Under the pieces are notes generated by a model. It saw only the letters and a list, made by a program, of their open reading frames with translations, was not told the origin of the DNA and did no database searches. From positions 1-43,388 of the IMG/VR virus record IMGVR_UViG_3300046009_006218: a DNA stretch of 43,388 nt. One strand, given 5' to 3'. Position numbers and translations under genes: made by a program. Source of the stretch: a virus. This document shows positions 1-43,388 of the stretch, one piece after another (position 1 is the first letter of the stretch; each line of letters opens with the position of its first letter).

Positions 1-423
1 CAATGACCATAAAGTGGGATATCCGTTCGTAAATGAAGGAACATACTTCAAGTTTGCGTGTGTGACTCCTACGCCGTCAGGTCCACCAGAAGTAGCAGAA
101 TCGCTACCGAATGGTGCAGTAAAATATGGACGGAATTGCTCTTCGGAACCAAAAGTCAGTCCATCCATTCTACCAACTCCAGGTAATCCAATTGGACCGT
201 ATGCATAATTAGAAGAAATCACACCAGCAGTAGAGGGATCATTTGGTAAAGCAACAATTACTTCCGTAAGAACCGGAGTCTGTGTTGTCAATCCATGAGC
301 AAATTGAGTTCCCATAAGAGGCATTTCCCATCCGCGTGGAGTGCGAACGGTAAGTCTTTTTGCAATTCGGCTCAACCATGCTGGCTTTGATTCTTCACGA
401 TTGTTGTTGTTCCAAAATCCCAT
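1..423 (-). CDS. Hypothetical phage protein, 3' end outside window
   Basis: This reading frame starts at an ATG preceded by AAAGGAGACC, a strong ribosome-binding site, and stays open for 141 codons to the left edge, so its C-terminus is missing. It begins MGFWNNNN, followed by a short basic stretch (RIAKRLTVRTPRGW) and then a Gly/Pro/Thr-rich region that looks like beta-strand structure. No family is recognised. A CTAAATAG promoter-like box lies 25 bases before the start codon, within the stop of the upstream gene. The composition and the own promoter would suit a virion protein, but that is inference. Confidence 0.75.
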   Translation of the reverse strand, partial: MGFWNNNNREESKPAWLSRIAKRLTVRTPRGWEMPLMGTQFAHGLTTQTPVLTEVIVALPNDPSTAGVISSNYAYGPIGLPGVGRMDGLTFGSEEQFRPYFTAPFGSDSATSGGPDGVGVTHANLKYVPSFTNGYPTLWSL

Positions 424-447
424 CGGTGGTCTCCTTTGATGACTCTT

Positions 448-455
448 CTATTTAG
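448..455 (-). promoter_or_regulatory. Late-promoter-like box CTAAATAG
   Basis: The box reads CTAAATAG on the minus strand. It overlaps the TAA stop of the 452-910 gene and lies about 25 bases before the next start codon. It resembles the T4 late promoter TATAAATA and recurs in this window. Confidence 0.5.
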
Positions 456-910
456 TTCTTGTCTGCAAGCAGATCACTAAGGATTCTGCGGTCTTCTTCT
501 GTAAGGTTATTGACGAAATTCTGAAGTTCTTTGATGATTTTAGTATCAGGATCGGCTTTAATCTTTTCAACAACAGGCTTCGTAGCCTTTTCTTCCTTTT
601 CTTCGGAAACAACAGACTTCTTGTGTGCAGATGCTGGCTTCGTAGCCTCTTCCTCGTAACGAACAATCATCTCTGTTGTGGGATTGCAATTGCACTTTTC
701 AAGACCTTCATTGAGATTGCGGCGTAGAATCTCGCGCTTACGCTCAGTCGAAGTATAACCTTCTTCCGAATACGCCTTCTCCAATTGAGCAGAAGCATTT
801 ACAGCGGCTTCCATAATGGCTACGGGAAGTTCTACCTTTTGCGTGGTTTCGCCGCGAAGAACCTTCATGATGTCGTTTTGCAATTCTGCGGAAATCTTGT
901 TCGTGTTCAT
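452..910 (-). CDS. Hypothetical protein, Glu/Lys-rich
   Basis: This is a 152-residue protein with a clear ribosome-binding site (ACGAGGTAAAC before ATG) and a promoter-like CTAAATAA box 38 bases upstream. The N-terminal half is predicted helical. It is followed by a low-complexity charged linker (EEKEEKATKPVVEK) and a short acidic C-terminal helix (LTEEDRRILSDLLADKN). No signal peptide or membrane segment is visible and no family is recognised. The linker-plus-helix layout is common in small phage scaffolding or accessory proteins, but no specific role can be supported. Confidence 0.75.
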   Translation of the reverse strand: MNTNKISAELQNDIMKVLRGETTQKVELPVAIMEAAVNASAQLEKAYSEEGYTSTERKREILRRNLNEGLEKCNCNPTTEMIVRYEEEATKPASAHKKSVVSEEKEEKATKPVVEKIKADPDTKIIKELQNFVNNLTEEDRRILSDLLADKN

Positions 911-947
911 GTTTACCTCGTAAAGTCTAAAGAGACTGCTTGCTTTG

Positions 948-955
948 TTATTTAG
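948..955 (-). promoter_or_regulatory. Late-promoter-like box CTAAATAA
   Basis: A minus-strand CTAAATAA lies in the short gap between the 968-1231 gene and the 452-910 gene, upstream of the latter's ribosome-binding site. It matches the recurring box of this phage. Confidence 0.5.
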
Positions 956-967
956 CGATTTTTTAGA

Positions 968-1231
968 TTAGCCCTTGCTTCCTTTGTACTTTTTCCAAAT
1001 GTCAGCGTCTGCTGTATGACGAGTCTTGCCGCCTACAATGAAACTGTTTACACGGGCGAGACCCCATTGTTCTGGTCCTGCACCTGGTCTATGCCCGCCC
1101 TTCCAAGCCACCACACCACGGTCATAAACTTGCTTCAGAAAGCGATAGGGTATGCCTGACTGCTTTGATTTGTTTCGTAAGGCTTTATGCGAAACAGGCG
1201 ATTTTTCGACAAAGAACTTGAAGGATTTCAA
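968..1231 (-). CDS. DUF5824-like small phage protein, TTG start
   Basis: This is an 87-residue basic protein with the signature GIPYRFLKQVYDRGVVAW-KGGHRPGAGPEQWGLARVNSF, which I recognise as the DUF5824-type domain of phage proteins (function unknown). The frame has no ATG. The best start is a TTG whose bases form a TTGA overlap with the stop of the upstream gene, with GGAAAGAGAG ahead of it, so translation is probably coupled. The N-terminus MKSFKFFVEK resembles a capsid-targeting sequence (F-V-E as possible cleavage motif), though this is the weakest match in the set. Family naming is from memory. Confidence 0.7.
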   Translation of the reverse strand: MKSFKFFVEKSPVSHKALRNKSKQSGIPYRFLKQVYDRGVVAWKGGHRPGAGPEQWGLARVNSFIVGGKTRHTADADIWKKYKGSKG

Positions 1232-1842
1232 AGTTTTGCTCTCTTTCCGCTAGGTAGAATATAGGTGCTTGCTGCCTTTGCTATAGACGGTGCATTGATG
1301 CCAAGCACAACATCGACATTTGCAATTTTATCTTGAGTCTTGTCGTTTACATCAAATCCCTGTATCCAATTTTTCAAGAAGTCCCATCTCTGCTTGGCAT
1401 CTTTTAATCTAGCAATGGCTGCTCTTCTGATGTTCTTCCTTGATTCCTCATCCGCTGCTCCAGCCGGACCCATATTAAGAGCATCGGTGTTCATTCCTCG
1501 TATGGATTGTGTAGTCGGTTTTGCCTCTTCCCGACCATCCTCACCTTCAGGATCAATCAAAGTTTCAAATTCGTCTTGTTCGCCATCAGGCTCCACTTCA
1601 AATTGACCAGGAGTCTTTGCAACCATAGCCATAGTTCCTGCTGTTCTATTTTTTGATTGCTGTATGTTGTTGTCGAAATACCGATCTATCGGTGATTTTT
1701 TATTCGGAGAAGAAGGAACCAAAAAAGAGGAAATGCCTTTCCCCGTAAAATACTCGGTTGCCGGAAAACCAACATCTCCAGGATCAGAAACGACCAATCC
1801 AGCGGAAACCTCACTCAAATTGTATTGCTTGAATCTCTTCAT
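1228..1842 (-). CDS. Hypothetical protein with capsid-targeting-like N-terminus
   Basis: This is a 204-residue protein starting MKRFKQYNLSEVSAG. The first 11 residues match the T4 capsid-targeting pattern, with L-S-E as a likely prohead-protease cleavage site. The rest is hydrophilic: an acidic middle (EPDGEQDEFETLIDPEGEDGREE) and a C-terminal part rich in Ala and Lys helices. No catalytic motif is recognised. Its start lies one base after the stop of the large ATP-grasp fusion gene, and its stop overlaps the start of the DUF5824-like gene, so the three are probably co-transcribed. Packaging into the head is inferred from the N-terminus only. Confidence 0.75.
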   Translation of the reverse strand: MKRFKQYNLSEVSAGLVVSDPGDVGFPATEYFTGKGISSFLVPSSPNKKSPIDRYFDNNIQQSKNRTAGTMAMVAKTPGQFEVEPDGEQDEFETLIDPEGEDGREEAKPTTQSIRGMNTDALNMGPAGAADEESRKNIRRAAIARLKDAKQRWDFLKNWIQGFDVNDKTQDKIANVDVVLGINAPSIAKAASTYILPSGKRAKL

Positions 1843-1843
1843 T

Positions 1844-4800
1844 TCATGTCTCTGGATTATGTCCCCAAATCTTCAACGCCAGGAGTTTTCTTGTTGGAGT
1901 TCCGTCTGGCTCCCTCAATTTTCCAGCGGCACCTTTCATTCTGTTTATGAAATTGACTTGTCTCTTTGCCCAAGCCCAATCGTTGGCAGTCCACTTTTCC
2001 TTGCCTATTTCCTTCATTCTGACGATAGCACGGGCAGAGTCTCTTCCCGACTTAATCTTCTTCCCCTTTGCTCCTGCCTTTGAAGCCTCCTTACGCGAAA
2101 GACCGGCTTCCTTGCCACCTTCAGAATCAATGAAACCTTGCAGTTCTTTTGGACCCATGTTTACCAATTTGCGCCACTCCTTGTAAAGAGCATCGTTTTC
2201 TTCCTTGTTGTCCTCTTCAGAATAGAATTTCTGACCAGGAGTCATCTTGGAATATGCTTTGACAATTTCGTCTGTTCCCTGCAATTGCCGTTCTTCAAGT
2301 CTTGCTTTAATACGGCGGGAAAGAGAATCAATTGACATGGAATTCACCAACATCCACTCAAAATCCTCATCCAAGGTTGTTTTGATGTTTGAATAAGGTT
2401 CGTACATTTCTGCTTTCATTGCCTCTATGTAAATGTCACAGGTTTCCTTCTGCTCCTGCGAAGCAGCCTTGATTTGCATTTCTCTTGCTTTCTCTATCTT
2501 TTTGGACAGAGGAATGTCTGATGTCTCAAGGATCATCAGAGAATTAACCATATCAGCGACTTCTTCCTTTTTACTGCCAAACTTCTTGGCAAACAATTGA
2601 GTGTATTTTGATTTCTTTTCGGTTTCCTTCGGATCTCCTGGCAACTTTTTCCATGCCCGAGGATCGCTATCCGGCAATTCTGCTCTCTTCTTAAACTGTG
2701 ACTTTCTCTTTGTGGCTTGAGTCTTGCTCAAACCAGCCACATATTTCTTTGGCTGATCTGCTTTTTTGTCTCTCGGAGGAGAAACCGTCTTGCCGCTCTT
2801 GGTCTTGTAGGCTTCCTTGATTTCTTTATCGTCTTGTTGTGTCTGATTCTGTGGATAAATTGCCTGTGCAGGATCCACAACTATGCCCGTCTTGCTCAAG
2901 AACTGCAAGCCAAGAAGAACTTTGGTACTCATATGATCCCTGTCGCCAACGCTGAATTTAATGTTTGGATATGTTTTTCCATGAAACTTCACATCAAACA
3001 TTACGACCATTCTCTTCTTCTTGCCTATTCCGCTCTTTACTACGAGCCTACTGACAATCTTCTTGGTAATTCGCTTGCCGTTTGGCAAGGTGAAAGTCAC
3101 CGTATGATTTCCATTATCCTTGATATCGGTGCCGTGAATCATGTTGTAACCGCTGTTTCCGGTATCCACCTTGGCATCGTACTCTGTTCCCTCTATGGTG
3201 ATCTTTTCCCTAACAGCGAGATTCGAGAACAGTTTCCAATGGGTCTTGTCAATGATGTAATTGACAAAATCCTCTACCAACTCTTCGCCCTTTACATTAT
3301 CCTTGCCCTTGCCTTCCTCGTAATAGCGGTAATAGATGTTGCCGCTACCAGGACTGGCATTCATTTCGATGATGTAAGGCTTTCCATCATTGATTACATG
3401 GTCTATGCCGACATAGTAGCATTTGCTTACCCGTGCTGCCTCTTCGACCAATTTGATCTCTTCCTCCGATAGTTGAAAAGATCCTCCCTTTGATCCTCTA
3501 GCAATGTTAGTTCTGAAATCCTTCGGAGCCTTATCGCGCTTGGCACAGGCAAAAATCTTGCCATTCAGAACAATGCTGCGAACATCATTCTTGAAGTTCG
3601 GCAGGAATTCCTGCATGATTACCTCTGCACCGTATTTCCACAAAGTCTGCAATACGGACTTCAGGCTTTCCATGCTTTCAATCTTGGAAACACCGATACC
3701 TTCTGCTCCCGTAAGTGTCTTGACGATGACGGGGAACTTGCCACCAATTTCCTTGACTGCGGTTTCGATGTTTTCCTCATTGGCGACAAAAGCCGTGCGC
3801 GGATGCGGAAGATTGTGCTTCTTCAACGCAATTGCAGTCTCCAACTTATTGGCACAGAGTTCCATTCCGCCTCGCTCATTGATCATGAATACGCCGTTGT
3901 TCTGCAAAATGGTCATGATGGCAACACCAATATCGCTGTTCATCACACCACCACGGACAACTGCAACTGTATTCTCGGGAATAATGGTGACATCTTTTTC
4001 CTCACCATCATAGTTCTTGATCGTGATCTTCTTCGATGCAACATTGGAAATGTCAACCTGAGCCTTGCTGGTCTTCACCGCATAGAACTCTATCTTTCGC
4101 TTTTTGCAAATGACTTCCATTTTTTCAATGGTGTCGCTCAAGTCTTTTTCCGATGAAGTGAGTGCAAGTATCGTTACTTTATCTGCGGGATTATCTGTGG
4201 CTTCGTAAATGTATTCTTCGCTCAATCCCATTCCCTTGCGAACATCGTTGTAGAGTTGCTTGGCAAGAGTTTTGTTTCCAGGAATACCGATGGAGAAAAT
4301 GTCAAACCGCTTGGCAAACGCAGCAGCCCGCATGAGAGATGCCGACATATACATGGGGTCAACTTTGTTTCCCTTCTTCAGCATCTTGTCAATGTCGTTT
4401 AGACTGACCTTTTCTACACGCTCTTCACCGGCTTGTACAACTTTGAACGAGTCGAATGAATACTTTCGCTTCTTCGGATCCTTCTCGGCAACCTTACCCT
4501 TGTATGCAGCGATACCCTTGAAATTGGCAACCTGATCACTACCGGCAATCATGGTAATATCGGTATAACCCAATTCACAGAGATAAAGAACTGCCTCGTA
4601 TGGATTGGCTGCTTTGTTCAGAGGAAAGTTTCCTTTGGGGAACAACTTGCGTAAGTAGGAAACCTTTTGCGCGTGAGTAAGCGGATTTTTCTTTGGTTCT
4701 TGTGATTTGGAGACAAAGATGAAATGATCTGCACTACGGGACGAAGCCTCATCCGTGACTTTTTTGACAAGAACTCCGTGACCTGTGGTGGGGGGATTCA

Positions 4801-4873
4801 TGCGACCAAATGCGAATACCACCGATTTCTTCTTCGGCTTTGCACTCTTTGATGCTTCAGAAAAAGTCTTCAT
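1844..4873 (-). CDS. Nucleotidyltransferase + RimK-like ATP-grasp ligase + RimB-like retropepsin fusion
   Basis: This 1009-residue multidomain protein starts at the ATG that overlaps the upstream stop (ATGA). Residues 1-9 (MKTFSEASK) look like a capsid-targeting sequence. Residues 17-220 form an HxGH-type nucleotidyltransferase of the NMNAT/cytidylyltransferase fold: FGRMNPPTTGH near the N-terminus, and the C-terminal helix motif MSASLMRAAA. Residues 300-545 are a RimK-type ATP-grasp domain with PVIVKTLTGAEGIGVSKI (K385), VIMQEF and IIEMNASPG (E503, N505). Residues 553-675 resemble the RimB/ATP-dependent zinc protease family, a retropepsin fold, with AKVDTGNSG (D570), GDRDHMSTKVLLG and a terminal VDP. 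Residues 709-765 (YVAGLSK...LPGDP...SKYTQLF) match a repeat-like domain of unknown function common in phages. The remainder is helical and ends TRKLLALKIWGHNP. In bacteria RimK adds glutamates to ribosomal protein S6 and RimB removes them. The target here is unknown. Confidence 0.85.
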   Translation of the reverse strand: MKTFSEASKSAKPKKKSVVFAFGRMNPPTTGHGVLVKKVTDEASSRSADHFIFVSKSQEPKKNPLTHAQKVSYLRKLFPKGNFPLNKAANPYEAVLYLCELGYTDITMIAGSDQVANFKGIAAYKGKVAEKDPKKRKYSFDSFKVVQAGEERVEKVSLNDIDKMLKKGNKVDPMYMSASLMRAAAFAKRFDIFSIGIPGNKTLAKQLYNDVRKGMGLSEEYIYEATDNPADKVTILALTSSEKDLSDTIEKMEVICKKRKIEFYAVKTSKAQVDISNVASKKITIKNYDGEEKDVTIIPENTVAVVRGGVMNSDIGVAIMTILQNNGVFMINERGGMELCANKLETAIALKKHNLPHPRTAFVANEENIETAVKEIGGKFPVIVKTLTGAEGIGVSKIESMESLKSVLQTLWKYGAEVIMQEFLPNFKNDVRSIVLNGKIFACAKRDKAPKDFRTNIARGSKGGSFQLSEEEIKLVEEAARVSKCYYVGIDHVINDGKPYIIEMNASPGSGNIYYRYYEEGKGKDNVKGEELVEDFVNYIIDKTHWKLFSNLAVREKITIEGTEYDAKVDTGNSGYNMIHGTDIKDNGNHTVTFTLPNGKRITKKIVSRLVVKSGIGKKKRMVVMFDVKFHGKTYPNIKFSVGDRDHMSTKVLLGLQFLSKTGIVVDPAQAIYPQNQTQQDDKEIKEAYKTKSGKTVSPPRDKKADQPKKYVAGLSKTQATKRKSQFKKRAELPDSDPRAWKKLPGDPKETEKKSKYTQLFAKKFGSKKEEVADMVNSLMILETSDIPLSKKIEKAREMQIKAASQEQKETCDIYIEAMKAEMYEPYSNIKTTLDEDFEWMLVNSMSIDSLSRRIKARLEERQLQGTDEIVKAYSKMTPGQKFYSEEDNKEENDALYKEWRKLVNMGPKELQGFIDSEGGKEAGLSRKEASKAGAKGKKIKSGRDSARAIVRMKEIGKEKWTANDWAWAKRQVNFINRMKGAAGKLREPDGTPTRKLLALKIWGHNPET

Positions 4874-6129
4874 AACTTCCAATCCTTGGCTAGGTTAAAG
4901 TTTGCCTGTGCAAATTCTATTCTGTCAACCAACTTGATCATCTGACAAGTATCTCCGCATACTGCAACGAATCCTTCGGGGTTGGTAGCCTTTATTCCCT
5001 TATTAGTAGGTAGGTAAGTCCCTATTGTCTTGACTTCAGAAAGTCTCTTGATGACTATCAGTTTTGCTTCGCTGATGAGATTGTGCAATTCAAACATTTC
5101 ATCTATTTGCGAAGCATAAGCATCTATGAACTTCAAGGCAACTGCCTTTTCCTTTGTCTTCTGATCTCTGTTTTTCTGTTGCTTCAATTTTGAAATTGCC
5201 ATATCGTACTTGGCTGCAATGTGAGTTTTCAACTTGGATGAGTCATATTTCGAAATCCCTGCCCGAATGCCAGAATTTACAAAGGGCATGAGTTCGTTAA
5301 AGATGTCCTTGCCATGTGTCTTGTTCAATATTTTGATGAATGCCTTTACCTTGTTTGATAGAGGTGTGGCTATTTTGAGAATTGCTTGTATTTGATCGGC
5401 ATCGCTTGATGTGACGAAGGTCTTTCCCGTAGGTGGTGCAGGAAGAGCAGCAGCAGAAAGCCATACATTCGTGGATTGCTTGAATCCGCTTAGATTTGCC
5501 AAGGTTCCTTTTGTAAGCGATTGTAGGGTCTTTCCTGACCCTGTATAGACCGTATGAAAGACTATTCCCATCTTAGCCGCTTGGATTTTCTTACCAAGAG
5601 GCGAGTCGGTGGGGAAAGCGTAGAGGATCGTGTTTGGTCTGAACACAATGTTGTCCACATTCTGAATTTTCATTCGCTTCTTGCTCTCGCCTACGAACAA
5701 CAAATCTCCGTGATACACTCCTGTTGATGGCAGCACCGCCGGTAAAAGTTCAAAACAAACCTGTAATTTTGATGCTACTTCGGGTTTATCTCCATAGAGT
5801 TTTGCAATATCCTGCTTGGAAAAGCAAATCTTCGGATTCTTTGAAGTTGTTGCGTGTTTCAAGGATACGAAGAACTTCCCATTGGAGGGGTGCTTTCCTA
5901 CAACAATAGCCGGTGCGCCATCCCACTTGGTAGTAATCACCATTTTGGATGGAGGAGTTTTGCTTGCCAAAGTTTTAACAATGTTGTTGAGGAGTTTGAA
6001 GGAATTTGATATGCCATTATTCAAATCCTTGAACATCAAATCCTCAATATGCTCAAGATGCTGTGTCTCTACCGCCTCGTTTAAAGGGCAGGATGGAGCG
6101 TATGTTAGAGTTGAAAAATTGGCTATCAT
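4870..6129 (-). CDS. DUF6267-like protein with KxDG ligase/nucleotidyltransferase motifs
   Basis: This 419-residue protein is of the type found in marine T4-like phages (DUF6267 from memory), recognised by HLEHIEDLMF and KWDGAPAIVVG. K68-W-D-G fits motif I (KxDG, the lysine that is covalently nucleotidylated) of the ATP ligase/capping enzyme superfamily. YHGDLLF near residue 140 may be motif III, E385-G-F-V-A-V motif IV and I-K399-L-V motif V. The N-terminus runs to an L-N-E/A sequence at residues 16-19, a plausible prohead-protease site, so it may be head-packaged. Its stop overlaps the start of the large fusion gene, which implies co-expression. The ligase-fold reading is inference from motifs; the substrate is unknown. 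Confidence 0.75.
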   Translation of the reverse strand: MIANFSTLTYAPSCPLNEAVETQHLEHIEDLMFKDLNNGISNSFKLLNNIVKTLASKTPPSKMVITTKWDGAPAIVVGKHPSNGKFFVSLKHATTSKNPKICFSKQDIAKLYGDKPEVASKLQVCFELLPAVLPSTGVYHGDLLFVGESKKRMKIQNVDNIVFRPNTILYAFPTDSPLGKKIQAAKMGIVFHTVYTGSGKTLQSLTKGTLANLSGFKQSTNVWLSAAALPAPPTGKTFVTSSDADQIQAILKIATPLSNKVKAFIKILNKTHGKDIFNELMPFVNSGIRAGISKYDSSKLKTHIAAKYDMAISKLKQQKNRDQKTKEKAVALKFIDAYASQIDEMFELHNLISEAKLIVIKRLSEVKTIGTYLPTNKGIKATNPEGFVAVCGDTCQMIKLVDRIEFAQANFNLAKDWKL

Positions 6130-6133
6130 CCGT

Positions 6134-6141
6134 CTATTTAG
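6134..6141 (-). promoter_or_regulatory. Late-promoter-like box four bases before a start codon
   Basis: The minus strand reads CTAAATAGACGGATG, leaving only four bases between the box and the ATG of the 4870-6129 gene. No ribosome-binding site fits in between. If transcription starts at T4 late spacing, the mRNA would be nearly leaderless. Confidence 0.5.
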
Positions 6142-6168
6142 ACTTGGAAAAACCCACCCTCAAAAGAA

Positions 6169-6193
6169 ACAGCCTCCGCTAGCAGGAGGCTGT
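6169..6193 (-). terminator. Rho-independent terminator after the GroES-like gene
   Basis: On the minus strand a nine-base-pair stem (ACAGCCTCC with GGAGGCTGT, seven-base loop) is followed by TTCTTTTG. It separates the 6235-6618 gene from the packaged-protein operon. A second perfect nine-base-pair hairpin (ACCAAAGAT/ATCTTTGGT) lies just before it at 6197-6217. Confidence 0.75.
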
Positions 6194-6196
6194 CGG

Positions 6197-6217
6197 ACCA
6201 AAGATGCGATCTTTGGT
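6197..6217. other. Perfect inverted repeat next to terminator
   Basis: A nine-base-pair stem with a GCG loop lies between the stop of the 6235-6618 gene and the terminator at 6169-6193. It could stabilise the mRNA 3' end or act as a first terminator hairpin. It lacks its own T-run on the minus strand. Confidence 0.5.
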
Positions 6218-6230
6218 GGGGTTATTTTGT

Positions 6231-6238
6231 GTATTTAT
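6231..6238 (-). promoter_or_regulatory. ATAAATAC box at the end of the GroES-like gene
   Basis: The minus-strand sequence CGATAAATAC overlaps the TAA stop of the 6235-6618 gene. It is close to the T4 late box, but the two hairpins downstream make a promoter role for the next gene doubtful. Confidence 0.25.
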
Positions 6239-6618
6239 CGTTCCAAAACGATAGGTTCTTCGGAGGAATCGAATAGACCCGCCTGAACTTCTTCTCTCTT
6301 TCGGTAAACACCAAGGATTGCATCCTTGCTGATGATAAAGAGATACTTTCCCTCATGGGCAGTTGCGTGTTCCCAATAAGTACACACAACTTCTTCTCCA
6401 TTGGTAAGAGGGAATGCTTCGGGCTTACGCGCCCACGAAAAAGAAACTCCATCGCCCTTTACAGGGTTCTCCGAAAACTGTGTATCGCCTACCGCATAAA
6501 CAGTTCCTGAAATAACCAAACGAGAGGAATACGGATCAATCTTTTCGGAACTTGTGTGCTTCTCAAAGACTTCCTTCGTGGTTTCGATGATGATGTAATT
6601 TGGACTCGGAATCAACAT
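6235..6618 (-). CDS. GroES/gp31-like co-chaperonin candidate
   Basis: This is a 127-residue protein with a ribosome-binding site (AAGGAGATTGTC) before ATG. Its layout follows GroES: an N-terminal strand LIPSPNYIIIETTKE, a variable loop, GTVYAVGD near residue 38, GDGVSFSW, then the C-terminal KYLFIISKDAILGVY, which parallels GroES EYLIVREDDILAVI. In T4 the analogous gp31 replaces GroES so that GroEL can fold the large capsid protein. It is longer than host GroES (about 97 residues), as expected for a phage form with an enlarged cavity. A terminator follows the gene, and a tRNA gene lies upstream. The similarity is modest, so other beta-barrel proteins are possible. Confidence 0.5.
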   Translation of the reverse strand: MLIPSPNYIIIETTKEVFEKHTSSEKIDPYSSRLVISGTVYAVGDTQFSENPVKGDGVSFSWARKPEAFPLTNGEEVVCTYWEHATAHEGKYLFIISKDAILGVYRKREEVQAGLFDSSEEPIVLER

Positions 6619-6652
6619 GACAATCTCCTTTATTAGGGGTTACTCTATCTAG

Positions 6653-6726
6653 TAGGACGATCAGGATTCGAACCTGCGCCAGAGAGGTATAAACTCTCCT
6701 GGGCCAACCAAAGACCCCCTCGTCCC
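6653..6726 (-). tRNA. tRNA-Ile (anticodon UAU)
   Basis: The sequence folds as a full cloverleaf on the minus strand. It has a seven-base-pair acceptor stem (GGGACGA with TCGTCCT), a D-arm with GG in the loop, an anticodon stem GAGAG/CTCTC around TTTATAC, and a T-arm with TTCGAAT. The anticodon is UAU, reading the AUA isoleucine codon. No CCA is encoded. The T-stem has one mismatch at its base. The gene lies in the gap between the zinc-ribbon gene and the GroES-like gene. Phage tRNAs for AUA often supplement hosts that use this codon rarely. Confidence 0.9.
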
Positions 6727-6730
6727 GTCT

Positions 6731-7072
6731 TTAGATTCGTTTCCGAATCTTTAGTTCCTTCTTCAAAGCCTTTTCAAGATTTGCAAACTCTATTGTTGCC
6801 TCTGAACCAATGTAATACAGACCACATTTTGGATTCACACATTGAAATACAGGAACATTGAAGATGATGTTTGCCTTTACCAATGGTTCTGTCCTTGTTT
6901 CCTGTGTGCTTCCGATTTCATAAAGATGATCTCTGCGTGAACGCACCGTGGCACAGCCACACTCCTTGCAAGTAGGACACGGTTGCTCAGACTGTCCTGA
7001 TCGTTGTCTTCTTGCTTGAGCAATGCCCTCTAGAATTGATCTCCAGATAATTTGAACGCTGCCGATCATCAT
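6731..7072 (-). CDS. Zinc-ribbon-like hypothetical protein
   Basis: This is a 113-residue protein with two cysteine pairs, CPTCKEC-GC near residues 32-39 and CVNPKC near 78-83, spaced as in a zinc ribbon. A basic C-terminal helix (LKKELKIRKRI) follows, so nucleic-acid binding is plausible. The start ATG-ATG has AGGA eight bases upstream. The first 28 codons overlap the end of the 6987-7226 gene in another frame, an unusually long overlap for this compact genome. No precise family is recognised. Confidence 0.65.
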   Translation of the reverse strand: MMIGSVQIIWRSILEGIAQARRQRSGQSEQPCPTCKECGCATVRSRRDHLYEIGSTQETRTEPLVKANIIFNVPVFQCVNPKCGLYYIGSEATIEFANLEKALKKELKIRKRI

Positions 7073-7226
7073 CGTGTCCTAGTCTGTAATTGACTTCCTC
7101 CGCAAGATGCCCGATCTGAATGCCATCCTTGATGGAGAGTTCATTCAAGATCATCCTTGCCTTCTCTTGCGCTTCCTCCACCGAAAACGCATCAATCGGA
7201 ATGTCAATATGAAGTCTGTATGACAT
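6987..7226 (-). CDS. Hypothetical small protein after gp41
   Basis: This is a 79-residue frame starting MSYRLHIDIPIDAFSVEEAQEKARMILNE and preceded by AGGA. The first 50 residues look like a compact alpha/beta protein with beta-strand MSYRLHIDIP and an amphipathic helix. The last 28 residues overlap the next gene and read as low-quality, Arg/Ser/Thr-rich sequence, so the C-terminal part may be dispensable. It follows no recognised family. It lies directly upstream of the zinc-ribbon gene and directly precedes the right-hand helicase gene, whose transcription it opposes neither in strand nor in order. Confidence 0.6.
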   Translation of the reverse strand: MSYRLHIDIPIDAFSVEEAQEKARMILNELSIKDGIQIGHLAEEVNYRLGHDDDRQRSNYLEINSRGHCSSKKTTIRTV

Positions 7227-7260
7227 AGTGTGTCAATCCTACCTTGTATATTGCCTTCGG

Positions 7261-8694
7261 TCAAGACCATTCGTCAAAGTTTTTGCGATAAAACTTTCCA
7301 TCCATTTTCTGTCTAAAGGTCTTGAATCCCTGCCCACCTCCATCAGGAAGTTCAATTTCATCGTCTTCATCTTTGTCCCCCATCTTTGAAATTCCCTTTT
7401 GTGCGGCGATATCAAGATCAAACAACTTCATCTTGCTGCGATCTACACCGATGACAAAACGGCGATAGGAGGATGGATCTCCATAGCGATTTTTCAATTG
7501 CTTTACCATCAATTGCCCAAGTTCCTCAAGTTCTTCGGTGGAAATCAGGGCAACCATGAAATCTGCGGTAGCGGGAAGACCAAACGATTCGCTCGTATTG
7601 GTAAGTTCGACATCGCTGTTAGAGAAACCCTCACGGTTCGTCTGCGTTGCCGTGAAAATCGGAACATCATACTTGACTGCCATGCCACGCAGTTCCTCTG
7701 CAATTGCCTTGACATAGGTGTAGGAGTTGACATTGGAATTTGCCTTGAAGCGACTAGATGCACAGATGTTCAGGTAGTCCACAAACACAATGTCGGGCTT
7801 AAAGTTCTTCTTGAGCCGCAGTTCATCAAGCAATGCCTCAAAGTGCATGGCATTTGCGGTAGCAGTCGGATACTCCTTGATAATCAACTTTGCTGTTGTC
7901 GATGACATAATTCGCTGCATCTTGCGAGTATAGATGTCCTTCGGCAACTTCTTCAAGTCATCCATCGTGATGTCCATGAGATTGGCATCAATTCTCTCTG
8001 CAATTCGCTCCTCTGCCATTTCGCAAGTGATGTAGAGAACATTGTTACCTGAGATCAGGCAGTTTGCTGCATGGTGGCACATGAACAGACTCTTGCCCAC
8101 GCCCGTACCCGCGAGGATGACATTCAGCGTCTTGCTCGGTACACCCCCTTGCGTAATCTTGTTCATGTACTCCAAGTCAAACGGCATCTTGCGTTCAATC
8201 TTGTGATAGAAGTCAAACCGCTCGTTGTAGTCATCAATGAAATCGTGACCAATATGAGTATCGAAGGATACTGCTAATGCATCGGAAAGTAGTTCAGGAA
8301 TGCAATTTTCCGTCTTGTTGCCCTTGCCATCAAAAATCTGAATTGATTCCATGATGGCATTGTAGACGGCTTTCTTACGACAGAATTTCTCCGTTGCATC
8401 CAATAGCCACTCGGTATCAGGCTTGTCGAACTCCTTGAGTTCTTCTACCAGTTGCTTGCCTTGCTTGTATTCTTCTTCCGAAAGACCATCCCTATTGGAT
8501 AGATCAATCAGAATGGACTCTATGGTTGGACGCTTGTTGTATTTGGTGAAGAAATCCTTCACGGTCTCAAATACAACCCTGTCATTACGCTCGGCAAAGT
8601 AATCAGCCTTGATGAAAGGCAAAGTCCTCCGCGCATATTCATCATCGTGAACAAGCGAACGGAGGACTAGTGCTTCAATACGGTCGTTTGGCAT
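7261..8694 (-). CDS. 41: Replicative DNA helicase, T4 gp41/DnaB family
   Basis: This 477-residue protein matches T4 gp41 in length and layout. It unwinds DNA ahead of the phage replisome as a ring-shaped hexamer driven by NTP. An N-terminal helical domain (to about 170) is followed by a RecA-like motor with Walker A AGTGVGKS at 195-202, ITCEMAEERIAERI at 222-235 and the Walker B strand DIVFVDYLN at 301-309. FTATQTNREG gives the sensor region. It is the last core replication gene in this window. T4 order puts it after uvsX, and here about 10 kb of glycan genes separates the two. There is no clear ribosome-binding site before its ATG. Confidence 0.95.
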   Translation of the reverse strand: MPNDRIEALVLRSLVHDDEYARRTLPFIKADYFAERNDRVVFETVKDFFTKYNKRPTIESILIDLSNRDGLSEEEYKQGKQLVEELKEFDKPDTEWLLDATEKFCRKKAVYNAIMESIQIFDGKGNKTENCIPELLSDALAVSFDTHIGHDFIDDYNERFDFYHKIERKMPFDLEYMNKITQGGVPSKTLNVILAGTGVGKSLFMCHHAANCLISGNNVLYITCEMAEERIAERIDANLMDITMDDLKKLPKDIYTRKMQRIMSSTTAKLIIKEYPTATANAMHFEALLDELRLKKNFKPDIVFVDYLNICASSRFKANSNVNSYTYVKAIAEELRGMAVKYDVPIFTATQTNREGFSNSDVELTNTSESFGLPATADFMVALISTEELEELGQLMVKQLKNRYGDPSSYRRFVIGVDRSKMKLFDLDIAAQKGISKMGDKDEDDEIELPDGGGQGFKTFRQKMDGKFYRKNFDEWS

Positions 8695-8731
8695 TCAGGA
8701 GATTATAGCCCGAAACAAACAGATGTCAACA

Positions 8732-9337
8732 TCAGATATCAACAGTCCAACAATTTTCATACATTTCCGCAGTTACTTTATCCGTTTTGTATTTTACAAG
8801 TCCTCTGAATTTAACTCTATCTCCAAATCTTTCGTCTACTGCTTTTTTGACTCCATTGTCTCCCCAATAGTAATCGTGTCCTGCCATAATTCCACCCTTT
8901 TTGATCTTCGGCAACCAAGCCTCTATGTCTTCTTTCACGCATTCATATGAATGGCAAGCATCTATAAACACGATATCCACCGAATTATCCTTGAATTCCT
9001 TTGCGCCTTCTACGGATGTTTTTCGTATGGGAGCGACTACGGATGAAACCTTTTGTGTATTGGTTACAAACAAAGGATACAGCCTGTTTGTTTTGATGTA
9101 AGGATCATCGGAGTGTTCCGGAGAACCTTCCCAAGTGTCTATAGCATAGCACTTGATGTTTTTCCCTGAATTTATGATTTCAACTCCCAAAAAAGCCGTG
9201 CTTTTACCCTTCCAAGAGCCAACTTCCACAAATACAGAACCATCCTTCATTGTTTCCACGAATTCCGAATAAAGTTTTGGAAATGTAAACCATCCTTCAG
9301 GCGATTCGCCTACAGTTGTAGTCCAATAGTGTTCCAT
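8732..9337 (-). CDS. SAM-dependent methyltransferase (class I)
   Basis: This 201-residue Rossmann-fold methyltransferase resembles the Methyltransf_24 group. FVEVGSWKGKST is the SAM-binding motif I, AIDTWEGSPEHSDD carries the acidic residue that would hold the ribose, and VDIVFIDACHSYECVKEDIEAWLPKIKKGGIMAGHDY matches motifs IV to VI. The start was set at the ATG three bases after the upstream epimerase stop, with AAAGG before it; a longer in-frame extension runs into the epimerase gene. It is the last gene of the glycan island, so it likely methylates a sugar or glycan. Confidence 0.85.
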   Translation of the reverse strand: MEHYWTTTVGESPEGWFTFPKLYSEFVETMKDGSVFVEVGSWKGKSTAFLGVEIINSGKNIKCYAIDTWEGSPEHSDDPYIKTNRLYPLFVTNTQKVSSVVAPIRKTSVEGAKEFKDNSVDIVFIDACHSYECVKEDIEAWLPKIKKGGIMAGHDYYWGDNGVKKAVDERFGDRVKFRGLVKYKTDKVTAEMYENCWTVDI

Positions 9338-9339
9338 AA

Positions 9340-10251
9340 TCAAACCTTTCTTTCTTTTGCTATCCAATCTTTTACGCTTATACGAGCAGTCCAACCCAAC
9401 TCTGTATTTGCTTTTTTTGTATTGGCAAGACTAACTCTTGATTCTGCCGGTCTGCATGGTATGTATGAAGTTTTGCCATCCATGAATTTGGCAATTTCGT
9501 TTATTGAATGATTTTTACCAGTTCCTATGTTGTAAATCTGACCCCATTGGTAATTTCTATCAGCAGGAACAAATGTTCCTGCGCGAATATTTGCATCAAC
9601 AACATCGCCAACATATGTAAAATCCCTCCTCTGCTCACCATCTCCCACAATTGTCATTGGCTCTCCTGCGGCAATTTGACGAAGAAAAATACCAATCACA
9701 GGAGCGTATTGTCCGCGCAGAGGCTGACGCTCTCCATACACATTGAAGTAACGGAATGTCACGGTTTCCATACCGTAGAGCCGTGCATACATCCTGCAAA
9801 TCTCTTCACCCGCTACCTTGCTGACCGAGTATGGATTCAGGCAATCGGTAGGCATGGTTTCATTCAATGGCGGTGTATTGACCAAACCATACGCAGCAGA
9901 TGTGGAAGAATAGACTACTCGTTTTACGCCACAAGAACGAGCGCATTCAAGAACTGTTGCAGTACCGATCATATTGTTCTCAAATGCCTTCAGAGGATCC
10001 TCAATTGTCGGCTGAATACGGGCTTCGGCTGCGAGATGAAATACTGCATCCTGACCTTCGTAGAGTTTGCGAACCATTACATAGTCACGAACATCGTACT
10101 TGTAATTATGAGCCTGCGGATTCCAAAAGAACTGTTCATTTGAATCTGCCGACTCGTTATCTATTACGGTAACTTCATGACCTTCCGCTATCAGTCGGTC
10201 AACTAAATTGGATCCTATGAATCCTGCTCCACCAGTTATTAATGTACGCAC
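9340..10251 (-). CDS. NAD-dependent sugar epimerase, UDP-glucose 4-epimerase-like
   Basis: This is a 303-residue extended short-chain dehydrogenase. TGGAGFIGSN at residues 6-15 is the NAD-binding glycine motif, SSTSAAYG the catalytic Ser/Thr region, and YSVSK the Tyr-xxx-Lys pair. The FRYFNVYGERQ and RRDFTYVGDVV motifs are typical of NDP-sugar 4-epimerases such as GalE or WbpP. It would interconvert NDP-hexoses or NDP-uronic acids for the neighbouring glycosyltransferases. It ends three bases before the methyltransferase start. The exact sugar cannot be told from sequence. Confidence 0.9.
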   Translation of the reverse strand: MRTLITGGAGFIGSNLVDRLIAEGHEVTVIDNESADSNEQFFWNPQAHNYKYDVRDYVMVRKLYEGQDAVFHLAAEARIQPTIEDPLKAFENNMIGTATVLECARSCGVKRVVYSSTSAAYGLVNTPPLNETMPTDCLNPYSVSKVAGEEICRMYARLYGMETVTFRYFNVYGERQPLRGQYAPVIGIFLRQIAAGEPMTIVGDGEQRRDFTYVGDVVDANIRAGTFVPADRNYQWGQIYNIGTGKNHSINEIAKFMDGKTSYIPCRPAESRVSLANTKKANTELGWTARISVKDWIAKERKV

Positions 10252-10265
10252 AGTTTTCCTTTAGT

Positions 10266-11243
10266 TTAAGAGTGGCTTAACCATTCTCTATTAGAGAGAT
10301 ACCAACCTATTGTTTCTTCCAATCGTTCTTCAAACGAACGCATTTGATGCCATCCGAGTTCCTTCATTTTTGTTCCGTCCATCGCGTGTCTGATTCCATG
10401 TCCCGAGTGACTTGTTGTGCAATCTACTATGTCACACATCGCCTCTTTGCCCATAATAGAAGAAATCTTGTCTACGAGTTGAAGATTGTCTATTTCCTTG
10501 TCTCCCACGACATGATATCTCTCTCCATTTATTCCATCCCTGATGATCTTGTCAACAGCGAGACATACTTCCTTTGCGTGAATATAGCATCTACTGCTAG
10601 ACCTTTTTGTCTTTACCGAACCGTGAACTTGTATCATTTCTCTATTCAAAATCTTTCGAATCGTAGATGGTATAAACTTCCCCGAAGGCTGTCTTTCCCC
10701 GAAGATATTCATGCACCTTGCTATCTTTATGGGAACCCCGTAAGTACTGTGGTATGAGATGCAAAGTTCTTCTGCTCCTGCCTTTGTTGCCGCATATGGA
10801 TTCTTTGGGTGATATGAATCTTCTTCTCTATGGGGACGATTATTTATGACCGGTCCAAACACCTCATCGGAAGAAAAATACACAAACGAATGAAGAGTTT
10901 TGATACTCTTTGCATAGTTTAGTAGGTTGCAGGTTCCAACAACATTCGTTATTACTGTGTTTAATGGATTCTGTATGGAAGGAAGAACATGACTCTCCCC
11001 ACCCATATGTAAAATCAGATCAACCGATTCTTTCAAAAGTTCTTGATCCAACGGAGTCGATATGTCATGCTTGATGAATCGCAATCTATTGGGTTCTTTG
11101 TAAAATGAATCCAACGATTCTATGCGATGCTTGTTGCCTGTAATGTTCAATGCGATTACTTCAAGATTAGTTGTTGAAAGAATGTGGTCAATCATGTGAT
11201 GACCCAAAAACCCATTCCCTCCCGTTATGAGTACCTTGTTCAT
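10266..11243 (-). CDS. NDP-sugar dehydratase/epimerase (extended SDR)
   Basis: This is a 325-residue extended SDR with TGGNGFLGHH at residues 7-16, YFSSDEVFGP (the Thr of the dTDP-glucose dehydratase STDEVYG replaced by Ser) and YAATKAGAEEL carrying the Tyr-xxx-Lys pair. CMNIFGERQPSGKFIPSTI is close to the RmlB family. It probably acts on an NDP-hexose to give a 4-keto-6-deoxy intermediate or a related reaction. Its start overlaps the stop of the C-methyltransferase gene. It differs clearly from the two other SDR enzymes in the island, so the three probably take distinct steps. Confidence 0.85.
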   Translation of the reverse strand: MNKVLITGGNGFLGHHMIDHILSTTNLEVIALNITGNKHRIESLDSFYKEPNRLRFIKHDISTPLDQELLKESVDLILHMGGESHVLPSIQNPLNTVITNVVGTCNLLNYAKSIKTLHSFVYFSSDEVFGPVINNRPHREEDSYHPKNPYAATKAGAEELCISYHSTYGVPIKIARCMNIFGERQPSGKFIPSTIRKILNREMIQVHGSVKTKRSSSRCYIHAKEVCLAVDKIIRDGINGERYHVVGDKEIDNLQLVDKISSIMGKEAMCDIVDCTTSHSGHGIRHAMDGTKMKELGWHQMRSFEERLEETIGWYLSNREWLSHS

Positions 11244-12478
11244 ACTGTAGTGCCTTCTTGTTTAACGACTTCTTCTATTTTTGTCGTTGGAAAATAGGAA
11301 TATGTTCTCCACGATGAATGCTTGGTTACATGAATTGACAACTTTTTTCTGATTTCGCTGTAGAATGTCCAAGCCAACGGTACGAACAATACCTTTGTAT
11401 TGATTTGCATAATACGACTAATATCTACTATAGGTATATTCGTGCCAGGAGTATACATCCCTAGTTTTTGGGGATTTTCGTCAACAATAAAGTCCATATG
11501 AACTTTGCTTGCATTCAAGAAGGTATTGCCTTTTGCAGCAGCACCATAACCAACAACTGCACATTTTTCGTGGCTTTGATATTGGCTTATCGCTCTTGAA
11601 AAATCATGAATCATCTTTCTTACGGAGTCTGAATAGTTGTCATAACGCTCTACAGAATATCTACCATATGCGGCTTCCCTCTCCATACTTTTTGTTACAC
11701 TATCATCTGATATTCCCGATGTCCCCAAAACAAACAAATACGATTCCCCATAAATTGGTACACGATCTACTGATAAGAGAACCATTCCTGTTCTCTTACA
11801 CAATTCAACCATAGATTTGGTCGAAAAATAGGATATGTGTTCATGATAGATGTTATCAAACTGATTGCTGTCTATCATGTCCGCTTGTGAAGTCTGTACA
11901 TAAAGTTTGGTTTTCCTACCCATAACCGACTTACAAGCATTTAAAAAATGCACCATGTCATCGTGATGTGCCAGAACATTTTGTGCCACTATGACATCAT
12001 ATTCCTTTACCCCAAATCGAGATAAAGTTTCTTCACTTATGGAAGCGTGTTCAACTCTGTCGGCAAATACCAACTTATCGCTGACTACGGGGTCCACAGT
12101 AAAGATACTCCATCCCTTCTTTTTCAGCGACATGATTTGCGAACCATCATTGCATTGTGGATACAAGGACAAAACTAATGCAATTCCTTTTCTTCCAAAA
12201 TCTGCTTCAATCTTGTCCGAAAACCAGTCTGAATACTCTAGAATTGTTTTAGATACATTCTTGCTTGTCGCGCAAGCAGAAAACATTCGAGTCTTGTCAA
12301 CAGAGATGCTTAACTGTGAATGAAAACAGTCCACACACAGATTGAGTCTCAACGGATAGTAGCATATTCTTCTGTCGTTTCTGTGGAAATCGTTTGCCCA
12401 AGGTTGTTGACCAAGGTCCAAAACTTCCTTTAGATTTGATGAGCCGCAGCAAAGACAGGATTTGATTTCCGTAAACAT
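11240..12478 (-). CDS. Sugar C-methyltransferase (TylCIII/NovU type)
   Basis: This 412-residue protein shows the three-part layout of NDP-sugar C-methyltransferases. The N-terminal zinc domain has C8-xx-C11 and C48-xx-C51 with LKEVLDLGQQPWANDF. A central SAM-binding domain contains YDVIVAQNVLAHHDD and YHEHISYFS. The C-terminal domain has VVGYGAAAKGNTFLNA and FIVDENPQKLGMYTPGTNIPI. In deoxysugar pathways such enzymes add a branch methyl to a 4-keto-6-deoxy sugar. The start was set at the ATG nine bases after the stop of the dehydratase; longer forms overlap that gene. Together with the RmlB-like gene it implies a branched deoxysugar. Confidence 0.9.
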   Translation of the reverse strand: MFTEIKSCLCCGSSNLKEVLDLGQQPWANDFHRNDRRICYYPLRLNLCVDCFHSQLSISVDKTRMFSACATSKNVSKTILEYSDWFSDKIEADFGRKGIALVLSLYPQCNDGSQIMSLKKKGWSIFTVDPVVSDKLVFADRVEHASISEETLSRFGVKEYDVIVAQNVLAHHDDMVHFLNACKSVMGRKTKLYVQTSQADMIDSNQFDNIYHEHISYFSTKSMVELCKRTGMVLLSVDRVPIYGESYLFVLGTSGISDDSVTKSMEREAAYGRYSVERYDNYSDSVRKMIHDFSRAISQYQSHEKCAVVGYGAAAKGNTFLNASKVHMDFIVDENPQKLGMYTPGTNIPIVDISRIMQINTKVLFVPLAWTFYSEIRKKLSIHVTKHSSWRTYSYFPTTKIEEVVKQEGTTV

Positions 12479-12486
12479 ATCATTAC

Positions 12487-13386
12487 TCAAGACTTCATCC
12501 AATTCGTGAATATGCCATCCGTGTGTTTGGGGTTCCATCCCTTCTTGTTGATCTTCTCGGTATTTACCGAATAGCGAAGGTCTTGTCCCCATCTGTTCTC
12601 TACAAACTGTATGAGATCCTCGTTTCTTTTAGTTTCGCGCAACAACTGCTTAACTACATCAAGGTTTGTCATGTAATTGTTGGCACCGATGTTGTACACA
12701 TCGTTTTTTACGCCATTCTTCAGTAAATAGTAAATGGCATCAACATTGTCTTTGACATAAATCCAATCTCTTACATAACTGCCGTCGCCATGCAGAGGAA
12801 TGTTTTTGTTCTGCAATATGCAGTTGATCGTTTTTGGTATCAGTTTTTCTTCGTACTGTCTCTCTCCATAGTTATTTGAACTTCTTGTCAGTAAATAGTC
12901 CATCTTGTATGTCCTATGATAAGACAGTACTAGCATTTCGGCTGCTGCTTTGGAAGCAGAATAGGGATTACTTGGCTGTAGTTTGTCTTGCTCTGTGAAC
13001 TTCCCATCTAGCCTGTCCCCATATACCTCATCTGTGCTTATCTGTACAAACAAAGGTCTCTCGTATTCTCGTTTACCCCGTATGAGTTCAAGAAGAGTAT
13101 GAACTCCAATAATATTGCTGTGTATGAACGGCTTACTATCGTTGATCGAATTGTCAACATGAGTCTCTGCTGCAAAGTTTACGACCGCATCACACGCAGG
13201 CAAATGGGTAATTTCACATATGTCCTTGCGAATTAGTGTATAATTACGATTGCCGTCAAACGGTAGGTTTTCTTTGGCACAATAGGTCATCGAATCAAAA
13301 TCAATAATCGTGTCTCCTTCAGCCAATGCTTTTTCTACAAAGTGACTGCCAATAAATCCTCTTCCGCCAGTAACTATCAGATTCAT
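12487..13386 (-). CDS. dTDP-glucose 4,6-dehydratase-like enzyme (RmlB type)
   Basis: This 299-residue extended SDR has TGGRGFIGSH at residues 6-15, NFAAETHVDNSI, QISTDEVYG (the catalytic Thr-Asp-Glu), YSASKAAAEM with the Tyr-xxx-Lys pair, and SNNYGERQYEEKLIP. These are hallmark RmlB motifs. It would convert an NDP-glucose to the 4-keto-6-deoxy sugar, the substrate of the downstream C-methyltransferase. It is shorter than cellular RmlB (about 350 residues). The ribosome-binding site AGGAGATAACC precedes ATG. No RmlA, RmlC or RmlD is in the window, so the precursor probably comes from the host. Confidence 0.9.
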   Translation of the reverse strand: MNLIVTGGRGFIGSHFVEKALAEGDTIIDFDSMTYCAKENLPFDGNRNYTLIRKDICEITHLPACDAVVNFAAETHVDNSINDSKPFIHSNIIGVHTLLELIRGKREYERPLFVQISTDEVYGDRLDGKFTEQDKLQPSNPYSASKAAAEMLVLSYHRTYKMDYLLTRSSNNYGERQYEEKLIPKTINCILQNKNIPLHGDGSYVRDWIYVKDNVDAIYYLLKNGVKNDVYNIGANNYMTNLDVVKQLLRETKRNEDLIQFVENRWGQDLRYSVNTEKINKKGWNPKHTDGIFTNWMKS

Positions 13387-13388
13387 GG

Positions 13389-14126
13389 TTATCTCCTATT
13401 GCTCCCCATAAACATATTGTGAACGATGTAATGCGGATTTTCGTCTTTGGAATGCAAGAAATAGTAGTGATAGCAAGATGGATCGAACCAGTTTGTGGTC
13501 TCCATCATTCTATCGTAGGTAATGTCTATTCGAGGGGCAACTGTTATGTCTTGCCTTAAAACCATTCCAAGAAGCACATCATCGTATTGTCCTGTGTTTC
13601 TTTGATAGTCGATTATCTCTCTACCATTCTGAAGCAACAAATCTGTTATATCTTTTGACATGGTAAAGCAAGCCCCACTAGGATATTTGCAACCATTGTA
13701 CTGGTTTTCCTGTGCATAGACTAACTTACTTTTGGGCAAGAGGTTCAGAGATTCGTCCAGCACATTGAGATTCACATAACTTCCGCTATTTGGTCTTACG
13801 AAGTATTCCCAATCGTACCGACATTTCAATGCATTCATTGCAAGAATACATTTGAACAAAAGATGCTTTGTTCCATCGGGGACATCGACAGTTACTGTTC
13901 TTGTTAACTCATTGACTACAATGGAAGAATTGTACAGTTCGTCAGTTGTCTTGGACAGCCTGTGTTCTTCTGACTCATCTTTTGGATTGCCTCTTACGAA
14001 AAAAACCCTTGTATCTTCACCATAGCAACTTGGGTTCGCCCATGTTTCTCGACATGAGATTTCTTGTCTATCGTATAGGGCATCTCCTCCCGCCAAAACC
14101 AAAATCAATTTCTTCAATTTGATCAT
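13389..14126 (-). CDS. GT31-like glycosyltransferase candidate
   Basis: This is a 245-residue protein. KKLILVLAGG opens a GT-A-like fold, and CRETWA at residues 25-30 matches the R-x-T-W motif of the GT31 beta-1,3-galactosyltransferases. Where GT31 enzymes have the DDD metal motif, this one reads VRPNSGSYVNLNVL, so the usual aspartates are missing. YPSGACFTMSKDI parallels the conserved GxGYV-x-S region, and YDDVLLGMVL parallels EDV-x-xG. The start is the ATG overlapping the upstream stop (ATGA). It may be a divergent, metal-independent transferase; the exact family is uncertain. Confidence 0.6.
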   Translation of the reverse strand: MIKLKKLILVLAGGDALYDRQEISCRETWANPSCYGEDTRVFFVRGNPKDESEEHRLSKTTDELYNSSIVVNELTRTVTVDVPDGTKHLLFKCILAMNALKCRYDWEYFVRPNSGSYVNLNVLDESLNLLPKSKLVYAQENQYNGCKYPSGACFTMSKDITDLLLQNGREIIDYQRNTGQYDDVLLGMVLRQDITVAPRIDITYDRMMETTNWFDPSCYHYYFLHSKDENPHYIVHNMFMGSNRR

Positions 14127-14950
14127 GTATACTCTCTCAAGGTATTTGCAATTTCTGTTTTCCACCAAGACATTTTCAGAGGACCGATGTCGAAGTCCTG
14201 TTCTCTGTCAAACCGATCAAGACTACTGTTCAGTAGAGTTTCGGTAACTTGATCCCACGATTCTACAAACAAAATAGGAAGTTTCTCGTAGTATCTAGTA
14301 TTGCTATCGCGCTTCACAATAGGGATTCTGCCAAGATAAAGCGTTTCCCAAAGACGATGAGTGTCTATTCCATTTCCTCTTGGACACAGAACATAGTGAT
14401 GATTTATCACATCGGTTAACCATGTTCCATACTGTGCTTGCGGTGCAGAATCAATGCACCTATCCGTGCAGACAGAAGAAGAAACATTCCGTGTAACCGT
14501 TTGCCATGCTCCTTCTCTCTCCGATCTGTTGGTGGAGAAACTGTAATTCAGGTAAAGCAGTTTTGAAGGACTGGTTGGATGATCTATCTCCTTGTCTATT
14601 ACTTCCTTCAGTCTTCTTCTTTTTTCAAGTTCTGGAAAGTTCTTGTCGTTTTCAAGACCAATTGGAATAGACTGCACCAACGGGTCTTGTCTGCATTCGA
14701 TGTTTTGCCCAAACCACTTCTTCAGGTTTGGTATTGTCTTTGCGTAGTTTAGCAATGCATCGTTTACGGGAAGATCGCCGTTATGAGTCACCAGCACAAA
14801 GGGCTTTCTGATGAATCTGCCTACTGTGTGCAGAAAATGAGGGGCATGATCTATCTTTGAATAGAATACGGAAGGAATTTCTTTAAGATCAGTTTCGAAC
14901 AGTTCACCCCGAATGAAATCATCGGAAGATATTGAATAGACAGAACGCAT
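14123..14950 (-). CDS. Exostosin-like glycosyltransferase (GT47-type)
   Basis: This is a 275-residue protein with an exostosin-type C-terminal half: YVLCPRGNGIDTHRLWETLYLGRIPIVKRD at 186-215 followed by LPILFVESWDQVTE. This motif binds the nucleotide sugar in GT-B transferases of this class. LVTHNGDLPVND lies in the N-terminal half. No signal or membrane segment is visible, so it acts in the cytoplasm. An ATG at 14950 overlaps the upstream stop (TGATG); a GTG one codon earlier is also possible. It belongs to the run of overlapping glycosyltransferase genes. Confidence 0.75.
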   Translation of the reverse strand: MRSVYSISSDDFIRGELFETDLKEIPSVFYSKIDHAPHFLHTVGRFIRKPFVLVTHNGDLPVNDALLNYAKTIPNLKKWFGQNIECRQDPLVQSIPIGLENDKNFPELEKRRRLKEVIDKEIDHPTSPSKLLYLNYSFSTNRSEREGAWQTVTRNVSSSVCTDRCIDSAPQAQYGTWLTDVINHHYVLCPRGNGIDTHRLWETLYLGRIPIVKRDSNTRYYEKLPILFVESWDQVTETLLNSSLDRFDREQDFDIGPLKMSWWKTEIANTLREYT

Positions 14951-15855
14951 CACATCAATTCCTTCAACTTCTTGTTGTGGACATGGATGCTCAAAATCTT
15001 GGTTAAAGAACCATTAGTAACATCCAATACTCCAATATACTTTCTCATGTCTTTGTCCATCTGTTGCGTAAATCGGTATCTTCCTTCACGCAGTCTGTTG
15101 TGTATGTAATGATGAGGAAAGAGACAACCAGGAGGATTTCCATTATCACAGCCCAACAAATGCTGACCTATACTTGAAGGATCAAACACTCCACCTATGT
15201 TCTGTGCATTTTGAGAAAACTCTCCATCTACCCATATGGGCAGAATGTCTACAAAATCCTTACCTTGCTCCCTGCTTATGATGCTCCAAAGATCCATATC
15301 CAATAGCCATCTTCCTCGTTCTGTATTCATAAGACTCCAGATGTTGTCAACTATTTCCTTCATGGAATCAGAATCTTTGAGATAGCACATACCCAGAACC
15401 ATCTTTTCCTTTGAATCCGGAGTTACTGCTGTTCTCTTATAGAGTGTCGAAAGAATTGACCCCACCGAATTCAAGTCGCAATAGACAAGAACATCGTTAT
15501 CAAAAGTAAACACATCGGTCAGCCCATATTTTGCCATCAATGCCTCTATGTAAAATGGGCGAAGTCCACACGCTCTTGCAGAGGGGTTTACATCTTCCTT
15601 GAAATACGAAGTTGACAATACATCATATCTTGGAGCAAGATTTTCCAAGAGTTCATGCTTTACCTCATACTTCTCAAACTTTTCCTTATCTGTTATTTCA
15701 TGATCATCCGTAATCATATAAATCGGGATATTGGGATTCCATCTTCGTATCTGCTCTATGCAAAGCCAGATGTGGCTTTCCCATGCATCATAGTACTGAC
15801 CTGTTCTTGGATTCCTGCTCTTTGAGCCGGTTTGATAAAGAATGACATTAGCCAT
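14950..15855 (-). CDS. Putative GT-A glycosyltransferase
   Basis: This is a 301-residue protein with a GT-A-like start (NVILYQTGSKSRN) and a metal-binding DxD-type motif FTFDNDVLVY at residues 116-125. This is preceded by ARACGLRPFYIEALMAKYGLTDV, which is the usual helix before the DxD strand. FPHHYIHNRL in the C-terminal part may hold the second metal ligand histidine. No exact family is recognised. It overlaps its neighbours on both sides by a few bases, so it belongs to the same transcription unit of glycan genes. Confidence 0.7.
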   Translation of the reverse strand: MANVILYQTGSKSRNPRTGQYYDAWESHIWLCIEQIRRWNPNIPIYMITDDHEITDKEKFEKYEVKHELLENLAPRYDVLSTSYFKEDVNPSARACGLRPFYIEALMAKYGLTDVFTFDNDVLVYCDLNSVGSILSTLYKRTAVTPDSKEKMVLGMCYLKDSDSMKEIVDNIWSLMNTERGRWLLDMDLWSIISREQGKDFVDILPIWVDGEFSQNAQNIGGVFDPSSIGQHLLGCDNGNPPGCLFPHHYIHNRLREGRYRFTQQMDKDMRKYIGVLDVTNGSLTKILSIHVHNKKLKELM

Positions 15856-16750
15856 TTGCTGCTCCTGCCTTCTGAATTGCAGCCAAAGACCAAGACTTGA
15901 AAGGCTCGGGAATCACCTCAATTGAATTCATATCCACACATTCCGTATTCTTTACCCAAGTTCCATGCTGATATGTAATGTCTTTGATGCACCAAATCTT
16001 GCTGTCCGGCAAGAAAAGATGAACACCAAACCAATGTATTGGAGCATCGCCCCAACGATTGTAGTAAATCTGCTTTGTCTCGTCCAAGCATTCATAGTAG
16101 GACATATACTGTTTCCCTCTGAAGAAGGAAAACTTGGCTATTTCAAAATTGGTGTAGAACATATCCCAATTCCATTCACCATCCTTCAACTTGCTGTTCA
16201 AAGACGCAGGAACAATACCGTTGTCTTCGACAAACTTCTTGGTGGTCTCCCACAGACCCCTTGCGACAAACGATGCTTCCTTTTCGTACTCCGCGAGGTA
16301 GGCATACTCGTATCCCTTTTCCGCCATGTTATCGAAAACATCGTACTTGATGGGGGAAAGAAGAAAGGAATCGGAATCCAATCTCCAGTACCAATCATAT
16401 TGCAGCAGAGCGGGATGCTTGTATATCTCGCCAGAATGAAGACGGCACATATGCCGATATCCCATTCCAAACTGCGTAAGTGGCGGATCATACAAAGAGG
16501 GATCGGATGAGATACCCTCTGGCATCTCAAACTTTAGAATTTCAAACTTGATGTTGGGAACAAATCCCAAGTTGGCATTCAATGCGGAAAACAACTGCGA
16601 GATAGTTGTTCTTTGTATATCATCGTGAAAAACAACAACAGGATACTGATACTTTGCATTAAAATTGCGATAAAGGAGCAAAAGACTTCTGAAAAGAAGT
16701 CCAACATCTCTCTCACGCGACAAATACACAATTACGGCATTCTGCATCAT
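15848..16750 (-). CDS. GT15-family (Kre2/Mnt1-like) alpha-mannosyltransferase
   Basis: This 300-residue protein carries the run of motifs that define the fungal Kre2/Mnt1 mannosyltransferases. They are FGMGYRHMCRLHSGEIYKHP (95-113), YDWYWRLDSDS at 118-128 (fungal form YDWYWRVEPD), LWETTKKF, TNFEIAKFSFFRG at 200-212, and YYNRWGDAPIHW at 229-240 (fungal form YERWGDAPVH). GT15 enzymes transfer mannose from GDP-mannose to make alpha-1,2 linkages. The fungal enzymes are type II membrane proteins, but here the transmembrane stem is absent, so this is the bare catalytic domain in the cytoplasm. The family is mainly eukaryotic, which makes its presence in a T4-like phage notable. Confidence 0.85.
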   Translation of the reverse strand: MMQNAVIVYLSRERDVGLLFRSLLLLYRNFNAKYQYPVVVFHDDIQRTTISQLFSALNANLGFVPNIKFEILKFEMPEGISSDPSLYDPPLTQFGMGYRHMCRLHSGEIYKHPALLQYDWYWRLDSDSFLLSPIKYDVFDNMAEKGYEYAYLAEYEKEASFVARGLWETTKKFVEDNGIVPASLNSKLKDGEWNWDMFYTNFEIAKFSFFRGKQYMSYYECLDETKQIYYNRWGDAPIHWFGVHLFLPDSKIWCIKDITYQHGTWVKNTECVDMNSIEVIPEPFKSWSLAAIQKAGAANG

Positions 16751-17469
16751 GCACTCACTTTCTGCAAATCAAACTCATTCTGCTTACGCTTGGAATAGGT
16801 TTCACGATCAACAGAAAATCCAATTTGCATATTTCTCTGCATCAGAGCATCTTGATTTTCTGCCCACTTGTGAATAATTGGTCGGCGGTCGATATGACGA
16901 AGAACTCCCAACTTCTCAAAGACCTCTGTCTGCTCGTTGTCGCACCACTCGGACTTGTATGCGGGATGATAGATATACCCAAAGCGATCATACAACTTAC
17001 GCCCAATGACAGGCAGGGTAATCAGCGTCTTGAATCCATTTGGTCCCTTTGCTTCTAGGCGAGGATCGTTGTTGTAATTCAATGCGCCATCTAGGTTAGG
17101 AAATTCTCGCAGCATATCCTGAACAATGATATCATCCCAATCCTGCTCAACAGGTTCCATATCATCGGCGGTAGAGATGATGATGTCCCAATCTGTGGTG
17201 GGAATGGCACGATTGATTGCTGCAATCTTTCCTTCGCTATTACCATAAGAAAAGGTGACATCAATATCTCCCTTGATCTTGTTGGTCATGTAATAACGCA
17301 TCGGGTTGTTGTTCATGGACGAATCGTCAATGTCCATCGTGACAACAACCGTAATCTTATGCTTACCCGATGCCTTTGCGAGATAAGCATTCAAATTGTT
17401 CATGAACTTGATTGGACGATGACGAGTCGGATATTTGAGAATCAGGTGTCTCTTATCGTTGTGTTGCAT
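16747..17469 (-). CDS. Glycosyltransferase, GT-A type, paralogue 1
   Basis: This is a 240-residue transferase of a type often seen in marine phage genomes: KYPTRHRPIKF at the N-terminus, VTMDIDDSSM at 43-52, YGNSEGKIAAIN and STADDMEPVEQDWDDII near 99-115, then YIYHPAYKSEWCDNEQTEVF. It is clearly paralogous to the 18048-18740 gene. The start chosen has GGAG about ten bases upstream and lies within the end of the previous gene; another ATG lies eight codons earlier. The substrate is unknown. Confidence 0.8.
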   Translation of the reverse strand: MQHNDKRHLILKYPTRHRPIKFMNNLNAYLAKASGKHKITVVVTMDIDDSSMNNNPMRYYMTNKIKGDIDVTFSYGNSEGKIAAINRAIPTTDWDIIISTADDMEPVEQDWDDIIVQDMLREFPNLDGALNYNNDPRLEAKGPNGFKTLITLPVIGRKLYDRFGYIYHPAYKSEWCDNEQTEVFEKLGVLRHIDRRPIIHKWAENQDALMQRNMQIGFSVDRETYSKRKQNEFDLQKVSA

Positions 17470-18067
17470 ATTGAATAGACTCCGATGTTGCATCGCTGTA
17501 CCTGTAATAGTGCAGCACTTTATCTAGGTGGGTTTCAGAAGTGACATAAGGCATCATTCGGGAAATCCAATCAAGATCCTCTCCATAAGACGAGGAACGA
17601 AAGCGCACATTCTTTGCAATCTTTCTGTGCCAAAAACACATATGGTATGGTGGACGACGAAGTAATGTCTTTCCCGAATTTGGTACATAAGATTCATGCG
17701 GATTACCGACTCTGAAGTCAACCTTGAACTTATCGTTGTTCACGGTACAATCCTGCTCAAATGTGATGACATCGGCAGGGCGTTCTCTCATTGCTGTTTG
17801 AAGAGAAACGAGATAGTCATCAGAAACCCAATCGTCATCATCAAGAAATCCTACCCAACGACCACGGGAAGAATCAAGCAATGCCTGACGCTTCTCTCCT
17901 ATGCTCAATGCCTTATTGTCGGTCAGCGTAAGTATTTCGACTGTATTACCTACAGATTCCAACTGCTTTTCAAGATGTCTATAGAGCGGTGTCCAATACT
18001 TCTCCACTCTACTTGGAATGGTGAGTATCAATACGCTGAATTCGACTTCAGACGGTGCTATTGGCAT
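17453..18067 (-). CDS. GT2-family glycosyltransferase
   Basis: This is a 204-residue family 2 transferase. It opens FSVLILTIPSR, has ALSIGEKRQALLDSSRGRWVGFLDDDDWV with the DDDD metal motif at 76-79, and ends with SSYGEDLDWISRMMP, the ED motif of the catalytic base region. It sits between two paralogous transferase genes and overlaps both. The ATG at 18067 was preferred because longer forms extend into the upstream gene and AAAGGA lies 12 bases before it. It likely adds one sugar of the island's glycan. Confidence 0.85.
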   Translation of the reverse strand: MPIAPSEVEFSVLILTIPSRVEKYWTPLYRHLEKQLESVGNTVEILTLTDNKALSIGEKRQALLDSSRGRWVGFLDDDDWVSDDYLVSLQTAMRERPADVITFEQDCTVNNDKFKVDFRVGNPHESYVPNSGKTLLRRPPYHMCFWHRKIAKNVRFRSSSYGEDLDWISRMMPYVTSETHLDKVLHYYRYSDATSESIQYATQR

Positions 18068-18740
18068 GGATGTCAAAGTTCCTTTCTCTTCTCTTGGAAT
18101 AGTTCTGTCCATCCTCATGATAGAACGCAGGATGCTCGTTTCTTTGATACAAGGCATCCACGCCGATGTCTATCCAATAGTGCTTGATGATCACATTGTC
18201 AATGTAGACTACCTTGTGCAGGATGCGGCTGACATCGGTAAACTCGTTGTCGCAGAACACGCTCTTATATGATGGGTGATAGATGTATCCGAAGCGATCA
18301 TAGTACTTCTTGCCCATGATAGAGAGAGTATTAAGAGCCTCGCCTTTTCGCCCATCATTGTAGTGAAGGACACCATCGAAATCAGGGAAGTTGACAGCCA
18401 TGTCTCGCATGATGATATCATCATATCCTGCCTTCACGGGAATCATGTCATCCGAAGCAAGAAGCAGGACATCGTAGTCCCATCCGCGATCCATGTCTGC
18501 ATTGATTGCAGAAATCTTCGATGTTGAGTTTCCATAAAACCACTTTGCGCTGTCCCCGTTGCGCGACAGCCAGTTGTGCATTCCCGCATTGTTCATGGAA
18601 ACATCGTCAGCATCAAAAGACAGCACGAATTGAACATCGTGCTGCCCCGAGAGCAGACCCTTGTAGAGATTGAATGTTTCCATGAATCTAGCAGGACGAG
18701 ACCTGCTAGGGAACTTAATCAGAAGTTTCTTCTTCTCCAT
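18048..18740 (-). CDS. Glycosyltransferase, GT-A type, paralogue 2
   Basis: This is a 230-residue transferase related over its full length to the 16747-17469 product: KFPSRSRPARFM, SFDADDVSMNNAGM, YGNSTSKISAIN, LASDDMIPVKAGYDDIIMRDM, DRFGYIYHPSYKSVFCDNEFTDV. The shared order of motifs points to duplication followed by divergence and insertion of the GT2 gene between the copies. The ATG chosen lies inside the end of uvsX (26-base overlap), so the glycan genes follow uvsX without a gap. Its specific donor and acceptor are unknown. Confidence 0.8.
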   Translation of the reverse strand: MEKKKLLIKFPSRSRPARFMETFNLYKGLLSGQHDVQFVLSFDADDVSMNNAGMHNWLSRNGDSAKWFYGNSTSKISAINADMDRGWDYDVLLLASDDMIPVKAGYDDIIMRDMAVNFPDFDGVLHYNDGRKGEALNTLSIMGKKYYDRFGYIYHPSYKSVFCDNEFTDVSRILHKVVYIDNVIIKHYWIDIGVDALYQRNEHPAFYHEDGQNYSKRRERNFDIHANSTV

Positions 18741-19770
18741 TTGGAATCTCTGCCTCCTCCATGCCATACTTGAATTCCTTTGCGGCGGCGGCATCAATCG
18801 CCTTCAGGACTTCTTCCGTGAAGAACTTCTCGGGGTTCTTGTTGATCTGTGACTCAAACACGGTCTTGCCGTCAGGCAATTCTACCTTCGTGGAATTCTT
18901 CTTGAAGATACCGTGCTTGATTGCAAGCGGAACTAGACCGTAATACTTGTCCAATCCCCTATCGAAGGTCAGCAGGGTGTCGATCATCTTATTCTCGCGG
19001 GTAAGGCGACCCTTGTACAACTTGCAATGGATGATGTTGCCGACCACCTCGTTGTCCACCTTCTCCTTCTTCTTGGAAAGATAGACAATGGTGGTGGCTG
19101 CATACTTAAGACCCGTACCGCCGCCCATCTCCTTGGTAGGAACATAGGCTCCGATGACATCATAAGTATGATTGGTAACGATCAGCGGAATGCTGAACTT
19201 GCCCAATTTGAGGGTTACGGTTCGGAAGACCGACTTGATGACTTGTGAACGAGTCATGTCACGAACTTCCTTGCCTTCAAGACCATCGTTCATTTCCTTG
19301 CTTGTGGACAACATACCAAGAGAATCAAGAACGATCATCATGGGCTTGCGATCCTCGTCCTTCAACTTGCCGTAACTGTCTAGGATTTGCAGCAATTGGT
19401 GGCGGAACTGCTCAACCGTGGCGATTGGGAATACGGCAACACGGCGAGAATCAAGCCCACGCTCATTAATCATGTCGCTCGTAACAGCCTGTTCGGAATC
19501 GAAGTAAAGCACGGCTCCATCAGCCTTGTCTTGCAAGAACTGTCGTGCAATACCAAGGGCAAAGTATGTCTTGCCCGTAGCAGATTCACCGGCAATGCCG
19601 AGAATCTTGTTGTCTGGCATACCGCCGTGGATTGTCCCCGACAGCAATGCGTTGAACGAATAAGAACCTGTGTCAACGAATCCCGAAATGTCTGCTTCAA
19701 GCCCATCAGAAGCGAGAGATGCGTGTTCGTTGCCCGAATCCTTGAGAATGCTCTTCAGAAAGTTGCTCAT
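18715..19770 (-). CDS. uvsX: UvsX, RecA-like recombinase
   Basis: This 351-residue recombinase is the T4 UvsX type. It forms filaments on single-stranded DNA and drives strand invasion for recombination-dependent replication. Walker A GESATGKT is at 61-68, Walker B is MMIVLDSLGML, and LIVTNHTYDVIGAYVPTKEMGGGTGLKYAATTIVYLSKK matches the L2/DNA-binding region of UvsX. The acidic C-terminus (EEAEIPNGEEETSD) parallels T4. The start was placed at the ATG with TTGAGG upstream; 19 more in-frame codons have no initiator context. It sits between gene 43 and the glycan island, as the T4 order predicts. Confidence 0.95.
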   Translation of the reverse strand: MSNFLKSILKDSGNEHASLASDGLEADISGFVDTGSYSFNALLSGTIHGGMPDNKILGIAGESATGKTYFALGIARQFLQDKADGAVLYFDSEQAVTSDMINERGLDSRRVAVFPIATVEQFRHQLLQILDSYGKLKDEDRKPMMIVLDSLGMLSTSKEMNDGLEGKEVRDMTRSQVIKSVFRTVTLKLGKFSIPLIVTNHTYDVIGAYVPTKEMGGGTGLKYAATTIVYLSKKKEKVDNEVVGNIIHCKLYKGRLTRENKMIDTLLTFDRGLDKYYGLVPLAIKHGIFKKNSTKVELPDGKTVFESQINKNPEKFFTEEVLKAIDAAAAKEFKYGMEEAEIPNGEEETSD

Positions 19771-19807
19771 AGTGTAGACCTCAATGTAGTTAGGGGAGAT
19801 TATAGCA

Positions 19808-20560
19808 TCATGTATCGTACAATGCAATAATATGCTGACAATAAATTCGGAGACAATTCATGTGTGCGATACGGCGAATCTTTTCAGGAATCTGAGCCTG
19901 AATATGTGAATTTGTCTCCACACAGATCACTTCAGGAATTCCTTGATCGTGCAGGAAATTCTCAAATGAGTCCTTTTTATGCGATGTTAAAATTGGCTCA
20001 TCGCTGATGTCCATCCATTGTCCAAGTTCTTCCACCATGCTATACACGAATTCATCTTCATGTCCTGCATAGTAGAGATATGCGCCACCTTGCAAATCTC
20101 TTGGATCTTCGTGCATAGTGTAATAACCGTTTTTTGAAAGTCTTTTCACCAAATCGAAGTTTTCCATCAATCCCTGAATTTCAGAAGAAGGCTCTCCATG
20201 ATTGTTGAGCATATGCTGATGATTGGATCCTATTGCATTTGAATCTTCTCCTCGCTCATTGCCTCTTGTTCCCATATAGTTTGATGATGTAGATGCAAGA
20301 GGAATGTAGGAAATGTTCATGTGCTTGGAAAAGAACTTGGAATCCTCGTAAGTCACGAAATCCATCAGTCCCAAAGTAGCACCTTGCTCGTCACCGTGCC
20401 ATCCTGCGGAAACCAATATGGATGGCTTGTTGGTTGCCATCTTCAAGGGATGAAAAATCGCCACTTCACCCGCATTTGTGCGAGTATAACCGCTAGGCAA
20501 GCGAGAGGAAAATTCGGAGAAATACTTCTCCTGATTGTGTCGTAGAAATGAGTCAATCAT
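19808..20560 (-). CDS. M14-like zinc carboxypeptidase / desuccinylase
   Basis: This is a 250-residue protein with the M14 metallopeptidase layout. SILVSAGWHGDEQGA gives the zinc ligands H55 and E58, STSSNYMGTRGNERGEDSNAIGSN resembles the substrate-binding Asn-Arg region, YTMHED around H150 would give the third ligand, and VICVETN places the general base at E215. It looks closest to succinylglutamate desuccinylase/aspartoacylase-like members. It has no signal peptide and would act in the cytoplasm. Its start overlaps the gene 43 stop (ATGA), placing it between the polymerase and uvsX. The substrate could be a peptide, a murein fragment or an amino-acid conjugate. Confidence 0.7.
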   Translation of the reverse strand: MIDSFLRHNQEKYFSEFSSRLPSGYTRTNAGEVAIFHPLKMATNKPSILVSAGWHGDEQGATLGLMDFVTYEDSKFFSKHMNISYIPLASTSSNYMGTRGNERGEDSNAIGSNHQHMLNNHGEPSSEIQGLMENFDLVKRLSKNGYYTMHEDPRDLQGGAYLYYAGHEDEFVYSMVEELGQWMDISDEPILTSHKKDSFENFLHDQGIPEVICVETNSHIQAQIPEKIRRIAHMNCLRIYCQHIIALYDT

Positions 20561-23100
20561 GCGAATAAGTCTTCCAATGATGAGGTCTTTTCCATCTTCC
20601 ATCCGATGCAGTTGATGATTTTCAGCAAAGGATTGACAAAGTTGGTTTCAAACTGAGCGTCATAGTCTATGTATTTGTCCAAGCAAAACTCCGTAGGAAT
20701 GGTGTTTGGGAATGCAATGACGGTTTGACGAATTGGATTCGGAACCTTTAGCGGAATAAACTTGATCTTGTCGCCTTCGATGATCGGTTGATACTTCTTG
20801 GCAAGACCCTTCTCCTTGAGAAGATGATTGAAGATAAGCGATCCCTTGACATGAATAGGCGTGGACTTGCAATAAATGAAAGTCGTGTCCTTGTACTTGG
20901 ACATCTTCTTCACAGAGCGCGGGGAGGCTGCATCTTGTACGGGGAGGTTCCTGAACTTGTCGCGGAAGTCGGCAACATAATTGATTAGTTCTTCCTCCGT
21001 GCCATTCATAATGATGCGAATGCACTTCTTCAGGGAGTCGCGGATCACCTGTGGCGTGGACGAGCGCGAAGTCTCAATACCCATGATCTTCATGTCAGGT
21101 TCGGACAGCAGGACATTCTCTTCGCCCATGTAGACATTCAGCATATACCGCTTCTTGGCAGTCCAAATCCCCTGCGATGCAATAGCCTCGCGCTTCATGT
21201 GCATCTTCTGGCTGTAGGCATTCTGCTGCAAAGCCAACTCATCGTACTTCTTGTTGATGAACGGCTGAATGACATCGTTGCAGAACTTGTCAAGGAACTT
21301 GGTAATCTTCTGCTTGTCAGTCTCCTCGGGCATCACCTGTTCTACCAACTTGCCCAAGCGCAGATACACGGAATCGGTGTCAGAAGCAACGATGAAATCC
21401 ATGTTCTTTGTCTTCAGGCTCTTGTTCAGGAACTCATTGAGATGCTTTTCAATCCAACGAATTGACAACTGACCAGACACGGTGATTGCCTCTGCGATCT
21501 CCTCATCGTAGTAGCGGAAGTATTCGTTGCCGCAAGCACCGAATGCGGAGTTCAACTGAATCTTGCGAACCAACTGAAAGTTGTGGAACTTGGAAATGTC
21601 GTTTTTCAGGCGGGCAACCTCATCGGGATCGGCATCGTCACCCAAGGACTTCAATGCTCTCTTGGTCTCAAGCAACTTGCCCTTGAACATCTTGCGTTCC
21701 TGATACATGGTCTCCATCAGGCGGGGCAGGACTCCGATCATGTCTCTACGGAAAGTGACGCAATTTGCGGCAACAGATAGATCCTTGTCCTTCATCTTCT
21801 CTAGGTACGCGCACACGGGCGTACCCACGGGCGCACCCGCGAGGAAGTCAATAACAGGGAATGAGTTGCGTTTGCCGTCTGAAGTCTTGGTCTCAGGACT
21901 CAAGTTGTACTGCATCATCAGGTGGGGATACAGGCTGTCCAAGTCAAATGATACAACCCATTCGTGTCTGCCCACTAGCGGCTCCTTGACATAGGCTCCT
22001 TCGAACTTGTCTTCCTTCTCCAAGCCGCCACGCTTCATGGGAATGGCAATCTTGTCCTTGCACAGTTCGTGGTAGATGATCGCATCCCATGTACGAACTT
22101 GCGAGAAGACATCGTTGAGGTTTACCTTTGCGCTATAGGCAAGAGCAAGAGCAAGTTCCATCAACTTGAGTTTCTGCTCCAACTTCTCAACGAGATTCAC
22201 ATCGTGGATGTTATACTCAACGAATCGCTGAAAGTCGTTCTGATAGAAGTCCGACAGCGATCCATCATAGGCAATCTTGCGGTCGCCCAATTCAACGAAT
22301 GCGATGTGATCCAACTTGTAGGATGCCTGTGTCACATAGGTGAACTTGCGATACAGGTCAAAGTAGTCAAGGATGGAGATGCCGATGAGATCATAGACCT
22401 CGTTCTTGCGCTCCATGACTTCCACGATGCGGCTCTTGACCATGCCCCAAGGAGACAGACGAAGGGCTTCCTTCTCACCGAAGAGGCGAGTGATTCGGTT
22501 GACTAGGTAGGGGATATCAAAGAAGTTGACATTCCAACCAGTAACGATATCCAAATCCAAAGTCTGCCAAGCAGCGATGAAGTCCTTGAGCATACGCTCC
22601 TCGTCCTCATAGCAGAAGCACTTGATATTCTCGTCAGCGATGGAGAACTGACCCAAGCCAAAGACAAATGTCTTCTCGCGCAACTTGATGGTGATGGCAT
22701 TCACCCGTTCATTGGCAGTCTCAATGTTTGGGAAGCCTTCCTCGGATTCAGTTTCAATATCAATGTAACCCACGCGCAGGAGCGAGGGATCGTATTCAAT
22801 CTCGCCCTTGAACTCGTCACCGATGTACTGATAGATGTATTCCGTGTTGCCGAAGATCTCAAAGCCAGAGACATCACGGTACTGCTCAACGAAGTCGCGG
22901 CATTCCTTGATATCGCCAGGTTGAAATGGTTCAACTACGCGACCATCCAAAGTCGTCCACTCGCCCTTGCCGCTCTTACTTGGAACGAACAGAGTTGGAT
23001 TGTAGGAGACCTTCTCATGGATACGCTTTCCGTAGTTGTCGTATCCGCGATGGAGGATGCTGTTCCCCCGAATTGAGATGTGGGTGTAGAATGGCTTCAA
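20557..23100 (-). CDS. 43: DNA polymerase family B, T4 gp43
   Basis: This 847-residue replicative polymerase has 3'-5' exonuclease activity. Exo I DIETE is at 114-118, motif A SFDLDSLYPHL around D386, motif B KIQLNSAFGACGN at 513-525 and motif C ASDTDSVYL with D574 and D576. The C-terminus SSLEDLFA parallels T4 KASLDFLFG, the tip that binds the sliding clamp gp45. It is about 50 residues shorter than T4 gp43. No ATG fits the N-terminus: MKPFYTHI aligns with T4 MKEFYISI and its first codon is TTG, forming a TTGA overlap with the methyltransferase stop. Translation is therefore probably coupled to the methyltransferase gene. Confidence 0.97.
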   Translation of the reverse strand: MKPFYTHISIRGNSILHRGYDNYGKRIHEKVSYNPTLFVPSKSGKGEWTTLDGRVVEPFQPGDIKECRDFVEQYRDVSGFEIFGNTEYIYQYIGDEFKGEIEYDPSLLRVGYIDIETESEEGFPNIETANERVNAITIKLREKTFVFGLGQFSIADENIKCFCYEDEERMLKDFIAAWQTLDLDIVTGWNVNFFDIPYLVNRITRLFGEKEALRLSPWGMVKSRIVEVMERKNEVYDLIGISILDYFDLYRKFTYVTQASYKLDHIAFVELGDRKIAYDGSLSDFYQNDFQRFVEYNIHDVNLVEKLEQKLKLMELALALAYSAKVNLNDVFSQVRTWDAIIYHELCKDKIAIPMKRGGLEKEDKFEGAYVKEPLVGRHEWVVSFDLDSLYPHLMMQYNLSPETKTSDGKRNSFPVIDFLAGAPVGTPVCAYLEKMKDKDLSVAANCVTFRRDMIGVLPRLMETMYQERKMFKGKLLETKRALKSLGDDADPDEVARLKNDISKFHNFQLVRKIQLNSAFGACGNEYFRYYDEEIAEAITVSGQLSIRWIEKHLNEFLNKSLKTKNMDFIVASDTDSVYLRLGKLVEQVMPEETDKQKITKFLDKFCNDVIQPFINKKYDELALQQNAYSQKMHMKREAIASQGIWTAKKRYMLNVYMGEENVLLSEPDMKIMGIETSRSSTPQVIRDSLKKCIRIIMNGTEEELINYVADFRDKFRNLPVQDAASPRSVKKMSKYKDTTFIYCKSTPIHVKGSLIFNHLLKEKGLAKKYQPIIEGDKIKFIPLKVPNPIRQTVIAFPNTIPTEFCLDKYIDYDAQFETNFVNPLLKIINCIGWKMEKTSSLEDLFA

Positions 23101-24224
23101 GCGAGAAAGTCTGACAGGGTTTGTGGGACGGATTCCTTGATACGATCCTCTGCGATCTTTACATACTCGGGATTGAGTTCTGTACCAATATAGTTTCTTC
23201 CGTTCTTCAATGCAACTACCGCCGTGGTTCCGCTGCCTGTGAATGGGTCAAATACCGTGCCGTCCTTAGGGCATCCTGCAAGCACACAAGGCAGGATAAG
23301 ATCTTCAGGATACACCGCAAAGTGTGCGCCCTTGTAGCCCTTGGAGTTCACCGTCCATACTGATCGTTTATTTTTCAGTCCACTACTCAAGTCTCCAACT
23401 GCTTTCATGTTACCATTTGTTTTTTCTCCCCCGTTTGCTCGGGCAGAACCAACCTGCTCATCAATGTTCTGTTGTAGTCTTGAAACAGAACTTGGTGCAA
23501 GTGGTTCCTTGATTGCTTCGTGATCGTAGTAATACTTGGGCTTCTTGGACAGCAGGAAGATGTACTCATGGGCTTTGGTGCAACGGTCTTCCACGCTCTC
23601 GGGCATGGGATTGGGCTTGCTCCAAATAATGTCCTGCCGCAGATACCACCCGTCCGCTTGCAGCGCAAACGCTACGCGCCACGGAATGCCGATCAAGTCC
23701 TTCGTCTTCAGCCCCTTCTGATCCTTGCGATTTCCAGGAATGAAGTCCGAAGGCATACCACGCTGACCGCCAACAGTCTGCGGTGGTGGGGCGCAGTTCT
23801 TTGCACTCATGTACGAGTCGCCAAGGTTCAGCCACAGCGTACCGTCATCACGCAGAATTCGCTTCACCTCACGGAACACCTCCACCATCTTCTCCACATA
23901 GCCTTCAACGGTGTCTTCTTGACCGATCTGCGAATCCTCACAGGTCGCGCCACACTTGCCACAGACATCCTTGTAGTAATAACCTTCAACCTTTGTCTGT
24001 TCGCGGCTTGGGCGGTTTTCGTTGAATGCGGGATTGCCAAACTTCTTTGTCTTGGTCGGATCGGCAACATGATCGCAGTTTGGATCACCACCCTTCCAAT
24101 TCGCGGTTCCGTAATCACGAAGCCCGAAGTAAGGAGGAGATGTAATGCAAGTCTGAACGCAGCCATCTGGCAGCGTCTTCATGCCCTCAATGCAGTCGCC
24201 AAGTATGATGCGGTGTGTGTTCAT
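23097..24224 (-). CDS. DNA methyltransferase, TSPPY type (probably N4-cytosine)
   Basis: This 375-residue beta-class DNA methyltransferase has catalytic motif IV (CITSPPYFGLRDYG, S29-P-P-Y32) near the N-terminus, and the SAM-binding DPFTGSGTTAVVA with ELNPEY near the C-terminus. SPPY is most common in N4-cytosine enzymes, including the partner of BglII. A Cys-rich insert (CGKCGATC) may bind zinc. The gene lies 21 bases after the BglII-like endonuclease gene and overlaps gene 43. Protection of the phage DNA and pairing with the nuclease as a restriction-modification unit are both plausible. Confidence 0.9.
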   Translation of the reverse strand: MNTHRIILGDCIEGMKTLPDGCVQTCITSPPYFGLRDYGTANWKGGDPNCDHVADPTKTKKFGNPAFNENRPSREQTKVEGYYYKDVCGKCGATCEDSQIGQEDTVEGYVEKMVEVFREVKRILRDDGTLWLNLGDSYMSAKNCAPPPQTVGGQRGMPSDFIPGNRKDQKGLKTKDLIGIPWRVAFALQADGWYLRQDIIWSKPNPMPESVEDRCTKAHEYIFLLSKKPKYYYDHEAIKEPLAPSSVSRLQQNIDEQVGSARANGGEKTNGNMKAVGDLSSGLKNKRSVWTVNSKGYKGAHFAVYPEDLILPCVLAGCPKDGTVFDPFTGSGTTAVVALKNGRNYIGTELNPEYVKIAEDRIKESVPQTLSDFLA

Positions 24225-24245
24225 ATACTATTATTCCACTTAATT

Positions 24246-24830
24246 CTACTTATCTGATATTCCTATAACGACAACTGGAACAGAAGGGGATGTGTTTCCT
24301 ATCATGTTCAAATCCCACACTAATTGTTCGTAACATGATACACCAGTACACATAGATTCCGCAAATCTTTTTGTTGGAACTATTTCTACACCACAGTCTA
24401 TTAATCCTAGTTTCTTGAAAATTGGAATCTTTCCTAGAATGTCATAGACCATGAATGAATATTTACCAAACTGAACTTCAACTCCAACTTTAGATTTTAC
24501 AAAATCAATTTCTCTGAAACCTTTCAAAGATTTGGTTTGGGGTACAACCCCGTCCTTGTACTGAAGAGGAACATAATCACAGTCTATTCTTTTTCTTTCC
24601 CACCCACCATTAATATCTTGTGTTCCGAAGAGTCTTTTAAACTCCGAATTCAATTTCACCTGACTATACAGAAGTTTTCCTTTTATCGCCTTCTCTTTAC
24701 TAACTTTCGTTTTAAACTTACGAGCATTTATCTTTTCTATAACTGTCTGAATTTGTTTTAACTCACAACTATGATGTTCGTTCATAAACTCTATACCACC
24801 ATTGAACGAATAAATTGAAGATATTTTCAC
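24246..24830 (-). CDS. BglII-like type II restriction endonuclease
   Basis: This is a 194-residue protein when started at the GTG with AAAGGA nine bases upstream. The family start motif (MKISSIYSFNGGIEF) then begins exactly at the GTG, while the longer frame overlaps the preceding gene. KTKVSKEKAIKGKLLYSQVKLNSEF is typical of the family. FREIDFVKSKVGVEVQFGK gives D109, E118 and Q120, the same 9 and 11 residue spacing as Asp84, Glu93 and Gln95 of the BglII active site. The gene appears visibly richer in A and T than its neighbours, which suggests recent gain. A methyltransferase follows at 23097-24224. It would cut unmodified DNA, such as host or rival phage DNA. Confidence 0.8.
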   Translation of the reverse strand: MKISSIYSFNGGIEFMNEHHSCELKQIQTVIEKINARKFKTKVSKEKAIKGKLLYSQVKLNSEFKRLFGTQDINGGWERKRIDCDYVPLQYKDGVVPQTKSLKGFREIDFVKSKVGVEVQFGKYSFMVYDILGKIPIFKKLGLIDCGVEIVPTKRFAESMCTGVSCYEQLVWDLNMIGNTSPSVPVVVIGISDK

Positions 24831-24852
24831 TTGCTGATATCCTTTACGGTAA

Positions 24853-25248
24853 TCATCTGATATCGCCGTAGAACTTGCCACGCTCAAAGAATTGCTCTTC
24901 ATGCCCCACAAAGCCAAAGCACTCATGTGCGTAGTCAAGAATGATCTGCTTGTCAAACTTCTTGCAGGAGTACACATCAAGCGTGATGAACCGCTTTGGC
25001 TCCATTGAGTGAATCTGAATTCCGCTCTCAATGAGTGGAACCCAACCGCTCACCCCTGCCTTGTCGGGATACAGTTCCGTGCCGTGGTTGGTTGGACCGT
25101 GCATGACTACGGGCTGTGACATACGGGTCATGCCGATCTTGTCCACAACGCGCTCAAGAAAGCGGTAGTGCAGTTCCAAGTCATCGGCTGCACCGATGCG
25201 GCAGTTGTACATATCAAGGTAATACGAATATCCGAATGGGTTGCTCAC
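24853..25248 (-). CDS. speD: S-adenosylmethionine decarboxylase (SpeD-like proenzyme)
   Basis: This is a 131-residue protein of the small bacterial/archaeal SpeD type. The AdoMet decarboxylase is a pyruvoyl enzyme made by self-cleavage. Here VPLIESGIQIHS holds the cleavage site E74-S75 with H80, and DVYSCKKFD holds C95. Spacing S75-H80-C95 equals Ser63-His68-Cys83 of the Thermotoga enzyme. The usual LAESHISIH reads LIESGIQIH, with Gly replacing His next to the Ser. Start is a GTG overlapping the lysozyme stop (GTGA), with GGAG eight bases upstream. It would make decarboxylated AdoMet for polyamines, or, as reported for some phage homologues, decarboxylate another amino acid. Confidence 0.85.
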   Translation of the reverse strand: MSNPFGYSYYLDMYNCRIGAADDLELHYRFLERVVDKIGMTRMSQPVVMHGPTNHGTELYPDKAGVSGWVPLIESGIQIHSMEPKRFITLDVYSCKKFDKQIILDYAHECFGFVGHEEQFFERGKFYGDIR

Positions 25249-25670
25249 TTGGTCATCTCCTTGACGATCTTGTTCCAATACTTCAGAGTAGTGGTGCGCT
25301 TGTGTCCCTTCGGACCACCATTGTGAATCCGCGCCAACTGCTCAAGGGTCGCACCCTTCGGAGCATAACGCGCCCAATACGCACGAATGATCTTTTCGGC
25401 ATACGCCTTGTCCATGCAGTCCTCGTACTTGCCACCGATGGACTTGTCGTGTTCCACAGCGTCCTGCCAATACTCGCGCCAAATCTGATAGGGACCAATC
25501 GCCTTGCCACCATCGCCAATCAAGTTGGGATTGCCTCCCGACTCAACTTGCCGCATTGCTTCCAAGAGTCTTGCGGAGTCTATCGAACGGGCTGCTTGCG
25601 GTCTGCTTGCTGCCATCGACAGCAGGGCTACTATGAGGAGTAGAGGAATAGACTTCTTGAATTTCATCAT
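25245..25670 (-). CDS. i-type lysozyme-like secreted endolysin
   Basis: This is a 141-residue protein with an N-terminal Sec-type signal (MMKFKKSIPLLLIVALLSMAASRPQA), so export would not require a holin. The rest matches the destabilase/i-type lysozyme domain: QVESGGNP (E43, candidate catalytic Glu), AIGPYQIWREYWQDA at 57-71, GGKYEDCMDKAYAEKIIRAYWARYA and ARIHNGGPKG at 113-122. I-type lysozymes are best known from invertebrates. The many disulfide cysteines of animal forms are absent here, with one Cys left. ATG-ATG start with AAGG 12 bases upstream. Its first 128 bases overlap the end of the preceding gene. Confidence 0.8.
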   Translation of the reverse strand: MMKFKKSIPLLLIVALLSMAASRPQAARSIDSARLLEAMRQVESGGNPNLIGDGGKAIGPYQIWREYWQDAVEHDKSIGGKYEDCMDKAYAEKIIRAYWARYAPKGATLEQLARIHNGGPKGHKRTTTLKYWNKIVKEMTK

Positions 25671-26085
25671 TGCTGAACTTTACCTTCTTGGGGCTTTCCT
25701 GAAGAAACTGCACTCGCCCTTCTTTAGTATCGTCAATGCCGCCGCCGCTGCATGAATTTTCCTTGGAGTTCTTCTTATCGGTCACATATGCATAAAGAAG
25801 TACCGAATAATTGATCATGTCCAATACGGTATCTTCCAACGACTCATCCTTGACTTCAAACTTACCAGACTCCATAAAAGAGGACAGTCTGCTCATCTTG
25901 TCCGTCATGCGAACAAGCATTCCCGATTCGGTCTTGCAGATTCCCATTGATTCCACGCGAGTGAAATTGGCGAATGGTTCGACTCCATGCCGTCCTGCAT
26001 AGTCCGCATTCTTTCTACGCATCAGATTGCGAGACTTTTCACATAGCATTTCGTGAGTCTTGAGTAATTCTTCGCGGTTCATCAT
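25543..26085 (-). CDS. DUF1599-like protein (nucleotide-modification-associated domain)
   Basis: This is a 180-residue protein whose first 105 residues match the DUF1599 domain, described as nucleotide-modification-associated domain 1: CEKSRNLMRRKNADYAG, EPFANFTRV, GMLVRMTDKMSRL and DESLEDTVLDMINYSVLL. Such proteins occur in phages that alter their DNA bases. The C-terminal 70 residues are Ser-rich and disordered and run 128 bases into the endolysin gene in another frame. The ATG-ATG start overlaps the dUTPase stop. It sits beside dUTPase, which fits nucleotide metabolism, but the catalytic role is unknown. Confidence 0.8.
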   Translation of the reverse strand: MMNREELLKTHEMLCEKSRNLMRRKNADYAGRHGVEPFANFTRVESMGICKTESGMLVRMTDKMSRLSSFMESGKFEVKDESLEDTVLDMINYSVLLYAYVTDKKNSKENSCSGGGIDDTKEGRVQFLQESPKKVKFSNDEIQEVYSSTPHSSPAVDGSKQTASSPFDRLRKTLGSNAAS

Positions 26086-26609
26086 GAGATTCCTGTTGAG
26101 CCAAAGCCACCTGCTCTGCTCGTCTTTTGAGAAATGATCTCGGTGGTGGGAACGAGATTGTATTGAAGGACGGGAACCATCTCTGCTTGCGCGATTCGGT
26201 CGCCGTGGTTAATCTTGATTGGAATGCTACTGATATTGAGAACGATGATCTTGGTTTCTTCGGTGTAGTCAGAATCAATCACACCTTCTGAATTCGCCAT
26301 GATTAGTCCTGCTTTGAGCGCGAGACCTGAACGCGCATGGATGCGGACAGAGTAACCAACAGGAATATCGAACACAATTCCCGTTGGGATCATCATTCTT
26401 TCGCCTGGATGGACAACAGTAGTGAACCTGCCCTCGGAGTCCTTGATCACAGGAGTGGCAATCCTCATTGAATTGACATCGTAACCTTCAATGCGTGTTG
26501 CGTTTGGAGGAAAGTGCGCCCGAAGGTCAAAGCAAGCAGACTGCTCGGATGCAAACGAGATTTCGGGAACATCAGTATGGAGTCTGTGATACTTAAGCAC
26601 TTGGTTCAT
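26082..26609 (-). CDS. dut: dUTP diphosphatase (dUTPase)
   Basis: This 175-residue trimeric dUTPase has ARSGLALKAGLIMANSEGVIDSDYTEE (motifs 2 and 3, with the catalytic Asp in the latter), GDRIAQAEMVP (motif 4) and the C-terminal RAGGFGSTG (motif 5) that closes over the substrate. It converts dUTP to dUMP, which lowers uracil in DNA and feeds dTMP synthesis. Start is the first ATG (MNQVLKYHRLH); a TTG lies seven codons earlier. An insert around residues 40-60 lengthens it relative to the usual 150. T4 instead has a dCTPase/dUTPase, so this is a replacement. Confidence 0.95.
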   Translation of the reverse strand: MNQVLKYHRLHTDVPEISFASEQSACFDLRAHFPPNATRIEGYDVNSMRIATPVIKDSEGRFTTVVHPGERMMIPTGIVFDIPVGYSVRIHARSGLALKAGLIMANSEGVIDSDYTEETKIIVLNISSIPIKINHGDRIAQAEMVPVLQYNLVPTTEIISQKTSRAGGFGSTGIS

Positions 26610-26639
26610 AGTGAAGGAATTGTATCGCAAAAACAGCGA

Positions 26640-27050
26640 TCAGTCAAGTGGTTCTGCGGTCTTTTTCCTGCCGATGTTGTACTTCGGAACGAGTTCCCAA
26701 TCCTTCTTTTCGCCGTGTGGAAGGATTTTCAAATACGAGACAGGCACAATTGGTTCTTTGCTCTTCGCAGGATCAACTAACTTGATTAGTCCCCACTCCG
26801 ACAAGAGGTTTGCAATTGTATTTCTACGGGCTTGATCACTTTCAGGGAATGTCGTTGGCATACCATCCAACATGAACAATTCCTTAAAATGCACAATGTA
26901 GTACTTACCCTTTTTGTGCAAAATGTGACAAGATTGGAACAGTTTATTTTCGGTCTTTGATGAAATGCCGATGCGGGTCAGCGTTTCTTTGACTTTTAGG
27001 AAGTTCTCTTGTTGAGGTAGAGTCACTTCAATGAAGTTTGATAAATCCAT
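26640..27050 (-). CDS. regA: RegA translational repressor
   Basis: This 136-residue protein corresponds to T4 RegA over its full length: ENFLKVKETLTRIGI, LFQSCHILHKKGKYYIVHFKELFMLDG and ELVPKYNIGR are close to the T4 sequence. RegA binds the start region of early mRNAs, including that of gene 44, and represses translation late in infection. The gene has a good ribosome-binding site (CAGGAGAATTGTC) and a CTAAATAA box upstream. As in T4 it follows gene 62, but gene 43 lies about 3.5 kb away because of the inserted genes. Confidence 0.97.
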   Translation of the reverse strand: MDLSNFIEVTLPQQENFLKVKETLTRIGISSKTENKLFQSCHILHKKGKYYIVHFKELFMLDGMPTTFPESDQARRNTIANLLSEWGLIKLVDPAKSKEPIVPVSYLKILPHGEKKDWELVPKYNIGRKKTAEPLD

Positions 27051-27079
27051 GACAATTCTCCTGAATGTCGTAACAGGAG

Positions 27080-27087
27080 TTATTTAG
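27080..27087 (-). promoter_or_regulatory. Late-promoter-like box before regA
   Basis: The minus strand carries CTAAATAA 30 bases before the regA start, in the gap after gene 62. It would allow regA and the genes behind it to be transcribed separately from the clamp-loader genes. Confidence 0.5.
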
Positions 27088-27099
27088 TCTTTGGTTTTT

Positions 27100-27477
27100 T
27101 CAAGTCCCTCCTTTGTACATTTTTTCCTTGATTTCTTGGATATCCTGCTCAGTAAGAATGGTGGCGTATTCCGCTGCCCTACGGCGATTGACTCCGTAAT
27201 ACTGCACGATGAGTTCTTCCAACTCATCCTTTTCTCTCTTGATCCACTTGGCATAACGCTTTCTCTTCCTTACCGTGAAATAGAGATAATCGTAATGCAG
27301 TTTCTTGTCAAGGAAAGGCACGGCATTCATTTCGTTTGCCGCCAATACTGTGTCAGGAGAAAAAGAAAGACCCTTGTTCACAAGGTAAGGCATATATGCC
27401 TTTTCCAATTCCCCGTTGTCGTTTAGTATGTTTCCCGTCTTTTCGTTGATGCTTTTTACAAATTCAAATGGATTCAT
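27100..27477 (-). CDS. 62: Clamp loader small subunit gp62
   Basis: This is a 125-residue protein with the gp62 pattern MNPFEFVKSINEKTGNIL and YLVNKGLSFSPDTVLAANEMN, and a helical C-terminus. gp62 holds the gp44 ring together and helps load the gp45 clamp at primer ends. It is shorter than T4 gp62 (187 residues), as in other distant T4-like phages. Its ATG overlaps the stop of the preceding 241-residue gene (ATGA), so the two are translationally coupled. Confidence 0.92.
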   Translation of the reverse strand: MNPFEFVKSINEKTGNILNDNGELEKAYMPYLVNKGLSFSPDTVLAANEMNAVPFLDKKLHYDYLYFTVRKRKRYAKWIKREKDELEELIVQYYGVNRRRAAEYATILTEQDIQEIKEKMYKGGT

Positions 27478-28199
27478 TTTTCCTTTTCATCCTCAAGATT
27501 CGAAATATCCTCCAAGTCTTCTTCTGACTTGATGGACATTATCAACTTAACCGGTATGTAAATCCACTTGTTCAAGTGGACATCAAAGAAAGAGTGAAGA
27601 AGAAAGGCATCATATGCATTTATGCCATGATACCTATCAATCAGAGGGGCTTCAACAAATTCATCCTCAACGGCAATAGTTTTGTGCTTGACCTTTGCCT
27701 TCTTCCTTTTGCCGTCCAAATCCTCGTATTCAATCTCCAAGGTCTTGGGGCTAATCTTCTGGATCACTATGTCTATCCATCGTGCAAACATCTGCTCTGA
27801 CACGCCCGAAAGTTCAAAAAGAGTGGTAACTTCATCCACTATCTTTGCCTGACTCTTAGTTGCTTTAATCGCAAAATAGTCTTCTCGTTCCTTGATGAAA
27901 GTGCGTCTTGCAGTTTCACATTCCTCCAAGTAGGAGATGTAATCATATTTGCTTGAGAGATTTTCAACTATTTGTACGGTTTTGTCAAGTTCCTCGTCGG
28001 TGAGGTCTTGACTCACAAGCATTACCTTTTGCACGGGATTCGTGAGACCATCAGGAGAAATCAACTCCTTACGAAGTGTCTCGTTCACCTCTGATATTTT
28101 GTTGCGATACTCCTCAATAAACTCCTTGATCTTGTATTTCTTGTTGATCAAGTGTATTGAGATAGAAAGATCATTGAGGCTAGCAATCTTCTTTTCCAT
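27474..28199 (-). CDS. Hypothetical protein inserted between genes 44 and 62
   Basis: This 241-residue protein has no T4 counterpart at this place. It is largely helical and charged. Residues 1-120 contain a likely coiled coil (KEFIEEYRNKISEVNETLRKEL and KSSKYDYISYLEECETARR). Residues 120-215 include EVTTLFELSGVSEQMFARWIDIVIQ and a small beta part. The ribosome-binding site GAGGAGG before ATG and the CTAAATAC box upstream show it is expressed. Its end overlaps gene 62. A part in the clamp-loader complex or an associated function is a guess from position only. Confidence 0.8.
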   Translation of the reverse strand: MEKKIASLNDLSISIHLINKKYKIKEFIEEYRNKISEVNETLRKELISPDGLTNPVQKVMLVSQDLTDEELDKTVQIVENLSSKYDYISYLEECETARRTFIKEREDYFAIKATKSQAKIVDEVTTLFELSGVSEQMFARWIDIVIQKISPKTLEIEYEDLDGKRKKAKVKHKTIAVEDEFVEAPLIDRYHGINAYDAFLLHSFFDVHLNKWIYIPVKLIMSIKSEEDLEDISNLEDEKEK

Positions 28200-28213
28200 A
28201 TCGCCTCCTCATT

Positions 28214-28221
28214 GTATTTAG
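28214..28221 (-). promoter_or_regulatory. Late-promoter-like box at gene 44 stop
   Basis: The sequence CTAAATAC overlaps the gene 44 stop codon and precedes the strong ribosome-binding site of the 27474-28199 gene. It is one of the best-placed copies of this repeated box. Confidence 0.5.
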
Positions 28222-29150
28222 GTTTTGAAGGTGCAGTCGGAGGCAAGCATCAGGCAACAGGCTACAAGATTGATTTCCTGATCTGCCACAAATGCAGACT
28301 TGTATTGGTATTCAGAAATGATCAGAACTGCCTGTGGAATGGACGCGGGTTCAATGTGATCCTGCAACGCATCGTAAATCCTGCGAAAAATTCCAGCCAT
28401 TTCCTTGTCCGTATTATCCACCGCCCATTTTCGAATGCCGCCAAAATCCTTCTTCTTCATGGATTCAATCAGGGATTTTACCGTGATATCCGAGGATGTT
28501 GCCAGTATTCCGCTGTCTATTGAACCAGACACGGAATAACGCTGAATCAGATTGAGAACTTTGCGAAAATCGGGAAAATTCTTGATGATGAGTTCCGCTA
28601 CGACCTTTTCGTCATAGGAAATCTCCTCGCTATCCATCACAAACTTTGCACGGGCAAGGAACTCACTTGCAAGAGTTGGCTTCTCCTTGTTCGGAATCTT
28701 GAAGTCAATCACCGTACAGCGTGAATGCAGCGGTTCGATAATCCTGCTCTTGAAATTGCAAGTCATGATGAACCTGCAATTTACGGCAAACTCTTCAATG
28801 AATCCGCGCAGGGCGGGTTGAGTAGACTGCGGATTGAGATAGTCAGCCTCGTCAAGGATGACAACCTTCTTCCCCCCGCCAAGGGCAACGGTGGATGCAA
28901 AATTGCGAATGCGAGTCCGCAATACATCAATACCGCTGTCCTCACTTGCATTTACGAACAGGTAATCAATACCCAATTCGTTGCATAGTGCCTTGGCTAC
29001 CGTAGTCTTACCACAACCCGCCCCGCCGTTAAGAATAAGGTTCGGAACATCACCAGTCTTGGCAATGTCCAAGAACATCTGCTTGATGCTCTTCGGCAGA
29101 ACGCAATCTTCTATCTTGTTTGGTCTGTATTTCTCAACGAGAAGCGACAT
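28218..29150 (-). CDS. 44: Clamp loader ATPase gp44
   Basis: This 310-residue AAA+ protein corresponds to T4 gp44. Walker A GGAGCGKTT is near residue 42, the Walker B box is VVILDEADYL near 95, the sensor 1 region FIMTCNFKSR near 132, and the arginine finger and SRC motif follow in HSRCTVIDF. It opens and loads the gp45 sliding clamp with gp62. The start codon lies within the last 17 bases of gene 45, so translation is coupled. The operon order 45-44-(insert)-62-regA is T4-like. Confidence 0.97.
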   Translation of the reverse strand: MSLLVEKYRPNKIEDCVLPKSIKQMFLDIAKTGDVPNLILNGGAGCGKTTVAKALCNELGIDYLFVNASEDSGIDVLRTRIRNFASTVALGGGKKVVILDEADYLNPQSTQPALRGFIEEFAVNCRFIMTCNFKSRIIEPLHSRCTVIDFKIPNKEKPTLASEFLARAKFVMDSEEISYDEKVVAELIIKNFPDFRKVLNLIQRYSVSGSIDSGILATSSDITVKSLIESMKKKDFGGIRKWAVDNTDKEMAGIFRRIYDALQDHIEPASIPQAVLIISEYQYKSAFVADQEINLVACCLMLASDCTFKT

Positions 29151-29841
29151 CGGCTACCTTGCTATTGGAACCCTCAAACACGCTGTCGGCTTCAAGGGAA
29201 ATCCAATAGGTGATGCCGTTCGCGTTCTTGAACTGACTGACCTTCTTCTCGCTGATTCCTACTTCATAAGTACCAGGAATCATCTTCAGATTTTCGGTCT
29301 TGAACAGGAATGAGAATGATGAACCGCTCTTGTTCTCGCCTACATCAATACTGTAGGAGTGGCTTGTGCTGTCCTTGCGATCAAACACGCGAAGAACCAT
29401 ACGACCGTCTTCAGTAGATTCCAATGCAAGATCGGGAGCCTGAAGGACGGATGCTGCCTTCTGCAACTCATTGTAATCCTTGCTCGTCAAAATGAAATTG
29501 ACAGGCGTAGTCGGCATCTTCAACTTCTTGTCAGCCTTTACAAGAAGTTCGGGTTCGCTGTAGTAATACTTGATTGAAGCCTTGCTGTCTTCGGAAGAGA
29601 TGTCAACATGATCTTCCGTGAAGTCAAAATCAGGATCCTTGAAAAGGCTGATAGTGGCAAGAAACTTTGAAAGATCCCAAATGCCAAACTCAACATCAAA
29701 GGTCTCGGAGACAGTTGCCTCTGCGAGAATGTTCTTCGTGGGGCTAATTGTAGTAAGGGTGTTGCCTTCCTTGACAAGAAGATTGCTGTTGATTGTGCTG
29801 AAGTTCTTCAGTATGGAGATTGTTTCTTGGCTGATTTTCAT
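29134..29841 (-). CDS. 45: Sliding clamp gp45
   Basis: This 235-residue protein has the clamp pattern of T4 gp45: MKISQETISILKNFSTINSNLLVKEGN at the N-terminus, then LAEATVSETFDVEFGIWDLSKFLATI and, in the second half, LTSKDYNELQKAASVLQAPDLAL. The trimer encircles DNA, tethers gp43, and in T4 also serves as the activator of late transcription. The ribosome-binding site AAAGGATTACACC is good. It is the first gene of the replication operon; a roughly 60-base gap and tRNA-Asn lie upstream. Confidence 0.95.
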   Translation of the reverse strand: MKISQETISILKNFSTINSNLLVKEGNTLTTISPTKNILAEATVSETFDVEFGIWDLSKFLATISLFKDPDFDFTEDHVDISSEDSKASIKYYYSEPELLVKADKKLKMPTTPVNFILTSKDYNELQKAASVLQAPDLALESTEDGRMVLRVFDRKDSTSHSYSIDVGENKSGSSFSFLFKTENLKMIPGTYEVGISEKKVSQFKNANGITYWISLEADSVFEGSNSKVADVASR

Positions 29842-29927
29842 GGTGTAATCCTTTCAGGAGATTGTAACAGTATAGTGTCAGGTAAGCAAATGTCAAGTGT
29901 CTGTAGCAAACATGGCATGGAAGAGAA

Positions 29928-29999
29928 CTGGTCCAGAAGGATTCGAACCTTCAACCTATCCGTTAACAGCGGATCGCACTACCGTTGTGCTATGGACCA
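29928..29999 (-). tRNA. tRNA-Asn (anticodon GUU)
   Basis: The minus-strand cloverleaf has a perfect seven-base-pair acceptor stem (TGGTCCA/TGGACCA), a D-arm with AACGGTA loop, anticodon stem ATCCG/CGGAT around CTGTTAA, and T-arm AAGG-TTCGAAT-CCTT. The anticodon is GUU for asparagine. The discriminator base is G and no CCA is encoded. It lies just upstream of the gene 45 start. Confidence 0.95.
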
Positions 30000-30053
30000 A
30001 AACGATGCATATTGTCAAATTACCGCAGGACGGATGCATCAGAACGCTGCGAA

Positions 30054-30074
30054 CGGCAAATCTCCCATTTGCCC
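30054..30074. repeat. Inverted repeat between tRNA-Asn and tRNA-Gly
   Basis: GGCAAAT and ATTTGCC flank a CTCCC loop, with the stem extended past a one-base bulge by ACG/CGT. No T-run follows on either strand. It may be a processing signal or part of an unrecognised RNA. Confidence 0.4.
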
Positions 30075-30148
30075 GTACCGATTCGGGTGTTTACATTACT
30101 ATGCGACTGCCCTCATCAGGTCTTATGCCGCAAAGACGGGAGACTTAA

Positions 30149-30220
30149 AGCGGATGATGGGAGTCGAACCCACAACAGCCATCTTGGAAGGGTGGCACTC
30201 TGCCATTGAGTTACATCCGC
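30149..30220 (-). tRNA. tRNA-Gly (anticodon UCC)
   Basis: The minus-strand cloverleaf has acceptor stem GCGGATG/CATCCGC, D-loop TCAATGGCAGA, anticodon loop CTTCCAA (anticodon UCC, glycine), and T-arm GTGGG-TTCGACT-CCCAT. The discriminator is T and no CCA is encoded. It is 18 bases from the tRNA-Leu-like gene. Confidence 0.95.
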
Positions 30221-30226
30221 AGTTAT

Positions 30227-30451
30227 TCAATTTTCAGTAGCGAGGGTGGGATTCGAACCCACACTTTGTTGATTTTGAGTCAACTGACTCTGCCGTTGGT
30301 CTACCCCGCCGTGTTCTCTTTCTTTGATTACATTCTCAAGAATCTCACAGACTGCTTGATTGATCGTGATGTTCCTCTCATGGGCATAAAGAGCAATGCC
30401 CGCTAGTGTGTGATCATCCAAATCAAGTTCGACAGATTCGGTCTGTTCCAT
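30227..30451 (-). CDS. RHH-like small protein whose frame runs through a tRNA gene
   Basis: This is a 74-residue frame with a clear ribosome-binding site (AAAGGAATCAAC). Residues 6-46 (VELDLDDHTLAGIALYAHERNITINQAVCEILENVIKE) look like a ribbon-helix-helix type unit seen in small T4-like phage proteins. From residue 48 the frame reads through tRNA-Leu (30238-30310) and stops only beyond it, giving a tail QSQLTQNQQSVGSNPTLATEN that looks non-native. The tail may be an accident of tRNA insertion. Whether the tail is translated cannot be told. Confidence 0.7.
   Translation of the reverse strand: MEQTESVELDLDDHTLAGIALYAHERNITINQAVCEILENVIKEREHGGVDQRQSQLTQNQQSVGSNPTLATEN
30238..30310 (-). tRNA. 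tRNA with anticodon CAA (Leu) but class I shape
   Basis: The minus-strand cloverleaf has an acceptor stem GGCGGGG/CCTCGCT (two G-U pairs), D-arm GAC...GTC, anticodon stem GTTGA/TCAAC around CTCAAAA (anticodon CAA, leucine UUG), a five-base variable region, and T-arm GTGGG-TTCGAAT-CCCAC. The discriminator is A, as in leucine tRNAs. Bacterial leucine tRNAs normally have a long variable arm, which is missing here. It lies inside the frame of the 30227-30451 gene. Confidence 0.85.
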
Positions 30452-30493
30452 GTTGATTCCTTTGGAAGGATTATAGCCTCTGTCTTTTACTTG

Positions 30494-30709
30494 TCAAGAG
30501 GTTTTATCCAAAGTCATCCGAACAAAAAGCATTCCGTCTTTTCTAACTTTCTCTCCGTAAGAAACAACATTGAACTTCTCGCCGTTTTTGCGAATTATCG
30601 TACTGCCGCGAGGAAAGAGAACCATCATCATTGCAGGAACCAATAGTTCGACTTTGCCCCCAACTACGGTGGCTCCTGCTTCTTCAAATATGAGTTTCAA
30701 ATCTTCCAT
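30494..30709 (-). CDS. Hypothetical small protein
   Basis: This is a 71-residue protein starting MEDLKLIFEEAGATVV, with a compact alpha/beta appearance: an N-terminal helix, a hydrophobic strand pair LVPAMMMVLFPRGS, and a C-terminal strand KDGMLFVRMTLD. The ribosome-binding site is weak. A terminator lies just upstream. No family is recognised. It fills the space between the 30771 gene and the RHH-like gene without overlap. Confidence 0.6.
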   Translation of the reverse strand: MEDLKLIFEEAGATVVGGKVELLVPAMMMVLFPRGSTIIRKNGEKFNVVSYGEKVRKDGMLFVRMTLDKTS

Positions 30710-30726
30710 ACTAATATGTAGTAAAA

Positions 30727-30744
30727 CCCCCGCCGAAGCGGGGG
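30727..30744 (-). terminator. Rho-independent terminator
   Basis: Minus-strand GC-only stem CCCCCGC/GCGGGGG with a four-base TTCG-type loop is followed by TTTTAC. It ends the 30771-31562 gene and insulates the small genes behind it. Confidence 0.9.
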
Positions 30745-30770
30745 CGAGACCTTTTGTTGACGATCTTCAG

Positions 30771-31562
30771 TTAGTTACGAACGGGACCGAAGAATTTGGC
30801 AAACACGACTTCATACTCCTTCTTGGCAGCAGCAAGAGCGGCTTGCTCGTCAATCGAATCGGTGAAGGCGATGTTGCCCCACGCCGTCCAATAGACGGTA
30901 TCGGACGCATCCTTGAACCCAACCCTTTTGCCAAATTGAGTCATGCCAACCCAAAACAACTTTCCCTCCGTGCCGACAGGAACCTTGCGTCCGCCAACCA
31001 CCTTGACGCTCATGCCCTTTCGCGGATTCTTGTAAAACGCCGTTTTCATATCTTCCCGCGCTCGTTCGACAAGCGAGAGAATGAGATCGGTTCTTGCGGT
31101 CTCCTTTTGGGAGTCCGAAGCAAGATTAATCGAAGCGCGGAGAGTATTCCACCATCTCGCAAGCGGAGTATCGGACTCAAGGAGTGCAGTCGCGGCATCG
31201 CGCACACGGGTCTCCTCTTCGCGGGTCGGGTACTTGTCCGAACTGATGTTGGCAAGGACGGTGCGCGTGACAAAGACGGCATTAGTATCCGCTGCGCGTC
31301 CCGCAACAACAAGCCAAATCGTTCCGGTAACGAACGGGTCGTAATCAGAACTGATGGGTCGCTGTATTTCCACATACGCCTCAACGGAGGCACCGTAGTA
31401 CTCCGTCAACTTCAATTCGTTAAGACGGCTCTGAACCGTCTGCGTACCCGAAACTCGTAGACGGATACCGTCTACGACCAACTCCATCGCATCGTTTATT
31501 GGAACTATTAGGGAGTCGGGATTCCAAGGAAAGGTAGAGGGAGTTGAGGTTGCGGTAGTCAT
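30771..31562 (-). CDS. Hypothetical phage protein
   Basis: This is a 263-residue protein, MTTATSTPSTFPWN. The start is the ATG preceded by AAAGGAGACC, a strong ribosome-binding site. Residues 1-120 contain PFVTGTIWLVVAGRAADTNAVFV. The C-terminal part (VKVVGGRKVPVGTEGKLFWVGMTQFGKRVGFKD) resembles a KOW-like beta-barrel with VYWTAWGNIAF, a sequence style seen in several phage and bacterial proteins of unknown function. The gene appears visibly more GC-rich than its neighbours. A terminator follows. No role can be assigned. Confidence 0.75.
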   Translation of the reverse strand: MTTATSTPSTFPWNPDSLIVPINDAMELVVDGIRLRVSGTQTVQSRLNELKLTEYYGASVEAYVEIQRPISSDYDPFVTGTIWLVVAGRAADTNAVFVTRTVLANISSDKYPTREEETRVRDAATALLESDTPLARWWNTLRASINLASDSQKETARTDLILSLVERAREDMKTAFYKNPRKGMSVKVVGGRKVPVGTEGKLFWVGMTQFGKRVGFKDASDTVYWTAWGNIAFTDSIDEQAALAAAKKEYEVVFAKFFGPVRN

Positions 31563-31640
31563 CGGGGGGTCTCCTTTGTTACGCCCCAATTTTACCAAAC
31601 TTTCCCTACGCCGTCAACCCCCATGTTTGCTAGTAAGTTA

Positions 31641-32537
31641 TCAGACCTTTAGTTTGGGGTCGGGGGTCTTAAAATCAGGCTTCTTCATAGCAGTCTGAAT
31701 TATCATGCTCTTTTTGTTCCTATCCCAATCCAAAACAAAAGGAATGTTGAGATTCTTGGAAACATCGTTGATAACTGCTCTCCAATTCACAGGATGATTT
31801 TGAATCTCCGTTGCATACTTCCGATAAGTCTTATTGAATGCATCTTGAATCTCTGCCATGCTCACCGTTCCGCCATAACCGCGTGATCCGTTGATGCGTT
31901 CCCAAAAGTGCTTTGTGAATGCAATGTCAAGTTTTGCCGATGCAAAGAGAGCATCAAGCATACTTTCAAGACTCTTCAGCGAACTCCAAGAAACGCGAGT
32001 GACATTTGCGGTTGCCTGACCAATCTTCTTGACACCGCCGCCTACTCCCGAAACGATGCCTTCGTCCAATGCCATGAGCAACTTGGGATTGACTCTCTTC
32101 TTCTGGCGACCGACCCTCTTCAACGAACCGATGCCGACAGTTTCCTCAAGTTTTTCGTCCAAGTCCCAATGTCCGTAGTGTCCCGTTGACACCAACTTCT
32201 TCTTCATATCAGAGTAGGCATACTTGACATATGCTCCCTTTTCATTCGGCTTGATTCCACCGAGTGCATAGTAGACTCGTTTTTCCATTCGAATGTCATT
32301 GCCGTTGGACTGATCGATGACGAGGTTTCCATCCTCTACCCACGCATGAGGGAATCTCTTGCCTTTGAGTATTCCATGTCCACGCACAAGAGCATGAACT
32401 AGGACGGGACTGCCTTGCGCCTTGAGTCGCTTCCCAAAGAAGTCGCTGTGAAAGCGCATCATTAGGTTCACGGCGGCTTCCATGCAGTCGCCGTCACCAT
32501 TGTAGCCTTCGGAAATGTAAGTCTTGAAGTTCAGCAT
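31641..32537 (-). CDS. Capsid-targeted cysteine-peptidase-like two-domain protein
   Basis: This 298-residue protein starts MLNFKTYISEGYNGD. The first ten residues match the capsid-targeting pattern, with I-S-E/G as cleavage site. After it, DCMEAAVNLM, LVHALVRGHGILKGKRFPHAWVE and LVIDQSNG give Cys, His and Asp/Asn in the order of a papain-like or NlpC-type fold, suggesting a small peptidase or amidase. Residues 200-298 (AFTKHFWERINGSRGYGGTVSMAEI...NIPFVLDWDR...KPDFKTPDPKLKV) form a domain I have seen at the C-terminus of packaged-type proteins of T4-like phages. There is no good ribosome-binding site before the ATG. Confidence 0.75.
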   Translation of the reverse strand: MLNFKTYISEGYNGDGDCMEAAVNLMMRFHSDFFGKRLKAQGSPVLVHALVRGHGILKGKRFPHAWVEDGNLVIDQSNGNDIRMEKRVYYALGGIKPNEKGAYVKYAYSDMKKKLVSTGHYGHWDLDEKLEETVGIGSLKRVGRQKKRVNPKLLMALDEGIVSGVGGGVKKIGQATANVTRVSWSSLKSLESMLDALFASAKLDIAFTKHFWERINGSRGYGGTVSMAEIQDAFNKTYRKYATEIQNHPVNWRAVINDVSKNLNIPFVLDWDRNKKSMIIQTAMKKPDFKTPDPKLKV

Positions 32538-32554
32538 GACATAGTATCTATAAA

Positions 32555-32586
32555 AACAACAGAGAGCCTTTCGGCTCCCTGCTGTT
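32555..32586 (-). terminator. Rho-independent terminator of the outer-membrane protein gene
   Basis: Minus-strand 14-base-pair stem with two G-U pairs and a GAAA tetraloop, followed directly by TTTTTAT. It lies after the 32607-33377 gene, and just upstream of the 31641-32537 start. Confidence 0.9.
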
Positions 32587-32606
32587 CGAAGTAGCGATTT
32601 TTCAAA

Positions 32607-33377
32607 TCAGAACTTGATGCCAATTCCAGCCTTGACAACAGTATCGGCTTCAGGAGTCGAAACCTGTTGAGTGACGGGAACAAGAACGGCAGCGTTCAGG
32701 TTGACATTTGAGGCAACATTCCACTTGGCAACCGGACCAAGGAAAAGTTGATACTCGTCAACATTGACATAGTACAACTGATCAAACTGTACGCCGAAAT
32801 CAAACGAATTCCAAGCGTAGGAGAGATCAGTAACGAGAGTAAGTACATCGGAGTCCGTCTTTGCGCCGAGCCAAGTGATATACGACTCGCCGCCTACGAA
32901 GCGGTAGTCAACGCTCTGCGAGAAATCAAGAACCCAAAGATCGCAGTTGAACTTGGCATTCAAATAGGGGTTCACATTCGCGTTGCGGAAGTATTCCGTG
33001 CCAACGGGAATGTAGATACCACCACCAAATCCAATGTTCCACTCACCGATGACGCTGTTCTTTCCACCAAACAGAGTCCCCCAATCTGCACCTAGATCAA
33101 TGTTGCTTACCGTGGTGTGGTCTGCCTGAGAGTAGACCGGCACATTGAGATCAACAACAATGTCCTTGGTGAGATTGAATCCAAGGTTCTGATTCAGACC
33201 GACAAGAGTGCTGCCATTTCCCTTGAAAGTATTTACCTGAAGGTTCTCGTTGAAGTACCAGTTGTTTACTTCGACAAGAGAAGCAGGAGCAGCGGGTGCG
33301 GTTGCCTGTGCGACCGCGAACTGTCCTACCGTTAGGGCGGCAAAGATTGCCGATGCGTATGAAAGTAGTCTCTTCAT
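32607..33377 (-). CDS. Phage-encoded outer-membrane beta-barrel (porin-like) protein
   Basis: This is a 256-residue protein with a classical signal peptide, MKRLLSYASAIFAALTVGQFAVAQA, cleaved after A-Q-A. Alternating-hydrophobicity strands follow (VVDLNVPVYS, GEWNIGFGGGIYIPVG, NPYLNAKFNCDLWVLDFSQSVDYRF) and the protein ends in Phe (GIKF), the signal for outer-membrane insertion. The start ATG-ATG has AAAGGAGAA. It was placed at the second ATG for spacing. Such a protein would sit in the host's outer membrane and could alter permeability, mask a phage receptor or exclude other phages. A terminator follows. Confidence 0.85.
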   Translation of the reverse strand: MKRLLSYASAIFAALTVGQFAVAQATAPAAPASLVEVNNWYFNENLQVNTFKGNGSTLVGLNQNLGFNLTKDIVVDLNVPVYSQADHTTVSNIDLGADWGTLFGGKNSVIGEWNIGFGGGIYIPVGTEYFRNANVNPYLNAKFNCDLWVLDFSQSVDYRFVGGESYITWLGAKTDSDVLTLVTDLSYAWNSFDFGVQFDQLYYVNVDEYQLFLGPVAKWNVASNVNLNAAVLVPVTQQVSTPEADTVVKAGIGIKF

Positions 33378-33397
33378 CATTTCTCCTTTGTAACAAG

Positions 33398-33418
33398 CCC
33401 TACCCACAATGGGTAGGG
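33398..33418 (-). terminator. Stem-loop, probable terminator
   Basis: A perfect nine-base-pair stem (CCCTACCCA/TGGGTAGGG, three-base loop) follows the 33465-33812 gene. The T-run after it is weak (CTTGTT) on the minus strand. Confidence 0.55.
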
Positions 33419-33464
33419 TTTAGTATGTATAGGGAAGGGACTATACCAAGACGAATGAAGTTCG

Positions 33465-33812
33465 TCAACTCTTGAATTTAATGTTCTGCCAATTTGGAAC
33501 TTCGGGAAGACTCTTGTCGTTTACTGTTTGTAAGTTGTTTCCCGAAGCGGCTTTAAGCCAACGCATGACATTTTTTCTACGCTCTTTTGCGTGAAATGCA
33601 TTCTTAATTTCCCAAGGAGCCATCTCATGTTTTTCCCAATGATGCTCGTGTTTGTCAAAACGATGATGTCTTATCTTATCCGTCATGAATGACTTTCTAT
33701 TTTCAAAGTCGTCTTCATTATCAACCACATCAACTTGAAAGTCAAAGCCATAGTTCATGACGGCTGTGGTCATGCCTTCGGACAAACGGATTCTCAATTC
33801 ATGAAAGTTCAT
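33465..33812 (-). CDS. Hypothetical protein with capsid-targeting-like N-terminus
   Basis: This is a 115-residue protein starting MNFHELRIRLSEG, which carries L-S-E/G, a good prohead-protease site. The remainder is hydrophilic and His-rich (KIRHHRFDKHEHHWEKHEM at residues 46-64), which could bind metal. No family is recognised. The ATG overlaps the stop of the upstream 33809-33970 gene, and a stem-loop follows its end. It lies in a run of small genes with similar N-termini, so a packaged protein is plausible. Confidence 0.75.
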   Translation of the reverse strand: MNFHELRIRLSEGMTTAVMNYGFDFQVDVVDNEDDFENRKSFMTDKIRHHRFDKHEHHWEKHEMAPWEIKNAFHAKERRKNVMRWLKAASGNNLQTVNDKSLPEVPNWQNIKFKS

Positions 33813-33970
33813 TTTTCCGATGCGAACATTTGTCTCAATTCTTCGCTGACCTTTTGCTTGTGCGATGGATAAATCTTCGGAAGTCCTTGCCGCGAATATT
33901 CAAGTCCTCTTCGCGTAGTCTGCTTTCTTCCGCCTTTTACTAATGTCTTACCGTGTCTTTCTCTACCCAT
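33809..33970 (-). CDS. Hypothetical small basic protein
   Basis: This is a 53-residue highly basic protein (MGRERHGKTLVKGGRKQTTRRGLEY) with a predicted helical end (HKQKVSEELRQMFASEK). The ATG chosen lies six bases inside the end of the 33963-34226 gene; a longer frame exists but has no better initiation signal. Basic small phage proteins often bind nucleic acid, but no family is recognised. Confidence 0.6.
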   Translation of the reverse strand: MGRERHGKTLVKGGRKQTTRRGLEYSRQGLPKIYPSHKQKVSEELRQMFASEK

Positions 33971-34226
33971 TCTTACCACTCTTTCTCCACTTTGCATTGT
34001 GTGGGTGAACAATCTCATAGTTGCCTTTAATGACTCCATTTGCCTTCATTTTCTTGATGTACTTTTCGATGTATCGCAACAAGTCATACTTGTTTTCAAT
34101 AGGTGGTTCCTGCATGGGGGGAACTGTGGCAACAACTTTAATAGGCTTGCCATATCCATTCACCGAATCATAGTGAACCTGAATGCGACCTACTATTTCT
34201 TCTTTTAGTTCTTTGAATGTTTTCAT
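33963..34226 (-). CDS. Hypothetical protein with capsid-targeting-like N-terminus
   Basis: This 87-residue protein starts MKTFKELKEEIVGRIQ, close to the T4 internal-protein pattern MKTYQEF. The remainder has a Pro-rich segment (VVATVPPMQEPPIEN) and a basic helix (LRYIEKYIKKMKANG). The start is the ATG four bases after a CTAAATAG box, with no room for a ribosome-binding site, as in the 4870-6129 gene. An in-frame alternative five codons earlier overlaps the box. No family is known. It is the first gene of a minus-strand unit diverging from the holin gene. Confidence 0.7.
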   Translation of the reverse strand: MKTFKELKEEIVGRIQVHYDSVNGYGKPIKVVATVPPMQEPPIENKYDLLRYIEKYIKKMKANGVIKGNYEIVHPHNAKWRKSGKNG

Positions 34227-34230
34227 GCGT

Positions 34231-34238
34231 CTATTTAG
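34231..34238 (-). promoter_or_regulatory. Late-promoter-like box four bases before a start codon
   Basis: The sequence CTAAATAGACGCATG matches the arrangement at 6134-6141. Here it serves the divergent minus-strand unit that begins with the 33963-34226 gene. Confidence 0.55.
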
Positions 34239-34295
34239 CATTTCGGACGCTTGTTTCTAATTTGAAAATCGTACTGAATTGAAGACTTTTCCCGA

Positions 34296-34303
34296 CTAAA
34301 TAC
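34296..34303 (+). promoter_or_regulatory. Late-promoter-like box on the plus strand
   Basis: CTAAATAC on the plus strand lies 42 bases before the ATG of the holin-like gene. It is the only plus-strand copy I noticed, and it stands before the two-gene plus-strand operon, which supports the box being a real promoter. Confidence 0.6.
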
Positions 34304-34345
34304 TAGAAGTGATTGACTTTGAAAATGGAAGAGAGGATTGGCACA

Positions 34346-34801
34346 ATGGAGGCACCTATGGGATTCCTGACACCAGAATTTCTGTCCCTAATTGGCGGCA
34401 GCGCAGTTGGTTTCATATTTCGTCACATGGCGGAAAAACGCCAAAATGACAAGGAGATATTTGAACGGCTGCTGGCGGCAAATCAACGCACAACCGAAAA
34501 CCAAGACAAGGCAGTTCAAAGAGTTCCCGTTGATCTTGGACGCGGAATCAGACAACTAATTGTTTTGTCCGTATTGTTCTCTACTCTCGTTGCTCCATTC
34601 ATTCTTCCTTTCTTCGGAGTTCCTACATTCATTGAGGTAGATCAAGCAAATCCCGAAGGGTTGTTCGGATTGTTTCCTGCCTACACCAAGAAATTCTTCG
34701 TTGAAATTAATGGGTTTCTGTATACATCAGAAAATAGGCAAATTCTGTTGAGCATCATAGGCTTCTACTTCGGTAGCGCAGCCGCATCAAACAAGTCATG
34801 A
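34346..34801 (+). CDS. Holin-like membrane protein
   Basis: This 151-residue protein has three hydrophobic segments (about 11-27, 68-90 and 129-147), with a charged helix between the first two (EKRQNDKEIFERLLAANQRTTENQDK). Small multi-span proteins with this layout, next to a lipoprotein gene, are usual holin candidates in T4-like phages. The start (MEAPMGFL) has GAGG nine bases upstream; another ATG in frame lies seven codons earlier. It heads a plus-strand operon with the 34809-35156 gene seven bases later. The holin role is inferred from topology and position. Confidence 0.65.
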   Translation: MEAPMGFLTPEFLSLIGGSAVGFIFRHMAEKRQNDKEIFERLLAANQRTTENQDKAVQRVPVDLGRGIRQLIVLSVLFSTLVAPFILPFFGVPTFIEVDQANPEGLFGLFPAYTKKFFVEINGFLYTSENRQILLSIIGFYFGSAAASNKS

Positions 34802-34808
34802 GGATAAT

Positions 34809-35156
34809 ATGAAAAGACTACTACCACTACTTTTCTTGATTGCAACCGTAGGCTTGATTGCTTGCGATACTACTCCTCGCGTAATGCCAAATATGTCGGG
34901 GGACAGCGCGATGACCATGAAGATAAAGAGCGATATTGAAAATGGAAAGCAAGTAGTGACAACTGGCTATGCTTGGATACTTTGGTATTTGCCGATTCTC
35001 TTCCTTGTTGTTGCTTGGGGATGGAGAGAATTCATAGCCAAGAGACCCAAGGACTGCCCACCGGTAGATGCAAAAAAGCCTGTCAAAAAGAGAAAGAAGC
35101 CGACAGAATCGGCTCCTTCCTCTGAAACTCCAAAATCTCCGTCTGCTCCCAATTAA
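34809..35156 (+). CDS. Lipoprotein with inner-membrane segment (spanin-like candidate)
   Basis: This 115-residue protein has a lipoprotein signal (MKRLLPLLFLIATVGLIAC with lipobox L-I-A-C19), followed by a short periplasmic stretch, a membrane segment YAWILWYLPILFLVVAWGW at about 54-72 and a Lys/Pro-rich tail. An N-terminal lipid anchor plus a downstream membrane span is the plan of unimolecular spanins such as T1 gp11. Here only about 35 residues lie between anchor and span, too few to bridge the periplasm, so the spanin reading is weak. Its end overlaps the convergent 35153-35386 gene by four bases. Confidence 0.7.
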   Translation: MKRLLPLLFLIATVGLIACDTTPRVMPNMSGDSAMTMKIKSDIENGKQVVTTGYAWILWYLPILFLVVAWGWREFIAKRPKDCPPVDAKKPVKKRKKPTESAPSSETPKSPSAPN

Positions 35157-35386
35157 GGAGCAACCATCTCAGGCTGCTGAGTATGTCTACCGCCTCCCTG
35201 CCGAGGACGATTTGACTTTTCTGCATCCTTCTGTGCTGGTCTTTCAACTCTTTCGACTCTCTCCTGCACGGAAACAGAATGACGAAAACGCGGGGCTACA
35301 ATCAAAACCAAGGTAGCAACTGCCGCGATTAGAGTTGCCCATTGAATCCAAGTGATGTGAAGTGTCTTTACATTCTTGCTGCTCAT
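35153..35386 (-). CDS. Small single-span membrane protein
   Basis: This is a 77-residue protein with one membrane segment (WIQWATLIAAVATLVLIV, about residues 13-30), followed by a charged Arg/Glu-rich tail (VQERVERVERPAQKDAEK). AAAGGAGAAATTGAAAA precedes the ATG. The gene converges with the lipoprotein gene and lies between the plus-strand genes. It could be an inner-membrane lysis accessory, such as an i-spanin-like partner, but no family match is certain. Confidence 0.65.
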   Translation of the reverse strand: MSSKNVKTLHITWIQWATLIAAVATLVLIVAPRFRHSVSVQERVERVERPAQKDAEKSNRPRQGGGRHTQQPEMVAP

Positions 35387-35500
35387 TTTTCAATTTCTCC
35401 TTTGCCCTTTTGGGCATAATGAACACAGTATACATAGTATTGAACTCCGATGCTTCGGATCGGATTGCAAACATTTTTCGCTTTCTAAAGGAGAAATCAT
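35387..35500. other. Non-coding divergent region
   Basis: This region holds upstream sequences of the minus-strand membrane-protein gene and of the plus-strand Hsp20 gene. I see a small GCCC-TTTT-GGGC hairpin at 35404-35415 near the minus-strand ribosome-binding site and AT-rich TATACATAGT around 35431-35440. There is no clear sigma-70 promoter and no CTAAATA box. Confidence 0.4.
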
Positions 35501-35950
35501 ATGACAGAGTACAACAGTTTGTCTGTTTATCGCGGCGATCTTTTTGATTCACTCACTCGTTATGGTCTCGGTTGGGATCGTTTCTTCGATTCGCTGAATC
35601 CCCTGCTGGATACCGCAGTAGGCTCTTCCAATTATCCTCCCTACAATATTGTCGATGTGGGAGATAGCAAATACCAAATTGAGATGGCGGTGGCGGGATT
35701 CAAGGAATCCGAATTGTCAATTGAGACAAAGCAAAATCGCCTTACCGTATCTGGCACGAAAGACAAGAAGGAGGAAAAGACCTACCGTTTTCAGGGTCTA
35801 GCATCTCGGGCATTTTCACGCACCTTTGTCTTGCCTGAACACCTTGTTGTCTGTGGTGCAGCATTGAAAGATGGTATCTTGACAATTGACTTGAAGTATG
35901 TGGTTCCAGAAGAACTGAAACCAAAGCAAATTCCCATCAAAACTCAATAA
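35501..35950 (+). CDS. Small heat-shock protein Hsp20
   Basis: This 149-residue protein has a full alpha-crystallin domain. YPPYNIVDVGDSKYQIEMAVAGFKESELSIETKQNRLTVSGTK matches the N-terminal half of the domain, RFQGLASRAFSRTFVLPEHLVVCGAALKDGILTIDL the A-x-x-x-n-G-v-L motif region, and PKQIPI at the end the I-x-I oligomer motif. It prevents aggregation of unfolded proteins. Hsp20 genes are common in cyanophages and other marine T4-like phages. AAGGAGAAATCAT precedes ATG. It is one of only three plus-strand genes and is followed by a terminator shared with the opposite gene. Confidence 0.95.
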   Translation: MTEYNSLSVYRGDLFDSLTRYGLGWDRFFDSLNPLLDTAVGSSNYPPYNIVDVGDSKYQIEMAVAGFKESELSIETKQNRLTVSGTKDKKEEKTYRFQGLASRAFSRTFVLPEHLVVCGAALKDGILTIDLKYVVPEELKPKQIPIKTQ

Positions 35951-35957
35951 AACAAAA

Positions 35958-35977
35958 CCCCCCGTCCGAAGCGGGGG
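35958..35977. terminator. Bidirectional terminator between Hsp20 and structural gene
   Basis: The stem CCCCCG/CGGGGG with seven-base loop is followed by ATTTTG on the plus strand and by GTTTTGTTTTATT on the minus strand. It can end both the Hsp20 gene and the convergent 36008-37558 gene. Confidence 0.85.
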
Positions 35978-36007
35978 ATTTTGTTTGGGTCTATTCTAAC
36001 TCCGATA

Positions 36008-37558
36008 TCAAGGTCCAGTCATTGCTTCTGGACGAGTTGTCAGATTCTGCCCTGCAAAACACTTCAACACGGCATTTGAAGAATCCATTCTCAATCCAGG
36101 ATCCGATCCGACTATTCCAAGTATACGATCATAACCCAAGAAGAATTTCTGCCAATTGGTGTCGTATGGGTGATTCATATCCACTCTTCCCTCCGCCTTC
36201 ACATATCCATTTCTGACAATGCACTTGTCTGATGGTCCTACAGACGAATCTACCTGTACAATTCCTTTATCTACTCGTAATGAATCAATTCTGACATTTC
36301 CCAATGATACAATTGGTCCAGTTATTGAGTTCTGTCCTACTCCAACTGTTACGGTGTCGAATCTTGGTATTCCGGTTATTCCGTTGTCTTGTCCTCCGGT
36401 ATTGTATTTTCCGCCAAGTCTGACTTGAGGGAATAGAGGTCCCATTTGACCAGGAAATCCACCAACAAAAACTTCAGATACGGTATATGAACCATTTCCT
36501 TCTACGGTTATTCGGCCTGGAGCAGATACTTGTAATGGTGTGAGTTGATATCTGTCTACCTTTACGGAATTCAAACTTGCAAAGTTTTCTATTCTTCCTG
36601 CAACTTCAACATAAGGAGCCTCAAAGTTGTCTTGAAGCAGAATTGAACCATTTTGATGATATACTGCGTCCCATTTTCCTTTCAAGTAAGACAAGAATCC
36701 GGATCTACCAGCATAATCTTCAGGATCTCCCGTGTCTTGAACGAAGTTTCCTTGAGTACAGAGTGGTCCTGTATAGCCCGCTGCACAATAATTGGTTAGA
36801 TTTTCAGGGTATGCCAGTCCCCAATAATTAGCCATAGTGTTACTTGGCGAGCCTTGGAATCCAGTAGTTTTTGCGGTAGTTACTACTCTGACAAAATCCC
36901 AATAGCCTCTCAATGGTGCATCGCTGTTGAGTGTTTCAAGACTGTGGTTAATCAAACTTGAACCAGCCGTATATCCTTGTTGGTAATAAGGATTATTTAG
37001 ACTGTTTATGAATCCAAATTCTCCTGTCCTGAAATAAGGTGTAACACTTTGTCTATGTTTGAAAGCAACAAACTGTTGCCCAATGTACACACCAACAGGA
37101 CCATACTTTTCCATTGACGAAGTAGGACCGTGATTTGCCCATGCAGTAGAACCGGATGCGGTGAATCCATCACCACTCATGCCTCCAAAAAGGCAAGAAA
37201 CATATCCGCGTTGCGGAAGCGATCCCGAAACAATAGGAGAGCCACCCGCAGTAAGTGTGGGTGCGCCAATAGCAGTAAACCCAAAAACGGCAAGATCCAG
37301 TCCAACAGGAGTTCTTGGATTTTCAAAAGGAATGTAGTATTGATACCGCTGTGGCTGAGAACCTGTTATCTCAAATCTCAATCTCCAATTGTTGGGATTG
37401 TTCCATGCGTAAGGACCATAACTGATGTCTCCAACATTTCCTCCGTTGGTTAGTCCTGTGAACGGATTAGTCCAAACACCGGTGGCTTGGTTGTAGCCAC
37501 TATGTTGACCTGTCCATCCTGTATGTCCTCCGACCCAGAAATATGTCTTATTTGCCAT
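36008..37558 (-). CDS. Probable virion protein, paralogue A
   Basis: This is a 516-residue protein opening with YFWVGGHTGWTGQHSGYNQAT. It has a Gly/Ser/Thr/Asn-rich, beta-strand-rich composition typical of phage fibre or decoration proteins and carries few charged residues. Conserved blocks shared with the 37646-39037 product include GGMSGDGFTASGSTAWANHG near residue 126 and, near the C-terminus, SDKCIVRNGYVK with DMNHPYDTNWQKFFLGYD. Ribosome-binding site AAAAGGAATAGCGC. A TATAAATA-like box precedes it. Ends at a bidirectional terminator. Its place on the particle cannot be told. Confidence 0.75.
   Translation of the reverse strand: MANKTYFWVGGHTGWTGQHSGYNQATGVWTNPFTGLTNGGNVGDISYGPYAWNNPNNWRLRFEITGSQPQRYQYYIPFENPRTPVGLDLAVFGFTAIGAPTLTAGGSPIVSGSLPQRGYVSCLFGGMSGDGFTASGSTAWANHGPTSSMEKYGPVGVYIGQQFVAFKHRQSVTPYFRTGEFGFINSLNNPYYQQGYTAGSSLINHSLETLNSDAPLRGYWDFVRVVTTAKTTGFQGSPSNTMANYWGLAYPENLTNYCAAGYTGPLCTQGNFVQDTGDPEDYAGRSGFLSYLKGKWDAVYHQNGSILLQDNFEAPYVEVAGRIENFASLNSVKVDRYQLTPLQVSAPGRITVEGNGSYTVSEVFVGGFPGQMGPLFPQVRLGGKYNTGGQDNGITGIPRFDTVTVGVGQNSITGPIVSLGNVRIDSLRVDKGIVQVDSSVGPSDKCIVRNGYVKAEGRVDMNHPYDTNWQKFFLGYDRILGIVGSDPGLRMDSSNAVLKCFAGQNLTTRPEAMTGP
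37127..37187. repeat. 61-base direct repeat, copy 1
   Basis: This block differs from 38642-38702 at one base. It encodes the shared GGMSGDGFTASGSTAWANHG segment of both paralogues. Flanking sequence is far less similar. Confidence 0.9.
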
Positions 37559-37587
37559 GCGCTATTCCTTTTGGAAAATCTACGACC

Positions 37588-37595
37588 CTATTTAT
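37588..37595 (-). promoter_or_regulatory. Late-promoter-like box ATAAATAG
   Basis: Minus-strand AATAAATAG lies about 30 bases before the start of the 36008-37558 gene. It is the copy closest to the T4 consensus TATAAATA, in front of a structural gene as expected. Confidence 0.6.
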
Positions 37596-37645
37596 TGGAT
37601 TTGCAACTTCTACTTTTACCATCTTACCATCAACATTCAACAACT

Positions 37646-39037
37646 TTACGGACCTGATAGTCCTTCCGCACCGGTTCTTACCGATTGACCTGGATAGCAT
37701 TTTACCGTGACCCTTGGACCCTCTATTCTCAATCCTGGATCTTCGGTGACTACCATTTCTGGATCAGCATAGCCCAACCAGAAGTTTTGCCAATTCTGAT
37801 TTGCAGGGTGTTCCATGTTCAATTCGTTACTATCAAAGTTTTTGATGTAACCATTTCTAACAATACACTTGTCTATGCTAGTAGCAAGAGAATTTACAGA
37901 CACCTTACCTCTATCAACTCGCAAGTTGTATATTTCGGCATTTGAAAGTCTTACAATCGGTCCAGTACTTCCAAAAGTATTTACAACATTGAATATAGGC
38001 ATGGATTCATCAAGAAGACTTCTTACTATGCCAATACTCAAGCAACTAGAAGATGGCGAATTGTCTGTCAAAGTATTCTGACCTACCCATCCAGATGCTT
38101 TAATACTACGAACAGGATAAGAAGGATTGCCTTGTATTCTTACTTGTCCAGAACAACTCGTTGGGAAAATTTCGTATGAATCAACTTTGGCAGTACTATA
38201 GGAAGCCATGTTTTCAATTGTTCCCTGTACAGCAACTGTTGGAACAACAAAGTCCATAGCCATAAAGAGACTTCCATTTTTCTGATACACATATCTCCAA
38301 TTCCCGTCTAAACCAGTCACAACTGTCGATCTAGCATCCGTGGCAAGACCAGAGTATTGATTGAAGAAACCCCCCGTAGAGGTTGTCCCCATACTCTTGA
38401 TTCCAATTTCGCCTCTCAATTGACGCATATCCGGTGAGCCACCCCCTGGACTTAGTGTTCGTGTCTGAATACTTGCAGTATCGACATAGGCTCTAATGAA
38501 CCCTTGCGAAGGATTGTTAATATTGCCAAATTCACCCGTCCTCAAACCAAGAGGATTAATAGGAGATGGTGTTGTTGTTAACTTTTGAAATTGATCCCCA
38601 AAGATTAGATTTATCTGACCGTATTTTTCTGTTGCCAAAGAACCGTGATTTGCCCACGCAGTAGAACCGGATGCGGTGAATCCATCACCACTCATGCCTC
38701 CATATAGACACGAGAAATAAACAGGAACAGGGGATGCACCACTACTAGTGAGAGTAGGTGCGCCATATCCAGTATGACCAAAAACAACTACATCAAGTCC
38801 CGTGGGAGTAGTGTTAGGTGTGTAATATACGGTGGAGTTTGGTTGTCCAGAAACTCCATAACTCAATCTCCAATTATGGCGATTAGCCCATGCATAAGGA
38901 CCAAACCAAGTGTCCATAGAGAGACCGGTTGCGCCATCGGTTGGTCTAGTCCAAGTATTAGTTGCTTGGTTATAGCCGCTATGCTGACCTGTGTAACCTG
39001 TATGTCCTCCGACCCAGAAATACAATTGACCTGCCAT
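37646..39037 (-). CDS. Probable virion protein, paralogue B
   Basis: This 463-residue protein is paralogous to the next gene. It shares YFWVGGHTGYTGQHSGYNQATNTW at the start, GGMSGDGFTASGSTAWANHG near residue 115 and IDKCIVRNGYIK...LNMEHPANQNWQNFWLGYAD near the end, while the central region is much diverged. Composition is beta-rich. CAGAGGAACAAACT before ATG and a CTAAATAG box upstream show expression of its own. A 61-base block in the middle is almost identical at the DNA level with the neighbour, which points to recombination. Role in the particle (fibre, decoration or adhesin) is inferred. Confidence 0.75.
   Translation of the reverse strand: MAGQLYFWVGGHTGYTGQHSGYNQATNTWTRPTDGATGLSMDTWFGPYAWANRHNWRLSYGVSGQPNSTVYYTPNTTPTGLDVVVFGHTGYGAPTLTSSGASPVPVYFSCLYGGMSGDGFTASGSTAWANHGSLATEKYGQINLIFGDQFQKLTTTPSPINPLGLRTGEFGNINNPSQGFIRAYVDTASIQTRTLSPGGGSPDMRQLRGEIGIKSMGTTSTGGFFNQYSGLATDARSTVVTGLDGNWRYVYQKNGSLFMAMDFVVPTVAVQGTIENMASYSTAKVDSYEIFPTSCSGQVRIQGNPSYPVRSIKASGWVGQNTLTDNSPSSSCLSIGIVRSLLDESMPIFNVVNTFGSTGPIVRLSNAEIYNLRVDRGKVSVNSLATSIDKCIVRNGYIKNFDSNELNMEHPANQNWQNFWLGYADPEMVVTEDPGLRIEGPRVTVKCYPGQSVRTGAEGLSGP
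38642..38702. repeat. 61-base direct repeat, copy 2
   Basis: Direct repeat of 37127-37187 with one mismatch, inside the other paralogous virion gene and in the same orientation. It is a likely site of gene conversion or recombination between the two genes. Confidence 0.9.
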
Positions 39038-39064
39038 AGTTTGTTCCTCTGAAAAAGTACGAAA

Positions 39065-39072
39065 CTATTTAG
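39065..39072 (-). promoter_or_regulatory. Late-promoter-like box before paralogue B
   Basis: CTAAATAG on the minus strand lies 27 bases before the ATG of the 37646-39037 gene, with the ribosome-binding site between them. Spacing is similar to that of the box before its paralogue. Confidence 0.6.
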
Positions 39073-39104
39073 GGGTTTTTGTATTTCTATAGGCTACTTG
39101 AAGT

Positions 39105-39302
39105 TTAGTGGCTTTTTGTCCTTATACCGTACACGGAAACAACGAACTTTTCTCTCAAAGTCTGAAGTTTAAAAGTCACTTCTTCCCACCCCTCGTCCTT
39201 TGCTTTATTTGCCTCTTTACTCATGATGGCAGAAGCAAGTGTCGCGCTGATATCCCCTTCAATCTTGTAATAAACAGAGCGAATGAGGTGCTTTCTCTCC
39301 AT
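39105..39302 (-). CDS. Hypothetical small protein
   Basis: This is a 65-residue protein (MERKHLIRSVYYKIEGDISATLASAIMSKEANKAKDEGWEEVTFKLQTLREKFVVSVYGIR), with a beta-alpha-beta look and no recognised family. The start is the ATG eight bases after the stop of the 39311-39529 gene; the ribosome-binding site is weak. It is the last member of a run of small genes that ends before the promoter of the virion-protein pair. Confidence 0.6.
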   Translation of the reverse strand: MERKHLIRSVYYKIEGDISATLASAIMSKEANKAKDEGWEEVTFKLQTLREKFVVSVYGIRTKSH

Positions 39303-39310
39303 CAATCTGT

Positions 39311-39529
39311 TTATGCTTTTCTGAAGTTAGCCTTCTCCTCTTCGGTAAAGCAGTAGCAGCAACCACCTTCCTGCTCGTCCGTTGCATTGATAAGAAGCCC
39401 ATCCCAATCGTTGCAAAAATGCCAACCCTTGTTCTTCTCATCAGGAGTCAGCATCTTCTTGGAATCATCGTTCATCAGTTCCTTCCATCGTGCCAACGAC
39501 ATACCACCTAGATCCCTGTTCTCACTCAT
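39311..39529 (-). CDS. Hypothetical small protein with Cys-rich end
   Basis: This is a 72-residue protein (MSENRDLGGMSLARWKELMND) with a conserved-looking end GWHFCNDWDGLLINATDEQEGGCCYCF. C-x-C and other cysteines may bind a metal. The ATG at 39529 overlaps the end of the previous gene, with AAAGGG upstream. A longer frame would cover most of the neighbour and was not used. No family is recognised. Confidence 0.65.
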   Translation of the reverse strand: MSENRDLGGMSLARWKELMNDDSKKMLTPDEKNKGWHFCNDWDGLLINATDEQEGGCCYCFTEEEKANFRKA

Positions 39530-39728
39530 CCTTGCCCTTTCCCCATCCGCTGCCATATTGGTAGGCATGGACGATTGAATCCTTTGCGGCAACTTCGGTG
39601 TCGTGCTTAAGACGCAACACACGGATTTCTTCCGCAGCATCTCGGCACACATCATGAACTTCGCGGTTGGCATCACGCCACTTTACAGCCAAGTTCCTCA
39701 AACGCTGTTCGATATCTGAAGTTTCCAT
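39522..39728 (-). CDS. Hypothetical small helical protein
   Basis: This is a 68-residue helical protein with a possible coiled coil (IEQRLRNLAVKWRDANREVHDVCRDAAEEIRVLRLKHDTEV). The sequence style, with AAEEIRVLR, is that of many small phage proteins. It starts ten bases after the stop of the 39738-40181 gene. No function is recognised. Confidence 0.7.
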   Translation of the reverse strand: METSDIEQRLRNLAVKWRDANREVHDVCRDAAEEIRVLRLKHDTEVAAKDSIVHAYQYGSGWGKGKDE

Positions 39729-39737
39729 AGAGGCAAA

Positions 39738-40181
39738 TCAACTCTTTCTCTTGCGGAAACTCGCAAACGCTGCACCAATCAGAAGTGCTGCGGATGCTCC
39801 TACGCTTGGAACGCAGGGATCATCCGATTTCATCTCCGCTCCAAAAGATGGAGAAAATGGCATGGCTACACTCTGAATGTAGTCAAACTGTATTGGGATG
39901 GAAAAGTGCTGATCTACGAAAGTAAATGTCCGCACCAAATGACCATCAAGGAAAACACGATGCACCCAATAGCCATCGGACTGACCCATGAATACCGTAT
40001 GAGTAAATGCCGCACTTTCCGTTGGTTGATTCAACGCAACTCCTGTTGGAGTAGGTGCCGTGTAAGCCATCTCCCACTTCAACGGAGAAGTGAAGGAATG
40101 ATTTTGATACACCCCATTTTGCGCTGTTGTGTTGTAGAAAAAGTTACCGCTGCCGTAAAAAGTAGTTTGTGCAATGCTCAT
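39738..40181 (-). CDS. Protein with PEP-CTERM-like C-terminal tail
   Basis: This 147-residue protein, MSIAQTTFYGSGNFFYN, is beta-rich and has a C-terminus CVPSVGASAALLIGAAFASFRKRKS: a VPxxG motif, a hydrophobic stretch and a basic end. This is the plan of PEP-CTERM/exosortase sorting signals (VPEP or VPSPG, membrane segment, RRR). No N-terminal signal peptide is visible, which argues against export. The start chosen has GGGGACAAATT upstream; an ATG in a longer frame overlaps the hairpin region. A late-promoter-like box lies about 85 bases before the start. Confidence 0.65.
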   Translation of the reverse strand: MSIAQTTFYGSGNFFYNTTAQNGVYQNHSFTSPLKWEMAYTAPTPTGVALNQPTESAAFTHTVFMGQSDGYWVHRVFLDGHLVRTFTFVDQHFSIPIQFDYIQSVAMPFSPSFGAEMKSDDPCVPSVGASAALLIGAAFASFRKRKS

Positions 40182-40200
40182 AATTTGTCCCCATAAACTT

Positions 40201-40260
40201 GGAACACCCCCTCGCCAATACTGCCTTGGCATGGTGACCTAGAGGCGAGAAGGGTGTTCC
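40201..40260 (-). other. Long stem-loop in the leader of the 39738-40181 gene
   Basis: Outer arms GGAACACCC (40201-40209) and GGGTGTTCC (40252-40260) pair perfectly, followed by inner arms CTCGCC and GGCGAG, with a small GCC-TTGGC palindrome in the loop. It lies between a promoter-like box (40264-40271) and the start codon, so it would be in the 5' leader. It has no T-run. Confidence 0.65.
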
Positions 40261-40263
40261 CAA

Positions 40264-40271
40264 CTATTTAG
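40264..40271 (-). promoter_or_regulatory. Late-promoter-like box CTAAATAG
   Basis: CTAAATAG overlaps the TAA stop of the 40268-40666 gene, directly before the long stem-loop at 40201-40260. The transcript would begin with the stem-loop. Confidence 0.55.
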
Positions 40272-40666
40272 TCTTTCTCTTCCTTATCGGGAAGAACGAT
40301 TGAATTGTGAATGTCCATGTATCCGCAATGCATACCCAATGCGTATGCATCTTTTCCAAAACCAAAAACTTGATAAAGAACATGACGATAGGATCCGCGA
40401 TCCTTAATGTCTCCCTTATGAATTCTCTTGCAAACAGATTGAAACGCCTTCAACTTGTCCGCATAAGACAGGGCTTCCCACCATGCATCGGCGGCTTCAC
40501 CTTCCTTCTCAATTTCGTTGGAGAGTATTTCCTCTATTTCATAGAGGGCTTTGAAGAACTTTTGATCTTCCTTTTCGCTTTCCGCAAGACGCTTCAATGC
40601 ATCGCCATACTTGTCGTTGATTTGCGCCAGAAAGTCCTTGATTTCTTTATTCTCAAAGTCCATCAT
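40268..40666 (-). CDS. Hypothetical acidic protein
   Basis: This is a 132-residue, mostly helical acidic protein (MMDFENKEIKDFLAQINDKYGDALKRLAESEKEDQKFFKALYEIEEILSNEIEKEGEAADAWW in three predicted helices). The second half contains GSYRHVLYQVFGFGKDAYALGMHCGYMDIHNSIVLP, which looks like a compact domain. The ATG overlaps the stop of the 40663-40887 gene, with AAGGG upstream. No family is recognised. Confidence 0.75.
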   Translation of the reverse strand: MMDFENKEIKDFLAQINDKYGDALKRLAESEKEDQKFFKALYEIEEILSNEIEKEGEAADAWWEALSYADKLKAFQSVCKRIHKGDIKDRGSYRHVLYQVFGFGKDAYALGMHCGYMDIHNSIVLPDKEEKD

Positions 40667-40887
40667 TCACCCTTGAAAATGTACTTGAAAGCACCACCCT
40701 GATGGCAGGTGACATAGGTGATAAATGCCTGTCCGATTCCTACAAGCAGAAGAAACCATTCCACCCAATTCCAAGTCGTTGCCTTCGTGAAGATGCAGTA
40801 GAAAACAAACAACGGATAAAACGCCATGATGAATACCATCAAGGCGACACCGATCCTGCTCCTGAAAAACTTGTCAATCAGTCCCAT
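40663..40887 (-). CDS. Small two-span membrane protein
   Basis: This is a 74-residue protein with two hydrophobic segments: GVALMVFIMAFYPLFVFYCIF at 12-32 and VEWFLLLVGIGQAFITYV at 41-58. The ribosome-binding site AAAAGGAGAAGTAAA before ATG is strong and overlaps the stop of the previous gene. Two-span proteins of this size could act in lysis or superinfection exclusion. No family is recognised. Confidence 0.75.
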   Translation of the reverse strand: MGLIDKFFRSRIGVALMVFIMAFYPLFVFYCIFTKATTWNWVEWFLLLVGIGQAFITYVTCHQGGAFKYIFKGE

Positions 40888-40888
40888 T

Positions 40889-41323
40889 TTACTTCTCCTT
40901 TTTGAGAACAATTTTGCTGTGCGTTGCGGGTTCATAATTGTGAATGACACAGCAATCATTGCACAATGTCTTCCAATGACAGCATCCTGAACGCGACATC
41001 ATTCCTTGTCTGCCGCATAGTTCGCAAATGTGCTTGGCTTGATTCTCTGCTTCTTCCACTCGCTTGTAGATTTCGTCATCAGCAGCATCCATGTAGATCA
41101 CCAATTCACCGAACTTCTCCTTAATCTGCCCAAACTTGATGTTCTTGACGATCTTCGACTTCTTCGGCTGTGACTTGAGATACTGTTCAATCGAATCAAA
41201 CAATCGTTCCATGACGGTCAGCCAACCAGACTTACAGGGAAGATTGTCATATGTCCAATCGGGATTGTTCCTGAATGCGAATGGATAGTTGTCAATCAAC
41301 TTGACGGTGGAGTTCGTCTTCAT
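40889..41323 (-). CDS. Phage zinc-binding hypothetical protein
   Basis: This 144-residue protein belongs to a group I have seen in several phages. GWLTVMERLFDSIEQYL leads to IKFGQIKEKFGELVIYMDAADDEIYKRVEEAENQAKHICELCGRQGMMSRSGCCHWKTLCNDC, where C-x2-C, C-C and C-x2-C would bind zinc. The first ATG was used; only a TTG lies upstream. The function of the family is unknown to me. Confidence 0.75.
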   Translation of the reverse strand: MKTNSTVKLIDNYPFAFRNNPDWTYDNLPCKSGWLTVMERLFDSIEQYLKSQPKKSKIVKNIKFGQIKEKFGELVIYMDAADDEIYKRVEEAENQAKHICELCGRQGMMSRSGCCHWKTLCNDCCVIHNYEPATHSKIVLKKEK

Positions 41324-41395
41324 GCAGGAAAGAATAGCATGAAATTCCGCCCAAGGCAAGCACCATTTACCGTTTCCCCCACTTTAACTTTCCCA

Positions 41396-41884
41396 TCAGC
41401 GAAGAGTGTTGTATGTCTTTTCAAATTCCACTTTTGCAATTCTGTAAAATCCGCTTCCATCCTTTTCGCGGACAACATAATCGCCCTTCTTAAGAATCAT
41501 ATCCTCTCCCCAAGGTGCGCGAAAGGTTATCGCTGCCTGACCATCATAACGAGCAACCATTCTGTCGCTCTGCTCGGGATGGACATTTTTCCCAATACTG
41601 CCCTCATACAACTTGGAGAACTTTTCGGCTCGGATTACATACCTTTCGCCGCTAACACCGCACATGATGATATCACCTTGGTTTGCGGTATTTCTTGTTT
41701 CCTTGCCATCGGGAAGCACGGTGATGACTATGACTCCATTTGAAGGATTTACGCCATATGACAACTTTGGCATACGAGTCATCATTCCTTCCTCAAGATC
41801 ATAAAACCTGTAGATCAACTTCTTCTTTTTGACAGGCTTGTAGTCCAAAGATGCAAGCAGGGAATGTGTGGTGAATGGTTGCAT
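41396..41884 (-). CDS. Phage hypothetical protein with PGDYIV-like domain
   Basis: This is a 162-residue protein containing GDIIMCGVSGERYVIRAEKFSKLYE and FRAPWGEDMILKKGDYVVREKDGSGFYRIAKVEFEKTYN. Similar blocks (GDYxVRE, PWGExM, RIAKxEFExTY) occur in a widespread phage and plasmid protein group of unknown function. It is beta-rich and soluble. It begins ten bases after the stop of the HNH-like gene without a good ribosome-binding site. Confidence 0.75.
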   Translation of the reverse strand: MQPFTTHSLLASLDYKPVKKKKLIYRFYDLEEGMMTRMPKLSYGVNPSNGVIVITVLPDGKETRNTANQGDIIMCGVSGERYVIRAEKFSKLYEGSIGKNVHPEQSDRMVARYDGQAAITFRAPWGEDMILKKGDYVVREKDGSGFYRIAKVEFEKTYNTLR

Positions 41885-41894
41885 TGTTGCAGTA

Positions 41895-42656
41895 TCAGAG
41901 AGTCGCGCCTTCTGGCAATTCTATCATCAAGACTTTCGGAGTGATTCCATTCATGAATGCAATGTCCATGCGCGTATTGCCAGAGAAGATTCGCATCGCA
42001 TCCGACTGATCCCGAACGACAATCGGCATATCCATAGGTTTTCCTGCAAGAAGCGCGTCCTCTATACCCTTGAGACTCTTCTCGTTCCTGAACTTAGGAT
42101 AAGAGCGATATGTCTTTATCAGTTGCAGAAGACTTGCCATCGACTTCGTGCGAGAACGATTCATGATCCTCGAATCCGTTCCTTTCGTGACTTCAACGAC
42201 CTTTGCATTCTTTGCTGCACGAAGGAATGAATTCAAATTGGGAAAGGCATCGACATTCAACTCATGTACGAGATGCTTCTTGTATTCTATCTCGTATTCC
42301 TGCTTGAGCATGGCATCGCTCGGACGAACCCAATTCGCTGCCTTTGCTGCTTCCTGAATCTTTTTCTTCGTTCGCCACTTGTTGTTGTTCCTTGAACGAT
42401 TCTCGTATCTTGGTATCAGACGAATGTTGCCCTTGCTGTTGTTCAGGGCATTGCCGTCCTTATGATCAATTTCCTTTCCATCATTGGACTTTCCCTCTCG
42501 CCCCAACTGACGAAGTATGCGCTTTCTCGCAGTCTTCTTCTTCCTCGCAAGTTTCTGCTTCGGGGTCGGATTCTTGCCGCCATACATCTTCAGATATTCA
42601 GCCTTGTAGTCCCGTTCTTCTGTCAATTCGGAATATAGTTGAGAGAAAGTCTTCAT
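41895..42656 (-). CDS. Capsid-targeted HNH-like endonuclease with ParB-like C-terminus
   Basis: This 253-residue protein starts MKTFSQLYSELTEE, a good capsid-targeting sequence with L-T-E as cleavage site. Residues 24-95 contain a Lys-rich stretch and GKEIDHKDGNALNNSKGNIRLIPRYENRSRNNN, the EIDH-x-D-G-N-x-x-N-N pattern of HNH endonucleases that cut DNA with one metal ion. Residues 205-250 (DMPIVVRDQSDAMRIFSGNTRMDIAFMNGITPKVLMIELP) resemble the ParB/sulfiredoxin fold with its GNTRM-x-x-A motif. The ATG overlaps the stop of the upstream ADP-ribosyltransferase-like gene. It could be injected to nick or cut host DNA. Confidence 0.75.
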   Translation of the reverse strand: MKTFSQLYSELTEERDYKAEYLKMYGGKNPTPKQKLARKKKTARKRILRQLGREGKSNDGKEIDHKDGNALNNSKGNIRLIPRYENRSRNNNKWRTKKKIQEAAKAANWVRPSDAMLKQEYEIEYKKHLVHELNVDAFPNLNSFLRAAKNAKVVEVTKGTDSRIMNRSRTKSMASLLQLIKTYRSYPKFRNEKSLKGIEDALLAGKPMDMPIVVRDQSDAMRIFSGNTRMDIAFMNGITPKVLMIELPEGATL

Positions 42657-43388
42657 GTGAAGTCCTTCACAAGACCATCGAACGCCTTTGTCTTGGAGAA
42701 TGCGTCCGCACCCTTCACGCCGATGAGGTTGACAGCCTTGTTGTAGATATACATCCTTGCCTTCGCCCCGTGTCTTGAACGCTTATAGCCGACTGCATCG
42801 AATATATTTGCTACATTCACATAGATGATCACGGGGGTGCCCGCATTGCCGACACGAATGACCTCCCGCTCACGCTCTGCTCCCTTTCCATAGACCGATA
42901 TCTTCTTGATGACATCGGCACTCAAAAGACTTTCGTTCTTCTTGAGATCGACTTCGAAGACCACGCCGATAGGATTGCCCAAACTTGTAAGGTTTTGGTA
43001 ACTGAAAAATTCGGCAGTCCTCCATTCGTCAGACCATGACTGCGCCCCGTAGCGGCTCTTGTAGGTTCCCTTGGCAACGAGCCATTCGCTCTTGCCGATC
43101 TTCTTCACCTCTCCCGTAAAAGAATACTTCTTCACGATGGCGGGGCTTCGTGTAACGCCACGCCATGCCTTGCCGCTCCATGCAGCCCAAGGCGCACGAT
43201 TCTTGCAGGAAACCATCTTCTCGAATTGCTTGATCATCTCTACCTTGCGACCGCCCTGAGCCTCAAGCCAATCTTCGAAGGCAGTCTTGATTTTTTCCAA
43301 ATCCATCATCCACTTCGGGGGATTTGATATATCGGGAGTCCCGTTGAGGATCAGATCGGTGAACCGCTTCGGACTCGGATCGCTGTCC
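42653..43388 (-). CDS. Putative ADP-ribosyltransferase, 5' end outside window
   Basis: The frame stays open to the right edge: coding sequence (DSDPSPKRFTDLILNGTPDI) continues beyond the ATG-ATG at 43309, which has no ribosome-binding site, so the N-terminus is probably cut off. The visible part shows the R-S-E pattern of mono-ADP-ribosyltransferases: KAWRGVTRS (Arg), SWSDEWRTAEFFS (the S-x-S-x-x-x-x-A-x-x-F strand) and EREREVIRVG (Glu-x-Glu-type loop) before a final strand. T4 carries three such enzymes (Alt, ModA, ModB), with Alt packaged in the head. Overlap with the HNH gene supports joint expression. The family call rests on motifs only. Confidence 0.6.
   Translation of the reverse strand, partial: DSDPSPKRFTDLILNGTPDISNPPKWMMDLEKIKTAFEDWLEAQGGRKVEMIKQFEKMVSCKNRAPWAAWSGKAWRGVTRSPAIVKKYSFTGEVKKIGKSEWLVAKGTYKSRYGAQSWSDEWRTAEFFSYQNLTSLGNPIGVVFEVDLKKNESLLSADVIKKISVYGKGAEREREVIRVGNAGTPVIIYVNVANIFDAVGYKRSRHGAKARMYIYNKAVNLIGVKGADAFSKTKAFDGLVKDFT

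What the first reader, a model, noticed from the sequence alone, without database searches (positions are those of the whole stretch)
1844..4873. Single phage protein joins a nucleotidyltransferase, a RimK-like ligase and a RimB-like protease
The motifs for all three enzyme parts are visible in one 1009-residue frame: TTGH nucleotidyltransferase, ATP-grasp with E503-M-N505, and VDTGNS retropepsin. In bacteria RimK adds glutamates to S6 and RimB removes them. A fusion of a tail-adding and a tail-removing enzyme suggests a phage system that writes and erases a peptide or amino-acid tag, possibly on ribosomes. Its N-terminus looks capsid-targeted, so it may act at the moment of infection.
Basis: partly seen in the sequence, partly recalled or inferred. 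Interest (0 to 1): 0.85.

Follow-up and report, generated by a model that had tools for sequence, protein, structure and literature searches.

The report
Phage head polyprotein with RimK-RimB
A T4-like phage of water-dwelling bacteria makes one long protein that joins a nucleotide-transferring enzyme, an enzyme that adds glutamates and a protease that removes them; it is probably packed into the virus head, cut apart there and injected with the DNA, which would make it a ready-made enzyme kit acting at the start of infection.

Summary
In detail: a 1,009-residue frame (minus strand, 4873-1844) joins an NMNAT-like HIGH nucleotidyltransferase, a complete RimK-family alpha-L-glutamate ligase and a PF05618 (RimB-type) retropepsin, plus a C-terminal DUF3140-like domain. 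It is not an assembly accident: 77 complete or partial frames in viral contigs keep the order, downstream of a DUF6267 gene. The ligase domain evolves about seven times slower than the phage's DNA polymerase at saturated synonymous sites.

The new point is at the joints. Relatives carry T4-type prohead-protease sites ([ILVF]xE|[AS]) at the N-terminus and between nucleotidyltransferase and ligase, about 20 times denser than inside the domains; most also carry six to eight contiguous glutamates after the retropepsin. Long relatives encode T4-type gp21 and gp23. Standalone RimK-RimB fusions in other phages have T4-like capsid-targeting N-termini, and YerA41's was found in virions by mass spectrometry.

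Best reading: a capsid-packaged polyprotein, cut by gp21, that delivers a RimK-RimB unit with the DNA. The target is unknown: the ligase passes the general RimK cut-off, but the S6-ligase and RimB equivalog cut-offs fail. RimK-RimB hybrids exist in bacteria, in the opposite order. The window's own N-terminal site is shortened and it has no oligo-Glu run.

The parts
1844..4873 (-). Whole polyprotein gene, 1,009 aa from ATG 4873 (an in-frame TTG at 4882 gives 1,012 aa; residue numbers below count from the TTG)
   Evidence: conserved in 77 complete or partial frames
4853..4864 (-). N-terminal T4-like capsid-targeting/processing signal MKTFSE|A (site residues 7-10); shortened relative to relatives
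   Evidence: relatives' MKNFAQHLTE|A, MERFATHITE|A
4217..4828 (-). HIGH-superfamily nucleotidyltransferase domain (residues 19-222), NMNAT/NadD-like fold; NPPTTGH and MSASLMR motifs
4199..4210 (-). Linker 1 putative prohead-protease site IYE|A (residues 225-228)
3248..4183 (-). RimK-family alpha-L-glutamate ligase, pre-ATP-grasp plus ATP-grasp (residues 234-545)
2837..3226 (-). RimB-type retropepsin, DTGNS active site (residues 553-682), PF05618
2810..2821 (-). Linker 2 putative prohead-protease site IKE|A (residues 688-691); most relatives have E6-E8 here followed by [LI]xE
2567..2752 (-). DUF5824-like segment (residues 711-772), just below the Pfam cut-off
1859..2170 (-). Conserved C-terminal domain (residues 905-1008), DUF3140-like with a DUF6321-like end
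4870..6129 (-). DUF6267 gene, ATGA-overlapping partner directly upstream; N-terminal PLNE|A; ligase-like motif series KWDG / QGD / PEG / KLV
1228..1842 (-). Downstream gene, 204 aa, with T4-like signal MKRFKQYNLSE|V; probable further head protein

Best explanation
The gene encodes a head-packaged polyprotein. An N-terminal capsid-targeting signal brings it into the prohead core. The T4-type prohead protease gp21 cuts it after the glutamate of [ILVF]xE sites at the N-terminus and in the linkers, freeing the nucleotidyltransferase, a RimK-RimB ligase/protease unit and the C-terminal domain(s) inside the head. They leave the head with the DNA and act in the first minutes of infection; the RimK-RimB unit adds and trims glutamates on C-terminal glutamates of a target protein, with host ribosomal protein S6 the first candidate. 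Shown here: the domain make-up, its conservation, the site pattern, and gp21 and gp23 in relatives. Shown by others for one relative: presence of a RimK-RimB fusion in the virion. Inferred: cutting, ejection and target.
For: Domains and catalytic residues. The RimK ADP- and glutamate-binding residues K141, E178, F210, N213, R64, R189 and N262 (PMC10092738) align with window K388, E425, F456, N459, R310, R435 and N508, invariant or nearly so across 24 phage sequences. Sites: [ILVF]xE[AS] at the N-terminus in 26/31 and in linker 1 in 28/31 representatives, against shuffled means of 1.4 and 2.1; density 2.7 in linkers against 0.14 per 100 aa inside the domains. This holds with 12 sequences below 75% identity: 8/12 and 11/12, no shuffle of 2,000 as high. 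gp21, and gp23 with a YL[KR]E|[AS]AP site, lie in the same genomes. The same genome has other T4-like signals, such as MKSFSQHITE|A and MKSYKDYISE|S. Standalone relatives begin MRHFENFQMITE|A, MQKFTTYITE|S, QPFKNYLEE|A. YerA41 'Ribosomal protein modification protein' (g112) is marked as found in the particle by LC-MS/MS (PMC7354516). Purifying selection: ligase dN 0.057 against DNA polymerase 0.389.
Against: No cutting or packaging has been measured for any member of the polyprotein family. The window's own N-terminal signal is shortened (FSE|A; four residues missing against MKNFAQHLTE|A). The gene lies among replication genes, not in the head cluster. The window contig has no gp21 or gp23, so their presence in this phage is inferred from relatives. 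The matching of YerA41 g112 to YerA41_066 rests on gene order and name. The S6-specific and RimB-specific equivalog models fail.
Confidence: 0.62

Rival explanations
1. The retropepsin is a second head-maturation protease. It recognises oligo-glutamate and cuts the polyprotein's own linker 2 and the scaffold protein gp22; the ligase unit tunes this by lengthening C-terminal glutamates that prohead cleavage leaves.
For: Bacterial RimB needs about six contiguous Glu and also cuts an internal eight-Glu linker (PMC11957791). In polyprotein-bearing contigs, Glu runs of six or more lie only in linker 2 and, in the two contigs that hold head genes, in gp22; none in eight control phages. Linker 2 has E6-E8 in 20/27 representatives and there is no E6 run elsewhere in 712,000 ORF residues. 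All 21 gp22s of one clade have E7-E11; about 59 others have none.
Against: The window, L005, L007, L009, L021, L069 and L076 lack E6 in linker 2 but keep the retropepsin; standalone RimK-RimB phages Mosig and YerA41 have no E6 run by this DNA pattern. Acidic runs are common in T4-type core proteins (own knowledge). Linkage of the gp22 clade to the polyprotein is direct in only two contigs (G002, G003).
Confidence: 0.2
2. The intact fusion works in the infected cell and is not packaged: it writes and erases glutamate tails on host S6 or another protein.
For: RimK-family and RimB-type domains in one chain; the bacterial RimBK hybrid has protease activity on glutamylated S6 (PMC11957791). Position among replication genes.
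Against: Targeting signals and linker sites; virion detection of the YerA41 relative.
Confidence: 0.12
3. A small-molecule pathway: the nucleotidyltransferase makes a nucleotide cofactor (for example NAD) and the ligase glutamylates a metabolite.
For: Nearest fold of the N-domain is NadD; the cofactor-glutamylating RimK relative MptN scores next best in NCBIfam.
Against: RimK structures match best; a RimB-type protease is attached in every complete relative; domains are separated by protease sites.
Confidence: 0.06

Closest known systems
Bacterial RimBK hybrid and the RimABK system (PMC11957791, PMC7343187)
   Same: A RimK-type glutamate ligase and a RimB-type retropepsin in one chain
   Different: Bacterial hybrid has RimB at the N-terminus of RimK; the phage order is RimK then RimB, with a nucleotidyltransferase before and a C-terminal domain after, and protease sites between. 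S6-ligase and RimB equivalog cut-offs fail.
Standalone RimK-RimB fusions of phages Mosig, YerA41, GN1 and contigs L082-L092
   Same: Same two domains, same order, DTGN motif; T4-like signal in Mosig and the contigs; YerA41's found in virions
   Different: About 470-500 aa, no nucleotidyltransferase or C-terminal domain; 28-37% identical; not described as a system in the papers searched here
T4 internal proteins and Alt (capsid-targeted, gp21-processed, injected)
   Same: N-terminal signal cut after a Glu by gp21, ejected with DNA
   Different: T4 examples known to me carry one effector each; here several enzymes share one precursor with sites between them
Polyvalent proteins (Iyer et al. 2017, PMC5512222)
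   Same: Many unrelated enzyme domains in one phage protein thought to be packaged and injected, often with a built-in peptidase
   Different: The main text names no RimK or retropepsin and the usual peptidase is a zincin; here the release sites match the phage's own prohead protease
Kyanoviridae 'cytidyltransferase' proteins (PHROG 395/3041, for example HTVC008M gp130)
   Same: Same N-terminal nucleotidyltransferase, DUF5824-like segment, neighbouring DUF6267 gene
   Different: No ligase or retropepsin inserted

Membership tests
RimK family alpha-L-glutamate ligase (TIGR00768) | Score above the curated cut-off | tested here: met
   146.9 bits against 143.4
RimK family alpha-L-glutamate ligase (TIGR00768) | ATP- and glutamate-binding residues | tested here: met
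   K141, E178, F210, N213, R64, R189, N262 equivalents conserved; S7, R8 and S68 are not conserved
Ribosomal S6--L-glutamate ligase (NF007764) | Score above the equivalog cut-off | tested here: not met
   68.4 bits against 331
Zn_protease / RimB-type retropepsin (PF05618) | Score above gathering cut-off and catalytic DTG | tested here: met
   30.9 bits against 27; D-T-G-N invariant in 17 sequences
RimB equivalog (NF052261) | Score above the equivalog cut-off | tested here: not met
   27.8 bits against 200
RimB equivalog (NF052261) | Cuts oligo-glutamate | not testable with these tools
   needs an enzyme assay
RimBK hybrid | RimB domain N-terminal to RimK | tested here: not met
   order is RimK then RimB (bacterial order from PMC11957791)
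NMNAT / HIGH nucleotidyltransferase | (T/H)xGH and SxxxxR motifs in a Rossmann-like fold | tested here: met
   NPPTxGH and SASxMR; fold match to NadD E 2e-4
NMNAT / HIGH nucleotidyltransferase | NMN or NaMN as substrate | not testable with these tools
   fold similarity too weak to name a substrate
T4-type capsid-targeted, gp21-processed protein | N-terminal signal ending [IL]xE|[AGS] | tested here: inconclusive
   Met in 22/31 representatives; the window has the shorter FSE|A
T4-type capsid-targeted, gp21-processed protein | Phage encodes gp21 and gp23 | tested here: met
   in long relatives G002 and G003; the window fragment has no head genes
T4-type capsid-targeted, gp21-processed protein | Found and processed in virions | not testable with these tools
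   only published for the YerA41 relative, presence only (PMC7354516)
Polyvalent protein | Multidomain effector, packaged and injected | tested here: inconclusive
   multidomain shown; packaging inferred

The most novel reading that the evidence does not exclude
The phage has turned a ribosome-modifying ligase/protease pair into part of its own head maturation: the RimB-type retropepsin cuts glutamate runs in its own linker and in the scaffold gp22, and the ligase extends the C-terminal glutamates that prohead cleavage leaves, so that a glutamate code controls head assembly as well as, or instead of, host ribosomes.
Probability: 0.17. Interest if true: 0.88.

Novelty: new variant of a known kind. 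Interest (0 to 1): 0.68.

Why it matters
If right, dozens of T4-like viruses from aquatic samples inject a glutamate ligase and a matching protease with their DNA, which would make protein glutamylation a weapon of the first minutes of infection. It also shows a way to load several enzymes into a phage head: one capsid-targeted precursor with protease sites at the joints. The ligase domain is more conserved than the phage's own DNA polymerase, so its target must be important, and that target can now be sought with a small set of direct assays.

Tried and rejected
Chimera or frame error: rejected, 77 complete or partial frames keep the order. Recent horizontal spread as the cause of the high ligase identity: rejected, synonymous sites are saturated. 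Retropepsin domain alone against PDB by phmmer: no hit; it needed a profile. Nucleotidyltransferase and DUF6267 profiles against PDB by sequence: nothing significant. DUF6267 against T4 RNA ligase 2 and T4 DNA ligase by hhalign: no support, so its ligase-like motifs stay a lead. The first targeting-signal scan had a coordinate bug and was replaced; in the window (5 hits against 2.5) and in most G002/G003 stretches that simple scan is at or little above its background, the excess is in G002 139.5-168 kb (10 hits against about 1.3). Linking the glutamate-run gp22 clade to polyprotein-bearing phages failed beyond two contigs. Defence-system library: no match. A paper search for polyprotein plus prohead protease gave polyvalent proteins as the nearest concept.

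Full report
OBSERVATION. The frame lies on the minus strand, ATG 4873 to stop 1844 (1,009 residues), overlapping the stop codon of the upstream DUF6267 gene (ATGA) and followed after one base by a 204-residue gene. Residue numbers here count from an in-frame TTG at 4882 (subtract 3 for the ATG). Pfam, PHROG and NCBIfam place a nucleotidyltransferase at 3-237, a RimK-type ATP-grasp at 345-515 (whole RimK unit about 234-545), a PF05618 retropepsin at 559-674, a DUF5824-like piece at 711-772 and a DUF3140-like end at 902-983. The predicted ligase-protease unit has mean pLDDT 80 and Foldseek's best PDB matches are RimK structures; the protease profile hits only RimB-type structures. The nucleotidyltransferase resembles NadD-type NMNATs, weakly.

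CONSERVATION. Scans of viral contigs gave 77 complete or partial frames with both the nucleotidyltransferase and the ligase core, in the same order, nearly all with DUF6267 upstream. Two-domain RimK-RimB proteins of about 470-500 aa occur in further contigs, in one MAG contig labelled Izimaplasma (possibly viral), and in phages Mosig, YerA41 and GN1. Against G002 the ligase domain has dN 0.057 with synonymous sites saturated, DNA polymerase dN 0.389, helicase 0.303, UvsX 0.173. This is strong purifying selection, not recent transfer. ADP- and glutamate-binding residues of Pseudomonas RimK are kept, except S7, R8 and S68.

JOINTS. T4 gp21 cuts after the Glu of a short motif, and the first ten residues of IPIII suffice for capsid targeting (PMC9026906, PMC5694885). 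In 31 representatives, [ILVF]xE[AS] occurs at the N-terminus in 26 and in the nucleotidyltransferase-ligase linker in 28, against shuffled means of 1.4 and 2.1; domain interiors have 0.14 per 100 aa against 2.7 in linkers. The same holds for 12 sequences with nucleotidyltransferase domains below 75% identity. In linker 2 the strict motif is only modestly enriched (10/27 against 4.5) because this linker is Glu-rich; a looser motif is met in 26/27 against 14.7. Long relatives G002 and G003 carry gp21 and gp23, and gp23 has YL[KR]E|[AS]AP. G002 has further T4-like signals clustered at 139.5-168 kb. Standalone RimK-RimB proteins start with such signals, and YerA41's 'ribosomal protein modification protein' is listed as particle-associated by LC-MS/MS. 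In the window the sites are FSE|A (7-10, shortened), IYE|A (225-228) and IKE|A (688-691).

GLUTAMATE RUNS. Bacterial RimB needs about six contiguous Glu and cuts an internal eight-Glu linker (PMC11957791). In 20 of 27 representatives linker 2 has E6-E8, just after the retropepsin and just before [LI]xE; no other E6 run exists in the loci. In long relatives the only other run is in the scaffold gp22 (G002, G003), and eight control phages have none. gp22 splits cleanly: 21 close relatives with E7-E11, the rest without. This suggests the retropepsin may act on its own precursor and on the scaffold. But the window and six other representatives have no run and keep the protease, so this is a rival, not the main claim.

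MECHANISM. Most likely: a capsid-targeted polyprotein, cut by gp21 in the prohead, releasing separate enzymes that enter the cell with the DNA, where the RimK-RimB unit adds and trims glutamates on a target. The target is open: general RimK-family membership is met, S6-ligase and RimB equivalogs are not. Packaging plus cutting I hold at about 0.62; S6 as target at about 0.3.

KNOWN AND NEW. Known: bacterial RimBK hybrids in the opposite order, T4 internal proteins, polyvalent proteins (PMC5512222), and the Kyanoviridae 'cytidyltransferase' genes. New here: the nucleotidyltransferase-RimK-RimB polyprotein, its family, the processing-site pattern at the joints and the glutamate runs shared with gp22. 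I found no paper describing it; the library holds only openly licensed papers.

LIMITS. Representatives are related, so shuffles overstate independence (reduced). The window is a 43-kb fragment without head genes. Nothing has been tested at the bench for the long form.

Noticed in passing
window 4870-6129 (-): DUF6267 neighbour carries an ordered motif series KWDG, QGD, F-PNTI-Y, PEGxV, KLV that looks like a covalent nucleotidyltransferase (RNA/DNA ligase, capping-type) active site, plus PLNE|A near its N-terminus; hhalign with single T4 ligases gave no support.
   Followed up: partly
window 31641-32537, 33465-33812, 41895-42656, 1228-1842 (all -): Four more genes start with T4-like capsid-targeting signals: MLNFKTYISE|G, MNFHELRIRLSE|G, MKTFSQLYSELTE|E, MKRFKQYNLSE|V; candidates for further head-packaged proteins.
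   Followed up: partly
L229-L230 (G002 139.5-168 kb): Cluster of about ten genes with T4-like signals (MKSFKQYIHE|S, MKSYKDYISE|S, MKSFSQHITE|A, MQSFLAHITE|A), against about one expected: a possible set of injected proteins.
   Followed up: partly
L128-L147 and L163 (gp22 loci): Scaffold gp22 of one T4-like clade contains seven to eleven contiguous glutamates; the sister clades have none.
   Followed up: partly
window 8732-18797 (-): About 10 kb of sugar-nucleotide epimerases, C-methyltransferase and glycosyltransferase-like genes between the helicase and the UvsX-like gene.
   Followed up: no
L004:4276-4938 (HTVC008M gp129): A P-loop kinase-like gene (FFLAGGPGSGKT) sits between DUF6267 and the cytidyltransferase in HTVC008M, which with a ligase-like DUF6267 would resemble an RNA-repair set.
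   Followed up: no
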